From the NCBI GenBank assembly GCA_030694465.1, contig JAUXYJ010000023.1:372001-436000 (forward strand): 64,000 bases of DNA. The letters run 5' to 3'. A program made the position numbers and the translations under genes. The notes under the pieces were generated by a model. The model was not told the DNA's origin. It worked only from the letters and a program-made list of their open reading frames with translations, and ran no database searches. This DNA comes from Deltaproteobacteria bacterium (GTDB lineage Bacteria > Myxococcota_A > Polyangia > Polyangiales > Ga0077539). Of this stretch, positions 1-64,000 are shown piece by piece (within the stretch, counting starts at the first letter, position 1; each line of letters begins with the position of its first letter).

Positions 1-1
1 C

Positions 2-343
2 CTCGCTGCGTTCTCTGCCGTGACCACCGCGTGTGGCGCGAGCATGCAGCAAGACCCTGCAAATCAACCCACGATCATGCAGCAGCAAGAGCCCATCGTG
101 GTGCATCAACATCAGCAAGAGCCCACGGTGATTCAACAGCAGCCCGTCACCGAAGCACCCCCGCAGCAGCCCAACACAATCATCACGGTGCGCCCAGCCC
201 AACAGCAGACGCAGCCCGTAGTCACACCACAACCAGACTACGGAAACGCTGTTCCGGCCTACGGAATCGCGCCGTATAACCCAGCCGACAACGGTGCTGC
301 CGTCGCGCGCTACGGTGCCCCACCCGCGCCAACCGACTACTGA
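2..343 (+). CDS. Gln/Pro-rich lipoprotein, 5' end outside window
   Basis: The frame is open from the window edge, so the true start lies upstream. The first visible residues form a hydrophobic stretch ending in V-T-T-A-C, which reads as the end of a lipoprotein signal peptide with the cysteine near position 32. The mature part is about 100 residues, dominated by Gln, Pro, Val and Thr with several QQ runs, then Tyr/Ala/Pro-rich to the stop. No catalytic domain is visible. It could be a short envelope-tethered linker or adhesin-like lipoprotein. The function is unknown. The stop is followed 10 bp later by a 16-bp palindrome shared with the convergent pirin gene. Confidence 0.6.
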   Translation, partial: LAAFSAVTTACGASMQQDPANQPTIMQQQEPIVVHQHQQEPTVIQQQPVTEAPPQQPNTIITVRPAQQQTQPVVTPQPDYGNAVPAYGIAPYNPADNGAAVARYGAPPAPTDY

Positions 344-353
344 GCATCGCAAT

Positions 354-369
354 CCGGCGACGTCGCCGG
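354..369. repeat. 16-bp palindrome CCGGCGACGTCGCCGG, copy 1
   Basis: This is a perfect palindrome in the 50-bp gap between convergent genes. The flanks extend it to ATCC...GGGT, where the outer T/G would be a G-U wobble in + strand RNA. It could form a GC-rich hairpin with an ACGT loop, but no U-tract follows. Identical copies lie at 13966, 17671 and 47717. Confidence 0.85.
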
Positions 370-393
370 GTCCTTGGCTCACCCCCTGCACGG

Positions 394-1254
394 CTAGTCG
401 ACGTAGGGCCCGTGCTGATCAATCGGCTCTTCGTGCGGCCGCCCCGCGATGAGCACCGCCCGAGACCCGCGCTCACCTAGGAGCCGCAGCTCCCCCTCGC
501 GAACAAGCGCATATTGCCCGGCCAATAGCGAGACATCACCCAACCTCACGCTCCCGTCTGCGACGTACACAAGGCCTTGATGTCCGGTCGCGATTTCGGA
601 CTCAAACGAAGCCGTCTGCTCAGAGAACGAGAGATCCAGGTAGCTCATCGCGGTCTCAAGGTGTACCGGCGACTGAGGCCCCACGACTGTGCGCACGCGA
701 ACTAAGCCTACGCTGTGCTCGGGCAGCTCGTGTCCGTGATGTGCGCGATACCGTGGGGCCATGCGCTTGCGCGCCCGCGGAAGATTGACCCAGAGCTGCA
801 GCCCACGGTTGACCTGCGCGCGGCCTGGCATTTCGGAGTGAAACGCGCCGCTGCCCGAGGTAAAAATTTGGACACCGCCGGTGTGAACCGTGCTGTGATT
901 TCCCAGAGAATCTTGGTGTTCAAACGCACCATCGAGCATGTAGGTAAACGCCTCGAAGCCGCGGTGTGGATGCGTCGGAAACCCCGCAGGGGGGCCCACA
1001 GCGAAGTCATCCAAGAGCACAAACGGATCTCGATGCTCGCCCGCCCGATGCGGAAACAGTCTCCGCAGCCTCGCCCCTGCACCGTCCTCGGTCGCGCGCG
1101 CAGCGAGCACCTCAGGCGCCGCGTTGGGCGGGATCCTCTGCGCTCTTCGGGTCGCTCCCAGGACGCCCGCGCTGGGCGCTGGAGTGCACCGCGCCAAGAC
1201 GACTCCGCCCATCGCGCTCAGGCCCTGAACCAACACGTCGCGCCTCGTCGTCAT
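394..1254 (-). CDS. Pirin-family cupin protein with an apparent export signal
   Basis: This is a 286-residue bicupin of the pirin family. The N-terminal cupin carries the diagnostic HPHRGFE block and a later FHSE block, so the four metal ligands of pirins (H95, H97, H139, E141) are all present. Characterised pirins are quercetinase-like or transcriptional cofactors and act inside the cell. Here the protein begins MTTRRDVLVQG followed by a hydrophobic run and a cysteine, which resembles a Tat or lipoprotein leader. The -1 residue before the cysteine is Arg, so lipidation is doubtful. I chose the ATG because AAGGTG lies nine bases upstream; an in-frame GTG four codons earlier is possible. Confidence 0.85.
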   Translation of the reverse strand: MTTRRDVLVQGLSAMGGVVLARCTPAPSAGVLGATRRAQRIPPNAAPEVLAARATEDGAGARLRRLFPHRAGEHRDPFVLLDDFAVGPPAGFPTHPHRGFEAFTYMLDGAFEHQDSLGNHSTVHTGGVQIFTSGSGAFHSEMPGRAQVNRGLQLWVNLPRARKRMAPRYRAHHGHELPEHSVGLVRVRTVVGPQSPVHLETAMSYLDLSFSEQTASFESEIATGHQGLVYVADGSVRLGDVSLLAGQYALVREGELRLLGERGSRAVLIAGRPHEEPIDQHGPYVD

Positions 1255-1281
1255 GATCCTCAGCACCTTACCCCAACCGGA

Positions 1282-1299
1282 CGTTTCGCAGGCGAAACG
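1282..1299. promoter_or_regulatory. Inverted repeat 1, candidate operator
   Basis: CGTTTCG-CAGG-CGAAACG has perfect 7-bp arms and lies in the divergent gap between the pirin and the coiled-coil gene. A near-identical inverted repeat starts three bases later, with its centre about 21.5 bp away (two helical turns). The shape fits a pair of operator sites for one dimeric regulator. Confidence 0.5.
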
Positions 1300-1302
1300 C
1301 GA

Positions 1303-1321
1303 CGTTGCGATACACGCAACG
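1303..1321. promoter_or_regulatory. Inverted repeat 2, candidate operator
   Basis: CGTTGCG-ATACA-CGCAACG has perfect 7-bp arms and differs from inverted repeat 1 by one base per arm and one extra loop base. It lies 31 bp upstream of the coiled-coil gene start. Confidence 0.5.
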
Positions 1322-1351
1322 CGAGTCTCACACTACACTCGCGCTTGAGCC

Positions 1352-3334
1352 ATGACCGCCATGATCGAACAAGAACACCCGCTGCACGAGTACGTCCGCT
1401 TTTACCTCCGAGTCCTTGAGCAGCTCGACCAAGCCCATCAAGCGCTCGCCGTGACGCGCACCGATGTGCTGAGCACCGTGCACAGCTTCGCCGAAGTGCT
1501 CACGGCCGCGCACGACCCCGCGGCTTGGTATGGCGCCACTGCAGACGCGGTCAGCTCACAGCTCCACACCCACGCGTTGTGGCGTCCCGAAGATGTACTG
1601 AGACTCTCGGGGCTCACAGATGTCTACGAGGTCGTCGGGCGATTTACCTTTCAGGGCGAAGACGACCAAAACATCTCGACCCTCACCGAAATGATTGCAA
1701 AAACGCAGGCTGACATCGACGCCCAGCGTACGTGGCTCGCCGCGCTTGCCAAGGTCCCATCGGGCGCGACGCTGCTCGCCGAGGGGCTCTCGCAGCAAGA
1801 GCTCGCGGCGCAAACCCAGAGAAGACAGACCGCACTCGAACCCTTTGAGCCCGTCGCGCGGGAGCTTCGGGTTCAGTGCACCAAGGTGCTCGATGCAGTG
1901 CGCGCGCTCGCCCCTCCCGACGTGACGTCGATCGAGAGCGCTGAGGCGAATTACCAGGATTATGTCAGGCGATTGCAGTCTCTCTACACCACCGCGCTGC
2001 CCTATCTTCGTCGCTCACTCGAAGACCTGTGCAAGGTCGCGCAGGTTGATACGCCACCGTCGTGGCCTGACAGCTTGCCGTTTTCGCAGACACTTCCTGC
2101 AGAATTGATGACCGCCCCCCCGACGGAGGGCCCCACTGTGATCGCGCTCAGGCAGCAGCTGGCCGAGGCCGAGGGGCAGATCCAGAACATCGTTCGTGGC
2201 GTCGAAGAATGCAATTTGGCTCAGCGAAAACGCGAACAAGACAAGCTGGCCGCCCTCGCAAAAGACACCGAGCTTGAGCGCGAAGTCGACATCGCAAAGA
2301 ACACCGTGCGTTGGACCACGAAGCTCGATGAGCTCGATCAAATGCAACAGGCTCTTAGCGGACAGGCGCAGCAGCGTGATGGACGCGCGACGCTGGTCGC
2401 ACAGCTGCAGCAGCAGTACCAACAGATCGAGCTCGCGCTCGTACAAACACGGGGCGACGTCACCAACAAAGAGAACGAAATCACTGCGCTCGCCCAGAAG
2501 CTCCAAGAGACTCGCGACGCAGAACCGACGCTGTTTGGCAAAGAAGAGTGGCGTCAGAAGGTCGCTCAGTCCGAGCAAGAGCTCCGGGAGCGAAGAGAGC
2601 TCGTCGCGCAGCGGCGAAACGTCCTCGGAGAAACCGAGCGACAGTTCGCAGCAGTGCAGACACGATTGTCCGCTGAAAATACACAGCTCTCACTGAGCGA
2701 CCGCATCATCGCAGAGGCCCACGCACGCGCCGAGTCGCTTCGAAACGAGGTGCTCGAAATTGAGAAGCAGCTCGGTACACACAGGCCTCCACGGCGGCTC
2801 GCGACCGCGCAGGCGGATGAGTTCTTGACGGGTGTCTGGGGCGCACGCAACGAGACACGCGCACGCATCGAAGCCCTCACCAATCAGCACCGCAACGGGA
2901 CCCTCGAGATCGAGCGCTTGGCAGCGCAGGGACGCCAGTGGACCGCGGAGCGAGAGCGCCTCCGTGGAGCCCTTGAGCAAGCCCGCAAAGCCAACACGCT
3001 TGCGCAAGAGAACACGCTCAGAGAGCTCAGCACGCGGCGACAACAGGGCGTATCGCAGTACATCGCGCGCACCCTCGCGCCACTGGAAGAGTCACTGTCG
3101 CAAGTGGACAAGATCTTTGTCGATCCTGCGCGACAGGTGCTCTTGCAGCGCGCAGGCGATGGCACTCCGAAGGCTGGCACGCTCCGCGCAAAAGCCGAAC
3201 AGCTCGCCCAAGCGCTCGCCCAGCTCGCCCCTCGGATTGAGCCAGCGCTCACCGCACAGGCGGCAGTGCTAGAGGCCCTTCAGCGGGATTTTGTCGCCAA
3301 ATGGAAATCCGCGGTCACCGCGGCGTGGACCTGA
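1352..3334 (+). CDS. Large coiled-coil protein of unknown function (660 aa)
   Basis: No catalytic motif, signal peptide or membrane segment is visible, so it is probably cytosolic. Residues 1-250 are mixed helical. From about residue 265 to 570 the sequence is almost continuously charged and Gln/Glu/Arg/Ala-rich with heptad-like spacing, typical of a long coiled coil. It lacks Walker A and B motifs, so it is not an SMC or Rad50 protein. It could be a structural or scaffold protein. It stands alone: the upstream gene is divergent and the downstream gene is convergent with a 10-bp gap. The start ATG has a second in-frame ATG three codons later. Confidence 0.75.
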   Translation: MTAMIEQEHPLHEYVRFYLRVLEQLDQAHQALAVTRTDVLSTVHSFAEVLTAAHDPAAWYGATADAVSSQLHTHALWRPEDVLRLSGLTDVYEVVGRFTFQGEDDQNISTLTEMIAKTQADIDAQRTWLAALAKVPSGATLLAEGLSQQELAAQTQRRQTALEPFEPVARELRVQCTKVLDAVRALAPPDVTSIESAEANYQDYVRRLQSLYTTALPYLRRSLEDLCKVAQVDTPPSWPDSLPFSQTLPAELMTAPPTEGPTVIALRQQLAEAEGQIQNIVRGVEECNLAQRKREQDKLAALAKDTELEREVDIAKNTVRWTTKLDELDQMQQALSGQAQQRDGRATLVAQLQQQYQQIELALVQTRGDVTNKENEITALAQKLQETRDAEPTLFGKEEWRQKVAQSEQELRERRELVAQRRNVLGETERQFAAVQTRLSAENTQLSLSDRIIAEAHARAESLRNEVLEIEKQLGTHRPPRRLATAQADEFLTGVWGARNETRARIEALTNQHRNGTLEIERLAAQGRQWTAERERLRGALEQARKANTLAQENTLRELSTRRQQGVSQYIARTLAPLEESLSQVDKIFVDPARQVLLQRAGDGTPKAGTLRAKAEQLAQALAQLAPRIEPALTAQAAVLEALQRDFVAKWKSAVTAAWT

Positions 3335-3344
3335 GTAAACCGCG

Positions 3345-5042
3345 CTAACCGATGGGGCCACTTGGGTCGCGAGGCGGCACCAAGAAGAACACATCCCGCG
3401 TGTCGAGCACGGTGACTCCGTCGCCAACGACCTCGATGCGAGCCCTGAACAACTGCGGCCGATCGGTGGGCATCACAAAGTCGTTTTGCTTGGGGTAGAT
3501 GTCAAAGCACACTGGCACGTTGTTGCGCACAGCCACGAAAGTGTCTTGCACGCCGTCCATGTTGGCATCGCGTGTCATCTGGCCCGGGACACACACGCGC
3601 ATGGGCATCCGTGGGTCACGCGCGCCGCCCATGGTGTTGGGCACGATGCGGTCGATAAAGCGCGTCGCGTCGACGGTCTCACCCGCTTCGACCACATCCA
3701 CCGCACGAACAGACACGTCTCGTGGGGCCTCGTTGGCGAGCGTCTGGATCGCGTTGACCAGCTGCGTGTGAACGTTGGCAGCCGTGGCGCTCGGAAAAAT
3801 CAGCGGCATCCCCATCGCGTTGACCGAGCGCGTCTGCGTGAGAATCGTCGTCCATTCGGGCGAGCTCGCGCCCGTGCCCATCACGATCACTTTGCCGCTG
3901 ATCGCGTTTACGGCGGTGACGATTTGCGCGACGGTGGGTCGCCCATCGCACGTTGCACAGGTCGCAGCGGTACAGCCTGCACCTGACACGTTGTAACTCT
4001 CCGAAAATCGCTCATCGCCAAACACAACGAGGATCGGCAACGCGCCGTCTCGCACGCAGCCTAGACCGCGCGAGCCCATGGGGCACGTGGGACGGCGCAC
4101 AGACGGCCACATCGCGCTGTTGCCGGTCGCCCAGAGCCACACGGTCTGCCCATAGGGCTCGTGCGCGCCACAGTCGGCCGACAAGCGCCCCAGGGCCGTG
4201 TCTAAGAGCATCGCGTTGCCCGTGGAGGGCTGCTCGACCTGGATCCCTACGCAGGCCGCTGTGAGGGCCGCAGCGGGGCAGCGGTCGAACTGCCAGACGC
4301 CAAACTCCGAGTCCATCACGACGCGACGAACACCAGGAATAATCGTCGTCGAGAGCGCGCTTCGGACCTGGTTGATAATGGGCCCCATCGACACGCTCGT
4401 GTCGATCGCGAAGTGCACATCCGCGCGACGCAACGCCGTCGCAAACACGAGCGTGTCTTTGTTGGGCGACGGCGCGGCCATGTAGGGCTCGCGAAAGAAG
4501 AAGTTGCCCATCGCCGAGGGGTTAGACGCTGGATCTCGCGGGTTGGTCATCGCGGCGATCTCGACGAGATCGTCCACGCCGTCCATGTCGGTGTCACGGC
4601 TGCGCGGGTTGGTCATCAGGCGCACCTCGTCGGCGTCGGTGACCCCATCGCCATCGGAGTCACGGTCTCGAAAATCGGGGATCCCGTCCATGTCCGTGTC
4701 CACCGGAGGGGTGGACAAATCCGAGTCGCCTGCCTCTTCGACGTCGAGTAAACCGTCGTTGTCCGAGTCGGTGTCGACGCTGTCCGGCATGCCATCCATG
4801 TCGGTGTCGGCAGCGCCGTTTCCCTCGTGAAAATCAGAGATACGGTCGTTGTCAGAGTCCGTCGTCGCGGGGTTGGCGACGTCGCTCGTGCCTGTGTCCA
4901 CGTGCGTCGTGATGTCACTGGTCGTGTCGCCCATCACGCCAGCGTCACGCCCTCCCACGTCAGCGTCGACGACAGGATCACTGCACGCGACAAACACAAG
5001 CGCCAACAGGCTCAGCGATGGATGCGCAACCGAGTATTTCAT
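3345..5042 (-). CDS. VWA-domain lipoprotein with calcium-binding Asp repeats
   Basis: A lipoprotein signal peptide ends at V-A-C about 20 residues in. Next comes a Thr/Asp-rich tether, then roughly 100 residues of thrombospondin type 3-like repeats (D-x-D-x-D-G and DTDMDG units, also called OmpA-TSP3 repeats), which normally bind calcium. The C-terminal half is a von Willebrand A domain with an intact MIDAS start (DTSVSM). Several Cys pairs suggest disulfides, consistent with a cell-surface location. VWA domains usually mediate metal-dependent protein binding, so an adhesion or matrix role is the likely inference. The ATG was chosen because AAAGGTG lies nine bases upstream; a GTG three codons earlier is less likely. 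Confidence 0.85.
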
Positions 5043-5126
5043 GACCAACACACACCTTTATCCGAGCAGACAACGTTGCAAAGGCAAGGTGTCATTCTAT
5101 CTGCAATTTGGCTCAATGGCGTAGCG

Positions 5127-6800
5127 CTACTCGTCGCGCCCTGAGCGAAGCTGCCAGCCGGTCCACCACTGCCGAATCTGATGAAAGAAGCCCGTCGCGC
5201 CTGCTGCAACGAACAGCAAAAATCCTAGCCAAACGTGACGATCCGCCGCGAGCAAGAGCCCTCCCGCGAAGATCATGCTCGCCACAGTGAGGCCCGTGTA
5301 GACCTGCCTGCCCAAGCGCTCGGCGGCCATCGGGAGCCCAGGATCCACGGTCTTCATCGTGAGGTGACCCTTGCGAAGATCTTCGAGAATCTCGCCCACT
5401 TGTTCGGGCATGGACCCGGCGAGTCCAGACATCCGCATCGCCGCTTTTAAGAAATCTCCGGAGACTTTTTCGGGCGAGTACCTTCGCGCAAGCAAGCGCA
5501 AAAAGTGAGGTTTTGCCGCGCTAAAGACGTCCAAATCGGGATCAAGTTGCCGCCCGATCCCCTCGATCGTCATGAGCGCTTTTCCGACCATCAAGAAGTC
5601 CGGCGGCATGTCAACGCCGTGCCGAACTGCGCCTTGAATAAGGTCCGTAATCAACGCAGACATCTCGATGTCTTTGAGACTCTTGCCGAGATACTTTCGG
5701 CCCAGGGTCGACACGTCTGCACGAAACGCGAGCTGATCGACCTTGCGATTTGGCTTGCCGATCGAATACAGAGCGTCCGCGATGCTGTCGTAATCTTCGC
5801 GCACCGCGGCGACCATGAGATCAATCGCGCGGTCGCGCATCAGTGGCGAGAGATGCCCCACAAGGCCAAGGTCCAGCATCCCGAGGATGGGCGCCTCGAT
5901 GGAGCCCAGGATCAAGATGTTTCCGGGGTGTGGGTCCGCGTGAAAGAAACCATCTTCGAAGATCATCTTGATGATGGCGTCGATGGCGCGATTCGCGATG
6001 AGTTTTCCGTCGTGTCCTTGGCTCTGGGCGCGATCGATTTTGGGGCCAGAGAAGAACTCCATCGTCAGGACGCGCTTGCTCGACGCAGCGCGGTAGATCA
6101 ACGGAAACTTGATGTTGTCGTGCCCCTCGAAGTTCTTGGCAAATCGCTGAGCGTTCTCTGCTTCTTGCACAAAATCGAGCTCGGCCGTGATCGAGCGATT
6201 AAACTCTCGCACGAGGTCTGTGGGTGAGTACGTCTTGGTCTCGGGGATCGCGCGCTCGAGCGTGTGTGCGAACCAGTAGAGCAGATCAACGTCGCGCTCA
6301 ATCGTGTGCGCAACATTGGGTCGCTGGACCTTCACCACGACATCGCGGAGCCCCTCGGGAGTGACCAGTTTTGCGCGGTGCACTTGCCCGATGGAGGCGC
6401 TCGCGATCGGTGTGTCCATAAAGTCTACAAAGACCTCACCAACCGGGGCTCCAAGCTGCTCTTCGATAATTTCGCGCGCCGCTTGCGACTCAAACGGTGG
6501 GACAGAATCCTGGAGTTTTTTCAGCTCGCGGATCACGTCTGCTGGCAACAAGTCAGGCCGCGTCGAAGCGATCTGTCCAAGCTTCACAAACGAGGGGCCG
6601 AGATCGGTGAGGACCAACCGCAGGCGGATCGCCAGGGTCGAACGGTCGCCCACCGCCGAGTCCGAAGACTCGTCCGCTTTGGCCCCTCCACCACCCAGCC
6701 CCAGTCGAGAAACGACCTCGCCAAATCCATGGCGAACGAGAACTACAGCGATCTGCCTAGCGCGGTCGAGATCGCGAACTGCCGTAAGAATCGATGGCAC
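5127..6800 (-). CDS. ubiB: UbiB/AarF (ABC1) kinase-like protein
   Basis: At 557 residues it has the family's usual length. The hallmarks of the ABC1/ADCK/UbiB atypical kinase fold are present: the KxGQ motif (KLGQ, K73) followed by the A-rich loop (ASASIGQVHRA), a catalytic loop HADPHPGN, and DLGLVG in place of DFG. Two hydrophobic segments at the C terminus anchor it to the inner membrane. In other bacteria the family supports ubiquinone or isoprenoid lipid metabolism through an ATPase-like activity. Here no quinone gene is adjacent, so the pathway is an inference. It is transcribed alone, ahead of the VWA lipoprotein on the same strand with a 84-bp gap. Confidence 0.9.
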   Translation of the reverse strand: MPSILTAVRDLDRARQIAVVLVRHGFGEVVSRLGLGGGGAKADESSDSAVGDRSTLAIRLRLVLTDLGPSFVKLGQIASTRPDLLPADVIRELKKLQDSVPPFESQAAREIIEEQLGAPVGEVFVDFMDTPIASASIGQVHRAKLVTPEGLRDVVVKVQRPNVAHTIERDVDLLYWFAHTLERAIPETKTYSPTDLVREFNRSITAELDFVQEAENAQRFAKNFEGHDNIKFPLIYRAASSKRVLTMEFFSGPKIDRAQSQGHDGKLIANRAIDAIIKMIFEDGFFHADPHPGNILILGSIEAPILGMLDLGLVGHLSPLMRDRAIDLMVAAVREDYDSIADALYSIGKPNRKVDQLAFRADVSTLGRKYLGKSLKDIEMSALITDLIQGAVRHGVDMPPDFLMVGKALMTIEGIGRQLDPDLDVFSAAKPHFLRLLARRYSPEKVSGDFLKAAMRMSGLAGSMPEQVGEILEDLRKGHLTMKTVDPGLPMAAERLGRQVYTGLTVASMIFAGGLLLAADRHVWLGFLLFVAAGATGFFHQIRQWWTGWQLRSGRDE

Positions 6801-6864
6801 AGTGCCGAGAGGCTACCATCGCCGACTCGCGATCGCAGAACTTGCTGCGAATCACACAGCAGCG

Positions 6865-7539
6865 TCAGTCGCGCGCCGCATCCGAAGCGCCACCGTCGGC
6901 GACACATCGACGGGCCGAATCTTGACGAACACCTGCGACCGATCGCGCGCAAACACTGGAATAGATCACGCCATCGCACCCACACGATGAAGGCTCATCG
7001 CGCGGACAACGGGACAGGTCGCTCTCGAGGCGCAGCGAGCAAAAGCCAACACCTTCGCACGTGGGCCCATTGCAGTATTGCGACGAGGGGCAGTCCATGT
7101 TGCTGAGGCAGACACGCACCGAAGACTCGCGAGGCACATCCACGATCGCGTCGGCCGCAGTCGCTGCGTCGGTGATCGGTCCGCCGCCATCTGGATACAA
7201 GCATGAACACACGTTCGCGCGGCAACGCCCGGTGAGCGCACCGACCGCAAGACACGAGTCAAAACACACATCTGGGTCGCACATCCCGGTGTCTTGCGCG
7301 ACATCCATCGTCGAGACAGCGTCCCGTGCGGCGGTGTCGCGAGCGATCACATCGGGGGGGCGCACAGAGGTGTCCTCGGGAGGCGTCACGGTGCTGTCTT
7401 GAGGCGTCTCCATCACGTCCTCGAAGAGCGGACGCGGAGGCGCGCATGCGATCACGGGGAGCACGCACAGCGCCAACGTGAGAGCGCGCAGAGTCATAGT
7501 GGTAGGCACAGGGTTTTGCATACGCGTAGTCAAAGGCAT
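6865..7539 (-). CDS. Cys-rich lipoprotein with a Kazal-like module
   Basis: The secretion signal is clearest if translation starts at the ATG at 7497: a hydrophobic core and then V-I-A-C. ATGs at 7539 and 7521 are alternatives. The mature protein has an Asp/Pro/Thr-rich tether, then a Cys-rich segment with CDPDVC and a CSCLYPDGGG turn. The C-terminal 50 residues contain S-C-G-C-D-G-V-I-Y-S-S-V-C, which closely matches the Kazal-type protease inhibitor signature (CGCDGxTYxNxC). It may be a surface-tethered inhibitor. The Kazal call rests on the motif alone, and inhibition is not shown. Confidence 0.7.
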   Translation of the reverse strand: MPLTTRMQNPVPTTMTLRALTLALCVLPVIACAPPRPLFEDVMETPQDSTVTPPEDTSVRPPDVIARDTAARDAVSTMDVAQDTGMCDPDVCFDSCLAVGALTGRCRANVCSCLYPDGGGPITDAATAADAIVDVPRESSVRVCLSNMDCPSSQYCNGPTCEGVGFCSLRLESDLSRCPRDEPSSCGCDGVIYSSVCARSVAGVRQDSARRCVADGGASDAARD

Positions 7540-7614
7540 GACGACCGGAGAATGACACAGGCTCGGGACAGAACGAAGCCGTTGTCACCCGGCCACTTCA
7601 AAACGAGCGCAAAG

Positions 7615-8907
7615 TTAGGCGGACGCCACGCGCTTGAAGGCTGATCGCGCGGCGACGAGGGTGCGCTCTACGATCGTGTCGTCGTGCTGAATTCCGTGAA
7701 AAGCCGCCTCGAATTGCGACGGGGGAAGGTAGATCCCATCGGCGAGCATGGACTGATGAAACACTGCAAATTTGCTGCGATCACAGCGATTTGCCTCATG
7801 CCACGAGCGCACAGGCTCTGCGGTAAAAAACACGGTCCACATCGCCCCCACGCGCTGAACGACGCACGCAACCCCAGCACGCGCCGCTGCCTCCCGGAGG
7901 CCTTCTTCGAGCGCCGCGCCGATGCGCTCAAGTCCGGCGTACACCGCGGGGTCACGCAATTGCGCGAGCGTAGCCAGCCCCGCGGCCGTAGCGAGGGGGT
8001 TTCCGGAGAGCGTACCTGCTTGATAGACGGGCCCTAGCGGGGCGAGCATCTTGAGGATCTCGGCGCGGCCTCCGAATGCGCCCAGTGGAAGGCCTCCACC
8101 AGCAATTTTGCCGAGCGTTGTCAGATCGGGCGTGACCCCATACCGAGCCTGCGCGCCGCCATACGCGACACGAAAACCTGTCATCACTTCGTCGAGAACC
8201 AGCAGCGCACCACGCGATCTGCAGAGGTCCTCGAGCGCCTGCAAAAATCCATCGTCGGGAGGCACGCAGCCCATGTTTCCGACGACGGGCTCGACGATCA
8301 CCGCCGCGACGTCGTCGCCGTGCGCGTCCAAGAGGGCACGAACAGACGCGAGATCATTGAACTGCGCGGTCAGCGTCCGGGCCGCGGTCGATTCGGGCAC
8401 GCCCGCCGAATCTGGGACGCCCTGAGTCGCCGCACCCGAACCCGCTTTTACGAGCAAAAAGTCAGCATGTCCGTGATAGCAGCCCTCGAACTTAATGAGC
8501 TTTGAGCGCCCCGTGAAGCCTCGCGCCAACCGCAGCGCAGACATGCACGCCTCGGTCCCGGACGAGGTCAAACGCACCATGTCCATCGACGGCAGAGCCT
8601 CACAGAGCGTCTCGGCTAAGACCACCTCGCGCTCCGTCGGCGCCCCAAAGCTTGTGCCATCTTTGGCAGCCTCAGTGATCGCGCCAAGCACCGCGGGGTG
8701 CGCGTGGCCGAGGATCATGGGCCCCCACGAGCCCACGTAGTCCACGTAGCGCTTGCCGTCCGCGCCCTCAAGCCAGCAGCCCTCTGCGCGGCGAATAAAC
8801 ACCGGCTCGCCTCCCACCGAAGCGAACGCACGCACGGGAGAGTTAACCCCACCGGGGATTCGCTGTTGAGCTCGCGCAAACAGCGCCTTTGAGACTTCGT
8901 CACTCAT
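7615..8907 (-). CDS. hemL: Glutamate-1-semialdehyde 2,1-aminomutase
   Basis: This PLP enzyme converts glutamate-1-semialdehyde to 5-aminolevulinate in the C5 route to tetrapyrroles. At 430 residues it is full length. The N terminus (RIPGGVNSPVRAF) and the PLP-lysine region (TTLGKIAGGGLPLGA) are near-canonical for GSA aminomutase and separate it from other class III aminotransferases, as does the SSGTEA block. It acts in the cytosol. The start codon is an ATG with standard N-terminal length. It is not accompanied by other haem genes in the window. Confidence 0.96.
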   Translation of the reverse strand: MSDEVSKALFARAQQRIPGGVNSPVRAFASVGGEPVFIRRAEGCWLEGADGKRYVDYVGSWGPMILGHAHPAVLGAITEAAKDGTSFGAPTEREVVLAETLCEALPSMDMVRLTSSGTEACMSALRLARGFTGRSKLIKFEGCYHGHADFLLVKAGSGAATQGVPDSAGVPESTAARTLTAQFNDLASVRALLDAHGDDVAAVIVEPVVGNMGCVPPDDGFLQALEDLCRSRGALLVLDEVMTGFRVAYGGAQARYGVTPDLTTLGKIAGGGLPLGAFGGRAEILKMLAPLGPVYQAGTLSGNPLATAAGLATLAQLRDPAVYAGLERIGAALEEGLREAAARAGVACVVQRVGAMWTVFFTAEPVRSWHEANRCDRSKFAVFHQSMLADGIYLPPSQFEAAFHGIQHDDTIVERTLVAARSAFKRVASA

Positions 8908-8951
8908 GGCGCGAGTTGTACGCCGAGCGAGACGGTAGCGTCACGTGCACA

Positions 8952-9881
8952 CTATTCGAGCAGGCCAAACACTGCGACTTGCACGCGCGCCCCCCGCGCG
9001 ATCGCTGCGAGTGGGAGCAATCGAGGGTCGGTCATAAAAGACTCGAGTGGGCCAAGGTTCAGCCCGCGTGAGCTGCCCGTCACAAAGGGGACCACCACCA
9101 ACGCACGAGGGAGGCCATCGCGCTCGATCCTGAGCTCAATCGCCTGCAATCGGAGCGACGGACACGCGCTCCCGGCGCAACCGTTGGACACGGCAAACAC
9201 GGCATCGAGCCAATCGGTGCTGCGCGCCCTGAACTGAACGCTAATTCGCCCCACGCTGTCTGCGCTGTTCGTGGCACGAAGGTCGTACTCGACCGACGGG
9301 GTCGGGACTGGCAGCGGTGGCACCATGGTGAAGCCGCTCTCGAGCACCCCTTCGGCTGCGAAGACCGCACCGTTTCCGCCACCAATCGAGACTGAGGTGC
9401 TGGTCGTTCCGGTGCCAACGGGGACTGAGCTGCTCGTGGCGGGGAGGCTCCCGAGGGCGCTGGCGATCACGCGGTAGTACCCCTCGCCCAGTCCCGTGAC
9501 GTCCACCGACGACATGCCGCGCATCACACGCATCACGCGCATTGGGCGCTCGTCGGACTCGCGTGACGACGCGGTGGTCGAGCACAACACAGAGATCCAG
9601 AGATCTCGCTCAGCAATCTGCGGTGCAATCTGCAATCGAACCTGCAAAATGCCACGCCCTTCAGGGGTACATCCCAACGGCCGCATCGCAGGCGCGACGC
9701 TGTCCGAGGGCGCCGCGTCCTCGACCTGAACCACACGAACCACATCGTCGCTGGGCGAGGCATCCGCGCCTGCCCCCGCGTCACCTAACACCATGGGAGC
9801 TGGCATGTCCGCGCAGCCCTCCGTTGTGAGCAAGAGCGCCACCGTCATGGCGCCAAGGGAGCGAAGTAAGAAAGATGTCAC
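8952..9881 (-). CDS. Lipoprotein of unknown function
   Basis: A signal peptide ends in T-E-G-C, followed by an Ala/Asp/Gly tether. The rest (about 260 residues) is beta-rich with Gly/Ser/Thr-rich turns and a short Met-Arg tandem (MRVMRVMRGM) encoded by a 9-bp tandem repeat. Two Cys close together near the C-terminal third (GCAGSAC) may form a disulfide. No family is recognised. The start is taken as the GTG at 9881, but the ATG at 9848 also leaves a usable signal peptide. It is divergent from the kup pair. Confidence 0.7.
   Translation of the reverse strand: MTSFLLRSLGAMTVALLLTTEGCADMPAPMVLGDAGAGADASPSDDVVRVVQVEDAAPSDSVAPAMRPLGCTPEGRGILQVRLQIAPQIAERDLWISVLCSTTASSRESDERPMRVMRVMRGMSSVDVTGLGEGYYRVIASALGSLPATSSSVPVGTGTTSTSVSIGGGNGAVFAAEGVLESGFTMVPPLPVPTPSVEYDLRATNSADSVGRISVQFRARSTDWLDAVFAVSNGCAGSACPSLRLQAIELRIERDGLPRALVVVPFVTGSSRGLNLGPLESFMTDPRLLPLAAIARGARVQVAVFGLLE
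9520..9546. repeat. Short 9-bp tandem repeat inside a lipoprotein gene
   Basis: Two near-identical 9-mers (CGCATCACA, CGCATCACG) and a diverged third encode the Met-Arg repeat in the lipoprotein gene at 8952-9881. Slippage here would add or remove three codons without a frameshift. Confidence 0.6.
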
Positions 9882-9895
9882 CGTGGTTTTGTAGC

Positions 9896-9907
9896 GCTCT
9901 TAAGAGC
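9896..9907. promoter_or_regulatory. 12-bp perfect palindrome, candidate operator
   Basis: GCTCTTAAGAGC lies in the 97-bp divergent region between the lipoprotein gene and kup copy 1, 15 bp upstream of the lipoprotein start. The position suits a shared operator. No promoter hexamers are convincing nearby. Confidence 0.35.
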
Positions 9908-9978
9908 ATTCCACCACTGCGACATGGATGCCCTACCTAGGGACTTCGATCGGGTGTACATGGCGCTCAAACCCCTCG

Positions 9979-11931
9979 ATGTCTCACCCCGTCGCTGCTT
10001 CACTGGCGTCCGATTCATCCACAACGCATCACCAGCCCAAAGGCAAGGTCGTACCGCTCGCGCTCGCTGCGCTTGGCGTGGTCTATGGCGACATTGGGAC
10101 CTCACCGCTCTACGCGGTCAAAGAGTGCTTCAGTGCAGAGCATGGGCTCGCAGCTTCGTCTGCAAATATCCTCGGAATTCTCTCGCTGATCACCTGGTCC
10201 TTGCTGCTCGTCGTCGTGCTCAAGTACCTGATGTTCATCATGCGCGCGGACAACCATGGCGAGGGTGGGATCCTCGCGCTCCTCGCGTTGCTCACGCCCA
10301 AGGGCGCTCCGGTCACTCGCACGCTCTCGGTGCTGACCGTCTTAGGGCTCTTCGGCGCCGCGCTGTTGTACGGCGATGGCGTGATTACACCTGCGATTTC
10401 AGTGCTCTCAGCGGTCGAGGGCCTCACCGTCGCGCAGCTCCCGTTCACCCCTCCGGTAGTGCCCCTCACGGTGATCATTTTGGTGGGGCTCTTTGTCGCG
10501 CAGTCGCGTGGCACCGCCAAGGTCGGCGCGGTCTTTGGCCCCGCAACGCTGCTGTGGTTTGTCGCGATCGCTGCCGTCGGCTTGCGGTGGATCACCAAGA
10601 ATCCTAGCGTTTTTGCAGCACTTGATCCGCGCAGTGCCGTGCATTTTATGCTCGAGCATCGCTGGCACGGCTTCGCCGTTCTAGGCTCCGTCGTCTTGTG
10701 CGTCACGGGCGGAGAAGCGCTCTACGCCGACATGGGACACTTCGGAAAACAGCCCATCCGGCTCGCGTGGTTCAGCGTGGTATTTCCCTCGCTGTTGCTC
10801 AACTACTATGGCCAAGGCGCCTACCTTCTTTCGACCTGTGCGAGCGATCCGCAGAGCGGCGCGTGTCGCACAGCGCTGCGCAACCCGTTCTTTCAGCTCG
10901 TACCCTCGGGCTGGATGCTCTACGGCATGGTGCTGCTCGCGACTGTCGCCACCATCGTCGCGTCCCAGGCGCTCATTTCAGGAGCGTTTTCGCTGACACA
11001 ACAGGCAGTGCAGCTAGGATTCTCACCGCGTGTGACCATCGTGCACACGAGCGGCGACGAGGCCGGACAGATCTACATCCCCGAGATCAATTATGCGCTC
11101 ATGGTCGCGTGCATCGCGCTGGTGTTGACCTTCGGCGAGTCATCCAAGCTGGCCGCGGCGTACGGCATCGCGGTCACGGGCACGATGGCCATCACGAGCG
11201 TCTTGTTTTACGCCGTCGCGGTGCGCAAATGGGCATGGAGTCCGCTGAAAGCCGGCTCGCTCGTCGCGCTCTTTCTCACGGTCGATCTCGCGTTTTTAGC
11301 GGCCAATGCGCTCAAAATCATGCACCGCGGGTGGATCCCGCTTGCGATGGGTGCTGCGGTCTTTGTCCTGATGCGCACCTGGAAACAAGGTCGGGCTCGG
11401 CTCGCCGTCGCGATGGCCTCTAACATGGCGCCGCTCGATCTGTTTATCGCCGAGATCCCCGAGATCAATCCCCCGCGCGTCAACGGGACCGCGGTGTTCA
11501 TGACGCAGAACGTGGATGGAGTTCCGCCGGTTTTGTTGCACCATTTTAAGCACAACATGGTGCTGCACAAGCAGGTCATCTTGCTGGCGATCCGCAGCGA
11601 AAACCGACCCGAAGTGAGCCCAGAGAACCGCTGCGAAATCGAGTCACTCGGCGAAGGCTTCTTTCGCGTCATCGCGCACTACGGGTTTATGCAATCGCCC
11701 AACGTGCCCGAGGTACTCCAAGCGCTCGATCCCAAGGTGATCCCTCTGGATCCTGCCCGCACGAGCTTCTTTCTAGGTCGCGAGACACTCATCGTGACCT
11801 CTGCGCCGGGTATGTCGCGCTGGCAGAAATTGCTCTTCGCGCTGATGTCCAAGAATGCTCGTGCGGCCACGGCATTTTTCGGACTCCCGCCCAATCGCGT
11901 CGTTGAGCTAGGCACGCAAGTCGAGCTCTGA
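9979..11931 (+). CDS. kup: Kup-type potassium transporter, copy 1
   Basis: This is a low-affinity K+/H+ symporter of the KUP/HAK/KT family in the inner membrane. It has the expected length (650 aa), about 12 membrane segments and a cytosolic C-terminal domain. The signature GVVYGDIGTSPLYA near the N terminus and the GGEALYADMGHFG block are intact. The ATG at 9979 is preferred; an upstream ATG at 9928 would add 17 polar residues not typical of the family. A second, very similar gene follows 70 bp downstream on the same strand, so this is a tandem duplication. Confidence 0.93.
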   Translation: MSHPVAASLASDSSTTHHQPKGKVVPLALAALGVVYGDIGTSPLYAVKECFSAEHGLAASSANILGILSLITWSLLLVVVLKYLMFIMRADNHGEGGILALLALLTPKGAPVTRTLSVLTVLGLFGAALLYGDGVITPAISVLSAVEGLTVAQLPFTPPVVPLTVIILVGLFVAQSRGTAKVGAVFGPATLLWFVAIAAVGLRWITKNPSVFAALDPRSAVHFMLEHRWHGFAVLGSVVLCVTGGEALYADMGHFGKQPIRLAWFSVVFPSLLLNYYGQGAYLLSTCASDPQSGACRTALRNPFFQLVPSGWMLYGMVLLATVATIVASQALISGAFSLTQQAVQLGFSPRVTIVHTSGDEAGQIYIPEINYALMVACIALVLTFGESSKLAAAYGIAVTGTMAITSVLFYAVAVRKWAWSPLKAGSLVALFLTVDLAFLAANALKIMHRGWIPLAMGAAVFVLMRTWKQGRARLAVAMASNMAPLDLFIAEIPEINPPRVNGTAVFMTQNVDGVPPVLLHHFKHNMVLHKQVILLAIRSENRPEVSPENRCEIESLGEGFFRVIAHYGFMQSPNVPEVLQALDPKVIPLDPARTSFFLGRETLIVTSAPGMSRWQKLLFALMSKNARAATAFFGLPPNRVVELGTQVEL

Positions 11932-11995
11932 TCGCCACCCTGCACACCGCCCGACTTTCGATTCGTCTTTCGCATCATCGCCTTTTTTCGGCACC

Positions 11996-13945
11996 ATGCG
12001 CGCCATGACCGCACACGCTGGCTCTCATGGGAGCGAGGCCGACAACAGCAAGAGTGCACTCGCGAAACTCGCCATTGGCGCGTTGGGCGTTGTGTACGGC
12101 GACATCGGCACATCGCCCTTATACGCCATCAAAGAGTGCTTCAGCGCCGAGCACGGACTCCTCGCAACACGTGAGAATGTTCTGGGAATTCTCTCGCTGA
12201 TCACCTGGTCCCTCATGCTCGTGATTGTGCACAAGTACCTTGTGTACATCCTCCGCGCGGACAACCGTGGTGAGGGCGGAACCTTTGCGCTCCTCGCCTT
12301 ATTGCTCCCCCCGCGAGGCCAAAAACCCAAACGCCACATGGCGCTGCTTACAGTCCTTGGGCTCTTTGGCGCGTCCCTCTTGTACGGCGAGGGGGTGATC
12401 ACGCCAGGCATCTCGGTGCTCTCGGCCATCGAGGGGCTCACGGTTGCGCCGCTGCCTTTTACACCGCCCGTCGTGCCGCTCACCGTGGCCATCCTCGTGG
12501 GCCTCTTTGTCGCGCAATCGCGGGGCACGGCCAAGGTCGGCGCGGTCTTTGGCCCTGCAACGTTGCTGTGGTTTATCGCGATCGCGACCGCGGGCTCGCG
12601 TTGGCTCTTTAAGAACCCCAGCATCCTCGAGGCGCTCAACCCCATGAGCGCGGTGACCTTCTTGGCCCACCACAAGTGGCACGGCTTTGCGGTCCTCGGC
12701 TCGGTGGTCTTGTGCATCACCGGCGGCGAGGCGCTCTACGCGGACATGGGTCACTTTGGCAAAAAGCCCATCCGGCTCGCGTGGTTTGGCGCGGTGTTTC
12801 CTGCGCTATTGCTCAACTATTATGGCCAAGGGGCCTACCTGTTGACCACCTGCGCGGACGCTCCCACGAGCCAAGTCTGCAGGGCTGCGCTGCGCAACCC
12901 ATTCTTTAAGCTCATCCCCTCGGGTTGGATGCTCTACGCGATGGTCATGATCGCGACGGTCGCGACGATCGTCGCATCGCAGGCGCTCATTTCGGGTGCA
13001 TTTTCGCTCACGCGCGCCGCGGTCCAGCTTGGCTTCTCGCCGCGTGTGACCATCGTGCACACGAGCTCTAAAGAGGCAGGGCAGATTTATATCCCTGAGA
13101 TCAACTGGGCCATCATGGTGGCTTGCCTCGCGTTGGTCCTGACCTTTCAAGAGTCGTCGAAGTTGGCCGCTGCGTACGGCATCGCGGTCACCGGAACCAT
13201 GACCATCACGAGCATTCTGTTCTTCGCGATTGCGCGGACGCGGTGGGGCTGGTCGCTGCCCAAAGCCGGCGCGCTCTTGGTGCTCTTTCTCGTGGTGGAT
13301 CTGAGCTTCTTTGGCGCAAACGTGCTCAAGGTCTTCAGCGGCGGCTGGATCCCGCTGGTGCTTGGCTTCTTCACGTTCTCGCTGATGCGAACATGGAAGC
13401 GCGGCCGCGAACGGCTCTCTGCAGCGATGTCCGCGAGCATGACGCCGCTTGACGCTTTTATCTCTGAAATCCCAGAGATTAATCCACCGAGGGTCAATGG
13501 CGCCGCGGTGTTTATGACCCAAAATGCCAACGGCGTACCCCCTGTTTTGCTGCACCATTTCAAGCACAACAAGGTGCTGCACAAGACCGTGATGCTGCTG
13601 TCGATCAAGAGCGACGAGGTCCCCGAAGTGGACGACGCTGAGCGCTACGAGACCGAGGAGCTCGGCGAGGGATTCTTCAGGGTCACCGCGCACTATGGCT
13701 TCATGGAGAGCCCACACGTGCCGGACATTATCGACATGCTCCGTGCGCGCGGGATGAAGCTCGACATCAACGACACGAGCTTTTACTTGGGCCGCGAGAC
13801 ACTGCTCGTGACCAAGAAGCCAGGGATGTTTCGCTGGCAAAAGATCTTGTTCTCGCTGATGTCCAAGAACGCTCGGTCGGCCACCGCGTTCTTTGGTCTC
13901 CCCCCGAACCGAGTCGTTGAGCTAGGCACACAGATCGAGCTCTGA
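11996..13945 (+). CDS. kup: Kup-type potassium transporter, copy 2
   Basis: This paralogue of the preceding gene is close to identical over long stretches (for example GVVYGDIGTSPLYA, GGEALYADMGHFG and the C terminus ending in FGLPPNRVVELGTQ). It has the same length, about 12 membrane segments and the same C-terminal domain. Differences concentrate in the extreme N terminus, the segment after the second membrane helix and the C-terminal cytosolic region, which could tune affinity or regulation. The start could equally be the ATG at 12005. The intergenic 64 bp hold a T-rich run but no clear terminator, so co-transcription is likely. The gene ends 20 bp before a CCGGCGACGTCGCCGG palindrome. Confidence 0.93.
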   Translation: MRAMTAHAGSHGSEADNSKSALAKLAIGALGVVYGDIGTSPLYAIKECFSAEHGLLATRENVLGILSLITWSLMLVIVHKYLVYILRADNRGEGGTFALLALLLPPRGQKPKRHMALLTVLGLFGASLLYGEGVITPGISVLSAIEGLTVAPLPFTPPVVPLTVAILVGLFVAQSRGTAKVGAVFGPATLLWFIAIATAGSRWLFKNPSILEALNPMSAVTFLAHHKWHGFAVLGSVVLCITGGEALYADMGHFGKKPIRLAWFGAVFPALLLNYYGQGAYLLTTCADAPTSQVCRAALRNPFFKLIPSGWMLYAMVMIATVATIVASQALISGAFSLTRAAVQLGFSPRVTIVHTSSKEAGQIYIPEINWAIMVACLALVLTFQESSKLAAAYGIAVTGTMTITSILFFAIARTRWGWSLPKAGALLVLFLVVDLSFFGANVLKVFSGGWIPLVLGFFTFSLMRTWKRGRERLSAAMSASMTPLDAFISEIPEINPPRVNGAAVFMTQNANGVPPVLLHHFKHNKVLHKTVMLLSIKSDEVPEVDDAERYETEELGEGFFRVTAHYGFMESPHVPDIIDMLRARGMKLDINDTSFYLGRETLLVTKKPGMFRWQKILFSLMSKNARSATAFFGLPPNRVVELGTQIEL

Positions 13946-13965
13946 GCGCGTACGTCCCACGGGAC

Positions 13966-13981
13966 CCGGCGACGTCGCCGG
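13966..13981. repeat. 16-bp palindrome CCGGCGACGTCGCCGG, copy 2
   Basis: This perfect palindrome fills most of the 37-bp gap between the convergent kup copy 2 and the aminotransferase gene; it ends one base before the aminotransferase stop codon. The flanks on the - strand read ATCC...GGGT, the same orientation-dependent wobble as copies 1 and 4. Confidence 0.85.
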
Positions 13982-13982
13982 A

Positions 13983-15350
13983 TCAGCCCTCGAAGACCCG
14001 ATCGGTGATCTCGAGGCCGCGGTCAATGATCTCAAAGCCCTCTTTGAGCTGCGCCTCGGTGATGCACAGGGGCGGGTTGCACGTGAACGAGTTCCAGCGG
14101 ACGAAGGTAAATAGGCCATTTTCTCTGAAGAATTTGGTCATTTCGGTCATCGCTGGGTGCGACCCATTGTAGGGCGCGATGGGCTCGTTCTTGCTGTTCT
14201 TGCGCACGTCCATCATGCCAAAGAGCCCGATGCAGCGCCCCTCTGCGACGCTCACGTGCTTGGCCTGCAGTCGATCCATCTCAGCGCGCATCACGACACC
14301 CATCTTCACGGTGTTCTCGAGCATCCCCTCGTCCATCATCACGCGGATGACCGCTTCGGCCGTCGCCAACCCCACCGGATGCGAGTTGTACGTAAGCCCA
14401 CCCCAGAACACATTCTTGCGAAAGTGATCTGCGATCTTGGCGCTCACGCCCATGCATCCGAGTGGAAAATAGCTGCTCGTGAGCCCCTTCGCGAGGGTCA
14501 CAATGTCCGGAATCACATCAAAGTGCTCGTACGCGAGCATCTTGCCCGTGCGGCCCATGCCCGCCATCACCTCGTCGCAAATGAGCAAGATGCCGTACTT
14601 GTCGAGCATCGCGCGCAGCTTCTTGAACCAGCCCTTGGGCGGGACCATCACGCCATTGGTGCCGGTGACCGTCTCGGTGATCATCGCCGCGATGGTGTGG
14701 GGGCCCTCGTACTGGATCACCTCTTCGAGGTACTTTAGGTGGTTGTCACAGCGCTCTTCGTCGGTCTCGCCAAACGAGTAGCTGTAGGGCACCGGATCCA
14801 TCACGTGCACGATGCCCGGTGAGCCCGGCTCGCTGGCCCATCGACGTGGGTCGCCGGTGAGCATCATCGTGAGGTTTGTGGCGCCGTGATAGCTCCGGTA
14901 GCGGGCGAGGATCTTGTGCCGACCCGTGAACAATCTCGCGGCACGAATGGCATTTTCGTTGGCTTCGGCACCGCCGAGCGTGAAGAAAAAGCTCTCCATT
15001 CCAGGACAGATCTCGTGCATGAGCTTGGCAACACGCGCGCGCACTTGGGTCGCGGTCTGCGGGTACACAAAGATGAGCTCATCGAGCTGACGCTTCATCG
15101 CAGCGATCACGCGAGGATGCGCGTGTCCAATGAGCACGCTCATCAGCTGCGCGTTGAAGTCCAGAATGCGCTGACCTTCAGGGGTGTACAAGTACACTCC
15201 CTCGGCGCGCGCGATAGGCAACGGGGCGACCGCGTCGTTGGCCGTCCACGTGTACATCGTGTGCTGTTTGCACGCGTCAATCATGTCCGCAGTGCTCATC
15301 GGCTCTGCGGCAAACTCGTTGGGATAACCCAGATATTTGCTGTTGCTCAT
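13983..15350 (-). CDS. Class III PLP-dependent aminotransferase
   Basis: This is a 455-residue fold-type I aminotransferase. It shows the class III hallmarks: GGAEANENAIRAAR, RSYHGAT, a LICDEVMAGMGRTG stretch with the PLP-binding Asp, and the Schiff-base lysine in VTLAKGLTSSYFPLG. The substrate is uncertain. The N-terminal WTAND and PLPI...AEGVY pattern resembles the taurine, omega-amino acid and 2-oxoglutarate aminotransferase groups rather than GabT or ArgD. The ATG at 15350 gives the family-like N terminus MSNSKYLGYP; upstream frame residues are Arg-rich and look untranslated. It is convergent with kup copy 2. Confidence 0.88.
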   Translation of the reverse strand: MSNSKYLGYPNEFAAEPMSTADMIDACKQHTMYTWTANDAVAPLPIARAEGVYLYTPEGQRILDFNAQLMSVLIGHAHPRVIAAMKRQLDELIFVYPQTATQVRARVAKLMHEICPGMESFFFTLGGAEANENAIRAARLFTGRHKILARYRSYHGATNLTMMLTGDPRRWASEPGSPGIVHVMDPVPYSYSFGETDEERCDNHLKYLEEVIQYEGPHTIAAMITETVTGTNGVMVPPKGWFKKLRAMLDKYGILLICDEVMAGMGRTGKMLAYEHFDVIPDIVTLAKGLTSSYFPLGCMGVSAKIADHFRKNVFWGGLTYNSHPVGLATAEAVIRVMMDEGMLENTVKMGVVMRAEMDRLQAKHVSVAEGRCIGLFGMMDVRKNSKNEPIAPYNGSHPAMTEMTKFFRENGLFTFVRWNSFTCNPPLCITEAQLKEGFEIIDRGLEITDRVFEG

Positions 15351-15402
15351 GGCGTTGGTTGGCGCCGAGCGTACCGCGACATGCCCCCGCCGTGCGCGAC
15401 GA

Positions 15403-16260
15403 TTAGCGCGAACCGAGGGCGCCGCGCAGCGCGTCCGCGTCAAAGCCGGACGGCACGTTTTGCGTCACCGCGTAGTGATAGAGCGCGGTGTTAAAGACGC
15501 TGTTGGCGAGGCCAAAGAGCACCACGGTCGAGAGCAAATACAGCACCGAGAAGCCCAGCAAGACCATGCCCGCGGTGGCGCTCGCGCTCATCAAGGCGAA
15601 CGCGCCAATGAGCGCGAGGAAGCCCGGGATCATCACGATAAACTGCGCAAATCCCAGGCCATAGTGACGCACGAGGCTCTCGCCCCAGGTGCGCTTGAGC
15701 ACATCGATCGAGTCTTTGATCGCGTCGATGGGGCCATGATCGCGGTAGACCATGGACGGCACGACGAACAGGGTCATGACGGTCCAAGCGGCGCCAAGGA
15801 TCCCGCGCAGGATGCTAATCAAGATCTCACCGACTGCGCCTGCGTTGTCCGCTGCCTGATCGAGGCCACGGAGAAAGAGCCCGACGGAGGCGCTCAGGAG
15901 GCTCCACCCGGCGATGAGATGCGCGCGAGAGAGTGCAAATCGGATGCTGTCCATAAAGGTGGCGTCGCCGCCCGAGAGGCGCACGCGCGTGGTGTACACG
16001 ACGCACACGTTGAAGAACGTCGCGGTAAACGCCAAGCCAAAGTAGGTGGCAAAGGTCGCGACGAGCTGCAACGGACCAAAGACGTAGCTCTCAGAACCAG
16101 AGTCCAGGAACATCAAGACGCCGGTCGGGACGAGCATCGCGATCGAGAAAATCAGCGAGAAAATCCCCGAAAGAAGCGGAAAGAGCAGCAGCTCTTTGTC
16201 TTCGCCGATGACCGAAAACGAGGTCTTCATCAAAGCCCAGCTACGAGAGAATTTGTTCAT
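15403..16260 (-). CDS. DUF6159-like integral membrane protein
   Basis: This 285-residue protein has about six hydrophobic segments. The N terminus (RSWALMKTSFSV followed by DKELLLFPLLS) matches the opening of the DUF6159 family of predicted inner-membrane proteins, whose function is unknown. No catalytic residues are obvious. It is on the same strand as, and upstream of, the class III aminotransferase with a 52-bp gap, so the two may be co-transcribed. The upstream 205-bp divergent region holds an inverted repeat. Confidence 0.75.
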   Translation of the reverse strand: MNKFSRSWALMKTSFSVIGEDKELLLFPLLSGIFSLIFSIAMLVPTGVLMFLDSGSESYVFGPLQLVATFATYFGLAFTATFFNVCVVYTTRVRLSGGDATFMDSIRFALSRAHLIAGWSLLSASVGLFLRGLDQAADNAGAVGEILISILRGILGAAWTVMTLFVVPSMVYRDHGPIDAIKDSIDVLKRTWGESLVRHYGLGFAQFIVMIPGFLALIGAFALMSASATAGMVLLGFSVLYLLSTVVLFGLANSVFNTALYHYAVTQNVPSGFDADALRGALGSR

Positions 16261-16343
16261 GATGTTGGCAGATCTTAGCGTCTTGAGAAGTTAGGCACGA
16301 CCCCTCGGCCCCTTTGCCGCAAGCGTACATCCCGTGGCAAGAC

Positions 16344-16360
16344 ACTCTGTCGGGCAGAGT
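16344..16360. promoter_or_regulatory. Inverted repeat ACTCTG-TCGGG-CAGAGT
   Basis: This 6-bp inverted repeat with a 5-bp spacer sits midway in the divergent region between the DUF6159-like gene and the TPR/PEGA gene. It could be an operator. The evidence is the symmetry and location only. Confidence 0.3.
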
Positions 16361-16465
16361 CTGACAAATCGCGGCAGTTGAGCAAGGTTTGCGCAGCGAA
16401 TTTTCAGTCCAAAGCCGATAGTCACTGAGCGCGCATCCGCGCTATTTGCTCTCTTGGTGAACCCT

Positions 16466-17662
16466 ATGGCCAAGAGATGTTTTCGTCGCGATGGACCGCA
16501 GTGGATGTTGCTCGCGTTGCTGGCCACGAGTGTCCCTCGCGCCTCGCTCGCGCAGAGCGCGCAAGAGGGCCTCGCGAGCACGCGGTACCGCGCGGCGGTC
16601 GAGCAATATCGCGCGCAGAATTACACGGGGGCCATCGTTGAGCTTCGCGCTGCGCTGGCCCTCAACGACTCGCCCAACACGCGCCTGATGCTCGCGCGGT
16701 GCCTGCGCAATTTGGCGCAGCTCGCAGAGAGCGCGACCGAGTATCAGCAGGTCGAACGAGACATCGCGCAGAGCGCGCAGAGAGAGCCTCGCAGCGCAGA
16801 GTCTTACCGGCGCACCCTCGAAGCCGCACAGACCGAGCGTCGACAGGTCGAGTCCCAAGTGGGCCGACTCGCGCTCGAGATTCTCCCCGCAGGGATCTCG
16901 GCGCGTGTGAGCCTCGACGGCGTGGTCGTGCCCCAAGACCGCATCGCGCTGCCCATCCTGGCCAACCCCGGGCACGTGCAGCTTCGCGTGCGCGCAGAGG
17001 GCTATCGCGAGCGCACTGTCGACGTCGAGGTCCGCGCCGCAAGCACGGTCACGGCCACGGTGAGGCTCGAGCTCGACGAGCAGCCGGGGAGCTGTGAGTG
17101 CAGCAACCGCATCCGAAACTTCTGTGATTTGCCTGCGCAAACACAGGGATGCACGATGACTTTTCCGGGCGGATACTGTGACCCTAACGGCGATGGGAGC
17201 TTCGCCGATGGGGACCGCGACCGAGGCTCGCGCGGGTTTCGCGACGAGTGCCCGGTGCAATCCGAAGCGCAAGACCGCGCGTCGCAGCCTGTCACGCTGA
17301 GCGCTCATCCCGCGTCCGCAGCGCTCACGGGCGTGGGCGTCGGCGGTATGTTCGCGGGCGCCCTCTCGGGGGGGCTCTTCGCGATGTTCTATGTGCTCTC
17401 AGACGGCCACTATCAAAGGACCCAGCAGTCGTGCGCGATGGGCACCTGTGCGAGCGGTCTCTCGATCGCGCGTGCCGAGGGAGAGAGCCTTCAGCTCGCG
17501 ACCAACGTGACCTTCTTTGGCGGAATCGGCCTGTTTTCGCTCGGCACCGTGCTGCTCATTTCAGGGCGAGTCCTCGCTGCACCGCGCGCCACGGGCGAGC
17601 GCGCCCCAAGCGTCGCGGTGATCCCCAGCCCCACCGGCGTGTCCCTCGTCGGGAGCTTCTGA
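16466..17662 (+). CDS. Exported TPR/PEGA-domain protein with C-terminal membrane segments
   Basis: It has a cleavable signal peptide (hydrophobic core, then S-L-A-Q). TPR-like helices follow (ALALNDSPNTRLMLARCLRNL) over residues 35-130, then a PEGA-like beta domain with the typical GYRERTVDVEV ending near residue 195. Next is a Cys-rich segment with an Asp/Gly-rich loop (DPNGDGSFADGDRD) that may bind calcium, and finally two hydrophobic segments. In myxobacteria such proteins are usually envelope-associated with unknown roles. A GTG four codons upstream (16454) is an alternative start. The gene is convergent with the FGE-like lipoprotein, with a palindrome between them. Confidence 0.75.
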   Translation: MAKRCFRRDGPQWMLLALLATSVPRASLAQSAQEGLASTRYRAAVEQYRAQNYTGAIVELRAALALNDSPNTRLMLARCLRNLAQLAESATEYQQVERDIAQSAQREPRSAESYRRTLEAAQTERRQVESQVGRLALEILPAGISARVSLDGVVVPQDRIALPILANPGHVQLRVRAEGYRERTVDVEVRAASTVTATVRLELDEQPGSCECSNRIRNFCDLPAQTQGCTMTFPGGYCDPNGDGSFADGDRDRGSRGFRDECPVQSEAQDRASQPVTLSAHPASAALTGVGVGGMFAGALSGGLFAMFYVLSDGHYQRTQQSCAMGTCASGLSIARAEGESLQLATNVTFFGGIGLFSLGTVLLISGRVLAAPRATGERAPSVAVIPSPTGVSLVGSF

Positions 17663-17670
17663 CACTCCAC

Positions 17671-17686
17671 CCGGCGACGTCGCCGG
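17671..17686. repeat. 16-bp palindrome CCGGCGACGTCGCCGG, copy 3
   Basis: This perfect palindrome sits between two convergent genes (stops at 17662 and 17697). With flanks it becomes a perfect 20-bp palindrome starting ACCC and ending GGGT, the most complete copy in the window. Confidence 0.85.
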
Positions 17687-17696
17687 GTATGCGTCC

Positions 17697-19019
17697 CTAC
17701 GGCATGTTGTACGCGCACCGAAAGCCCACCGTCGGGAGCCGCGATCGCTCGTCGTAGCCAATGCGCTTGTAGCTCCACAGCACGTACACGTTGGGATCTC
17801 CCACGTTCGCGACCGCTGCAAAGTCTCCGCCGCGCGTCGCATAGAGTGGGCGCGTCTCGGTAGGCATCGTGCACACGGGGTCGGTCACCCCCGCGAGGGG
17901 CCAACAGCGGCCGCCGAGGGCGTCGAAGCGATCGCCCACCCACTCGGTCACGTTTCCCGTGAGGTCATAGAGCCCCTCGCTCGCTGCGAAGCGCGCAACC
18001 GGCGACGTCGCCGCATTGCTGGGTGTGCTCGTGCAGGGCTGCACGGTGCCCGCCATCGCCCGCGACGAGTGCTGCGCGCGGGTACACACGCCACCGGCCG
18101 AGGTGGGCTCGTCTTCGCCCCAGGGGTAGCGCCGCGGGACCACGGTCCCACCGATGGGGCGCAGCGCGACCGCGTAATAATGTTCGGACTCGGTCGGCAG
18201 GCGCCCTCCGTCCCACGCACAGAAAGCCATCGCGGTGTGCCAGTCGACACAGTTGATGGGGTGGCTCTCGCGAGCTCCGGCGGCGGCGGTCCAGTTGCAT
18301 CGCACGTCGCTGTCTGTGCTCACCGGGGGCAAGAACTCTCGTGACACGGTGACAGAGCCGCCGGGATACATCACCGTCGCACCCGCGTTGATCACCTCGC
18401 CGCGAGGGGCGCTCATGAAGCGCCGAAATCGCTCGACGGTGACCTCGGTCGCGTCGAGCGCGACCGTGCTAATTCCCACGCGAACCTCGGGTTCGGCGGG
18501 CTCGCGCCCAAACACAAACGGCATGCTCGGCGCGTCCACGCGGCCTACGCCACATTGGACGAGCCCCGCGACCGGACAGCTGCGGCTCGCGATGCATCGC
18601 CCGGTCCCCGTGGTCCACGTGCGACAAGGCAACGGCGCGCTCGCGTCACTCCCCGCATCGCTAGCGGCGTCTTGGCGAGCGTCCGATGCGTCTCGTACGG
18701 CGACGTCGCCGGAATCGCGTGCGTCAGACAAATGGCTGACATCTGGCAGAGCGTCGTCGAAGAACACGATCCCTGCGTCCCGTGAATCCACGGCGCTGTC
18801 CGCGAGCGCGTCAGGCTCGACCGTGTCTCCCTCCGCAGCGTCCGGCGCGAGCGCGTCTGCCTCGGCGTCGTCCGTAGAGAGCGGTCCGCCATCGCCGAGG
18901 GCGCTCCAAGACCAGCGAAAACACCCGCTCAATGCCTGCCCGCAGAGCACGAGTCCCAACGCCAACGTGGCTCTTGAGCAAAGCAAGTGGGGGCGCTTCG
19001 GGGCAGACTTCATGCGCAC
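17697..19019 (-). CDS. Lipoprotein with FGE-sulfatase (SUMF1-like) domain
   Basis: A signal peptide ends in L-S-G-C; the next 120 residues are a low-complexity Asp/Ala/Ser/Glu tether. The C-terminal 270 residues form a formylglycine-generating-enzyme-like fold: VALDATEVTVERF, NCVDWHTAMAFCAWDGGRLPTE, YPWGEDEP and GNVTEWVGD are all recognisable. The domain is also used for non-catalytic binding and protein modification, and the copper-binding cysteines of true aerobic FGE were not identified here. A role in activating sulfatases is therefore uncertain; none is encoded in the window. Two near-copies of the GGCGACGTCGCC core lie inside this gene. Confidence 0.82.
   Translation of the reverse strand: MRMKSAPKRPHLLCSRATLALGLVLCGQALSGCFRWSWSALGDGGPLSTDDAEADALAPDAAEGDTVEPDALADSAVDSRDAGIVFFDDALPDVSHLSDARDSGDVAVRDASDARQDAASDAGSDASAPLPCRTWTTGTGRCIASRSCPVAGLVQCGVGRVDAPSMPFVFGREPAEPEVRVGISTVALDATEVTVERFRRFMSAPRGEVINAGATVMYPGGSVTVSREFLPPVSTDSDVRCNWTAAAGARESHPINCVDWHTAMAFCAWDGGRLPTESEHYYAVALRPIGGTVVPRRYPWGEDEPTSAGGVCTRAQHSSRAMAGTVQPCTSTPSNAATSPVARFAASEGLYDLTGNVTEWVGDRFDALGGRCWPLAGVTDPVCTMPTETRPLYATRGGDFAAVANVGDPNVYVLWSYKRIGYDERSRLPTVGFRCAYNMP
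17999..18014. repeat. Palindrome core GGCGACGTCGCC inside a gene (15 of 16 match)
   Basis: The 12-bp core is perfect and one outer base differs from the 16-bp consensus. It lies in coding sequence of the FGE-like lipoprotein. Codon content could explain it, but a second copy occurs 700 bp away in the same gene. Confidence 0.6.
18698..18712. repeat. Palindrome core GGCGACGTCGCC inside a gene (15 of 16 match)
   Basis: The core is perfect with one outer base lost. It encodes part of the Asp/Ser-rich tether (SGDVAV) of the FGE-like lipoprotein. Confidence 0.6.
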
Positions 19020-19192
19020 AAACTAGCCACGCTCTGGCCCTTCACGGCAAGCCCGCACGCGCTGAAGCTTTGGTCCCTCGAGGTGAGCCAGCATGGCACA
19101 GCCAGGGTGAGCAACATCGGCGCAATGAGCTCACTCGAGTCAGTGTTTTCTCAGTGATTTTCTTTGGCACAGAGATTTCATTGAGACCACAG

Positions 19193-20887
19193 ATGCCCGT
19201 CGCTCGCATCACGCACCTCGCGATCATCGCGGCGCTCGCTGGCTGCCAAGGCTACCTGCGCGAGCCCCCTGGAGCGACGCCCACCTCACCTCTCACGCAC
19301 CTCGGTGACGCGAGCCTCAACGGCGACGCGACCCCTGACACACCGCCGCCTCGTAGACCACTCACACGCTGCGCGTCGCGGACAACCGAGCCGATGCCTC
19401 TGTTGCGACTAACCCGCGAGCAGTACGTCAACACCGTGCGTGATCTCTTTCGCGACCCAGGGCTGCTCGCGCCAACGTTTGCTCCCGACGACGCGATCAG
19501 CGGATTTCATGTGGGCGCGAGCACGTCCGCGCTTCATGTAGAGCAGCAGCTTAACGCGGCCGAGTCCATCGCCGAGCGCGCCGCCACTCGTCTGCAAATG
19601 TACGTCTCGTGTGCGCCCGCGACGGGCGACGAGGCGTGCGCGGCGCGCTTTGTGACCGACTTTGGCCTGCGCGCCTACCGACGACCTTTGACCGCCGAAG
19701 AGCGCGAAAATCTTCTGGTTGTCTACCGCGCGATCCGTGCAATGGGTGAGGATTTTTCCAGTGCGATGCGATCGGTGATCGAGGCCCTGCTCGCCTCTCC
19801 GCAGTTTCTTTATCACACCGAGCACACCGCCGATCGCGTGGTGGTGGTCGATGGCTTGCTCAAGCTCCGTGGGTTCGGGATCGCCTCACGGCTGAGCTAC
19901 CACTTGTTGAACACCATGCCCGACGACGCGATGCTTGCGCAGGCAGGTCGTGGAGAGCTCGAATCCGACACGCAGATCGATGCCGCCACGCGGACGATGC
20001 TCGATGACGTGCGCGCACGACGTGGCCTCGCGAGCTTCGCGACCCAGTGGCTCGACCTTGACCGAGTGGCGCAGCTTCAGCGCGACCCAGCGCTGATCAC
20101 GGGCTGGAGCACTGACAGCGGTGAGCGACTGCACCGCTCGATCCACGGCTTTATCGAGCGTGCATTTTTTGGCTCAAATCCCACGCTCGATTATCTTTAC
20201 ACCTCGGGAGACGTGCTGCTCGATGGGCCGCTCGCGCGCATCTACGGCGTACCCGGCGTGCGCGGTGACGCGCTGCAGTCCATCGCCCTTGAGCCAGGTC
20301 AACGCGGCGGCCTGATCACCCAGCCAGCGCTTCTTGCGATGCTCTCAAAGAGCGTGATCAGTGACCCGATCCATCGCGGGGTGTTTGTCCTGCGCAAGCT
20401 GCTCTGCCAAGACCTCCCACCGCCCCCTGCGGTCTCGCAAGAGCTCAGCGCGCCCCGCGAAGGCGTCTCGACTCGGATGCGACTCGAAGAGCTCGCCGCA
20501 CGCCCCGCATGCACAAGCTGCCACACGCTGATTAACCCGATCGGCGTGGGCCTTGAGAACTTCGACAGCGCCGGCCGTTGGCGCTCCCACGAGTCCGGCG
20601 TCGCGGTGGATCCAAGTGGAGAATTGCTGAGTATCGCGAGAGACATCCGCACGTTTGGCTCGCCCGTCGAGATGGCTCAGCGCATCGCAGCGAGCGAAGA
20701 AGCCACACGCTGTGTCCCACTGCAGCTCTTTCGCTACACGCTAGGACGCAACGAGACCGAGTCGGACGCGTGCCAAGTCAACGAGCTCACCGAAGACTAC
20801 CGAGCGCAGGGGCTGAGCCTCCGTGCGTTGCTTCGGTTGAGCACCACGACCACAGCGTTTCGCTACGTGCGCCCCGACGCGCCGTGA
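19193..20887 (+). CDS. DUF1592/DUF1588-type c-haem lipoprotein
   Basis: It has a lipoprotein signal ending in L-A-G-C and a Pro/Asp/Thr tether. The body follows the usual order of the DUF1587/1595/1592/1588/1585 family: LTREQYVNTVRDLF, AYRRPLTAEERENLL, LSYHLLNTMPDDAML, PALLAMLSKSVISDPIHRG, a C-T-S-C-H haem c motif followed by NPIGVGLENFD, and a closing RYTLGRNE block. Function is unknown; the haem motif implies a periplasmic redox role. Family members are commonly paired with a DUF1552 protein, which follows immediately here. The ATG at 19193 is chosen because upstream in-frame codons overlap the divergent lipoprotein gene and lack a signal peptide. Confidence 0.88.
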   Translation: MPVARITHLAIIAALAGCQGYLREPPGATPTSPLTHLGDASLNGDATPDTPPPRRPLTRCASRTTEPMPLLRLTREQYVNTVRDLFRDPGLLAPTFAPDDAISGFHVGASTSALHVEQQLNAAESIAERAATRLQMYVSCAPATGDEACAARFVTDFGLRAYRRPLTAEERENLLVVYRAIRAMGEDFSSAMRSVIEALLASPQFLYHTEHTADRVVVVDGLLKLRGFGIASRLSYHLLNTMPDDAMLAQAGRGELESDTQIDAATRTMLDDVRARRGLASFATQWLDLDRVAQLQRDPALITGWSTDSGERLHRSIHGFIERAFFGSNPTLDYLYTSGDVLLDGPLARIYGVPGVRGDALQSIALEPGQRGGLITQPALLAMLSKSVISDPIHRGVFVLRKLLCQDLPPPPAVSQELSAPREGVSTRMRLEELAARPACTSCHTLINPIGVGLENFDSAGRWRSHESGVAVDPSGELLSIARDIRTFGSPVEMAQRIAASEEATRCVPLQLFRYTLGRNETESDACQVNELTEDYRAQGLSLRALLRLSTTTTAFRYVRPDAP

Positions 20888-20950
20888 GCGAAGCGCGCTC
20901 GATTGATTCTTCGTTTGACGAGACAATTCACAGAGAAACGTGACTCCATC

Positions 20951-22378
20951 ATGACCCCACTGTTGCAGCGACGCATGGACCGACGATTGATGCTCGCGGG
21001 CTCGGGCTCTGTGTTTGCTTCATCGCTCTTGCGCTCGGTCACTGGCTTCGCGCAGAGCGCGCCGCCCAAGCGCCTAGTGATCTGGAGCACACCCTGCGGA
21101 GTGATCGAAGAAGACTTTCGGCCCACCGGAGGCGAGCGCAACTTTGTACTCCCGCGGATCTTGGCGCCCCTGGAGCGGGTCAATCCACGGCTACGCGAGA
21201 AGCTCTTGATGTTCGGACCTGGCCGCGCGCAGACCGCGCTCCACGGCGTGCGCACCGAGCGCGGAATCTCAGTCAAATGCAACGCAGATCGCCCCGTCCC
21301 CAGCACGATTGGGCACGGCTGCGAGACGCTGCTCACGGGCATCGCACCCACGATCGCGGGCGAAGCTCGCAGCGCAGCGGGCCCCTCGATTGATCAGTGG
21401 CTCGTGCAACGGCTCAACCCTTCGACGCGGTTTCGCTCGCTGCAGTTCTCAGTCGGCGTGAGCGCGGCAGGGCGCAACGCGCATGAGTGGGCGCTCACAT
21501 GGGGCGGAGCGGGCGCACCTTTGCCCGTCATGAACGACCCCCGCGAGGCCTTCACGCGCGTGTTCTCAAACCTCATGATTGACGACAGCGCGCGGCGACG
21601 GATCGCGCGACGACAGAGCGTCCTTGACGCAGTTCACCGCAACTTTACTGCGGTCCGAGGCACCCTCGGTGCAGAACAGCGGAGGCGTCTCGAGGCGCAC
21701 CTCACGGCACTTCGCGAGGTCGAGCAGCGTGTTCAGAACACCACGGGAGCCGGCGCGATGTGCCGCCCTCCGACGCTCCCGGCCAGCATCGGCCAGGTGA
21801 CCTGGGATCGCTTCGACGGCATCCCCCAGCAGGTCGGTCTGCAGGTCGATCTCATGGTCGCCGCGCTGCAGTGCGGGCTGACTCAAATCGCCTCGTTTCA
21901 GTACGGCACGGCGGCGGCGAACCTCGCGGCCCCTTGGCTCGGAATCGATGAGTTTATCCACACCGTTTCGCATGGCGAGGTGATCCAAGCAGGCCAGACC
22001 GACCGATACCGCAGCGTGGCAGACCCAGTGGCGGCACGAGAGAAATTCTCACGCTACAACGCGTGGCTCACCGAGCAGCTCGCGCGCTTTGTCGACGCCC
22101 TTGAGCGCACGCCCGAAGGCAGCGGGACCATGCTCGACAACACCCTTGTGCTTGTCGTCAACGAGCTGTCCGATGGCAATTTTCACACGCACCAGAACAT
22201 GCCTTGGTATCTCATCGGCAACGTGGGCGAGCATTTTTCGACGGGTCGTTACGTCACATTTGCTGACAAATCGCACAACGATTTGCTCGTAAGCGTCGCC
22301 CGCGCGTTTGGCCAAGACGTGATGTCCTTCGGCGCACCGAGTGCGTGCACGGGCCCGCTGCCCGGTCTCACCCGTTAG
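20951..22378 (+). CDS. DUF1552 secreted protein
   Basis: At 475 residues it has the usual family length. The N terminus (QRRMDRRLMLAGSGS then a hydrophobic run ending F-A-Q) looks like a Tat-type or Sec signal. The mature protein opens with APPKRLVIWSTPCGV, typical of DUF1552, and contains the HTVSHGE and LDNTLVLVVNELSDG stretches seen near the end of the family. Function is unknown; the family partners DUF1592 c-haem proteins in Planctomycetes and Myxococcota. The ATG at 20951 is preferred to an upstream TTG at 20903. It overlaps the convergent kinase gene by 4 bp at the stop codons. Confidence 0.88.
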   Translation: MTPLLQRRMDRRLMLAGSGSVFASSLLRSVTGFAQSAPPKRLVIWSTPCGVIEEDFRPTGGERNFVLPRILAPLERVNPRLREKLLMFGPGRAQTALHGVRTERGISVKCNADRPVPSTIGHGCETLLTGIAPTIAGEARSAAGPSIDQWLVQRLNPSTRFRSLQFSVGVSAAGRNAHEWALTWGGAGAPLPVMNDPREAFTRVFSNLMIDDSARRRIARRQSVLDAVHRNFTAVRGTLGAEQRRRLEAHLTALREVEQRVQNTTGAGAMCRPPTLPASIGQVTWDRFDGIPQQVGLQVDLMVAALQCGLTQIASFQYGTAAANLAAPWLGIDEFIHTVSHGEVIQAGQTDRYRSVADPVAAREKFSRYNAWLTEQLARFVDALERTPEGSGTMLDNTLVLVVNELSDGNFHTHQNMPWYLIGNVGEHFSTGRYVTFADKSHNDLLVSVARAFGQDVMSFGAPSACTGPLPGLTR

Positions 22379-24177
22379 GCCCCGTCGGGGATGTATTCGC
22401 CACCGGTGGCTGGCGCGCTCGCACGCGTGTGGGTCGCAGCCGCGCTCCGTCGTGGCGCTGCACGACGCGGCGCGCGACGCACCACGGCTCGCGTCGGCGC
22501 GACAGTCGCAGCAACAACTGCGGGCGGCGCAGAGGGCACAACGGGCTGCAAAATCACTGGCTCTGGCGCGCGCACGGGCTCAGGCACGATCTCGTGTACC
22601 GGTGCCCTCTCGGCCACCACGGGCAGCGAAGAGACCGCTGCAGCCGCGACAGGCGTAGCGCTCTGCTGCATGCGCAGCATGAGCAACCACGGCACCGCAA
22701 AGAGCAGCACTCCCAACGTCGCGAGCACCAAGTGCATGGGCCTCACGCGGGACCTGCGGGTTGTCTCGGTGATCTCGTTTGCGCGGGGCACCGGAGGCGG
22801 GCCGATCGCGGGGCCCATGTCGAGCTCTACCGGGGACTCTGAGTCATCGTGGACGGGCACAACCGTCTCGAAATCACTGATTTCGTCTGCATCATGGCCC
22901 ATGGACGGGAAGCTGTAGGCCCCTGCTTGGAGCGCGCTGCGGCGCTCTTCGATCTTGGGTCCGAGCCAGTGCGCGAGATACTTCGCGGTGTCTCTCACGG
23001 ACGCCACGCGTGGGACCGCGCGCTCGATCGCGTCGGCAAAACAGCGCGCGTCAACGAAACGCGAAGACACATTGCGGTCGAGGGCTTGCTGTACGGCGTC
23101 GTCAATGGACGCGGGCAGCGCGGGTCGCAAGCTGGTCAGGTTTGCGATGCTCCCTCGGAGCACCCGCGCGGTGGTCTCGTAGTCATTTGTACCAGCAAAA
23201 AGCCTGCGTCCTGCGAGAAGCTCCCAGAGCACAACCCCTGCCGCAAACACGTCCACCGAGCGCGTCAGGTGCTCATCACGAAACTGCTCGGGCGCCATGT
23301 AGGCGAACTTGCCGCGCACGTGCCCCGCGCGCGTATGCGAGGCACCGAGCGCCGCTTTTGCGATCCCAAAATCGGCCAAGCGCGTGACGCCATCGACACC
23401 GATCAAGATGTTCTGCGGCGAGACATCTCGATGGACGATGTGCAGCGGGCGCCCTTCGTGATCACACGCTTCGTGGGCAGCGTGAAGCCCTGCCAGCATG
23501 TCCAACACGATCCGCGCGGCGATCGCCAGGGGAACATGCTGTCTCGCGCGCCGGGTCACACGCACGAGCTCGGCCAAGCTCGCGCCCTCGATGTAATCCA
23601 TCACCAAGAACGGCACGTCTTCGAAGCCCACATCGAGGGTCGCCACCACGTTGGGATGACCGATGTTTGCTGCCAAACGAGCCTCTTCGAAGAACATGTT
23701 TGAGAACTCGGCGTCGTCGGCCAAGTGCGGGTGACACACTTTGACCGCGACGCAGCGCGAGAACCCGTTCATGCCATGGGTGCGCGCGACGTAGACCGTC
23801 GCCATGCCGCCCGCCGAGACCTTGGTCAAGAGCTCATAGCGCCCGAGCATGCGTGTGGACGGAGCTCTGCGCGAGGTGATCCCCGAGATGCCGCTGGGCC
23901 GGTGCTCAGTGCGCGCGGTGGGCGGATCGTCGAGCAGGTCCTCAATCACGTGATCGACCACCGTCGCGTTGAACGCAGGCAGCTTGGCCGCCACCGGGAT
24001 CGGTGGCATCAGCGGCAGCGAAGCTAAGCGCGCGCGCGGTGCGGTCACGCCCTTCATGAGCGTGGTGCCATGGTCACTAAACTCACGGCTCGGGTCACGG
24101 CGTGCTTGCCAAAGACTCAACGAGCGCTCAGCGGTCGGAATCTCATCCTGATCGTCTACAGCGAGTGCGTCTGCCAT
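22375..24177 (-). CDS. Membrane-anchored Ser/Thr protein kinase
   Basis: This is a Hanks-type kinase of 600 residues. The kinase domain (about residues 110-380) has the Gly-rich loop (SAGGMATVYVAR), the VAVK lysine, a catalytic loop HRDVSPQNIL, DFGIAKA and an APE-like MAPEQF motif, so it should be active. A hydrophobic segment around residue 490 separates it from a Pro/Ala/Arg-rich C-terminal tail that would be extracytoplasmic. No recognised sensor domain is visible. An upstream GTG at 24195 is possible; the ATG gives MADALAVDDQ. It sits alone on the - strand between DUF1552 and mmsA. Confidence 0.92.
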   Translation of the reverse strand: MADALAVDDQDEIPTAERSLSLWQARRDPSREFSDHGTTLMKGVTAPRARLASLPLMPPIPVAAKLPAFNATVVDHVIEDLLDDPPTARTEHRPSGISGITSRRAPSTRMLGRYELLTKVSAGGMATVYVARTHGMNGFSRCVAVKVCHPHLADDAEFSNMFFEEARLAANIGHPNVVATLDVGFEDVPFLVMDYIEGASLAELVRVTRRARQHVPLAIAARIVLDMLAGLHAAHEACDHEGRPLHIVHRDVSPQNILIGVDGVTRLADFGIAKAALGASHTRAGHVRGKFAYMAPEQFRDEHLTRSVDVFAAGVVLWELLAGRRLFAGTNDYETTARVLRGSIANLTSLRPALPASIDDAVQQALDRNVSSRFVDARCFADAIERAVPRVASVRDTAKYLAHWLGPKIEERRSALQAGAYSFPSMGHDADEISDFETVVPVHDDSESPVELDMGPAIGPPPVPRANEITETTRRSRVRPMHLVLATLGVLLFAVPWLLMLRMQQSATPVAAAAVSSLPVVAERAPVHEIVPEPVRAPEPVILQPVVPSAPPAVVAATVAPTRAVVRRAPRRAAPRRSAAATHTRASAPATGGEYIPDGA

Positions 24178-24265
24178 GAGCCTAACCAAAAGCACAGCAT
24201 GTGCCAGGGCATGACACAGACGAACTCATGGAGTTGTCTCTGCAAATTCGCAGCGATTTACTCAG

Positions 24266-24278
24266 CTTACAGCGTAAG
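24266..24278. promoter_or_regulatory. Inverted repeat CTTACAGCGTAAG, copy 1
   Basis: This lies in the 183-bp gap upstream of the Ser/Thr kinase and downstream of mmsA. The same half-sites with a 3-bp spacer recur at 27071 and 41720. Its size fits a small operator; the regulator is unknown. Confidence 0.45.
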
Positions 24279-24360
24279 TCTACAACCACGCTCTACCCCC
24301 GGCCCCACTGCGCGCATCTGAAGACTGAGCAGACGCTGCGCATCCCCCGACTGCGCAAGA

Positions 24361-25860
24361 TCAGCTCATCCAGCTCGCGTCTGCGTAGACGGCCCACTTC
24401 TCGGTGATCTTCTTGGGTCGGCTCCAGAAGCGAAACCCGTCCCAGCCGGTCATGTCGCCGTGGCCAAATTTGCTCGCGTTAAAGCCACCAAACGAGAAGG
24501 GTTCGCGCGGGACCGGGACGCCCACGTTGACGCCCACCATGCCGGCCTCGAGCTTCTCGATCGCGTGCCTCGCGACAGCGCCGCGGGTCGTAAAGATCGC
24601 CGCGCCGTTGGCGTAGAGGCTCTTGTTTTGCAGCGCGATCGCGGCGTCGAGCGTCGGCTGACGCACGATCGAGAGCACGGGGCCAAAGATCTCTTCGCAG
24701 CCTGCGGGCATCTCAATCGTGACGTTGTCGAGCACGGTGGGTCCGATCCAGTGTCCGGGGCTGCCATCGACCGAGGCCCCGCGGCCGTCGACGAGCACCT
24801 TGGCGCCGAGGGACTCTGCCTGCGCGATGTACGTGAGAATTCGCTCGCGAGATGCGCCCGAAATGATCGAGCCCATGTCTTCGCCGAGGCGGATTTTCTT
24901 CACGTGCGCGACCATGCCGTCCACGATGGGTTGCACGTCGCCGACGCCCACCATGAGCGAGCTGGCCATGCAGCGCTGCCCTGCGCAACCAAACGAGCTC
25001 GCGATGACGTTGGACGCGGTGAGCTCGACGTCGGCATCGGGGACCACGATCACGTGGTTCTTTGCGCTTCCGAGGCACAGCATGCGCTTGCCCGTCGCGG
25101 CGCCGCGACCGTAGAGAATCTTGGCGACCTTTGAGCTTCCCACAAAGCCCACGGCTTGGATGTCTGGGTGATCGACGACCGCTTCGACGGCCTCGCGCTG
25201 ACCGTTGATGACGTTAAACAGCCCGTCGGCGAGGCCTGCTTCTTTGAGCAGCTCGGCGAGCTTCATGGCGCCGTAGGGGACGACCTCGCTGGGCTTAAGA
25301 ATAAAAGCATTGCCTGCCATCAGCGCGTTGGGGACCATCCACAACGGGACCATCACCGGAAAGTTAAACGGCACGATCCCCGCGACGATTCCCAGGGGTT
25401 CGTGCACGGTGCGGCAGTTTACTCCGCGCGAGACATCGAGCTGTCCGCCGTCGGCCATCATCGGGAGTCCGATCGCGAACTCGACGCACTCGATGCCCTT
25501 CTCGACGTCGCCCTTGCCCTCTGCGAAGGTCTTGCCGTTCTCGTGCGAGACCAACCAGCAGAGCTCTTCGAGGTCGCGCTCCATGAGCGCTTTCAAGCGA
25601 AAGAGCACCTGGGCGCGCTCGCGCATCGGCGTGTTCTTCCACGCGGGAAGCGCGATCTTGGCCGCCTCGACCGCGGCCGCTACGTCGGGCGCACCCGAGA
25701 GCGTGACCTTGCCCATCGCCATGCCGTGCCGCGGGTTCTCGACCGCGAGCCACTGCCCCGTCGAACCGTCTACCCACTTACCGCCGATCCAATTGCGAAT
25801 CGGCACGTATTCTTGAAACGCATAGCTCCGTGCAGCAAACGAGGGCAGCTTCTGGCTCAT
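24361..25860 (-). CDS. mmsA: Methylmalonate-semialdehyde dehydrogenase (CoA-acylating)
   Basis: This aldehyde dehydrogenase family member has the length (499 aa) and motifs of MmsA. It oxidises methylmalonate or malonate semialdehyde to propionyl- or acetyl-CoA in valine, thymine and inositol breakdown. Visible hallmarks are the nucleotide-binding VGSSKVAK stretch, the active-site Cys in FGCAGQRCMASS, and LEAGMVGVNVGVPVP near the end, typical of MmsA rather than generic aldehyde dehydrogenases. The ATG at 25860 has AGGAG about 13 bases upstream; an ATG eight codons earlier is possible. No other valine-degradation gene is adjacent. Confidence 0.92.
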   Translation of the reverse strand: MSQKLPSFAARSYAFQEYVPIRNWIGGKWVDGSTGQWLAVENPRHGMAMGKVTLSGAPDVAAAVEAAKIALPAWKNTPMRERAQVLFRLKALMERDLEELCWLVSHENGKTFAEGKGDVEKGIECVEFAIGLPMMADGGQLDVSRGVNCRTVHEPLGIVAGIVPFNFPVMVPLWMVPNALMAGNAFILKPSEVVPYGAMKLAELLKEAGLADGLFNVINGQREAVEAVVDHPDIQAVGFVGSSKVAKILYGRGAATGKRMLCLGSAKNHVIVVPDADVELTASNVIASSFGCAGQRCMASSLMVGVGDVQPIVDGMVAHVKKIRLGEDMGSIISGASRERILTYIAQAESLGAKVLVDGRGASVDGSPGHWIGPTVLDNVTIEMPAGCEEIFGPVLSIVRQPTLDAAIALQNKSLYANGAAIFTTRGAVARHAIEKLEAGMVGVNVGVPVPREPFSFGGFNASKFGHGDMTGWDGFRFWSRPKKITEKWAVYADASWMS

Positions 25861-26233
25861 GGCAAACAACGCTCTCCTGTCCATCCGCGGCTCCGCACCT
25901 TGCGTTGCCCGCAAATGATCGCGCACGGTAGCGCGATTTCGGCGCTCTGGCAGCGAGCTTCGGCATCCCTCCGCGTGGATTCTCTGTCGTTTCGGCCGCA
26001 AGGCCCTCGGCGCAGGGCGGGCGCGTGATTGAAAGCTCCGACCGGCAAGAACGCCGAGGTTGCTGCGCGGACCTCACGCACGGGTCAGGGTCGAGTGAGC
26101 GAGGTCTCTGGATGACTTGGCGAAGCCACGATCGAGCGTATCGCATGCAATTTGCCACGCCCGCAGAACCATGGCAGCCCCGCGTTTGCGCTTGCCGAAG
26201 CGCAGCGAATTCACGCATAGAGTGAGCACAACG
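25861..26233. other. Divergent intergenic region, 373 bp
   Basis: No gene is convincing in this stretch between mmsA and the DUF1295 gene. Open frames on both strands are Arg- and Cys-rich and lack ribosome-binding sites. It contains an inverted repeat (26187-26204). It may be a shared promoter region; no clear -35/-10 pair was found. Confidence 0.5.
26187..26204. promoter_or_regulatory. Inverted repeat TGCGCTT-GCCG-AAGCGCA
   Basis: This inverted repeat has perfect 7-bp arms and a 4-bp loop, 29 bp upstream of the chosen DUF1295 start. It could be a leader hairpin or an operator. If translation starts at the alternative ATG at 26171 it would lie inside the coding region. Confidence 0.3.
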
Positions 26234-27052
26234 ATGGTGATCCTAGGTCCAGTGTTTGATATCCCGCTCGCAGTGTGTGCGGGCGCCGCGGCGCTCTGTT
26301 GGGCGCTCAATGTGTTGACCGAAGAGTGCTCGTGGGTAGACCGGCTCTGGTCCATCCTGCCCCCGGTCTATGCTTGGCTCTTCGCGGTTCTGAGCGGTCT
26401 TCACCCGCGCGCGGTGCTGATGGCAGTGCTCGCGACGGCGTGGGGCGTGAGGCTCACGTACAACTTTGCGCGCAAGGGCGGTTACGCCCGCGGAGGCGAG
26501 GACTATCGCTGGCAAGCGCTCAGAGAGCTCATGCCGCCGTGGGCCTTTCAGGTCTTCAGCCTGCTCTTCATCGCGGGGTATCAAAACGCTTTGATCTTCG
26601 GGTTTACGCTGCCGGCGTACGTTGTGGCGGTGGGCCCACGCACGCCGCTCAACGCGCTCGATCTGCTCTTCACTGCGCTCTTTGTCGCGGCCCTCGTGGG
26701 CGAGACCGTCGCGGACCAACAACAGTGGAGCTTTCACCAGAAGAAGAAGGCTGCTCGCGCGCGCGGCGAGGCCCCCGAAGAGCTCTTCTTGACGCAGGGA
26801 TTGTTTGCCTACTCACGGCACCCCAATTTCTTCTTCGAGCAATCGCAGTGGTGGATCTTTACGCTCTTCGCGATCGCAGCAGGGCTCCCATGGCTCAACT
26901 TTGGGGTCGCAGGCGTGACACTGCTCACCATGCTCTTTGACGGCTCGTCACGGTTTACTGAGTTTCTCACGGTGCGAAAATACCCCACCTACCGCGAGTA
27001 CCAATCGCGCGTGTCTCGCATGATCCCCTGGTTCGCCTCGCGCAAGCAGTAA
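26234..27052 (+). CDS. DUF1295 / steroid 5-alpha-reductase-like membrane protein
   Basis: This 272-residue protein has about six membrane segments. The C-terminal half holds the YSRHPNFFFEQSQWW motif and the RKYPTYREYQ stretch characteristic of DUF1295 and related 5-alpha-reductase/isoprenylcysteine methyltransferase-fold proteins. It probably binds NAD(P)H and acts on a lipid or sterol-like substrate in the membrane, but the substrate is unknown. The ATG at 26234 starts directly before the first hydrophobic segment; the upstream ATG at 26171 would add a basic tail. It is convergent with the aconitase-family gene. Confidence 0.82.
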   Translation: MVILGPVFDIPLAVCAGAAALCWALNVLTEECSWVDRLWSILPPVYAWLFAVLSGLHPRAVLMAVLATAWGVRLTYNFARKGGYARGGEDYRWQALRELMPPWAFQVFSLLFIAGYQNALIFGFTLPAYVVAVGPRTPLNALDLLFTALFVAALVGETVADQQQWSFHQKKKAARARGEAPEELFLTQGLFAYSRHPNFFFEQSQWWIFTLFAIAAGLPWLNFGVAGVTLLTMLFDGSSRFTEFLTVRKYPTYREYQSRVSRMIPWFASRKQ

Positions 27053-27065
27053 GCCCCCCAGGGCT
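27052..27065. terminator. Weak hairpin after the DUF1295 stop
   Basis: AGCCC...GGGCT forms a 5-bp GC-rich stem with a C-rich loop immediately at the stop codon. No U-run follows, so the terminator call is tentative. Confidence 0.25.
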
Positions 27066-27070
27066 GCTTG

Positions 27071-27085
27071 ACTTACAGCGTAAGT
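27071..27085. promoter_or_regulatory. Inverted repeat ACTTACAGCGTAAGT, copy 2
   Basis: This sits between the convergent DUF1295 and aconitase-family genes. The half-sites are 6 bp with a 3-bp spacer and are shared with the copies at 24266 and 41720. Confidence 0.45.
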
Positions 27086-27106
27086 TAGCGCGTTGGAGAG
27101 GGTGGA

Positions 27107-29068
27107 TCAGACCGCGTCGGGGCCCACGATGTGCCCGGCGATCGCGCTCGCCGCGACGACCCACGGTGACGCGAGGTAGACGCTCCCGGGTCCCGATCGA
27201 CCAGGAAAATTGCGGTTAATCGCGGACACGGTGACCTCGTCTGCGCGCTCACTGACGCCCGGCCCAGCCTTGATGCACGCGCCACACGAGGGGTTAATCA
27301 GCTCTGCGCCCGCGGCCTGAAACAGCGCGACATAGCCCTGCGCCTCTGCGTACTGCCGGATCTCTTGCGAGCCAAACTGGATGAACAATCGCACGCCAGG
27401 CGCCACGCGCTGGCCCTTGGCCACAGCGCGCCTGAGCACCGAAGCGTACATGTCCATGTCCGTCTTTTTGCCACCAGTGCACGAGCCGCCGTAGGCCACA
27501 TCGATCTTCACTTTCGCGGGCAGCTGCGTGAGCGCGATGCCGTTGCGTGGGTCTCCGGGGGTCGCCACCATCGGCACGAGCGAGTCGAGCGCGATGTCAA
27601 AGTGATGCGCATAGCGTGCGCCCTCGTCTGCTCGCACGCTCATCGCTTTGAGGGCCTCGACGCTGAGCCCGCGGCGCTCTGAGAGGTAGTCCCAGACGAC
27701 CTGATCGGCTGCGATAATGCCGGTAAATCCACCGGCCTCGACGCTCATGTTGGTCAGCGTCGCGCGCTCGTCCAAGCCCATGGCGTGCGTGCCGTCGCCG
27801 TCAAACTCGAGCACCTGCCCGATGCCCTTGCCGGTCTTAAAATACGACTGCGAGAGCAGGTGCAGCATCACGTCCTTGGCGCTCACTCCATGCTGCAATT
27901 TTCCACGCAGAGTGACACGGACGCTCTCGGGTACGCGCACACGAATGTCCCGCGTAAACCACGCGTTGGCCATGTCCGTGCTGCCGACACCGAACGCAAA
28001 GCAGCCGAGGACCCCTGCCATGCACGTGTGCGAATCGGTCCCCGCGACGACCTGCCCAGGCAGCGCGATGTCTTCGATCACGGCGTTGTGACAGATCGCT
28101 TGCGAGCCTTTGCCCACCGAGTTCTCGACCTCGCCGTAGTACTTCACGTTCTGCGAGCGCGCGAAGCCCTCTTGCACCACTGCGAGCTTTCGCGACTGCT
28201 CGCGCAAGCCCATCTTGACGTGCGCCTCGGGCATCACATCGTCCAAAAAAGTCAGGTGGTCTCTAAACGCGTAGACGTTCTCTGCGTCACGCACGCGAGC
28301 GTCCTCGCCAAACGCGCCACGAAAGAGGGCGTCCGCCATGGGCGTCACGTACTCGTGCGAGAACCTCACGTCCGTTCGGACAAACAACGCGTCACCGGGC
28401 TGCACCGCGCGCACGCCGAGGGACTCGGTCTTAGCGTCGGCGACCGCGCGTTGTGCGATGATTTTTTCGGCGAGGGTCATGGGGCGCGAAGGCGTCGTCA
28501 GCGTGGGCGGCGAGACCTCTCCGGCAAACCTCGCTTTGCTGTACTCAAAGAGCCCGCCAAAGCGCACGATGTCCGCGCTGATGGGGTCGAGGCCCTTGGT
28601 AAACTCGCTCAGCGCGATCTCTTCGCCGCGCTCGATGCGCTCGATGAGCGAGAAGTCCGTGCTGGTCAAGAGCCCAATATTCTGGGCATTTTGGCCGTAG
28701 ATCTTCTCGATGGTCTTCGCGATCACGAGCTTGATCCCGGCCTTGAGCTCGCTGTACGGGGCGGTCTCGCGTGAGCTCCCACAGCCCTTCGACAGGCCCG
28801 AGACCAACACCGACGCGCCGCTGTTCTTGAGTGAATCTTTCTTAAAGACACCCCCACGCAGGCCCACCAACGAGTAGTTCGCCAGCGTCTCGTCGTAGTA
28901 ATAACAGACCCAGCCGGGGGTGATTTCGTCGGTCGAGATGTTGTCGATCAGCTCGCGCGAGGGATCGTACGACAGCGATTTTCCTGCGAGTTGCTCGGTG
29001 ATCTCGGCCGTGTCCTGCGTGAGGTACAGCACCTTGCCATTGAAGCGAATCGACGCGGAACGGGGCAT
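27107..29068 (-). CDS. Aconitase-family hydratase with swivel domain at the N terminus
   Basis: This is a 653-residue aconitase/3-isopropylmalate dehydratase-family protein. The N-terminal 200 residues are the swivel (LeuD-like) domain (NISTDEITPGW, SGLSKGCGSSRE, and TSTDFSLIERIERGEE at its end). The LeuC-like catalytic part follows: GTDSHTCMAGVLG carries the first cluster Cys, and the C-x2-C pair lies in NPSCGACIKAGPG. So all three [4Fe-4S] ligands are present. Domain order is the reverse of AcnA, resembling AcnB without its HEAT region. The reaction (aconitate, isopropylmalate or a relative) is not settled. The ATG at 29068 has TGGAGAAG eight bases upstream. Confidence 0.85.
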   Translation of the reverse strand: MPRSASIRFNGKVLYLTQDTAEITEQLAGKSLSYDPSRELIDNISTDEITPGWVCYYYDETLANYSLVGLRGGVFKKDSLKNSGASVLVSGLSKGCGSSRETAPYSELKAGIKLVIAKTIEKIYGQNAQNIGLLTSTDFSLIERIERGEEIALSEFTKGLDPISADIVRFGGLFEYSKARFAGEVSPPTLTTPSRPMTLAEKIIAQRAVADAKTESLGVRAVQPGDALFVRTDVRFSHEYVTPMADALFRGAFGEDARVRDAENVYAFRDHLTFLDDVMPEAHVKMGLREQSRKLAVVQEGFARSQNVKYYGEVENSVGKGSQAICHNAVIEDIALPGQVVAGTDSHTCMAGVLGCFAFGVGSTDMANAWFTRDIRVRVPESVRVTLRGKLQHGVSAKDVMLHLLSQSYFKTGKGIGQVLEFDGDGTHAMGLDERATLTNMSVEAGGFTGIIAADQVVWDYLSERRGLSVEALKAMSVRADEGARYAHHFDIALDSLVPMVATPGDPRNGIALTQLPAKVKIDVAYGGSCTGGKKTDMDMYASVLRRAVAKGQRVAPGVRLFIQFGSQEIRQYAEAQGYVALFQAAGAELINPSCGACIKAGPGVSERADEVTVSAINRNFPGRSGPGSVYLASPWVVAASAIAGHIVGPDAV

Positions 29069-29165
29069 TGGTTTGGCTTCTCCAGAATGCAAAATGCTGA
29101 GTTGGGCTCTCAATCGGTCCACGCGCACCAGCACGCAAACATCGCTCGGAGGCTATAGTCGACCC

Positions 29166-29176
29166 TGTGTGTGTGT
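29166..29176. repeat. (TG)5 dinucleotide run
   Basis: This short TG run lies in the 204-bp divergent region between the aconitase-family gene and the aldolase gene. It is upstream of both starts; slippage could alter promoter spacing, but it is short. Confidence 0.5.
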
Positions 29177-29272
29177 CGCAACTGTACGAAGCGACGCGTT
29201 GCGGCGAAGCGAGCGCAAACACCACGCCCGTCACAAGGCAACAGTGGTACGACTCAGCACAACAGGGCCATC

Positions 29273-30043
29273 ATGACTCTCTCCGAAGGCGCACTGCGCC
29301 GCACAATTTGCAGCGCCGGCAGCACACTGTACGCCCGAGGGCTTATTGGTCCGACGGACGGCAATTTTTCTGCCCGAGTCGGCGATCGCTATCTCGTGTG
29401 TACTCCCTCGGGTGTGCACAAAGGCAAGCTGCAACCCGAAGACCTCGTCAAGCTCACGCTCGACGGCCGCGTCGTGAGCGGCTCTGCCCCGTCGAGTGAG
29501 CTCAAAATGCACCTGGCGATCTATCGTCTGCGCCCGGACATCCGGGCGATCGTGCACGCGCACCCGCCCTGCGCGGTAGGCCTCACGGTGGCCGGGGTCT
29601 CGCTTGAGGTGCCCGTCGTGCCCGAGATTTTGTTCGCCGTCGGCGCAGTGCCCAACGTGCCCTATGCGTCGCCCACCACGAGCGACGTGCCCGACGCGAT
29701 CGCGCCCGTCGTGCAGCGCTGTGACGCGTTTATGATGGCGCGCCATGGGAGCGTGGTCCTCTGCGACACCATGGACAACGGTGTGATCAAAACCGAGATT
29801 ATCGAGCACACGGCCAAGATCACGCTGGCCGCACGCATCGCGGGAGGCGCATCCCCGCTGCCGCAAGCCGAGGTCGACAAGCTCTTGCGCTTAGCCCAAG
29901 AGGCGCGGATGACGCCAGTCCATAACATCCGCAAAATCACTAGCGAAATGATCGTAAACTCGCCCGGAAGCGCGCGTCGCCAGAGCGACCAAGACGCCGT
30001 CGAAGACCTCGCGCGTCGCGTGATCGCGAAGCTACGCGGTTAG
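29273..30043 (+). CDS. Class II aldolase/adducin-family protein
   Basis: This 256-residue protein resembles fuculose-1-phosphate and rhamnulose-1-phosphate aldolases. The zinc-binding motif HAHPP, a second His in ARHGSV, and the SSELKMHLAIY stretch fit the family. The physiological substrate is uncertain; the family also includes MtnB dehydratase and L-ribulose-5-phosphate epimerase. The ATG at 29273 gives MTLSEGALRR and removes a basic upstream tail. It is divergent from the aconitase-family gene and its end overlaps the convergent methyltransferase by 12 bp. Confidence 0.85.
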   Translation: MTLSEGALRRTICSAGSTLYARGLIGPTDGNFSARVGDRYLVCTPSGVHKGKLQPEDLVKLTLDGRVVSGSAPSSELKMHLAIYRLRPDIRAIVHAHPPCAVGLTVAGVSLEVPVVPEILFAVGAVPNVPYASPTTSDVPDAIAPVVQRCDAFMMARHGSVVLCDTMDNGVIKTEIIEHTAKITLAARIAGGASPLPQAEVDKLLRLAQEARMTPVHNIRKITSEMIVNSPGSARRQSDQDAVEDLARRVIAKLRG

Positions 30044-30922
30044 TCGCAAGACACGGTAGACGTCGCGCACCTGAGGATACGCACGCTCGACGAGTGGCCG
30101 CGCCCATCGCATCCATCGCGGCAGGCGCTCGGCGTGCACAAACAAGAGCGCGTAGAAAGACACATTGTCTGCGATACGCAGCGAAGGCTCCCAGCGGGTG
30201 AGCTCCGAGATGTCTGCGATTTCCCAAGTGAATCGTGCGTCAAAGTGGCGCATCGCGTCGTGCAGCCCCTGGAGCGTTCGGACAATGGGCGCCATGCAAT
30301 CGAAGATCAGCTCGTGTGCGCCGAGGTCTCGGACCAGCCAGCGCAAGAGCGATCGGACCTCGTTGGGCGCGAGATAGACCAAGACGCCTTCGGCCACCAC
30401 GAGCGTGCTGCGGTTTGGCGCGGAGAGCAGCGCGCGGAGAGAGCTCAGGTCGCGCAAATCTGCGCTGATTCGCACGCAGTTCTCTTGCCGTGCGATGCAC
30501 TGATCGCGCAGCGACATGACGTCCGGGAGGTCCACTTCGTACCAGCGCACGGAGCGCGAGAGCCCCTCGCGCAGCCGCATCGCGCGCGTGTTGAGACCCA
30601 CACCAAGCTCGACGATGGTGGCCTCTGGATGCTCTGCAACGAAGCTGCAAATCCACTGGTCGATCTGCGCTGCACGCACGACACAGCCGAGCTGACTTGC
30701 GCGCGCTTGGTCGAGCAACCGCGCGTCCCAGTCGAGCGACGCCAGCACCTGGGGCGCGAGCGGATCTCGCAAGAGCGGGCTCAGAACAGATTGCTCTTTA
30801 GCGCGAGCCCAGAGCGGCACGAGCAGCGTGCGCTGGACCTCTCCTAGCGCGACAGGGTGCCGAGATTTGGCTGACGCGCTCACCGCCGAGGGCGTCCGAG
30901 CATGAGAAGAATCGATGGGCAT
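30032..30922 (-). CDS. LCM/TcmP-family SAM-dependent methyltransferase
   Basis: This 296-residue methyltransferase resembles leucine carboxyl methyltransferase and tetracenomycin O-methyltransferase proteins. Motif I is clear (IVELGVGLNTRAMRL), followed by RWYEVDLPDV and LVVAEGVLVYL typical of the family. The substrate is unknown. The start is the ATG at 30922; a GTG one codon upstream is possible. The next gene upstream, the ArsA-type ATPase, is on the same strand 21 bp away, so they may be co-transcribed. Confidence 0.85.
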   Translation of the reverse strand: MPIDSSHARTPSAVSASAKSRHPVALGEVQRTLLVPLWARAKEQSVLSPLLRDPLAPQVLASLDWDARLLDQARASQLGCVVRAAQIDQWICSFVAEHPEATIVELGVGLNTRAMRLREGLSRSVRWYEVDLPDVMSLRDQCIARQENCVRISADLRDLSSLRALLSAPNRSTLVVAEGVLVYLAPNEVRSLLRWLVRDLGAHELIFDCMAPIVRTLQGLHDAMRHFDARFTWEIADISELTRWEPSLRIADNVSFYALLFVHAERLPRWMRWARPLVERAYPQVRDVYRVLRLTA

Positions 30923-30943
30923 CACAGCGTGGAGACGCGCGGG

Positions 30944-32083
30944 TCAAGCCGGCGCGACGTAGTTGGCCACGCGGGTGAGCGCGCGGAGGTCATAGACGTC
31001 CTCGTCAAACGCTGGCACTTCGATGAACCGCGGGACCAAAGGCAGCTCGCGCCGCGCACGCACAATCTCGCCAGCGTCACGTCGCGACCACACGCTGGCG
31101 TCGTGATAGGCCTTGAGGATCCCAGCGGCGAGCTCGACTGGCTGCTCAATGTCCGCCTCGCGCAAGATGTTTGCGATGCGTTGAGGGCTCGACACGTCGA
31201 CGGGATCGACACGTCGCACCCGGTTAAACACCACGGCCTCGAGATGCATCCCACCCTCGACGAGCTTCTCGGCAAAGAAGAGGGACTCGGTGACGGCCAT
31301 CGGCTCGGGCGAGCTCACGATGACAAACGCGACGCTCTTGGACTTGAGCTGCTCGCGGACCTTGAGGGCGCGCTCTTTGAAGCCTCCGAACATGCTCTGA
31401 AGGTCCGTGAGAAATCCGGCAATTTGCTCGAGAAATCCTGCCCCAGTGAACTTTGAGAGGCCCTGGAGCACTTGCGCCATCGCCTTGGACAAGAGCTTAA
31501 GAGACATCGATCCCCCTTTCTCAAACGCGCTCACAAACGCGCGGATCGTGGGCGAGTCCATCGCGGCGACCATCTTGTCCGGTGCCTCGAGAAAATCCAG
31601 GGCGTTCGACGTTGGCGGGGTGTCCAACACGATCAGGTCGTACTGCGGATCGTCTTTAAGTGCGTAGAGCTTCTCCATCGCCATGTACTCGGGCGTACCT
31701 GCGAGTGAGCTGGCAATTTGCTGATAGATTGAGTTACTCAGGATGCGATCGCGCGCCTCGGGGGTCTGCGCATAGCGGGTCACCAGCTCGTCAAACGTGC
31801 GCCGCACATCGAGCATCATCGCGGTGAGTGAGCCCTTGGAGTCGGGCGCGAGGCCCAACACTGCCGAGTCAATTTTCTGCGCTTCGTGCGACATGCTACC
31901 CAGGCCTAGGCTGGTCGCGAGGCGCTTGGCGGGATCGATCGTGAGGCACAAGACCCTCCGCCCGGCGCGAGCACCGGCGAGGGCAATCGCGGCGGCTGTC
32001 GTGGTTTTTCCCACGCCGCCCGAGCCTACGGTGACAATCACGCGGTGCGACGTGAGGAGATCGCTGAGAGAAGAGTTCGCCAT
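30944..32083 (-). CDS. ArsA/Get3-family ATPase
   Basis: This 379-residue P-loop ATPase has the deviant Walker A GSGGVGKTTT, the ArsA-family block TIDPAKRLA and a VLDTPPTSNALDFL switch region. Known relatives pump arsenite with ArsB or guide tail-anchored proteins (Get3). No arsenic gene is nearby. A single ATPase half of this length is common in myxobacteria, and its partner is not evident. It is cytosolic or peripheral. It is transcribed ahead of the methyltransferase gene. Confidence 0.88.
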   Translation of the reverse strand: MANSSLSDLLTSHRVIVTVGSGGVGKTTTAAAIALAGARAGRRVLCLTIDPAKRLATSLGLGSMSHEAQKIDSAVLGLAPDSKGSLTAMMLDVRRTFDELVTRYAQTPEARDRILSNSIYQQIASSLAGTPEYMAMEKLYALKDDPQYDLIVLDTPPTSNALDFLEAPDKMVAAMDSPTIRAFVSAFEKGGSMSLKLLSKAMAQVLQGLSKFTGAGFLEQIAGFLTDLQSMFGGFKERALKVREQLKSKSVAFVIVSSPEPMAVTESLFFAEKLVEGGMHLEAVVFNRVRRVDPVDVSSPQRIANILREADIEQPVELAAGILKAYHDASVWSRRDAGEIVRARRELPLVPRFIEVPAFDEDVYDLRALTRVANYVAPA

Positions 32084-32163
32084 CGATGATTGGCGCGGAC
32101 CCTAAACCGAGCACCGCGCTTTCACCAGTGCATCATTGAAGCCCACGGCGTGATTGCGAGCTT

Positions 32164-33351
32164 TTAGGGCGCGCGAAACAAACACGCGCTGTACGGCCCC
32201 ACCGGCGGATCTGAGTCTCGGCACAGGATCGCGCCAACCACGGGCGCCATCGCGCCTGCCGGCAACTGCAGCGCCAAAAACGCAGTCGTGATGCTGCGAT
32301 CGGGCGAGATCAAGCCAGTCACGCGGGCCAAGGGCGCGCATCCCATGCCCGATGGGCACGCGGGACGCAGGCCCACGGTGGCCCCGGGTGCCGGGATAAT
32401 CGTCCCTGGATAATAACCACCTGGGTAATCCACAGGGGATCCGCCTGCCATCATGGGGGGTCCGCGACCGACCTCGTCAAAGCCGACGCCGTAGAACAGC
32501 GTGAGCATGAAGTCTGGGTTGCCCACGGGATCCGGCACAATTCCCACGTCGAATCGCGTCGCCGAGGGGATCGTGTCGTACACGCGGATCATGGATCCGC
32601 CTGCGCGTCCCATGCTTGGCGCTTGATCGACCAAGACCGACGCACGGAGCGCGACAGGGGACGGCCCGCCATCGCTCATGGCTCCCGGAATCCCCTGCAA
32701 AACCACCGTACGAAACACTGCAGCCGGCCCAAAATCGACGGAGGGAAGCAGCGGGAGAAGTGGCGCGGAGCAGTCTACCGCCGTGGCTCCGACGACCATC
32801 ACGTCGTGCCGACCCGAAGGGAGCGCAAAGTAGCGCGTGACTTGCGTCGGTCCGAGCCCAGCGGTGAGACCGGCCGCCTCAAGAATCGGCCCCACGAACG
32901 TCGCCCCGCCTGCTGCACGGAAGCAAAAATCCACGGAGGGGGGAGCCCCCATCGCGCTGGGCGGCACAGCGTGCACGAAGCGTAGATTCGTCGCGGGCGC
33001 TGCCATCGCGTCCGCTGCGGCATCTGCAGAGCCATCGGAGCTTGCGTCCAGCGAGCTCTCCCTTGCGGCGTCTTGGGCGTCTGTGCCCATCGTCACGTCA
33101 TCGCGTGACGAAACATCCGTCGCATCCATGCCCTCATTGGCGTCGGGCACGTCTGTGACTTGCGCGTCCATCGCGTCCATCGACGCGTCATAAAACGACG
33201 GGAGAACCACGGTTCCATCCCGCAGATTGCGGACCGAAGCCTCTTCGCCCGCATCAACGATGGGCTGCGGAGAGCATCCCCAAGACATGGAGATCGCGGC
33301 CGCGATGATTGGGAAAACGTACCGCTGTTCTACGCGCTTCATGGTTTTCAT
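32164..33351 (-). CDS. Lipoprotein with DUF4397-like domain
   Basis: This is a 395-residue secreted lipoprotein. The signal ends S-W-G-C. It has a low-complexity Asp/Ala/Ser tether of about 110 residues, then two beta-rich segments that open with NLRFVHAVPPSAMGAPPSVDF and later ASVLVDQAPSMGRAGGSMIRVYD. The RFVHAVPPSA start resembles the DUF4397 domain found in bacterial surface proteins. Cys pairs at the end (RPACPSGMGCAP) may form a disulfide. Function is unknown. The ATG at 33351 is chosen as the start of the signal peptide; a second ATG at 33342 is possible. Confidence 0.75.
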   Translation of the reverse strand: MKTMKRVEQRYVFPIIAAAISMSWGCSPQPIVDAGEEASVRNLRDGTVVLPSFYDASMDAMDAQVTDVPDANEGMDATDVSSRDDVTMGTDAQDAARESSLDASSDGSADAAADAMAAPATNLRFVHAVPPSAMGAPPSVDFCFRAAGGATFVGPILEAAGLTAGLGPTQVTRYFALPSGRHDVMVVGATAVDCSAPLLPLLPSVDFGPAAVFRTVVLQGIPGAMSDGGPSPVALRASVLVDQAPSMGRAGGSMIRVYDTIPSATRFDVGIVPDPVGNPDFMLTLFYGVGFDEVGRGPPMMAGGSPVDYPGGYYPGTIIPAPGATVGLRPACPSGMGCAPLARVTGLISPDRSITTAFLALQLPAGAMAPVVGAILCRDSDPPVGPYSACLFRAP

Positions 33352-33546
33352 CCGCTCGATCTCCACGTGGGTGTCTGAGGGTCCGTGGCAAGGCTGCCAT
33401 TCGCGTCTGTTTGCGTCTGCAAGACGGTGGACGGCAGCCTCAGCCTCCTCGCCCATCCGACACAGAGTCTACATCGTGTGGGCCTGGTCACGACCGTGCT
33501 TAGTGTGTTGTTCGTGCGCAAACCCACAATTTACGCGCCTTTGGGG

Positions 33547-33585
33547 CATGCTCACAATCGCGCCAGCGCATAGAGCGTGAGCATG
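33547..33585. promoter_or_regulatory. 9-bp inverted repeat CATGCTCAC...GTGAGCATG
   Basis: The arms are perfect and separated by 21 bp, ending 17 bp before the start of the zinc-ribbon membrane-protein gene. It could be a 5'-leader hairpin or an operator spanning two helical turns. It is the strongest signal upstream of the three-gene operon. Confidence 0.4.
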
Positions 33586-33602
33586 GGGTACCATCGCCCG
33601 CG

Positions 33603-35534
33603 ATGAACGCACCGCCCACTGGCAGTGAACCAACGATTCCATGCCCTGTTTGCGCGACAGCGATGCTCGCCGACAGCCGATTCTGTGGAAGCTGCGGCTA
33701 CGCGATTGTACCTAGCGTTCCCGCACCTAGCGTTAGTTCGCCTGTTATTTCGCAGCCTATTGTCTCTTCGGTTCCGCCCCCTGCTGCCCCCGTGACCCCC
33801 TCGATTGCGCCCGCGACGGTGCGATCCAACGCGCGCACGATGATGGGCGTGATGCTCCCTCCTGGCGCGCTTGAAGCGCTGCAACAACCCGCAGCGACCC
33901 CGCCACCCGCAGCGCAGCCTGCTCCCACAGCCTCGACAGGTCCGGCCTCGGTCAAGAACGCCAACCGAACGATGCTCGGCGTGAGCCTCGACGCGCAGGC
34001 CATTCAGGCGCTGGCAGAGAAGAGCGCGAAGAAGACCGACGACGCGATGCACAACGTGGATGCGCCGACGAAGCACCCGATCGCGGTGCCCAACGCGAGC
34101 CACACCATGATCGGCGTGCAGCTCACGCCCCCGCCCGGCGCGGTCCCCATGGACCTGATGAGTGCCGCACCCAAGTCAGCACCCGCGGCAGTCTCTGCGA
34201 CAGGTCCGGCGCACGCTCAGGGCTGGGGAGCGCCGATCGCGCCAGCGACGTCTGCGCCTGTTTCGTCTGCAAATATTCAGCATTCATCGAGCCCAGCGCC
34301 CATGGGCAGCGACTCGTTTTCGGACTTCGCGATCCCAGGCCTAAACACTTCAAAATCGCGGGGCTCAGGCCAAGCAAAGCGCATCGCAGCGGTGGTCCTC
34401 GCGGCGGTTGTTGTGGGCGGCGGCGTCCTGTTGGCGTTGAGCCTCCGCAAGGGCGCGCTGGCCCCCTTGGTGGCCACCGCGGAGAGCGCAAACGGCGAGC
34501 GAACCTTGGTCATCCAGGTGCCCAACGCGCCGGCCCAGAGCCGCCTGAGATACACGGGCGGCGAGGTCGCGATCGAGGCAAACAGCGCGCGGTTGCCCGG
34601 CAGTGTCCTCAACGATCGCGTCGGGCGCGTTGAGCTCCCGGTTCAGATGGTTTCGGGGGGAACCGTCACGGCACGGACAGCGGTCATCGTGGTCGCCTAC
34701 TTGGTGCAAGCCGACCTTGAGGGGCTCGCACAAGATCCGCCGGTCGCGAGACTTCGCATTCGGGTTCAGCCTGGCGCGACGGTGACTTTGGACGGACAGC
34801 CCGTCCAGGTAGACGCGCAGGGTCAGGGCATCGCGGCGGTCGCCGACGTGCGCGCGCTGCGAGCGAGCGAACCAGAGCTCCATCACAATTTCGCGATCCA
34901 CGTGCAAAATCCCGACCGATCGTCCGCGGACGGGACCTACGGATTTGCGCTGACACGCGCGCCCTTGCAGATCGATCGGCCCACCGGAGAGCGATGGCAA
35001 ACGAGCGCACCGCAGCTGCTCGTTCGTGTCCGCGCAGCCGGGGCGAGCGCAGTGCAGATCCAAGGCGCCGAGGCGACACGAGAGGGCGAAGTGTTTTCGC
35101 GACTGGTACCCCTCGCAGAGGGCCCCGCCAGCGCGCTCACCGTGCGCGCGATGCGGCCCGGCTTTGCCCCTGCGCTCGGTGAAATTCAGGTCGAGCGCTT
35201 GGCAGACACAGCCGCAGGCGTAAGAGCGTTTGCCCCCGTCGGCGACGCCCCCTGTGGCGAAGGTCTGCTCGGAAAAAAGCTCAGCGTAAGCGGCCGCGTC
35301 CTCGCCGAGCCCCGCGAGCACAACGGCGGAGTGTCTTTTCAGCTCGCGGTCTCGGATCGTCGCTGCCCTGATCGCATTGCGCCGCTCTGGGTGGACGCAG
35401 AGCCCGGCACCGCGACCCAGGCAGGACGAACACTACGCGTCACCGGGGTGATCACCTCGACGCGGACCTCTGTGAGCGCAAGCGGCGACCGACGCACGGA
35501 TCCAGTACTGCACGCGGCGTTTGTGGGCCGATGA
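33603..35534 (+). CDS. Zinc-ribbon membrane protein with three T-M-x-G-V repeats
   Basis: This is a 643-residue protein. An N-terminal zinc ribbon has C-x2-C at 14/17 and C-x2-C at 28/31 (FCGSCG). Three short repeats with Asn-x-x-x-Thr-Met-hydrophobic-Gly-Val lie near residues 76-85, 119-128 and 164-173 inside a Pro/Ala/Ser-rich linker. One membrane segment (260-281) puts the N-terminal part in the cytosol. The rest is extracytoplasmic and beta-rich, ending with a distinct domain. The next gene, a Ser/Thr kinase with the same kind of zinc ribbon, overlaps the stop by 4 bp. Thr residues in the repeats are plausible phosphorylation sites; this is inference. Confidence 0.8.
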   Translation: MNAPPTGSEPTIPCPVCATAMLADSRFCGSCGYAIVPSVPAPSVSSPVISQPIVSSVPPPAAPVTPSIAPATVRSNARTMMGVMLPPGALEALQQPAATPPPAAQPAPTASTGPASVKNANRTMLGVSLDAQAIQALAEKSAKKTDDAMHNVDAPTKHPIAVPNASHTMIGVQLTPPPGAVPMDLMSAAPKSAPAAVSATGPAHAQGWGAPIAPATSAPVSSANIQHSSSPAPMGSDSFSDFAIPGLNTSKSRGSGQAKRIAAVVLAAVVVGGGVLLALSLRKGALAPLVATAESANGERTLVIQVPNAPAQSRLRYTGGEVAIEANSARLPGSVLNDRVGRVELPVQMVSGGTVTARTAVIVVAYLVQADLEGLAQDPPVARLRIRVQPGATVTLDGQPVQVDAQGQGIAAVADVRALRASEPELHHNFAIHVQNPDRSSADGTYGFALTRAPLQIDRPTGERWQTSAPQLLVRVRAAGASAVQIQGAEATREGEVFSRLVPLAEGPASALTVRAMRPGFAPALGEIQVERLADTAAGVRAFAPVGDAPCGEGLLGKKLSVSGRVLAEPREHNGGVSFQLAVSDRRCPDRIAPLWVDAEPGTATQAGRTLRVTGVITSTRTSVSASGDRRTDPVLHAAFVGR

Positions 35535-37564
35535 GCAGCGGCACGCACGACGAGCCCGTGCCTCTCGAAGATCGTCGCGAAATCGGCGAGATGCCCACCG
35601 TGCATGGGCGAGACATTGGGCCCTCCGTCCGGTGCGTGGTGTGCGACGCCGACGTCGTGTTTGGCATCAATTTTTGCGGAGTCTGCGGCCACAACGTCCG
35701 CGCACAGACGTCGACAGATCCGATGATTGGCATGATCGTCGCGGACCGCTACAAGATCGCAGCGCTCTTGGGTCGCGGGGGCATGGGCGTGGTGTATCGC
35801 TGCGTCCATACGCGCATGGGAAAGACCATGGCGATCAAGCTCTTGCACGGCGACCTCGCCCGCGATGGCGGCGTGCTCGAGAGGTTTCAGCGCGAGGCAC
35901 AAGCTGCGTCTAAGCTCTCGAGCCCTCACACGGTCAGCGTTTTTGACTACGGATCGAGCGAGGGTCTCACGTACCTCGTGATGGAGTTTGTTGCGGGCGA
36001 AGACCTCAGCCGAGTGCTTCGTGCGAAGGGACATCTGTCACCCGAGCGCGTCGCTCGGATCAGTGTGCAAGCCTGTCAATCGCTCACCGAGGCGCACGAA
36101 AACGGGATCATTCATCGGGACGTAAAGCCCGAGAACTTTATTGTCACACGCGATCGCAACGGCGCCGAGCTGATCAAGCTGTTGGACTTCGGACTCGCCC
36201 GTCTGCGAGACGGCGAGGAGCGCAATGACATCACAGGGTCAGGCGCGCTTCTTGGGACGCCGTACTACATGTCCCCAGAGATCATCCGTGGAGGACAAGC
36301 CGACGTGCGTTCGGACATCTATGCGCTCGGCGCGATGATGTACCGCGCGCTGGTTGGCACGCCGCCGTTTATGGGCAGCTCGCCCATCGCGGTCTTAACC
36401 CGGACGCTCATCGACGACCTCGAGCCGCCCTCGGCGCGTCGCCCCGATCTCACAATCCCGCGACCCCTCGAAGAGCTGGTCCTGCGTTGCCTAGCGAAAG
36501 ACGCCGCGCAGCGCCCGCAGACGATCGAGGCCGTACGCCAGTGTTTGCTGGAATTTCTCGGACAGAGTGATCCGTCTTCGCTGAGCGATTCGGGGCTCTT
36601 GAAGCCCCTCGGCACGGTCGCTGACGAAGACCTCGAAGTAGCGACCCGCAGCGACGTCGAGCTCTTTGAAAAGCGGCTGCGGCGCGGTCGCATCGCGGGC
36701 TGGTCGGCCGCCCTCGCTTTCGCGCTGTTGGTCTTGGTGGCTGGGGTCGTGATCGTCAGCGCCCAGCGGGCCAAACGCTCAGAGAACAACCAACCGCTCA
36801 CCACCGAACGCGAGCCAAACAATAGCCCCACGCGAGCCAATCTCATCGCACCCGAGACCGAGGTCCGCGGGCGATTGGCCAATCGAATCACTCGAACGCA
36901 AGGCGATGTCGACATGTTTCGCTTGGCGCCAAGGCCCCGCGGTCGATGGCGACTGCGCGCAGAGCTCTCGCCACAACCCAACATCGACACGAAGTTAGAG
37001 CTGTTTGTGAGCGGCAATGAGGGCCCTGTTTTTTCGGCTGGCGAGGCCGGGATCGGCGAGCGCGAGCTCATCGCGGGGTTCACACTCCAAGACGGAGGTG
37101 AGTATTTTCTCGTCGTACACGAAGACCTACGGAGCGGCTTGATTCCGTCCGAAAATGTGTCCGACGACTACCGGCTTCGGTATCGACTTGAGGCCATCGA
37201 TGAGCGCCTCGAAACTGAGCCAAACGACAGCGAAATGACAGCGCAAGTGCTCCCTACCGAAGGCGACGTGCAGGGCTTCATCGAGTCAGTCCAGGACACC
37301 GATGTGTGGTGCCCCACGTCACTTACCGCGGCGACCTCCGTCCGACTTGAGCACCCCAGCATGGACCTTGAGCTTCGTGTGGTTTTTCGCGATGGCCACG
37401 CGACCGAGACCCTCGACAGCCACCGCGCGGGAGGTGTCGAGCGTGTGCTCGTGCAGCCAGCCTTGTCGCGCCCGCCGTGCTTCGCGGTCCATGCGTCTAC
37501 ACAGTTTGCGCCAAGCAAGGGCGACGGCGAACACCCCTACACGTTGCGCCTGGTGAGACCATGA
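35531..37564 (+). CDS. Ser/Thr kinase with N-terminal zinc ribbon and extracytoplasmic PPC-like domains
   Basis: This is a 677-residue kinase. The zinc ribbon C35/C38/C49/C52 (CVVC...FCGVCG) precedes a full Hanks domain: GRGGMGVVY, MAIK (K103), HRDVKPEN and DFG at 219-221. A membrane segment at about 388-411 is followed by two extracytoplasmic repeats that open with TEREPNNSPTRAN and LETEPNDSEMTAQ. These are typical of bacterial pre-peptidase C-terminal (PPC) beta domains, normally found on secreted proteases; on a kinase they could sense envelope ligands. Start ATG overlaps the previous stop (ATGA), and the next gene's start overlaps this stop, indicating one coupled operon. Confidence 0.92.
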   Translation: MSSGTHDEPVPLEDRREIGEMPTVHGRDIGPSVRCVVCDADVVFGINFCGVCGHNVRAQTSTDPMIGMIVADRYKIAALLGRGGMGVVYRCVHTRMGKTMAIKLLHGDLARDGGVLERFQREAQAASKLSSPHTVSVFDYGSSEGLTYLVMEFVAGEDLSRVLRAKGHLSPERVARISVQACQSLTEAHENGIIHRDVKPENFIVTRDRNGAELIKLLDFGLARLRDGEERNDITGSGALLGTPYYMSPEIIRGGQADVRSDIYALGAMMYRALVGTPPFMGSSPIAVLTRTLIDDLEPPSARRPDLTIPRPLEELVLRCLAKDAAQRPQTIEAVRQCLLEFLGQSDPSSLSDSGLLKPLGTVADEDLEVATRSDVELFEKRLRRGRIAGWSAALAFALLVLVAGVVIVSAQRAKRSENNQPLTTEREPNNSPTRANLIAPETEVRGRLANRITRTQGDVDMFRLAPRPRGRWRLRAELSPQPNIDTKLELFVSGNEGPVFSAGEAGIGERELIAGFTLQDGGEYFLVVHEDLRSGLIPSENVSDDYRLRYRLEAIDERLETEPNDSEMTAQVLPTEGDVQGFIESVQDTDVWCPTSLTAATSVRLEHPSMDLELRVVFRDGHATETLDSHRAGGVERVLVQPALSRPPCFAVHASTQFAPSKGDGEHPYTLRLVRP

Positions 37565-38889
37565 AGCGGCTGCGACAGAGCGCTCCATGGGCAGTGATTT
37601 TGCTCACCGTTGCAGGTGCGACACACGCCCAGCAGCTCAGAGTCCGTGGCGACCGTTTGACCACGCGCGCTCATCTGCCCGAGCGAAATCCAGGGCTCTC
37701 TCACGCGTTGTCGCAGAGCATTCAAGACTCGCCCATCGGGAGAGCTACGCTCAACGTGATCCAACTCCCGCGCGGAACCCCTGCTTTTTTACCCGTCATT
37801 CTCGATGACAACCGACTGATCCTTACGACTCACGCGCCCCCGGCCATCTGGTGGACTCAGGGCGATCGCGTCACGCATGGCGCCATTGGCCGCGCGCGCC
37901 TCGTGGGTCCGCCGGCCATCGGCGCCGACCTGCGTGTGCTCACCGTCGACGACAACAGTCACCTCACGGTCTACACACCCGAGGGCGAAGCGCGTCAGAC
38001 CCTGATGCTGCCCTCACGACCGCTCGGCGGAGTGACGACCCTTGGCGACGGGACCGTGCTCGTACCGACCGAAATCGACTCAACGCGTGGGCTTTTTGCC
38101 CTCACGCCAGACCTCCAGAGCGGCACCCCCCTCACGCTACCCTTTGCGCTCAACGATGCCATGTTGCTGCGCGGCTATGGCGGCTCTGTGTGGGCGTCGA
38201 CTACGCGCGGACCCCTGCAAATTCGCAGCGATAGAGGCATCCATCCGCTGCCCGCCAACGCTCCCCGCGGGCGGCTCTTGCAGCTCGAAGAAGACACCTT
38301 GGTGGTGCTCTCTGCAGCGCAACCCACGTTCGAAATCACGACGCTCTCGCGCCATGGTGCCGTCCGCGGCTCTCAGACCGCACAGGGCACCGCGTTCTCG
38401 CTCCCGATGGGGCACCTCGCCGTGGCGCACGGCGTGATCCCAACGCCCGCGGCTCCCGTGGCCGGATCGACACCCGCGCCACCGCCGCCGCCGCCGCCTG
38501 CTCCGGTCGTGAGATCCCGTTGGCGCTTGGGCGCCCTGGCTCGTGGAGAGCCTGAGCCTACGCACACCGAGCTCACCGTCTACGACCGCACCGGACGCCG
38601 TCAACGCCAGGTGCTGCTGCCTCGCCAAGAGTCCAACGAAGAGCTCCGCTGGATCCTGATGGACCCCGAGCAGTCGCTGCTCGTGATGACCTCGCGCGGG
38701 CGTCTCTTCGCGATCGATCCAAGCGGCGCGATGCGCTGGGAGGTCAACCTCTCCATCACGCCAGTCTTTGACGCCGTGACCCTCGCCGATGGGGGATTCG
38801 CCTTCATGATCCAGGCCCCACGACCCGCCCTGGTGATCTATCACCCGGCCGCGCAGGCCCCGCCGCACGTCCCTACTCCCGTAAGCTGA
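37561..38889 (+). CDS. Secreted repeat (beta-propeller-like) protein of the kinase operon
   Basis: This 442-residue protein has a signal peptide ending A-T-H-A and no lipobox. The body has repeated aromatic/Gly-rich beta segments (DRLTTRAHLPERNP, VLTVDDNSHLTVYTPEGE, LAIDPSGAMRWEV-like) resembling PQQ or SMP-type beta-propeller blades. A Pro-rich linker (eight consecutive Pro near residue 310) interrupts the last third. No catalytic motif is seen. The start ATG overlaps the kinase stop (ATGA), so it is probably translated with the kinase. It may be the extracytoplasmic partner or ligand-binding component; function is unknown. Confidence 0.78.
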   Translation: MKRLRQSAPWAVILLTVAGATHAQQLRVRGDRLTTRAHLPERNPGLSHALSQSIQDSPIGRATLNVIQLPRGTPAFLPVILDDNRLILTTHAPPAIWWTQGDRVTHGAIGRARLVGPPAIGADLRVLTVDDNSHLTVYTPEGEARQTLMLPSRPLGGVTTLGDGTVLVPTEIDSTRGLFALTPDLQSGTPLTLPFALNDAMLLRGYGGSVWASTTRGPLQIRSDRGIHPLPANAPRGRLLQLEEDTLVVLSAAQPTFEITTLSRHGAVRGSQTAQGTAFSLPMGHLAVAHGVIPTPAAPVAGSTPAPPPPPPPAPVVRSRWRLGALARGEPEPTHTELTVYDRTGRRQRQVLLPRQESNEELRWILMDPEQSLLVMTSRGRLFAIDPSGAMRWEVNLSITPVFDAVTLADGGFAFMIQAPRPALVIYHPAAQAPPHVPTPVS

Positions 38890-38900
38890 TGCAATCTTCG

Positions 38901-38912
38901 CAGGGGCCCCTG
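38901..38912. terminator. Perfect 12-bp palindrome CAGGGGCCCCTG
   Basis: This lies 12 bp after the end of the kinase operon and before the DUF1111 gene. It could form a GC hairpin marking the operon boundary. No U-tract follows. Confidence 0.3.
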
Positions 38913-38959
38913 AGAGCGCTTGACGGCCCTCGTCTCGCGGACGTAAGCATCGCGCTCCA

Positions 38960-40114
38960 ATGTTGAGACAGGAAATCATTTTCATAATCATCCTATCGCT
39001 CTCGGGCTGCGCTCCGCCCCTCATGCTCGTCGGAGCCGACCCAACGAACCTGCCTGTCACGATGTTGAACGCCGAGCAGTCGCAGCAATTTGACCGCGGT
39101 GATGCGCTCTTTGAGCACGCGTTTGCGCCCAGCGAAGGGCTCGGCCCTGTCTACATCCGTCCCTCGTGCGCGTCGTGCCACGCGCGCGACGGGCGCGGTC
39201 CCGGAGTGGTCCAGCGCCTCGCTGTCCTCGAAGCCGACGGTCGCACGCCGCGTGAGGACATGCGCATGTTCTTGCCCTTCGGCGACGTCGTGCGGCCCTT
39301 GTTTGTCGCACCCGCGACCATGGGCCTGATGGCGCCGACCAACGTGTCCAACTTGGTGACCTCGATCCGTGTGGGGCCGGCGGTGTTTGGTCGCGGCTGG
39401 ATCGAGGCCATCGACGAGCGCGAGATCCTCCGCGTGGCAGCCGAGCAAGCCGCGGGGCCAGGCCCCGAGCGCGGGGTCGTCGCGCGCTTGAGCGATGGGC
39501 GTGTTGGACGCTTTGGGCTCAAAGCGCGGGTCGCAACGCTCAGAGAATTTGCAGCCGATGCGCTCCGGGGAGACATGGGCCTGACGTCACCGATTTTTTC
39601 GACTGAGGTGGCCAATCGCGAGGGGCTCACAGACGACCAGCGACCCGGCGTAGATGTCTCGCTCGCGCAGGTCGAAGACCTCGGGCTCTACACCGCCGCG
39701 ATCGCGATCCCTGCGCGGCAGGCGGGCCCCGGCGAGGGCGCAGCGCTCTTTGCCCGCGCGCGTTGCGCGATCTGCCACGTTCCGTCGCTCGCGACACGAG
39801 ACGACTATCCGTTGGGCGCGATCGCGGGACGCCCCGCAGAAGTGTTTACCGATGTGCTCTTGCACGACATGGGCGACGCCCTCGCAGATGGCGTGCGTGA
39901 GGCCGGCGCAAACCATCGCCAATGGCGAACCGCGCCCTTGATCGGAGTCCGTCATCTTCGCTCGTTCTTGCATGACGGCCGCGCGACCTCGCTCGCGCAA
40001 GCCGTCGCGATGCACCGCGGAGAGCGCTCTGAAGCCAACGCGTCGATAGACACATTCGATGCACTCGCGCCTGCAGACCAGCGCGCGCTCCTCAGCTACG
40101 TCGCCACACGTTGA
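38960..40114 (+). CDS. DUF1111-type di-haem oxidoreductase lipoprotein
   Basis: This 384-residue lipoprotein has a signal ending L-S-G-C. It has two haem c sites, C70-x2-C73-H74 (CASCHARDGRG) and C269-x2-C272-H273 (CAICHVPS), as expected for DUF1111, a family related to di-haem peroxidases often labelled thiol oxidoreductase. It acts in the periplasm. DUF1111 genes commonly neighbour imelysin genes in Pseudomonas and others, and the gene here is followed by an imelysin 23 bp downstream. The pair is generally linked to iron uptake. The start is an ATG 70 bp past the kinase operon. Confidence 0.88.
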   Translation: MLRQEIIFIIILSLSGCAPPLMLVGADPTNLPVTMLNAEQSQQFDRGDALFEHAFAPSEGLGPVYIRPSCASCHARDGRGPGVVQRLAVLEADGRTPREDMRMFLPFGDVVRPLFVAPATMGLMAPTNVSNLVTSIRVGPAVFGRGWIEAIDEREILRVAAEQAAGPGPERGVVARLSDGRVGRFGLKARVATLREFAADALRGDMGLTSPIFSTEVANREGLTDDQRPGVDVSLAQVEDLGLYTAAIAIPARQAGPGEGAALFARARCAICHVPSLATRDDYPLGAIAGRPAEVFTDVLLHDMGDALADGVREAGANHRQWRTAPLIGVRHLRSFLHDGRATSLAQAVAMHRGERSEANASIDTFDALAPADQRALLSYVATR

Positions 40115-40137
40115 GCCCTACAGAAAGACAAGTATTC

Positions 40138-41148
40138 ATGTCGCGAATCTCAAAGATCACTCTCTCGATTGCGTCCGTGTTTTTGCTTCAGTGTGCGACC
40201 CCGCAAGAGCGCGCGACCCTCGAGGTCAAAGACCACATCCGCGCAGACCTCGCGGCGCTCACCAGCGCAGCGAGAGAGATGCAAAGCGTGACGCCCGCCC
40301 AAGGGCCATGGAGTCCAAGTACGCACTCCTCCGACGTCGCACGCATGCGCGCAGCCTGGCTGCGAGCGCGCGCTGCCTATGAGCGCGTCGAGGGAGCAGT
40401 CGCGGTGCTCTTTCCCGAGCTCGATGTCAGCACCGACGCACGCTTCGATCACTTTGTCAGCGAGCGCCCAGACACCAACCTCTTTGATGGCGAAGGCGTC
40501 ACCGGAATGCACGCGATCGAGCGGATCTTGTGGGCCGATCAGATCCCCGAGCGCGTGCGCGCATTTGAAGCGACACTGCCCAACAGCCCACAGGCTGCGC
40601 GAGCTCCCATGACGGCGACCGAGGCCCAGCAATTTCGCAGCGATTTGCTCGGTCGATTGATCCGAGACAGCGAAGAGATGGAGCGCCAGTTTCGTCCCCT
40701 CGCCCTCGACAACGCGACGGCTTTTCGCGGCGTCATTGGCTCGCTTGAAGAGCAGCTTGAGAAGGTCAACGTGGCGGCGACGGGCGAAGAAGAGTCACGC
40801 TATGCGCAGACGACGCTCGCGGACATGCGGTCGAACCTCGAAGGCTCGCAGCGCACATTCAGAGCCTTCAGGCCCTGGCTCGAGTCCGTCCAACAGCAAG
40901 CGCTCGCGACACGCATCGACGCGCGATTCGCGGCACTCTCAGCGCAGTACACAGCGCTCCAAGGCGACGCGCTCCCGCCCGTTCCTGAGGGATACAACCC
41001 CACGACGCCGTCCGCCGCACACCTCGCGACGCCGTATGGCCAGCTGCGGTCGTTCTTGCAGCGCGAGTCAGACCCCATGCAGAGCGAATCGCTCGTTGCC
41101 TTGATGAGCACCGCCGCAGACGCCCTCAACATCCCTCAATTGCGATGA
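40138..41148 (+). CDS. Imelysin/EfeO-family lipoprotein (M75)
   Basis: This 336-residue lipoprotein has a signal ending L-L-Q-C. The G-x-H-x-x-E motif of the imelysin family is present (GMHAIERILWAD), and the surrounding helices are consistent with the two four-helix bundles of that family. Imelysin-family proteins are periplasmic or outer-membrane and take part in iron acquisition; the motif resembles a metal site. It sits between the DUF1111 protein and a P460-like cytochrome, whose ATG overlaps the imelysin stop by 4 bp, so coupling is likely. The ATG at 40138 is chosen over an upstream TTG at 40111 because it starts the signal peptide. Confidence 0.88.
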   Translation: MSRISKITLSIASVFLLQCATPQERATLEVKDHIRADLAALTSAAREMQSVTPAQGPWSPSTHSSDVARMRAAWLRARAAYERVEGAVAVLFPELDVSTDARFDHFVSERPDTNLFDGEGVTGMHAIERILWADQIPERVRAFEATLPNSPQAARAPMTATEAQQFRSDLLGRLIRDSEEMERQFRPLALDNATAFRGVIGSLEEQLEKVNVAATGEEESRYAQTTLADMRSNLEGSQRTFRAFRPWLESVQQQALATRIDARFAALSAQYTALQGDALPPVPEGYNPTTPSAAHLATPYGQLRSFLQRESDPMQSESLVALMSTAADALNIPQLR

Positions 41149-41732
41149 ACACACCCCGCGACCCGCGCGCTCCACAGCGTGCATTGATCTCAACCTTGCT
41201 GCTCTCCTTGGTGAGCTCAGCGCCGCTGTCTTGTGGCGAGACTCAGACGCAATATCTCGCGCTGGACAGGGATTTTCAGGGATTTTTGCAGTGGCCTCAG
41301 CGCGCGTTGGGCAGCACAACCATCGCCGGTCACCCCGCCGGTCCGCGGGTCTTGTATCGCCGCCCCAACGATCAGCTCCCTCCCTGGGCGGGTCCCTCGC
41401 CCGACGCCGGCGACGACGCCGGACCGCCGCAATTCGCGCGCGGAACGATCTTAGTAAAGACCGTCGAGGTAGGCCCGGTCACAGACTGGGAGATCTTCGC
41501 CATGGTCAAACGCGGCGGCGACTACAACCACAACGGCGCGGTCGGCTGGGAGTTTTTTTCGCTCAAGGTCTTGCCCTCTGGCGCGGTCATCGTGGTGGGC
41601 CGTGGGTTGATCCCGTCGGCCGATCGATACACCGACCCTGGCACTGGCCAAGCGCTGACCTGCAACCAATGCCATGGCACTACGGCAGCCCGCGCACGGG
41701 ACAGCGTCTTGTCCGAGGGACTTACACCGTAA
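41145..41732 (+). CDS. Cytochrome P460-like haem lipoprotein
   Basis: This 195-residue lipoprotein has a signal ending L-S-C. The domain contains GTILVKTVEVGPVTDWEIFAMVKRGG-like and GAVGWEFFSL stretches and a single C-N-Q-C-H haem site near the C terminus, the pattern of the cytochrome P460 domain family. It should be periplasmic and may act in nitrogen-oxide, peroxide or electron-transfer chemistry; no P460 crosslink residue could be assigned. The ATG overlaps the imelysin stop (ATGA), so it is the third gene of the operon. An ACTTACACCGTAAGT motif covers the stop codon. Confidence 0.8.
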   Translation: MNTPRDPRAPQRALISTLLLSLVSSAPLSCGETQTQYLALDRDFQGFLQWPQRALGSTTIAGHPAGPRVLYRRPNDQLPPWAGPSPDAGDDAGPPQFARGTILVKTVEVGPVTDWEIFAMVKRGGDYNHNGAVGWEFFSLKVLPSGAVIVVGRGLIPSADRYTDPGTGQALTCNQCHGTTAARARDSVLSEGLTP

Positions 41733-41734
41733 GT
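41720..41734. promoter_or_regulatory. Inverted repeat ACTTACACCGTAAGT, copy 3
   Basis: This overlaps the stop of the P460-like gene and lies 58 bp upstream of the tandem-domain lipoprotein start. Half-sites are identical to copies at 24266 and 27071; the central spacer differs by one base. Confidence 0.45.
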
Positions 41735-41791
41735 CTCTGATTTCGCTGATGGTTTGCTCATTGCCGCGACGCGGCGTATAGCGTTGCGTCT

Positions 41792-42979
41792 ATGAAATCA
41801 GCACTCACTTCAGGCAGGGGGATCCGCGCGGGTTGGGCCCTCGCGCTCGCCATGGCGCTCGGCGCGTGTGGCGAATCGGTCATCGGTGGCGACGCCATGC
41901 CAGATTCACCGGGCGCTGACCGCGCAGTCATTCAAGACACCGCGACGCAGCCGGACATCGTGATGGCGAGCGATGTCACTCCGTCCGAAGACGCCTCGAT
42001 GAGCGAAATCGCTACCGAAGATGTTGCAAGCTCCGACGGCGCGCGCGAAGACACCGCGCCTCTCGCGGACGCTACGACCGAGGCTGCCACGAGCCTCGAT
42101 TCGTCCATGCGCGACGCGACTGTAGACGCGACGAGAGACGCAGCTGCAGACGCCTCAGCGGACGCTCTCACCGACGCGGCCATCGATACGGCACGCGATG
42201 TCTCGATGGACAGCAGCAGCGACGCCTCGATGGACGCAGCCCCCGACGCGGGCACCTGCGCACTCCAGGGTGACTGGGTCACAACGCTCCCGATGATGGC
42301 GGGCATGCTGGCCTTTCGCTTCGACGCCGCGGGCACCTGGCAGGGCGCGATGGACGGAGCCTCCCTTGGCACCCCGGCGGCGATTCCGGTCGGAAACTAC
42401 GCGGTCTCGGGCAGAACCATTGTGCTGACCAATGACCCCGGCATGAGCGGTTGCATGATGTCCGATCGCGGCGAGTACACGGTCTCGTATGACCCCTCAT
42501 GCAACACCATGACCTGGGTCCTCGTCCGTGACACCTGCATGGGTCGCGCGAGCGCGCTCAACAACGCCACGTTTCGGCGCTTCGTCCGTGATGGTGGCAG
42601 CGTGGACGCAGGCGCAGACGCAGACGCAGCCCCCGATGCCTCGGCGTGTGCGATGCGTGGCAGCTGGGACAGCATGTTCGCGATGGGCGGCGGCATGGCA
42701 GTGTTTCGCTTCTCGGCGGGTACAACCTGGGAGGCCGCCCTCACCCGCGCGAACCTCGCGGCTGGCATGACCATCCCCCTCGGAAACTACAGCGAATCCG
42801 CTGCTAGAATTGTCCTCACCGCCGACCCCGGCGGCGCCTCTGGGTGCGTGATGAGCGACCGAGGCGAGTACACAATTAGCTACAGTTCGGCCTGCTCACG
42901 GGCCACCTGGACCGTGGTCTCGGATACCTGCACGACCCGCCGAGACGCGCTCAACGGCGGCACCTTCGTACGCTTCTAG
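41792..42979 (+). CDS. Lipoprotein with Asp-rich tether and tandem duplicated domain
   Basis: This is a 395-residue lipoprotein. The signal ends L-G-A-C. The tether (about residues 34-155) is nearly all Asp, Ala, Ser, Thr and Glu. Two homologous domains follow at 156-264 and 286-395: both share GDW or GSW near the start, FRF, P-x-GNY, a S-D-R-G-E-Y-T block (Ser-Cys pairs just before it), DTC and a final (F)RF. Each domain keeps Cys pairs that could form a disulfide. The fold resembles lipocalin-like small beta domains, but no family is certain. It follows the imelysin operon on the same strand 59 bp away and could be a late member. Confidence 0.78.
   Translation: MKSALTSGRGIRAGWALALAMALGACGESVIGGDAMPDSPGADRAVIQDTATQPDIVMASDVTPSEDASMSEIATEDVASSDGAREDTAPLADATTEAATSLDSSMRDATVDATRDAAADASADALTDAAIDTARDVSMDSSSDASMDAAPDAGTCALQGDWVTTLPMMAGMLAFRFDAAGTWQGAMDGASLGTPAAIPVGNYAVSGRTIVLTNDPGMSGCMMSDRGEYTVSYDPSCNTMTWVLVRDTCMGRASALNNATFRRFVRDGGSVDAGADADAAPDASACAMRGSWDSMFAMGGGMAVFRFSAGTTWEAALTRANLAAGMTIPLGNYSESAARIVLTADPGGASGCVMSDRGEYTISYSSACSRATWTVVSDTCTTRRDALNGGTFVRF
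42257..42583 (+). repeat. Tandem domain copy A
   Basis: This encodes residues 156-264 of the lipoprotein; shared landmarks with copy B are GDW/GSW, GNY, MSDRGEYT and DTC. Confidence 0.75.
42647..42976 (+). repeat. Tandem domain copy B
   Basis: This encodes residues 286-395 and is clearly homologous to copy A, separated by a 21-residue Asp/Ala linker. Confidence 0.75.
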
Positions 42980-42987
42980 GCGCTCAC

Positions 42988-43494
42988 TCAGCGGGCGCCA
43001 AAATTGAGCGTCCAGTAATGCCGCAATCGCGTGTCCGTGCGAAACGCGTAGCCCACCCCAAGGGAGCGCAGCTCGCCGTTCATAATGCTCGCACAGTGCC
43101 CTGGGCTGGCCATCCATTGCGCGACCGTGGTGGTCGCACTCGGAGAGCCGCCCGCGATGTTCTCTGCGTTGGGGAGCGCAGTGTAGCCCGCAGCAACCAT
43201 GCGCTGAGTAGGGGTCACACCCTCCGGCGTGTCGTGCTCGAAGTAGTCGCGTGTGGCCATGTCTACGCTGTGCACACGCGCAGAGTTCGCGAGCTGCGGA
43301 TGCAGCGTGAGCGGAGCTACCGCTGCGAACATTCGATCGCCACAGCGCGCGGCGGCCGAGCGCGCTTGGTTGACCAAGCCCAACACCTCGGCCTCACGCG
43401 CGGGATCGGTCTGCACCACCCCTGGCATCCCGCTTGAGGGCCCACAGGCGCTCAGGCCAAGTGCGATGATCCAGACGCGTCCCAGAGTCCCCAT
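42988..43494 (-). CDS. CAP-domain (SCP/PR1-like) lipoprotein
   Basis: This 168-residue lipoprotein (signal ending L-S-A-C) carries a CAP domain: VNQARSAAARCG, HSVDMATRDYFEHDTPEG, AENIAGG, WMASPGHCASIMN and GVGYAF are all standard motifs of the bacterial CAP/SCP family. Two His and a Glu suggest the usual metal site. Secreted bacterial CAP proteins are generally envelope or host-interaction proteins with unclear biochemistry. The ATG at 43494 gives the signal peptide; upstream codons (to 43521) are unlikely. It is convergent with the tandem-domain lipoprotein. Confidence 0.88.
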   Translation of the reverse strand: MGTLGRVWIIALGLSACGPSSGMPGVVQTDPAREAEVLGLVNQARSAAARCGDRMFAAVAPLTLHPQLANSARVHSVDMATRDYFEHDTPEGVTPTQRMVAAGYTALPNAENIAGGSPSATTTVAQWMASPGHCASIMNGELRSLGVGYAFRTDTRLRHYWTLNFGAR

Positions 43495-43544
43495 CCGTGG
43501 CTTCACGCGCTCAGTGTACAAAGTGCGAGAACCTTACGCGAGGC

Positions 43545-44687
43545 TCAGTCCTCGTCCGCGGGACCGACCTCGTCGTTTTCGTTCATGCGGTCAAGGACCG
43601 AGTCGGCCCACGAGCGCGCGTTTCCGTCGCGAATCGCCTGTCGCAAGCGGGCCATCAGGCGTCCGAAGAAGTACAAATTGTGCTGCGTCACGACGCGCCC
43701 AAAGAGCATCTCGCCTGCCATAAACAAGTGCCGTAGATAGCCTCGCGAATAGCCCGAGGTGCAGCACGGCCCGTCGCACTCTGGGTCAATAGGCCCCTTG
43801 TCGTCGCGGTTGCGGAGCTGCTTCATGTTGGCGCGGCCGTTCCACGTGAGCGCTTGGCCGTTGCGTGCGTTGCGGGTCGGCAGCACGCAATCAAACATGT
43901 CGATCCCGGCGAGCGAGCCCGCGATGAGGTCCCGCGGCGTACCCACGCCCATCAGATATCTCGGCACATTTTCAGGCATTTTGTGAGCCACGGCGTCGAG
44001 CACGCGGTGCATCTCTTGCCAAGGCTCGCCTACGCTCAGCCCACCCAGCGCGAAGCCATCGAAGGGCATCTCGCGGAGGGTCTCTAGGTGCTGCAACCGC
44101 AGGTCCGTATGCACTCCTCCCTGCACGATCCCGAAGAGTGCCTGGTTTGGATCACGCGGGGCCGCGAGACATCGCGCTGCCCACGCCGTCGTACGTGCCA
44201 TCGCGCGCTCAACCTCGGGACGCGCGGCGTCACCGGGCGGACACTCGTCAAACGCCATCGCGATGTCCGCCCCAAGCAGTGACTGAATGCGCATGGACTC
44301 TTCAGGCGTGAGCCGCAACATCGTGCCATCCAAGTGCGAGCGAAAGGTCACACCCTCGTCATCGATGGTGCGCAGTTTTGCCAGCGAAAAGACCTGAAAT
44401 CCGCCCGAGTCCGTCAGCATGATCCCAGGCCAGCGCGTAAACTTATGGAGCCCTCCCAGGTTGCGCACCACCTCAGGGCCCGGTCTCAACCAGAGGTGAT
44501 ACGTGTTGGCCAACACGACCCCTGCGCCCGTGACCGCCACCTCCTCCATCGAGAGACCTTTGACTGTCCCCACGGTCCCGACGGGCATAAACGTTGGCGT
44601 CTCGACCGAGCCGTTGGGTGTCGTGAGCGTGGCTACGCGAGCGTGAGCGTCGCGAGCGTGCACTTCAAATGAATATCCACTGCGCAT
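43545..44687 (-). CDS. tgt: Queuine/preQ1 tRNA-ribosyltransferase
   Basis: This 380-residue enzyme exchanges guanine for preQ1 at position 34 of GUN-anticodon tRNAs. The base-exchange nucleophile and hydrophobic platform (LTDSGGFQVFSLAKL) and FDCVLPTRNARNGQ are standard. The zinc site differs from the usual C-x-C-x2-C: the sequence here reads C-D-G-P-C-C before YSRGYLRHL, with the later His kept (TQHNLYFFG). The ATG at 44687 matches the family N terminus. It follows queA on the - strand with a 61-bp gap, an arrangement seen in many bacteria. Confidence 0.95.
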   Translation of the reverse strand: MRSGYSFEVHARDAHARVATLTTPNGSVETPTFMPVGTVGTVKGLSMEEVAVTGAGVVLANTYHLWLRPGPEVVRNLGGLHKFTRWPGIMLTDSGGFQVFSLAKLRTIDDEGVTFRSHLDGTMLRLTPEESMRIQSLLGADIAMAFDECPPGDAARPEVERAMARTTAWAARCLAAPRDPNQALFGIVQGGVHTDLRLQHLETLREMPFDGFALGGLSVGEPWQEMHRVLDAVAHKMPENVPRYLMGVGTPRDLIAGSLAGIDMFDCVLPTRNARNGQALTWNGRANMKQLRNRDDKGPIDPECDGPCCTSGYSRGYLRHLFMAGEMLFGRVVTQHNLYFFGRLMARLRQAIRDGNARSWADSVLDRMNENDEVGPADED

Positions 44688-44748
44688 ATAGATTCTGCCG
44701 CAGAAAAGACCACCGAAATGGTCTCGACGGCAAGCACAGACGCGCGCG

Positions 44749-45768
44749 TCAACGCACAAGCATCGCGTCGCCGTACGAGAAGAATTTGTACCGAGCCTCC
44801 ACCGCCAGGGCATACGCACGCCGTGTGCGCTCTTCACCCGCGAGCGCCATCACGAGCGCGAGCAAGGTCGAGCGCGGCAGGTGAAAATTCGTGAGCAACA
44901 TGTCGATCACGCGCAGCGAATATCCAGGCTGAATCAGCAGTCTTGTCTCGCCCGATCGCGCGCCCTGGTCCAGCGCCCAAGACTCGAGCGTGCGCACGAC
45001 CGTGGTGCCCACGGCAAACACAGGGCGCCCCTCGCGCTTGGCCTGCAAGAGCTTCTCGGCGACGGCGTCCGCGATGAGGTAGTGCTCGCTGTGCATCGGG
45101 TGCGTGTCCAGGTCCTCGACCGAGACAGGCAAGAACGTCCCGGCGCCCACGTGCAGCGTCACGGCGACGCGCTCAATGTCGCGCGCGGCAAAGTCTTCGA
45201 GCATGCGAGTGGACAGGTGGAGGCCCGCAGTAGGCGCAGCGACAGCGCCCGGATTCGCAGCGAAAACACACTGATATCGCTCTTTGTCTTCTTCGTTTGG
45301 CGCGCGCTCCATGTAGGGAGGCAGCGGCACCTCACCGTGACGTTCGATCGCTGCCCAGGGGTCGTCACACACGAGCTCAACCTCAAGGACTCCCTCGGGG
45401 CTCTTGTCGACGACGTGGATTGTGAAGCCCTCGCCCACCAAGACCTCGAGCCCCGCAGAGATCTTCTTCGAGCTCTTGCCAAACGCGCTCCACCGTTTTG
45501 CGTGCGCGTCCAACGCCTTGAGCAAAAAGATCTCGACCGCTCCGCCGGTGTGCTTGCGACCACGGATGCGGGCCGGGATCACCCTTGTGTCATTGACCAC
45601 CATCAGAGATCCCTGCGGAATCACTGACGGAAGCGATCGGATCATCCGGTGCTCGAGCGAATCACCCGCGCGATCGACCACGAGTAACCGCGCGCCATCG
45701 CGCTCTTGGGGCGGCTCGCTCGCGATCAATTCTCGCGGGAGCTCATAGTCCAACTCACTGACCTTCAT
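44749..45768 (-). CDS. queA: tRNA preQ1(34) S-adenosylmethionine ribosyltransferase-isomerase
   Basis: This 339-residue enzyme makes epoxyqueuosine from preQ1-tRNA and S-adenosylmethionine. The N terminus MKVSELDYELPRELIA, VVNDTRVIPARI and GRPVFAVGTTVVRTLES are near-universal in QueA. It lies directly upstream of tgt. A GGGGGAG directly before the chosen ATG would be unusually close as a ribosome-binding site; a GTG 14 codons upstream is the alternative but adds residues not seen in the family. Genes for preQ1 synthesis are not in the window. Confidence 0.95.
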   Translation of the reverse strand: MKVSELDYELPRELIASEPPQERDGARLLVVDRAGDSLEHRMIRSLPSVIPQGSLMVVNDTRVIPARIRGRKHTGGAVEIFLLKALDAHAKRWSAFGKSSKKISAGLEVLVGEGFTIHVVDKSPEGVLEVELVCDDPWAAIERHGEVPLPPYMERAPNEEDKERYQCVFAANPGAVAAPTAGLHLSTRMLEDFAARDIERVAVTLHVGAGTFLPVSVEDLDTHPMHSEHYLIADAVAEKLLQAKREGRPVFAVGTTVVRTLESWALDQGARSGETRLLIQPGYSLRVIDMLLTNFHLPRSTLLALVMALAGEERTRRAYALAVEARYKFFSYGDAMLVR

Positions 45769-45846
45769 CTCCCCCGAAGCCTCTACACCAAGGACCCACG
45801 CGACGACCACTCAAGCCACACGCATTGCGCACATTCGCGCGCCGCG

Positions 45847-46071
45847 CTAGTTGAGTACCCGCCGCGAGAGATAGCTCACAAGCGCGGGCATAATCGCAGC
45901 GATCGCGCGGTTTGCGCGCGCTACGTCGAGCGAGTCACTGAGCACCACGATGGGGCCGTCCTCGGTAAACTCAATGCGTGTCCGCGCGTCGGCCTCGGTC
46001 ACCACGCGAACATTCACGACGGTCTCGCCAAGCTCGACTCCAACAACCCCCAACGAACGCTCAATTTGCAT
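45847..46071 (-). CDS. Small hypothetical protein (74 aa)
   Basis: This small protein of 74 residues has no signal peptide or membrane segment. The sequence alternates hydrophobic and acidic residues (VVGVELGETVVNVRVV), then a helix-like segment ending in SYLSRRVLN. It has GAGG about ten bases before the ATG and codon usage like its neighbours, so it is probably real. No family is recognised. It is divergent from the small protein at 46238. Confidence 0.55.
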   Translation of the reverse strand: MQIERSLGVVGVELGETVVNVRVVTEADARTRIEFTEDGPIVVLSDSLDVARANRAIAAIMPALVSYLSRRVLN

Positions 46072-46103
46072 GACCCTAAGTCCTCTCTGAACACCGAGAG
46101 CTC

Positions 46104-46138
46104 TGGGTGTCGCAATGCCTCACGACCTCGGACACCCA
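46104..46138. promoter_or_regulatory. 8-bp inverted repeat TGGGTGTC...GACACCCA
   Basis: The arms are perfect with a 19-bp spacer in the 166-bp divergent region between two small-protein genes. An adjacent AGAGCTCT palindrome touches the left arm. It could be a shared operator. Confidence 0.35.
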
Positions 46139-46237
46139 CGCTTTTGTGCACTCGCCCAGTCATGCGCACCCGCCTCTCGGATCGCAAGTGCTGCCAAAAA
46201 TTCGCGTCGCAAAGGCAATCAAGTACAGATGGTGGTC

Positions 46238-46621
46238 ATGAACGAAATGTCAGCGATTTCTCACGACCGCCGCGTGCGCCGGAGCAATGACAACCTCGAG
46301 CTCGCCCTCAGCCTGCTGCTTGATGCACAGCGCGAACAAGGCTCTCTCGAGGGCATCACGCTCGCGTCCGACGACGGCCTCGCGTTGGCGACCTTTGGGG
46401 ACCACGGCGAGCTCCTCGCTGCGCTCTCGCCACAGCTCGCGCGAGGCACCGCGATGCCCGTCACCGACGACCTCTCGCACCTGTTGGACGCCATCAGCGT
46501 CCACGCTTTCGTGGTCGACGGGGCAGAGTTTTATCTCACGCTCTGTGGCGGTGATCCCTCGATGCATGGCGCGCTGGCGTTGCGCGGAATGCAAGGCGCC
46601 ACACGCATCCTTCGCCACTGA
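46238..46621 (+). CDS. Small protein, possibly roadblock/LC7-like (127 aa)
   Basis: No signal or membrane segment is visible. The segment LEGITLASDDGLALATFGDHGELLAAL and the closing FYLTLCGGDPS resemble the LC7/roadblock fold used with small Ras-like GTPases in myxobacteria, though the similarity is weak. No GTPase gene is nearby. In-frame ATGs at 46229 and 46247 are alternatives. It is divergent from the 74-residue protein with an inverted repeat between them. Confidence 0.5.
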   Translation: MNEMSAISHDRRVRRSNDNLELALSLLLDAQREQGSLEGITLASDDGLALATFGDHGELLAALSPQLARGTAMPVTDDLSHLLDAISVHAFVVDGAEFYLTLCGGDPSMHGALALRGMQGATRILRH

Positions 46622-46644
46622 TTTTTCAGTGGATTCGCGTGTGA

Positions 46645-47574
46645 CTATCGCGCGATGCGCACGTGCCGGATGATCACACCCGCCGCAGGGCGGTCGCTCG
46701 GTCCACGCTCGACGCTGCTGATGCGGCGGACCAGCGCGACAGGATCACAGCGCCCAAAAATCGAGTACGAGCCGTCCAAGTGCGGCTTGGCTTCTTCGGT
46801 GATGAAGAACTGCGAGCCGTTGGTGTTGGGCCCATGGTTGGCCATGCAGAGCAGCCCGCCCGAGGTGTGCCCCTGCGTGTTTTCGTCGGCGAACTCGTAG
46901 CCAGGGCCGCCGTGACCCGAGCGCAGGATGTCTCCGCCCTGGATCATGAAGCCCGGAATCACCCGGTGAAACACCGTACCGTCGAAGTACGGCCGCGTCG
47001 CCCACGCCCCTGCGACCGGGTCCCAAAACGGCCGGTTGCCCCGCGCGAGACCCACAAAGTTGGCCACCGAGTTGGGCGCCTGCGCGGGCAAGAGCTGGCA
47101 GTTGAAGGTCCCGTAGTTGGTCTCGATTTCGGCCCGCAGCGTGTCGCCCTCGGACATGCCCTGGGTCGCGTCCGCGAGCGTAAACCTTCCTGCCCGTGGG
47201 TCAGGAGAAGAAGGCTCTCGGTGCGCCGGCTCAATCGGCGTGTCTGCACCAGGTGGGGCGCGCTCCGGTGTGGGCAGGATGCTCCCACGGAGCGCCATCT
47301 CGGGCACGCTGCCCTGCGGATTGGCCGAAGGCTGCGCGGGCCGCGCCGGGGGATCGTTGGCCCACTGGACCGCTGCCGGCTCAGGCGGAGCCACATTGGT
47401 CTTCGCCCACACGCCCACTGAGACGACCACCGCGAGGCCCAGCAGGGCGGGCACGAGGTAGTTCGCGGTCTCGGGCTCGGGCGCGCGCTTGGACGCGCTG
47501 GGCGTCTCGGGCTTGAGGGTGCTCTTGGTGGGCGAATCTGCCTTGGATTTGGGCGACTTTTTCTTCTCAGCCAT
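46645..47574 (-). CDS. Membrane-anchored cyclophilin-type peptidyl-prolyl isomerase
   Basis: This 309-residue protein has a Lys/Ser/Pro-rich start, one membrane segment (about 40-58), a Pro/Ala/Arg-rich linker and a C-terminal cyclophilin domain. The catalytic block FHRVIPGFMIQGGD and QFFITE are intact; the position matched to the cyclosporin-binding Trp is His. It probably assists folding outside the inner membrane. It lies downstream of ftsH on the same strand with a 116-bp gap. The ATG at 47574 is preferred; another is at 47583. Confidence 0.88.
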   Translation of the reverse strand: MAEKKKSPKSKADSPTKSTLKPETPSASKRAPEPETANYLVPALLGLAVVVSVGVWAKTNVAPPEPAAVQWANDPPARPAQPSANPQGSVPEMALRGSILPTPERAPPGADTPIEPAHREPSSPDPRAGRFTLADATQGMSEGDTLRAEIETNYGTFNCQLLPAQAPNSVANFVGLARGNRPFWDPVAGAWATRPYFDGTVFHRVIPGFMIQGGDILRSGHGGPGYEFADENTQGHTSGGLLCMANHGPNTNGSQFFITEEAKPHLDGSYSIFGRCDPVALVRRISSVERGPSDRPAAGVIIRHVRIAR

Positions 47575-47690
47575 GACCCGCATCCTGTACCGCGCAGGCC
47601 GCGTGTTGGCCATAGCTCTCGGCGATCGAGCCCTATTTCGTGCGCCCTCCCAGACCGCACAGCGCGCGCCCCCCAAGGGCCTCGTCAGCC

Positions 47691-49742
47691 CTACGAGTCA
47701 GTCGGCTCAGTGCTATCCGGCGACGTCGCCGGGTGCATCGAAGGAGGCGCGATCGAGGGCACGCGTGCGGCCTCGAGGAGGGCGCGAAGCTCGTCTCCGT
47801 CCAGATATTCGCGCAACAACAGCGCCTTCGCGATGCTCTCCAGTTGGTCTCGCCGTGACTCGAGCACGGTCAGCGCAGCGATCTCTGCCTCTTCGACCAA
47901 GCGACGGACCTCTGCATCCACGATCTCGGCGATCGAGCTGCCATAGTCCGGAGAGCCCCCTTCGCCACCGGGCAAAAACACATCTCGACGGGTCCCGTAC
48001 GAGACCGGCCCGAGGCGGTTGCTCATGCCGTACTCGGTCACCATCGCGCGTGCGATCGCGGTGGCCTGGGTCAGGTCATTGCTTGCTCCGGTCGAGAGAT
48101 CTCCGAAGATAATCTTCTCGGCGGCGCGCCCACCCATGGTCCAAGCCAGACGCGACTTCAGGTCTTCTTCGGTCGTGATGTGCATGTCCTCTTTGGGCAT
48201 GTGTCTCACGTAGCCACCGATGCCCATTCCGCGCGGCACGATGCTGATCCGTGCGGTCTTCGACGCGCCTGGGAGCACCTCGCCCACGATCGCGTGCCCT
48301 GTCTCGTGGTACGCGATGCGCCGGCGTGCTTGCTCGGGGATAATCCGCGATTTCTTCTCGAGCCCGATGCCCACACGATCGATGGCCTCGAGCAAGTGAA
48401 CGCGCTTGACCGCCGAGAGATCTTGCCGCGCCGCGAGCAGCGCTCCCTCGTTGATAATATTGGCCAAATCAGCGCCGGCAAACCCGGGAGTGCGTGCGGC
48501 GATGTCCTCGAGGTCGACCTCTGGATCCATCGCGACACCCTTGGAGTGCACACGAAGGATCTCAACGCGGCCCTTGCGATCGGGTGGATCGACGAGCACT
48601 TGACGGTCGAAACGACCAGGGCGCAAAAGCGCCACGTCGAGGATCTCAGGGCGGTTGGTCGCCGCCATGATGATCACGCCCTTGTTGGCCTCAAAGCCGT
48701 CCATCTCGACGAGCAATTGATTGAGGGTCTGTTCGCGCTCTTCGCTGCCGCCGGGGATCCCGCCGGTGCGTGAGCGGCCGAGCGCGTCGAGCTCGTCGAT
48801 AAACACGATGCAGGGCGCGCTCTGCTGCGCTTGCTCGAAGAGATCACGGACACGCGCGGCGCCCACGCCCACAAACATCTCGACGAACTCGCTGCCCGAG
48901 AGATTAAAAAACGGGACCTGCGCTTCGCCAGCGACGGCGCGCGCGAGCAGGGTTTTTCCGGTCCCGGGGGGGCCTACAAGCAGGACGCCTTTGGGGATCT
49001 TGGCCCCCAACCGCGTGAAGCGCTCGGGGCGCTTGAGAAACTCGACGATCTCTTCGAGCTCGCGCTTGGCGTCTTCGACACCCGCGACGTCGGCGAAGCG
49101 GACCTTGATGTCACTCTCGCCCACAAGCCGCCCACGAGACTTGCCAAACGCGAGCACACCCGACTGCTGCTGCTGCATTCTACGGGCAAAAAGCCTGTAC
49201 ATCAGCACAACGCCGAGCACCATCGCGCCGATCATGACGAGGTTCAGGACGAGCCCTCGTTGGTCTTCGACCGCCTCGAACTTGACGTTGTTTTGCTCGA
49301 GCATCGCGATGAGGTCGCGATCGTTGTCGACCCTCAGGGTCTCGAAGTCCCAGAGCTTGGGCCCTCGGCGGGTGACCTGCAGCACGCGCGTATTGGGCGG
49401 CGGGGGAGTGGTCCCTGGCGCGATCTGCTGGTCTGGCGTCGCGGTCGCGGGCGCTACAGGCTGCGGCCTCGCGCGGAGATGCCCGCGCAAGAGCTCTGCA
49501 CCGAGCTGAACGTCTTCGACTTCGCCCGCGCGTACGCCGCGCTTAAACTCGTCGTAGCGGACCCGCGGCGCCGACGCGCGAGCGCCCATCAGCTGCATCA
49601 CTAGCACGACGCCGAGGACACCGACGACGAGCAGAGAAAACCCTCGCCCTCGACGATCGCCTCCCTCTTCGTCCTCGGGTCCACCAGTCTTGCCGGTCTT
49701 GCGCTTTGGGTCGTTGGGATCTTGGGGGTTGCGCTCAGCCAT
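47691..49742 (-). CDS. ftsH: ATP-dependent zinc metalloprotease FtsH
   Basis: This membrane AAA+ protease removes misfolded membrane and short-lived cytosolic proteins. It has the usual layout: a short cytosolic start, a membrane segment, a periplasmic region with a Pro/Gln-rich insert, a second membrane segment, Walker A GPPGTGKT, Walker [10 protein letters not shown], the arginine finger region and the zinc site HETGH. At 683 residues it is slightly long, from the periplasmic insert and a Pro/Ser/Thr-rich C-terminal tail. The tail's last codons contain the fourth CCGGCGACGTCGCCGG palindrome. Its start overlaps the rlmN stop by 8 bp. Confidence 0.97.
47717..47732. repeat. 16-bp palindrome CCGGCGACGTCGCCGG, copy 4
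   Basis: This is a perfect copy inside the last 15 codons of ftsH (encoding ATSPD), 26 bp before the stop. It has the same ATCC...GGGT flanks as copy 1. Unlike the others it is in coding sequence but still at a gene's 3' end. Confidence 0.85.
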
Positions 49743-51012
49743 CGCTGCTCACGCCTTCGCTCTGCAAGGTCGTCCGTTGCATCGGGTTATTGGATTGGGT
49801 CTGAGAAATCACTGGAAGAACGCGCCGATTTTTTGCAGCGAGCTCTTTTGAGAGAGCCAACTGACCGCACGCGGCGTCGATGTCATCACCGCGCTGTTTG
49901 CGCACAAACACGGTGTAGCCCTCTGCGCGAAGCCGCGACTGAAACGCCTCGACGCGCTCCATCGAGGGCATCGTGAAGGGCGAGCCCTCAACAGGGTTCA
50001 TCGGGATGAGGTTGAGCTTGCACGGCACGGGACGCAGCAATTTAGCGAGCGCGCGCGCTTGTTGATCCGAATCGTTGACGTCGCGAATGAGCGTGTACTC
50101 GATCGTGATCTTGCGCCGCGTGGTCATCGGATAACGCACGAGGGACGCGATGAGCTCTTTGAGTGGGTAGCGCTTGTTGATGGGCATCAGCGAGGTCCGC
50201 AGGGAGTCATCGGGCGCGTGCAGCGAGATGGCAAGCGACACCTGCCCTTTGAACTCTTCGCCCAGCCGATCGATCTCAGGCACGAGCCCCGACGTCGAGA
50301 CAGTCACGCGGCGATTGGACAGGTTAATCCCGTCTTGGTGCAGCAAGAGCGCCAGCGTGCGCGAGACGTTGCCATAGTTGTGCAGCGGCTCGCCCATCCC
50401 CATGAGCACCACGTTGCGAAGGGCCTCGTCGGAGTCGAGCTCTTGTCGTCCCAAGAGCACCTGGGCGACGATCTCTCCGGCGGTCAAATTGCGCTTGAGT
50501 CCAGCGATTCCTGAGGCACAAAACACGCAGCCCATCGCGCAACCGACCTGGGACGAGATGCACTGCGTGACTCTCCGTGGGGGCTTGCGTTGGGGCGGAC
50601 CCTTCTTTGCCACGGGCTCATGGGCAGCGACCTCTACGAGGCCTTGCGGGGCGCCTTCGTCGAGCTCGTCCATGTCGGCCTGCTCTGAAGCATCTTGCGC
50701 GAGCGGCGGGATGAGCACGGTCTCGACCACGCCGCCGGCGGTAAATCGCACGAGAGCTTTCTTGGTTCCGTCGTCCGAGCGGTGCACCTGGTCGAGCACC
50801 GCGGGCATGGCGAGGCCAGCCTTCTCGATCGCAGAACGCAAGGGTTTTCCCAGGTCCGTCATGCGAGCTGGGTCTGCTACACCCCGCCCGTGAATCCAAC
50901 GAAAGACCTGCGCCGCACGAAACGTACGCTGCCCTTGTTCGGCGAGAAACCGTTGCCAGTCTTCGGGCAACCACGCGAGCGGGTCGCGTTCGTCAAAATC
51001 TGCAGTGGCCAC
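49735..51012 (-). CDS. rlmN: 23S rRNA/tRNA (adenine-C2)-methyltransferase RlmN
   Basis: This radical-SAM enzyme methylates A2503 of 23S rRNA and A37 of some tRNAs. The C-x3-C-x2-C cluster (GCAMGCVFC, residues 158/162/165), the VGMG-like MGMGEPLHNY and LAISLHAP are standard, and the C-terminal catalytic Cys lies in DDIDAACGQLA. An insertion of about 40 residues (103-147), rich in Asp/Glu then Lys/Pro, precedes the cluster and is not found in E. coli RlmN. The GTG at 51012 avoids overlap with dapE; an ATG at 51132 is possible but overlaps dapE. Confidence 0.93.
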   Translation of the reverse strand: MATADFDERDPLAWLPEDWQRFLAEQGQRTFRAAQVFRWIHGRGVADPARMTDLGKPLRSAIEKAGLAMPAVLDQVHRSDDGTKKALVRFTAGGVVETVLIPPLAQDASEQADMDELDEGAPQGLVEVAAHEPVAKKGPPQRKPPRRVTQCISSQVGCAMGCVFCASGIAGLKRNLTAGEIVAQVLLGRQELDSDEALRNVVLMGMGEPLHNYGNVSRTLALLLHQDGINLSNRRVTVSTSGLVPEIDRLGEEFKGQVSLAISLHAPDDSLRTSLMPINKRYPLKELIASLVRYPMTTRRKITIEYTLIRDVNDSDQQARALAKLLRPVPCKLNLIPMNPVEGSPFTMPSMERVEAFQSRLRAEGYTVFVRKQRGDDIDAACGQLALSKELAAKNRRVLPVISQTQSNNPMQRTTLQSEGVSSDG

Positions 51013-51065
51013 AATCGCTCGAACGCTAGCACGAACGCCGCGATTCTTTGGCCCTTTACGCGCGC

Positions 51066-52136
51066 TCAGCCCAAGCCCATCCACGCGCGAAACAAGCTCA
51101 GCCCTTGGGCGAGCGCCGCACGATCCGTCCACTCGTCACGTTGGTGCGCCTGCGACTGTGTCCCCGGACCGAGGTTGACCGCAGCGACACCGTGCAACGC
51201 GAAGCGCGCGACGTCGGTCCACGCCTGCTTGGGCTCGAGCCCCGCGACAGCAAAATTTGCCAGTGTTTCTACAAGCGGATGCGATCGCGCAGGCATCGCG
51301 CTCGGCGAGCGATCTGTCACCACGAGCTCTGCGTCGTCGCCAATCAACCCGCGAAGGTCTCGCTCTGCGTCTTCACTCGTTCGGCCCGGCGCAAACCGCA
51401 CGTTGACGTTGAGCTCAAACGCGTCGGGCACCACGTTGCGACCACGGCCGCCCTGCGCCATCGTCGCTGAGAAGACCTCGCGATAGAGCAGGCCCTCGAT
51501 GTGGTAGTCGCGTGGCTCAAGCGCACTGATCCGCGTGAGAAATCCCGAGGATTTATGGATCGCGTTCTCGCCCTGCCAGGGCCGCGCTGAGTGCGAAGTG
51601 CGCCCGTGAAAGATCACCCGTCCGTGCAGCGAGCCCATACAACCGAGCTGCAAAACGTTGCTACTCGGCTCAAGACACACGGCCAGCTCGGCGCGGCGGA
51701 GCGAATCAAATCGATCGAGCAAATCGCCTAACCGATTCTCTGCGTAGGGCCCCTCTTCGCGCTCGTAGAACACAAACGTGGGGCGCACCGACGGTGTCGC
51801 GCCCGCTGCGATTTCTCGCAGGAGCTCGAGCATGACCGCGAGCCCAGATTTCATGTCCGCGGCGCCGGGACCGTAGATCTTGTCACCCTCGATCCTCGGT
51901 GGGCCTTCGTGCGTGGTGCGGACGACATCGAAGTGTCCGGCGAGCACCACCTCGGGCCCTTGTGTGCACGCCGGAGTGACCACGAGCGAGTGACCATCGC
52001 GTGCAACAACGGCGCGGCCCAAGAGCTTCACCAGGGCTGCTTCGACGTGATCACAGAGGGGGCCCTCTTCGCCGGTAAAGCTCGAGATTTCGCAGAGCGA
52101 GAGGAGCGACTGTTCAAGCGCAGTGACGGATTTCAT
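51066..52136 (-). CDS. dapE: Succinyl-diaminopimelate desuccinylase
   Basis: This 356-residue M20 metallopeptidase hydrolyses N-succinyl-LL-diaminopimelate in lysine and meso-DAP synthesis. Metal-site landmarks are GHFDVV, GPGAADMKSG and YEREEGPYAEN, plus the late HGVAAVNLGPGT block. The actinobacterial-style sequence GPGAADMK is intact. It follows dapD by 26 bp on the same strand, so the two are an operon. The start is the ATG at 52136 with typical length. Confidence 0.92.
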   Translation of the reverse strand: MKSVTALEQSLLSLCEISSFTGEEGPLCDHVEAALVKLLGRAVVARDGHSLVVTPACTQGPEVVLAGHFDVVRTTHEGPPRIEGDKIYGPGAADMKSGLAVMLELLREIAAGATPSVRPTFVFYEREEGPYAENRLGDLLDRFDSLRRAELAVCLEPSSNVLQLGCMGSLHGRVIFHGRTSHSARPWQGENAIHKSSGFLTRISALEPRDYHIEGLLYREVFSATMAQGGRGRNVVPDAFELNVNVRFAPGRTSEDAERDLRGLIGDDAELVVTDRSPSAMPARSHPLVETLANFAVAGLEPKQAWTDVARFALHGVAAVNLGPGTQSQAHQRDEWTDRAALAQGLSLFRAWMGLG

Positions 52137-52162
52137 CGTGCAATTTCTCGTGTGAAATTAGT

Positions 52163-52993
<831 letters not shown>

Positions 52994-53097
52994 TGGTCGC
53001 TCTGGGCATACCACCAACGCTGCGCCCTGGGGGAGCTCACCAAGCCAAGGACTGTAAGCAAACCCCAGGCGCGTCGTTGTGAGCACAAGAGAGCGCA

Positions 53098-53658
53098 GTG
53101 AACACACGCAATCGTCGTTTGAGTTTGGCTGTTTCAGTCGGTCTACTGGGCTCGCTCTTGCTCTTTGGCTGCGCGCAGAACGCGACGACAGGGCAAGAGA
53201 GCATGGTCACGCAGACCCTTGTATCGATGGCTCCGGCGGGCGCAGAGCGGCCCACGAGCATCGAGGCCATTGGTCACGTTTGCGGGGGAATTCGCTACTG
53301 GACCGACGCGAGCACTGGGCGCACGTGGCAGCAAGCCCGCGAACACTGCCAGAGCCTCGGGGGAGATCTTGCCAGTGTGCACAGCGAGTCCGCGAGTGTC
53401 TGCGTCAACCAGGTCTTAGCTCACGCGAATGTGACCGGCGTGGGTGCCTGGCTCGGCATGCGCGAGGTCGATCAAGAAGGCGCATGGCGATGGAGCGATG
53501 GCTCTGCGATGGACTACCAGCGGTGGCTCGCAGGAGAGCCCAACGATGACTCTCGCAGCGCAGGCGACTGCGGCCACGCATGGTCCCAAAACGCCTACCA
53601 ATGGAATGACATTCCCTGCGGCCGCACGGACCTAAGCTTCGTGTGCCAGCTCCCGTAG
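53098..53658 (+). CDS. C-type lectin-like domain lipoprotein
   Basis: This 186-residue lipoprotein has a signal ending F-G-C. The mature part is a C-type lectin-like domain: REHCQSLGGDLASVHSE, GAWRWSDGSAMDYQRW, GEPND (EPN-like triplet) and the WND signature in YQWNDIPC, with four to six Cys placed as expected. The EPN/WND combination in animal lectins binds mannose-type sugars with calcium; binding here is unproven. The start is a GTG with AAGAGAG just upstream, divergent from dapD. The domain is uncommon in bacteria outside Planctomycetes, Myxococcota and phages. Confidence 0.88.
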   Translation: MNTRNRRLSLAVSVGLLGSLLLFGCAQNATTGQESMVTQTLVSMAPAGAERPTSIEAIGHVCGGIRYWTDASTGRTWQQAREHCQSLGGDLASVHSESASVCVNQVLAHANVTGVGAWLGMREVDQEGAWRWSDGSAMDYQRWLAGEPNDDSRSAGDCGHAWSQNAYQWNDIPCGRTDLSFVCQLP

Positions 53659-53668
53659 TCGAGCGATT

Positions 53669-54454
53669 TTACAGCTCGTTCTGAGCGAGCAAGCGCAGCA
53701 CTTCGCCGTTCATCACCGCGGCCATACCGTCTCCGAGCTCTTCGGCCCAGCGCACGACACACCCGTTGCGAAACGCGAGGCCCTTGGTGCCGCCGCGCAT
53801 CCAACCGAGCGAGCCTACGCACGCCTCGACCATGGCCCAAGCGCCCTCCCGTGTGACCGTGGCGTCCAGGGTGCGCGACGCCATGTCACACGCTTCGTAC
53901 ACAATCCGCTGCGCGTCTTCTCGGCGCTCTGAAAACATCTGCGCATAGCTGCACCGATGTGCCGCCAGCGCGGGGCCAACGAGGCAACTCCACGCTGCTT
54001 TTTCTCTCGCTTCTTGCAACACGACCTCGACGCGCTCGACACGCGCGGGGACCTCATGTGCAGCGATCCAAGACGCGCATACCTCCGCGTGGGGACCGCT
54101 CGCGAGCGACTCACGCGCGCTCGCAAAGAACTCCCCCTTCGACGTGAACCACACCACCACGCGCGTATGCCCGGGGTGAGTCTCTAGGAGCGAATCGATA
54201 AACCCATTTTGCACAATCACCAGGTCATTTGCTCGCGAAGTGGGCACGCGCGTCAACGCTTGTCCAAGGTCATCCTCGCGCATCGCGAGCACAATGGGCC
54301 CTACGTGCGTCCCGATCGCGGCGGCGAGATCGTCGCGACGACCGAGCGTGGTGACCTCGTGCCCTTGGTGCAGCGCGCCATCACGGAGTCGTCGCCCGAC
54401 CTCGCCCATCCCCGCAATGAGCACCGCGGGCTTAGAGATCACATCGTCGTTCAT
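53669..54454 (-). CDS. NAD(P)-binding oxidoreductase, ketopantoate reductase-like
   Basis: This 261-residue protein has an N-terminal Rossmann motif (LIAGMGEVGRRL). The middle and end have the helical layout of 6-phosphogluconate dehydrogenase or ketopantoate reductase C-terminal domains, but the usual PanE catalytic block (KxxxN) is not obvious. The likely role is reduction of a small 2-keto acid or a regulatory NAD(P)-binding role. It is convergent with the lectin gene and transcribed with the MlaF-type ATPase gene upstream. Confidence 0.65.
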   Translation of the reverse strand: MNDDVISKPAVLIAGMGEVGRRLRDGALHQGHEVTTLGRRDDLAAAIGTHVGPIVLAMREDDLGQALTRVPTSRANDLVIVQNGFIDSLLETHPGHTRVVVWFTSKGEFFASARESLASGPHAEVCASWIAAHEVPARVERVEVVLQEAREKAAWSCLVGPALAAHRCSYAQMFSERREDAQRIVYEACDMASRTLDATVTREGAWAMVEACVGSLGWMRGGTKGLAFRNGCVVRWAEELGDGMAAVMNGEVLRLLAQNEL

Positions 54455-54485
54455 ACTGGATATTCTCTACTCAATTTGCGTTGAA

Positions 54486-55247
54486 TCACAACGGTCCGTC
54501 GACCTCGCCGCGCACAAACTGTCGCACCTCGGGGGTCTCGCATGCGCGAGCTTCTTCGGTGGTCCCGTCAAAAATCAGCCGACCGTTCAAGAGCATACCG
54601 ACGCGATCGGTCACGGTGAGCAAGCGGTCAATGTCGCTCGAGACCATAATGACGGTGGCGTTGGCTTCGCGCTGCTCTGCCCGCAAGAGATTAAAAATCT
54701 TCTGCGAGGTCACCGGATCGAGCCCCGCGGCGGGCTCGTCGTAGAGCACAAACGGCGCGTTCGACACGGTGGCGCGCGCGACCCCCACGCGCTTCTTTTG
54801 CCCACCCGAGAGGCCCGACGTCCACCGCGAGCCGAAGCCCGTCAGAGAGACCTTTTCGAGCCGAGACTCTACGCGTTTGGCAAGCGATTCTTCAGTGATT
54901 CCGCCTTTACGCCGCAACGGAAACGCGATGTTCTCAAAGACGGTCAGGTAGTCAAAGAGCGCATAGTTCTGAAACAAGAAGCCAAATTTTTCTCTCGCAC
55001 GCTGCAGCTCCAGCTCGCTCAACCGACAGAGGTCTTCGCCCTCGCACAGCACGCTGCCTTGGTCCGCAGCGAGCAAGCCCACGACGCTCTTGAGCAGCAC
55101 GCTCTTGCCGCTCGCGCCAGGCCCCACGAGCCCATACAGACACCCCGTGGGGACCGTCAGCGACACGCGATCCAGCACGGTGCGCGGGCCAAATCGCTTC
55201 GTTAGCTCCCGGATCTCAAGCACAGCGCAGGCACCGTATCGCGTCAC
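54486..55247 (-). CDS. mlaF: MlaF-type ABC transporter ATPase
   Basis: This 253-residue ATPase has Walker A GPGASGKS, a Q-loop FLFQNYALF, the signature LSGGQKKRVGVARA and Walker B FVLYDEPAAGLDP. Its best family match is the ATPase of MlaFEDB-type phospholipid transporters. The two MlaE-type permeases nearby are on the opposite strand, at 55984 and 56775. An MCE-domain partner (MlaD) is not in the window. Translation may start at the GTG at 55223 instead. It runs away from the permeases, so expression may not be co-ordinated. Confidence 0.88.
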   Translation of the reverse strand: MTRYGACAVLEIRELTKRFGPRTVLDRVSLTVPTGCLYGLVGPGASGKSVLLKSVVGLLAADQGSVLCEGEDLCRLSELELQRAREKFGFLFQNYALFDYLTVFENIAFPLRRKGGITEESLAKRVESRLEKVSLTGFGSRWTSGLSGGQKKRVGVARATVSNAPFVLYDEPAAGLDPVTSQKIFNLLRAEQREANATVIMVSSDIDRLLTVTDRVGMLLNGRLIFDGTTEEARACETPEVRQFVRGEVDGPL

Positions 55248-55312
55248 GCATCGCGCGGGTCTAGCGTTCTCTCGCTGGCCTTGCGTTTTGCACGCGCGTA
55301 GCGTCCTTGCCC

Positions 55313-55924
55313 ATGAGCACGCCGACGTTTGCTGGTTTTGCGCTCGATCCTCGCGTCCTCGCGATCTTCGCGGTGCTTCTTACGCTGCCCTATTTTGTCT
55401 GGCTTATCACAAGCCGCGTCAACACTCAGATGTTGGGCGTGCAGCTCATCAAGCTTATGCAGGCCAACAACCTCGACCGCGCGATCAAGCTCTTGCATGC
55501 GTTTGAGAGCCCGCTCGCCACTGCGATGCGCGTGGTGTTCTTTGCGCTGCGTGACGGGCTGCCTATGCAAGTCTCTGGCGACGCGGACTACCGCTCACCG
55601 GGCGCGTTGGCTTCACCCAAGCACACCCTCGAGCGGCTGCGTAGCCTGTGCAACGCGACCTTTGCACAGGCTCGATCGACCAAGAAGGGTCTGCGAATCG
55701 TCAGCTGGATTGCCGTACCCGTGCTTTTGGTTTCAGTCGCGCTCAGCGTCTTGGTCACCTTCGATGGGGCAGCGCTCGGGATCACTGTGGCAGGGTCGCT
55801 CTGGCTCCTCAACGTCGCGCGGCTCGATTGGCAATCCAAACGTGACGTGATCGCGCTCTTTGAGCAGATTACGCCCGCGATCCTTGCGACAGCGTCGCAG
55901 GGCCCCACGACGTCGCCTCGCTAG
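55313..55924 (+). CDS. Membrane protein with two hydrophobic regions, possibly ExbB/TolQ-like
   Basis: This 203-residue protein has an N-terminal membrane segment (residues 8-30), a 70-residue middle region with AIKLLHAFESPLATAMRVVFFALRDGLP, and two close C-terminal segments. The layout and the LLHAF helix resemble MotA/TolQ/ExbB proteins, but the hallmark residues are not obvious, so the assignment is tentative. It precedes the two MlaE genes on the same strand and could be part of their unit. A TTG two codons upstream is an alternative start. Confidence 0.5.
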   Translation: MSTPTFAGFALDPRVLAIFAVLLTLPYFVWLITSRVNTQMLGVQLIKLMQANNLDRAIKLLHAFESPLATAMRVVFFALRDGLPMQVSGDADYRSPGALASPKHTLERLRSLCNATFAQARSTKKGLRIVSWIAVPVLLVSVALSVLVTFDGAALGITVAGSLWLLNVARLDWQSKRDVIALFEQITPAILATASQGPTTSPR

Positions 55925-55983
55925 CCAAAGTCCCCCGAAACGCGTGTGCACTCCCGCGGTGTTTGGTGCACTCTCGGCACCGA

Positions 55984-56778
55984 GTGACAGTGGCCGACGA
56001 CAGCGACGATGTGACCTTTGTGGGGCGATTAGGCGGAGGATTTCTCTCGCTCGCTGCACAGGTCGGTGGCGTCGGAGTGCTCGCGGGGCAGCTGCTCAAG
56101 CGCTTGTTTCCACCGAAGCTCGATGGGCAAGAGCTCTGGCGCAATTTGTACAAAATGGGCGTGCAATCGCTGCCCATTGTGGGCATCACGGCGCTCTTTA
56201 CTGGCGCGATCATGGTGATCCAAGCGGGCGTTCTCATCCGTCGCTTCGGTGCCGAGGCGCTGCTCGGATGGGGCGCTGGCTTTGCGACGCTGCGCGAAGT
56301 CGGCCCGATTCTCATTGCGCTCATGTTCTCGGGGCGCGTGGGCGCCAACAACACCGCCGAGCTCGGCACGATGAAGGTCACCGAGCAGCTCGACGCCCTC
56401 TCAACCCTCGCGATTGATCCGCTGAGCTACCTCGTCTTGCCGAGGGTCTTGGCCATGATCGTCACGCTGTTTGTGCTCACGATCTACGGCGACGTGCTCG
56501 CCCTCATGGGCGCTGCGGTCACCGGCGAAGCGCTTCTAGGTGTGTCTACCAAGACCTTCGCCAATGGCTTCTTCGAGAGCATCAAGGTCTGGGATCTCGC
56601 AACGGGATTGATCAAATCGAGCCTATTTGGCTGCGCGATCGCGCTCTCGTCTTGCTACTTCGGCCTAGGCGTCACGGGCGGTGCGCCGGGCGTCGGACGC
56701 GCGGTCAACGCGTCCGTCGTTGGCAGCGCCGTGGGGGTCTTTGTGCTCGATTACTTCGCTACGTATCTGCTGCAGTGA
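55984..56778 (+). CDS. mlaE: MlaE-type ABC permease, copy 1
   Basis: This is the permease of a phospholipid or lipid ABC transporter in the inner membrane. It has five to six membrane segments and the MlaE block TLREVGPILIALMFSGRVGANNTAELGTMKVTEQLDAL, which is close to the family consensus. The start could be GTG at 55984 or 55990. Its stop overlaps a GTG start of a second MlaE copy (GTGA), so the two are coupled. Two paralogous permeases could pair as a heterodimer, unlike the homodimeric E. coli MlaE. The ATPase is encoded nearby on the opposite strand. Confidence 0.88.
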   Translation: MTVADDSDDVTFVGRLGGGFLSLAAQVGGVGVLAGQLLKRLFPPKLDGQELWRNLYKMGVQSLPIVGITALFTGAIMVIQAGVLIRRFGAEALLGWGAGFATLREVGPILIALMFSGRVGANNTAELGTMKVTEQLDALSTLAIDPLSYLVLPRVLAMIVTLFVLTIYGDVLALMGAAVTGEALLGVSTKTFANGFFESIKVWDLATGLIKSSLFGCAIALSSCYFGLGVTGGAPGVGRAVNASVVGSAVGVFVLDYFATYLLQ

Positions 56779-57662
56779 GCGAGAAGCTCGCGATTGTGCC
56801 ACTCAAAACGCTGCCCTCTAGCCCAAAGGTACCCAGACGCGACGTGAGCGCCCCGGACACGACGACCCCAGAGAACGCGATCACGCGCACAGTACGTGAG
56901 GTCGGCGCCGGCGCGATCGAACTCTACCTCGGCGCGCTCGCGCTGTGGTCTGTGTTTGTACGAACGTTGTACTGGACTTTTGCAGGCAAACGCGACCCTG
57001 GCGCGGTCGTTCAGCAGTGCTACGAGGTCGGAAACAAGTCTGCGATTTTCATCGGCGTCACCATGGGCTTCTTCGGGATGATCCTGGTGTTTCAGAGCGG
57101 GCTCCAGGCCCTGCGCGTGGTGCCCGATCTCACGATGTTGGGCGCGACCTTCATCGAGATCCTCGTGCGCGACCTCGCAGCCTCTATCGGCGCGCTCATG
57201 CTCGCGACTCGCGTGGGCGCTGGCATCGCCGCCGAGGTGGGCTCGATGGTCGTGACCGAGCAGGTCGATGCGCTGCGCATGTCGGGCGTAGACCCAGTCA
57301 ATTACCTGATCGTTCCGAGATACATCGCGTGCATCGTGATGACCCCTGTGCTCGTGATGTTCGGTGGGTTTGTGTCGCTGATCGCGGGGATGGCGACGGC
57401 GTACTTTGTCTTTGACGTCAACCCGTCGACGTTTCTCAACCCGTTGCTTCTCGACTGGGGCGACTTTGCCGTGGGAATTACCAAGTGTTTCGCCTACGGT
57501 GCCGCGATCCCGATCGTCTCGGGCTACTGCGGACTGAGCACGCACGGAGGCAGCGAGGGCGTAGGCTGGGCGACCACCCGCGCGGTGGTCAACGCGTCGC
57601 TCGCGACCATCGTGTTGAACTTCTTTATCTCGGGCGCCGGGTTCGTGCTTTTTCCGGGATAA
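56775..57662 (+). CDS. mlaE: MlaE-type ABC permease, copy 2
   Basis: This 295-residue permease has the MlaE block RDLAASIGALMLATRVGAGIAAEVGSMVVTEQVDALRMSG, about five membrane segments and a 40-residue N-terminal extension. It is clearly homologous to the preceding permease but diverged. Start GTG overlaps the preceding stop as GTGA. It ends one base before the stop of a convergent flippase-like gene, so transcription units abut. No MCE protein gene is visible; substrate and direction are unknown. Confidence 0.9.
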   Translation: MSEKLAIVPLKTLPSSPKVPRRDVSAPDTTTPENAITRTVREVGAGAIELYLGALALWSVFVRTLYWTFAGKRDPGAVVQQCYEVGNKSAIFIGVTMGFFGMILVFQSGLQALRVVPDLTMLGATFIEILVRDLAASIGALMLATRVGAGIAAEVGSMVVTEQVDALRMSGVDPVNYLIVPRYIACIVMTPVLVMFGGFVSLIAGMATAYFVFDVNPSTFLNPLLLDWGDFAVGITKCFAYGAAIPIVSGYCGLSTHGGSEGVGWATTRAVVNASLATIVLNFFISGAGFVLFPG

Positions 57663-57663
57663 A

Positions 57664-58725
57664 TTACTGGGATTTCGTCGGAGTGCGCGCACCCGAATCG
57701 AGCAGATACGGCACGACCCCCACGAGGTTAGGCACGAGCTGTCCCACCAAGAAGACATTAAAAATGTCCGCCCCACCTGTGGCGCCAAAGAGCGCAAAGA
57801 GCGCCGAAAACGCAGCGTGGCCGACACCGATTCCGCCCGGGGCGAGCGGCAAAATACTCGTGAGCATCCCGATGGGATACACCACGCAGACATCCAAAAT
57901 CGGGAGCTGCGTGGGCGTGATCTTTTGCCCCAACGCGACAAAGAGCGCCACGTAGAGCAGGTGCATCGCCAGCGAGAGCCCGATGGCCCCTCCGAGGATC
58001 GCAGGGCGCTTGGCGATGGTAAAAAGCGCATCGCCCACATCGGCGATTCGGTCGCGAATTTTGCTGACAAACGTAGGCGCAGTGGCTGCTGTTTCATCGG
58101 CCTGGGCGCGGGCACGGGTCGCGAGCTTTGCGGCGACGAGCGCGACCACAACGCCGCCCAAGGTGCCCAGCCCCAAGAGGTACGAGAAGAGCACCAGCGA
58201 CGGCGCGCGCGCGTACACCTCGGAGAAGCGCAGAGACACCGCGATGACCGAGATCGCGACCAGCGCGATGAGCCCCACCACGCGCTCTAAGAGCACGCAG
58301 GTGAGGGTTCTTGTGAGCGTGAGCGCGGGGAGCTCGCGCGCGGCCAAGACGTTCTTCAGGACATCTCCGGCGACGTTGCCGGGGACCGCAGTGTTGGCAA
58401 AGAGCGCGATGAACTGCAATCGAATCGCAGTGGAAAATCGCAGGTGAATCCCGAGACCACGCAGAAGCAGACGCCAACGCGCGGCCGCGATCACCAGGGC
58501 ACACAGGGTCCAGCAGAGCATGTTTCCGACAAACAGCACCGGGTCGCCAAATACACGCCCGAGCGCTCGGAGATCGAGCTTGCCCGAGCTGAGCAACCAG
58601 CCAATGAGCATCAGCGGGATGAGCCATTTGGCTAAGCGCTTCGCGATCGACACGATCGGGCGCGCTGGAGGCTCAGCCGACGCGGGACTCGTCGTCGCCG
58701 AGTCAGGAGACTGCGTTGTGTGCAT
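57664..58725 (-). CDS. YbhN/LPG-synthase-TM-like flippase-fold membrane protein
   Basis: This 353-residue inner-membrane protein has about eight hydrophobic segments. The sequences FIALFANTAVPGNVAGDVLKNVLA and SILPLAPGGIGVGHAAF are hallmarks of the lysylphosphatidylglycerol synthase TM region family (UPF0104/YbhN), whose members often flip lipids or act in glycolipid synthesis. The N-terminal 30 residues are Ser/Pro/Ala-rich and polar. Its substrate is unknown. It sits between the MlaE pair and the Gfo/Idh gene. Confidence 0.87.
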   Translation of the reverse strand: MHTTQSPDSATTSPASAEPPARPIVSIAKRLAKWLIPLMLIGWLLSSGKLDLRALGRVFGDPVLFVGNMLCWTLCALVIAAARWRLLLRGLGIHLRFSTAIRLQFIALFANTAVPGNVAGDVLKNVLAARELPALTLTRTLTCVLLERVVGLIALVAISVIAVSLRFSEVYARAPSLVLFSYLLGLGTLGGVVVALVAAKLATRARAQADETAATAPTFVSKIRDRIADVGDALFTIAKRPAILGGAIGLSLAMHLLYVALFVALGQKITPTQLPILDVCVVYPIGMLTSILPLAPGGIGVGHAAFSALFALFGATGGADIFNVFLVGQLVPNLVGVVPYLLDSGARTPTKSQ

Positions 58726-58840
58726 GATCGCCCTCGCGCTGCTGTCACTGCGTGTCGGTTAGAGAGTCGCGAACCCGTTGAGCGCTCGATTCGCAGCGAA
58801 AACGCTGAGGGGCCCCAACTGCATGCGCGACGCCGGAGCG

Positions 58841-59896
58841 TTAGACAAACACGGCGTCGAGCGAGGGAACTTCAGAACCCTTGACCGAGTCGTCTTCGGA
58901 TTGACGGCGCTGGTCGAGCTTGATCGAGCGCTCGGCCAAGAGAACCGCTGCGACGGCATCGGCACCCACACAGAGCTCGCCGCGGTCGCCGTTGGTCAAG
59001 AACTGACCAAACTGGCTGAGCTGAACCCGCAAGGGCTCTTCTTTGTTTACGCCGAAGGTGATCTTGTCGCTGTTGCGATAGAGCTCAAGCAAGCGACCGA
59101 AGTCCGGGTTGGTGGGCTGGATGGACTGCAAGAGTGTTCCGCCAAGCAATTCGCAGGTCTGCAGGATGTAATCGACAAAACACACGCCACGGGTGCCCGT
59201 GACGCGGATCGAGCGGATCTTCGTCGGCGTGATCCAGTTGACGTGCACAGACGCTGTCGGCCCGGTGGGGCTGGCCAAGAAGACCTCTGCCGTGTCCAGC
59301 ACGCCCTCTTTGACCGTCGAATGACAGATCGAGGCTTCGACTTTGACGGGCCCAATGAGCGAGCGCACAACGTCAATGTCGTGGACCGCGAGGTCAAGCA
59401 GCACGTTGTTGCCCGGCAAGAGGTTCTCGGGATAGCCGCCCACGCGGGTCACCGAGAAGTGAATCGGCGTGCCAAGAAATCCGGCACGGATCACTTCGCG
59501 GAGCTTGCGTACGGCGGGATTAAACCGCTCGACGTGGCCCACTGCCATTTTAACGCCGGCCTTGTTGGCTTGCTCTACGAGCTTGGCCGCGCCCACCGCG
59601 TCGGTGCACAAGGGCTTCTCGACGAGCAGGTGTTTGCCTGCGCGGATCAGCCGCTCTGCGACCTCGAAGTGCGTGGACGACGGCGTCGCGATGATCGCGC
59701 AGTCGTAGTCGATCTTGTCCAGCTCATCGATGGAGCGCAGCAGCTGCGCGCCGCCGAGGTCCGCGGGCGACATGTTGGCGACAGGATCAACGACGGCGAC
59801 CAGCTCAAACTGTGGGTCCAGTCGGGTCACGCGAAGGTGATTGCGTCCCATCCTGCCAAGGCCCAACAACGCAATGCGAAACTTCTGTCCGTTCAT
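58841..59896 (-). CDS. Gfo/Idh/MocA-family oxidoreductase
   Basis: This 351-residue NAD(P)-dependent sugar oxidoreductase-like protein has an N-terminal Rossmann motif (LLGLGRMGRNH), the EKPLCTD motif with the catalytic Lys, and the VGHVERFNPA stretch typical of the family. It may act on a nucleotide sugar or inositol-like substrate; the GYPENLLPGNNVLLDLAVHDIDV segment resembles UDP-sugar oxidoreductases. The ATG at 59896 gives MNGQKFRIALLGLGRMG. It is divergent from the discoidin-like operon. The long open frame on the other strand here is a shadow. Confidence 0.9.
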   Translation of the reverse strand: MNGQKFRIALLGLGRMGRNHLRVTRLDPQFELVAVVDPVANMSPADLGGAQLLRSIDELDKIDYDCAIIATPSSTHFEVAERLIRAGKHLLVEKPLCTDAVGAAKLVEQANKAGVKMAVGHVERFNPAVRKLREVIRAGFLGTPIHFSVTRVGGYPENLLPGNNVLLDLAVHDIDVVRSLIGPVKVEASICHSTVKEGVLDTAEVFLASPTGPTASVHVNWITPTKIRSIRVTGTRGVCFVDYILQTCELLGGTLLQSIQPTNPDFGRLLELYRNSDKITFGVNKEEPLRVQLSQFGQFLTNGDRGELCVGADAVAAVLLAERSIKLDQRRQSEDDSVKGSEVPSLDAVFV

Positions 59897-60003
59897 GAGC
59901 GGGAGGGAGTACCGCGTTTGCGCCCGAGCTTGCAACTGGCAACCACGACGTAACGGTTGGGGGCTTTCAGGCCATCGCTGGTCTCTGCTATACGCAACTT
60001 CTA

Positions 60004-60903
60004 ATGGCCCTATGGGGAAAATCCCTGTTAATCGCGATGAGTGAGCTGCTCGAGTTCTTTACGCTCACCCACGCGACTCGTACCGCGATAGCGCTCGGCG
60101 AAGAGGCACCCTTGGCGCGACGCCGGGTGCGGCTTGCGGCTGAGCAAATGCACGCAGCCGAGACGCTCTTCGCGCAAGCCCAACGCGCACAAGCGCAGCG
60201 AGCCCTTTGCGAAGCGAGCTCGACGCTCGAGCGCATTCGCGTGGAGTTTCCCTCGATCGCGCAGCGACTCGAACCTGAGGTCGGCGAAGACGCGGCGACC
60301 CAAGTGCCTGTGGAGGTCTCGCTCGACGAAGAGTGGACAGAGGCCCATAGCCTGCATTTTGAGAGAAGATTGCGAGAGATCAGGTCCACGCTGGGTGCCC
60401 TCGGCGCCCTGGGATTGACTCCGCAAGAGCGCACGTTTGCGCGCACTCGGAGGCTCAGCGTGCTCGCGATCGTGATCGTGGTCGGGACCGCGATCGCGTG
60501 GCGACAATGGCACGTCGTAGAGCTCACGGCACAGGCCTCAAGTGCGTTTGACGCGACCCGCGGAGCGACCAACGCGACCGATGGCTATCCATCGACGAAC
60601 TGGCTCTTGCCCGATGGGCAACAGGGGTGGCTTGACCTGCGATTTAACCGGCGACGTGTGTCCAAGCTCACCCTGTACAACGTGCAGGGGCTGGTTCACT
60701 ACGGCAGCATTTTGCTCACCATTGAGATGTACTCGGGGGCGCGATTGGTGCGCTCGATGGAGCACTCGATGCAGGCCACGGTGGCCACGTCGCTCGCCAG
60801 CACCGTCGCCCTCGCGGCGCGCGAACCCATCGATCGAATTCGAATCAACGTGAGGACGTTCCACGAGCTCGGTGGCGGCCTCGGAGAAGTGCGCGTCGAA
60901 TGA
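60004..60903 (+). CDS. Membrane protein with C-terminal discoidin-like (F5/8 type C) domain
   Basis: This 299-residue protein has a cytosolic helical half (Ala/Glu/Arg-rich), one membrane segment near residue 155, and an extracytoplasmic beta-sandwich (ASSAFDATRGATNATDGYPSTNWLL...SKLTLYNVQG) typical of galactose-binding/discoidin domains that bind glycans. It starts a run of three genes with ATGA overlaps. An ATG at 60037 is also plausible: a possible extended -10 (TGCTATAC, ends 59993) lies just before 60004, which would make 60004 almost leaderless. Confidence 0.7.
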   Translation: MALWGKSLLIAMSELLEFFTLTHATRTAIALGEEAPLARRRVRLAAEQMHAAETLFAQAQRAQAQRALCEASSTLERIRVEFPSIAQRLEPEVGEDAATQVPVEVSLDEEWTEAHSLHFERRLREIRSTLGALGALGLTPQERTFARTRRLSVLAIVIVVGTAIAWRQWHVVELTAQASSAFDATRGATNATDGYPSTNWLLPDGQQGWLDLRFNRRRVSKLTLYNVQGLVHYGSILLTIEMYSGARLVRSMEHSMQATVATSLASTVALAAREPIDRIRINVRTFHELGGGLGEVRVE

Positions 60904-61445
60904 GTGCATCCCCCACGAAGAAGTCCTCGATTGCGCGACGCGTTCGCGCAGTGATCGCGACGCTGGACGCCCACACGCAGCGGGCTCTCCCCGCGGCACA
61001 GGTCCCGCGATCGCGTGCGACCGTGCTGCTCTTTCTCACGGCCCAAGCGTGCGCGTTTGCTTTCTTTATCAAGACCGTCCGGACGACCCTCGTGCCGCTC
61101 GTGAAGACGCCCGAGCCTCCGCGCATCCCCGCTCCGACGAGCATGACGCGCTTTGGGATGACCGAAGAGCTTCGGCGTGCGGTCTTTCGCGAGCTCGCCG
61201 AGGCTGAGTTTAACGAGCGCAATCGCGCGATCACGCAGAACACCTGGGGCGGCCACGCGTGGTCCAGAGAAGACGACCTCGGGTATGTCCAGCGTGCACG
61301 CGGTCGCGAGGTCGCGAGTCGCTACAATCTCTCGCTCACGCAGGTGTATCTCGTGCTCGACGAGGGCATCCGAAGCCGCTGGCCCGGGATCGATGGTCAG
61401 CCCCTGGTGCCCACCACCGAGCCGCTCAATCTGAGGACCGAATGA
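60900..61445 (+). CDS. Single-pass membrane protein of unknown function
   Basis: This 181-residue protein has one membrane segment (about 43-61) and a Pro-rich stretch, then a soluble, charged C-terminal region. No family is recognised. Its ATG overlaps the stop of the discoidin-like gene and its stop overlaps the next start (ATGA at each junction), indicating translational coupling in a three-gene operon. Confidence 0.7.
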   Translation: MSASPTKKSSIARRVRAVIATLDAHTQRALPAAQVPRSRATVLLFLTAQACAFAFFIKTVRTTLVPLVKTPEPPRIPAPTSMTRFGMTEELRRAVFRELAEAEFNERNRAITQNTWGGHAWSREDDLGYVQRARGREVASRYNLSLTQVYLVLDEGIRSRWPGIDGQPLVPTTEPLNLRTE

Positions 61446-63253
61446 GCACGTTAATTCACCCAGTCGCGCCGCAGCGTGGACGCTGGACCGACTGGCTGTT
61501 CTCGTTTGGGTGGCTGCGCTTTGCGCTCTACCTGATGGTGCTCCACACGTTGATGCCGTCGCTCTTTGCAAACGCGCGGCACGTGCTGGACTACATGGAC
61601 GACCACACGTTTCACCATCTAGAATTAGCGAATAAAATCACAGTCTTAGAGTACCACCAGCTCCCCGCTTGGAACCCCTTTTTCTGCGGTGGAAACGTCG
61701 GCCTCGCCGGTCCCGAAGACAGCTTCTACGCGCCAGACACCCTCCTGCGCTGGTTCTTCGACGTCGGAATGGCCAGGCACCTCACCGTACTCTTGGGGCT
61801 CTTTTTAGGCGCCGAAGGGACCTTCAGGCTCGCACGCGCGACCGGCTCCTCGGGGCTCGCGTCGCTCAGCGCGGCGCTCATCATGCTGACCAACTCGGTC
61901 ATCATGCCCCTGTGGATCACCAACGGTTTTTTTAACTTTACCCTGGGTTTTGGGCTACTTCCGTGGGTCTGTTGGTGCCTTCTCATGGGCGTCGACAAGC
62001 CCGCGTATCGCTACCTTGGGGGATTTTTCTTCGCGTGGATCTTTACGCATGCTGGGACGTACCCCGCGCCCTACACGCTCTTGGTCGTGGGGTTTCTCAC
62101 GTTCTCGATGGCGCTCATGAAGCGCAACGAGGGCGACCGCGCGTGGCTCACGCCCTTCGTAAGCGCAACGGTCCTCGGTGTGGTCTTTGTGCTGTTAGCG
62201 CTCGCGAAGTTCGTCCCGCTGATGCTGTTTCTCAAACAGTTTTCGCGCACCTGGGCGGTGATCGAGCAGCATCCTGCCCCGACGATTTTCTCGAACTTCA
62301 CAGGGGGATACATCCCGATTCTCGTCCTCGCGGGGCTCGCGCCCGTGCTGCGCGATCGCTGGGGCGCCGTGTTCGCGCTCGGCGCGGGGCTCTTCTTTGT
62401 CTTGGCCATGGGCGATTTTGACCCCCTCTCGCCCTATCACTTGCTCAAGCAATTGCCGTTGTTTAAGCAGCTTCGCTCGCCAGAGCGTCACGTCATTTTA
62501 GTGATCCAGTTCTTGGTCCTAGGCGCCGCGCGCACGATCACGTTGGTCGAAGATGCGATCGCACAGAGCGTCCCTTGGGCCCTCGGGGCGTCCTCGCTCA
62601 GTGTGCTCCCGCGCTCACTGCGGATCGGCGCGGTCGCGCTGGGGACCGCGTGCGCCGCGGGGATTTTTGCGCCCAAATACGTGCAAATGGTCAAGCAGTC
62701 CGCGCCCTCGTACGCGTCGGTGCAGTACAGCTTTGAGCCCGCGCGACACATGCAACAGCCCTTTCGCCAACAGCGCGGAAACCGCCGAGATGGGCACGTG
62801 TTTCCGGCGATGCACGCCGGCTCGCTGGCCTGCATCACGGGGATCCCGGTGCCGCAGTCACGACTTCTGCGTGGAGATTTGCAGGCAGAAGAGTATCCCT
62901 TAGACCCCGCCCTCGCGACCGTGCGCCGCGTGTATTGGTCCCCCAACGCCATCACACTCGATGTCACCGCGCGACGCGCGACCCGCGTGTTGATCAACCA
63001 GAACTACCACCGCTATTGGCGCAGCCGCGAGGGCACGGTGGTGTCTCACCAAGGCCTCCTCGCGGTGAATGTCCCTGCAGGGCAACACCGCGTCACGCTG
63101 CGATTTGTCGACTGGCCCAGCTACATCGCGGCGAGTATTTCGCTCCTGACGCTGTTGGGACTGCTGGGACTCTTGGCTCGCTACGCGTGGACGTACTTGC
63201 TTGAGCTTGCGCGTCCTTTTGGCAGCAAAAACACAAGTAAACCCAACCGCTAG
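61442..63253 (+). CDS. YfhO-like polytopic membrane protein
   Basis: This 603-residue protein has about 11-12 membrane segments and ends in a soluble beta domain with ATRVLINQNYHRYW and VPAGQHRVTLRF, typical of YfhO/DUF-type membrane proteins linked to cell-surface glycan glycosylation. The AWNPFFCGGNVGLAGPEDSFY and HRYWRSREG regions fit the family. It may be a lipid-linked sugar transferase. It is the last gene of the discoidin-like operon; the discoidin partner would be a natural glycan-binding companion. Confidence 0.82.
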   Translation: MSTLIHPVAPQRGRWTDWLFSFGWLRFALYLMVLHTLMPSLFANARHVLDYMDDHTFHHLELANKITVLEYHQLPAWNPFFCGGNVGLAGPEDSFYAPDTLLRWFFDVGMARHLTVLLGLFLGAEGTFRLARATGSSGLASLSAALIMLTNSVIMPLWITNGFFNFTLGFGLLPWVCWCLLMGVDKPAYRYLGGFFFAWIFTHAGTYPAPYTLLVVGFLTFSMALMKRNEGDRAWLTPFVSATVLGVVFVLLALAKFVPLMLFLKQFSRTWAVIEQHPAPTIFSNFTGGYIPILVLAGLAPVLRDRWGAVFALGAGLFFVLAMGDFDPLSPYHLLKQLPLFKQLRSPERHVILVIQFLVLGAARTITLVEDAIAQSVPWALGASSLSVLPRSLRIGAVALGTACAAGIFAPKYVQMVKQSAPSYASVQYSFEPARHMQQPFRQQRGNRRDGHVFPAMHAGSLACITGIPVPQSRLLRGDLQAEEYPLDPALATVRRVYWSPNAITLDVTARRATRVLINQNYHRYWRSREGTVVSHQGLLAVNVPAGQHRVTLRFVDWPSYIAASISLLTLLGLLGLLARYAWTYLLELARPFGSKNTSKPNR

Positions 63254-63256
63254 GCG

Positions 63257-64000
63257 CTACCGCGAGGACAGCTCAATGAACCGACCACGCAGGCGAAAGT
63301 GCGGACTGTTCGAGCCCTCAGACCAGAGCACAAAGAAGATGTCCCCCGCGATGTGCGTGATGCCCGGCGCATAGGCCGGCGCGCCGGGTGCACCCAAGAG
63401 CATGCGCGTCGAGGTGACCGCGGTGACCGCTCCGGGGGGTCGGATTCGCGCGGCCCACACCTGGTTGCGGCTCCCCGAGATCAACCGAAAGAACACCAGG
63501 CCCGCGCCCCCCGCGCGGTCCATCGCGAGGCGTGGCGCGTGGTTGGTCCCCGTGGTGCCAATGCGGCCAAGCACGTTGACCCTCGTGGGCTCACTGACGT
63601 TGCTCACACGGACGTAGCCGCCTTCGGTAAACGCGAGCAGTGTCGCCTGCGAATCTGCAGCGATAAAAGGAGACGCTCCCATCGGCGCGGCGTTGGCGGG
63701 GGTGACCAAGCCAGTGCCAGCGATCAGCACATTGGGGTTTGTGTCGCCCCGCTCAAACGCGAAGCGCAAGCGGTTCATCGAGGCAACCGTCGCGCTGCTG
63801 GGCCCCTGCGAAGTGGTCGCCTCAAGCGCGCTCACGGCGTCCTCGGTGGGATCTCCGTTGGCCGGCAGCTGCTGCGCAAACGCCTGAAAACTCATCGCCT
63901 CGGGGATCGCGCGGATGCCCGCGATCACAAAGCCCGAGGGCCCCGCTGCGACGCTCTGCACCGCGTGGTTGCGTGTCAGCGGCATGCCCATCGCGCGCGA
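63257..64000 (-). CDS. Probable surface protein, partial at right edge
   Basis: The - strand frame runs off the window, so the N terminus is missing. About 245 residues are visible: a beta-rich, Gly/Ala/Asn-rich sequence without Cys, with repeated TLLAFTEGGYVRVS, TNHAPRLAMDRAGGAGLVFF and ITHIAGDIFFVLW motifs, resembling blades of a beta-propeller or secreted repeat protein. No family is assigned. Confidence 0.55.
   Translation of the reverse strand, partial: SRAMGMPLTRNHAVQSVAAGPSGFVIAGIRAIPEAMSFQAFAQQLPANGDPTEDAVSALEATTSQGPSSATVASMNRLRFAFERGDTNPNVLIAGTGLVTPANAAPMGASPFIAADSQATLLAFTEGGYVRVSNVSEPTRVNVLGRIGTTGTNHAPRLAMDRAGGAGLVFFRLISGSRNQVWAARIRPPGAVTAVTSTRMLLGAPGAPAYAPGITHIAGDIFFVLWSEGSNSPHFRLRGRFIELSSR

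Follow-up and report, generated by a model that had tools for sequence, protein, structure and literature searches.

Do three overlapping genes, the first two of which encode membrane proteins with the same zinc ribbon at their N termini, make up a dedicated signalling unit of the cell envelope, and is the kinase in their middle paired exclusively with the membrane protein encoded beside it? The genes lie in a stretch of 64,000 nucleotides from a myxococcotal contig (the window, to which all positions refer). A preliminary description had proposed for them an outer sensor, an inner kinase, a membrane substrate and a secreted partner. Below, P1 and P3 stand for the products of the first and third genes.

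Layout of the operon and its three products

Both junctions consist of the sequence ATGA, so that the genes are joined by 4-bp overlaps (35531-35534 for P1/kinase, 37561-37564 for kinase/P3), as had been described. For the second overlap, the start of P3 was taken at the ATG at 37561; a longer ORF of 470 aa begins at an upstream GTG. The features of the operon are as follows:

33603..35534, + strand: P1 gene, 643 aa (ORF)
33642..33698, + strand: P1 zinc ribbon CPVC-x10-FCGSCG, residues 14-32 (sequence; weak Zn_Ribbon_1/DZR matches)
33837..33851, + strand: P1 motif 1, ARTMMGV (TMMGV, residues 79-83; sequence)
33969..33983, + strand: P1 motif 2, NRTMLGV (TMLGV, residues 123-127; sequence)
34104..34118, + strand: P1 motif 3, SHTMIGV (TMIGV, residues 168-172; sequence)
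34383..34439, + strand: single predicted transmembrane helix of P1, residues 261-279 (hydropathy; helix in model)
34464..35531, + strand: predicted P1 ectodomain, three Ig-like beta-sandwiches and a C-terminal, tentatively OB-like domain (AlphaFold2, Foldseek)
35531..37564, + strand: Ser/Thr kinase gene, 677 aa (Pkinase E=6e-50)
35633..35689, + strand: kinase zinc ribbon CVVC-x10-FCGVCG, residues 35-53 (sequence; weak DZR match)
35750..36538, + strand: kinase domain, residues 74-336, with HRDVKPEN and DFG...SPE (Pkinase E=6e-50)
36707..36763, + strand: predicted transmembrane helix of the kinase, residues 393-411 (hydropathy)
36800..37561, + strand: predicted tandem PPC-like ectodomain of the kinase, the second domain having an invariant pair of cysteines (profile, model, fold)
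37561..38889, + strand: P3 gene (ATG start at 37561), 442 aa

P1, for which family profile searches found no curated family above the cut-off, is predicted from its sequence to be a bitopic protein, in which a cytosolic zinc ribbon is followed by a low-complexity linker with an array of T-M-x-G-V motifs, a transmembrane helix, three Ig-like domains and an OB-like domain. The three repeats of this kind that the preliminary description had counted were indeed present, starting at residues 79, 123 and 168, and the FCGxCG ribbon was found at the N termini of both P1 and the kinase. Both proteins have the zinc-ribbon pattern CxxC-x(n)-CxxC in their sequence, with Pfam scores below the cut-off. In P1, conservation of the cysteines C14, C17, C28 and C31 across 44 homologs is 90% or higher, and the ribbon pattern lies within the first 80 residues in 49 of 53 homologs. 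The ribbon is also seen in most orthologous kinases, and its supposed rarity held up among the 30 kinases nearest in sequence, 3 of which, including the operon kinase itself, have a CxxC-CxxC pair. The AlphaFold2 model of the P1 ectodomain has a mean pLDDT of 83. In Foldseek its Ig part matched tandems of Ig domains; the whole-chain TM-scores were low, which is common for multi-domain chains that differ in the relative orientation of their domains. The C-terminal all-beta domain, with weak matches to DUF4131 and L24, we tentatively consider OB-like.

The kinase is predicted to be a second bitopic protein with a zinc ribbon of its own, followed by a Hanks kinase domain, a transmembrane helix and two PPC-like domains, and both membrane proteins have folded ectodomains in their models. 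The HRD, DFG and APE-type motifs (DFGLARL...SPE) identify it as a Hanks-type Ser/Thr kinase, and its genome contains 134 kinase-domain matches. It scored 308 bits against PknB_PASTA_kin (cut-off 450) in a match confined to residues 66-348, and was therefore not assigned to the PASTA kinases. Its ectodomain gave no Pfam PPC match at E<=1. The PPC-like outer domains noted previously were nevertheless backed by a profile match to ColG s3a-s3b (E=2e-5), and by a fold match of the model to 5iku (E=2.7e-11), with single-domain TM-scores of about 0.7 to 1nqd/4hpk. The modelled ectodomain is thus a tandem of the PPC/collagen-binding fold.

The third product had been called a secreted repeat protein, which was right; more precisely, P3 consists of a signal peptide and a PQQ-like beta-propeller (442 aa in total). 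Its signal peptide ends in ATHA-QQ and by inspection lacks a lipobox. P3 matched designed propellers (hmmsearch, E=1e-15) and 3hxj (8e-5), and its profile aligned to PQQ homologs (hhalign, E=3e-6, probability 88%). While direct searches with P3 gave matches only in the nearest genera, a more distant protein at the same gene position in a relative matched PQQ_2 above the cut-off, and the profile of this PQQ_2-matching group aligns to that of P3. In other families the third gene encodes a propeller as well.

Elsewhere in the window, closely spaced genes downstream of the unit (38960-41732) encode a di-haem oxidoreductase (DHOR), an imelysin/EfeO-like M75 protein and a small protein, and possibly form an iron-uptake cluster. 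Two Kup-type K+ transporters (K_trans) are encoded in tandem at 9928-13942, and at 18932-24195 a PSD/PSCyt and HXXSHH (DUF1552) pair adjoins a further Ser/Thr kinase (22378-24195, - strand).

Conservation of the unit and its gene order

P1 was found in 63 of 145 genomes of the order, nearly always as a single match, and the profile of its ectodomain matched in 47 of 284 genomes of the phylum, other classes among them. Named relatives belong to Sandaracinaceae, Polyangiaceae and other Myxococcota. A single-protein scan of the sequence collection returned no relatives, which were found when a narrower alignment was used as the query.

Among the 72 loci with enough downstream sequence, 36 have a zinc-ribbon Ser/Thr kinase directly 3' of P1; two more cases were missed by the test, due to a frameshift (L050) and a short P1 (L088). 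L050 (contig C437 of G019) had the appearance of a P1-kinase fusion with a frame of 1187 aa, which we rejected: there is a frameshift in its OB region, and the usual overlap with the start of the kinase can be made out. The P1-adjacent kinases, together with that of L088, form one clade with support 99/80, in a tree whose bootstrap was not fully settled and whose contrasting paralogs come mostly from this genome. In other classes of the phylum, too, the kinase that follows P1 has a zinc ribbon, and outside the order the P1-kinase pair occurs in 11 of 13 loci examined. A propeller was found as the third gene in 17 loci. In at least 17 of the 26 loci without an adjacent kinase, the propeller gene directly follows that of P1, mostly by a 4-bp overlap; P1 and the propeller can therefore stand without the kinase. 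In several others, queA comes directly after P1.

Homologues that never co-occur would have refuted the preliminary description; this was not the case, the gene order being the same across many families. We conclude that the unit is old, probably vertically inherited and conserved across much of Myxococcota. In the window, the unit has tgt and queA nearby (43545-45810, - strand), and in several relatives they are directly beside P1, marking an old shared neighbourhood. Neighbours of 350 and 378 aa that were considered as pilus ATPases turned out to be QueA and Tgt.

A threonine motif in P1 and in other signalling proteins

The pattern T[ML][LIVMF]G[VMILA] occurs 136 times in the cytosolic part of 50 P1 proteins (13.7 thousand residues), where 0.28 copies are expected from shuffled linkers, and not once in the 18.7 thousand residues of their ectodomains. 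Considering that the Thr and Gly are set by the search pattern itself, the information comes from relaxed controls: when the Thr was exchanged for Ser, Ala, Val or Asp/Glu, or the Gly for Ala, zero copies were found in P1. Arg or Lys directly precedes the Thr in 97 of the 136 copies. The strict motif is absent from two of the 50 homologs, one of which has TVLGM forms instead; outside the order, TVLGM and TLFGM forms are common. The 636 other proteins encoded at P1 loci contained one copy, versus about 1.1 expected, not counting two further matches that belong to a P1 homolog missed by the gene match.

The motif is kept in all 26 P1 loci without an adjacent kinase, versus 20 of 21 with one. This persistence disfavours P1 as a substrate of the adjacent kinase only, and the link between the operon kinase and the motif is therefore indirect. 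Judging by these sequence patterns, a shared docking or phosphothreonine motif would be the better reading. We know of no FHA-binding consensus that it fits; its pT+3 position is Gly. It also resembles, as T-x-L-G-x-P, the activation loops of kinases (GTLLGTPAYM etc.), but since Thr occupies that place in no more than about a third of the listed loops, substrate mimicry stays a lead.

Across 90 genomes, the DNA pattern of the motif was clearly commoner than a reversed control, with matches that include P1 as well as out-of-frame chance ones; many raw matches lay outside called reading frames and were left out of the counts. In the genome that contains the operon, the DNA pattern identified a PilZ-linker-TM protein (L089 943-2799, contig C23), with the copies KSTMIGMPA and KGTLVGMAP. 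In an ortholog search run with a query shorter than full length, the motif was present in 11 of 11 orthologs (the protein itself and 10 in its family), and in 0 of 17 PilZ paralogs. In at least two other genomes, it was also found in the linkers of kinases (L094, with a PEGA ectodomain, L262 and L242), of a TPR protein (L250), of DUF4388/receiver-like proteins (L100, L109, L110) and of double receivers (L106, L118). These kinase, TPR, DUF4388 and receiver cases were picked by pattern, conservation being established for the P1 and PilZ families only. In most cases the motif is located in linkers between signalling domains and transmembrane helices. L106, L109 and L118 (double-receiver and DUF4388 proteins) have at least three TMxG motifs each, and are candidates for a common network.

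Readings of the unit and its relation to known systems

With moderate confidence, we propose that the unit is an envelope-to-cytoplasm signalling module of Myxococcota. Because kinases as well as PilZ, receiver and TPR proteins have the motif too, P1 would be a client, among others, of a wider network built on it, rather than the sole substrate of one kinase. In the periplasm, the propeller would come together with the ectodomains of P1 and the kinase to form the sensing part, and the zinc ribbons would be cytosolic docking modules. The motif threonines may be sites bound by a common reader, most likely under Ser/Thr phosphorylation control, for which the neighbouring kinase would be a likely enzyme, though not the only one. 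More tentatively, [RK]-T-[ML]-h-G-[VMI] may be a hitherto undescribed short linear motif of Myxococcota. Probably under phosphorylation control, it would connect membrane scaffolds, kinases, PilZ (c-di-GMP) proteins and receivers in one network, with P1, kinase and propeller as an old hub.

The dedicated envelope signalling unit of the preliminary description is supported by co-inheritance, a single kinase clade, two bitopic proteins and a signal peptide; its exclusive kinase-substrate pair is disfavoured. Such a pair, in which the three P1 threonines are phosphorylation targets of the operon kinase and the zinc ribbons bring both proteins together, is possible though unlikely: the overlapping genes, the orthology of the adjacent kinases and a Thr that is never replaced and preferably follows a basic residue all fit it, but it is weakened by retention of the motif wherever the adjacent kinase is missing, and by the presence of the motif in unrelated proteins. 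We also consider it rather improbable that the motif acts as a docking peptide regardless of phosphorylation (e.g. for the zinc ribbons, or for a polar or cytoskeletal landmark), with the kinase acting elsewhere. The conserved hydrophobic core (M/L, L/I/V/M, G, V/M/I) does resemble a binding peptide, and both its place in linkers and its independence of the adjacent kinase are in line with docking; the lack of Ser, Ala, Val or an acid at the Thr position, however, favours a phosphothreonine role without proving it. Finally, the three genes could be neighbours without a functional link, the kinase being one of many and the propeller serving another pathway, such as outer-membrane assembly. Half of the P1 loci indeed lack an adjacent kinase, and in some P1 stands alone beside queA, but we judge this very unlikely, considering that gene order and orthologous kinases are common to several classes, that the reading frames overlap, and that the propeller occupies the coupled position where the kinase is missing.

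Our literature search found nothing relevant on the motif or the architecture, nor on the combination and its wide conservation. The domains are each known, and the motif is the most novel part of the unit. Like the PknB/Hanks-type transmembrane kinases with PASTA, PQQ-propeller or PEGA ectodomains, the operon kinase combines a cytosolic Hanks domain, one transmembrane helix and a folded ectodomain, but it has a PPC-like tandem instead of PASTA domains, as well as an N-terminal zinc ribbon. Here, moreover, the propeller is secreted as a protein of its own, and a zinc-ribbon partner, P1, is encoded adjacently; kinase-linked PQQ propellers with solved structures (7eq5, 7dxn) were among the weak matches of P3. 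The PPC and clostridial collagenase collagen-binding domains share the tandem fold and an EPND-type motif with the operon kinase, whose domains sit outside a membrane kinase rather than on a protease. P3 resembles BamB and other PQQ-like propellers in its signal peptide and propeller repeats, and has a homolog that matches PQQ_2, but no lipobox was seen in it, and it is encoded with a kinase and P1. As a lead, GltJ/AgmX of Myxococcus gliding has the same layout as P1 (zinc ribbon, linker, transmembrane helix, periplasmic part); the ectodomain of P1 differs in being Ig-like and OB-like, and a Pfam search found no GYF domain in P1.

A short threonine motif common to a scaffold and other signalling proteins suggests a regulatory code not described before. 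Hanks kinases are very numerous in myxobacteria, but partners are known for few of them. In this unit, an orthologous, widely conserved kinase is linked genetically to a partner, and the motif is concrete enough to be tested. Should it be a common site of binding or phosphorylation, it would allow the partners of PilZ, receiver and kinase proteins to be predicted from their sequences.
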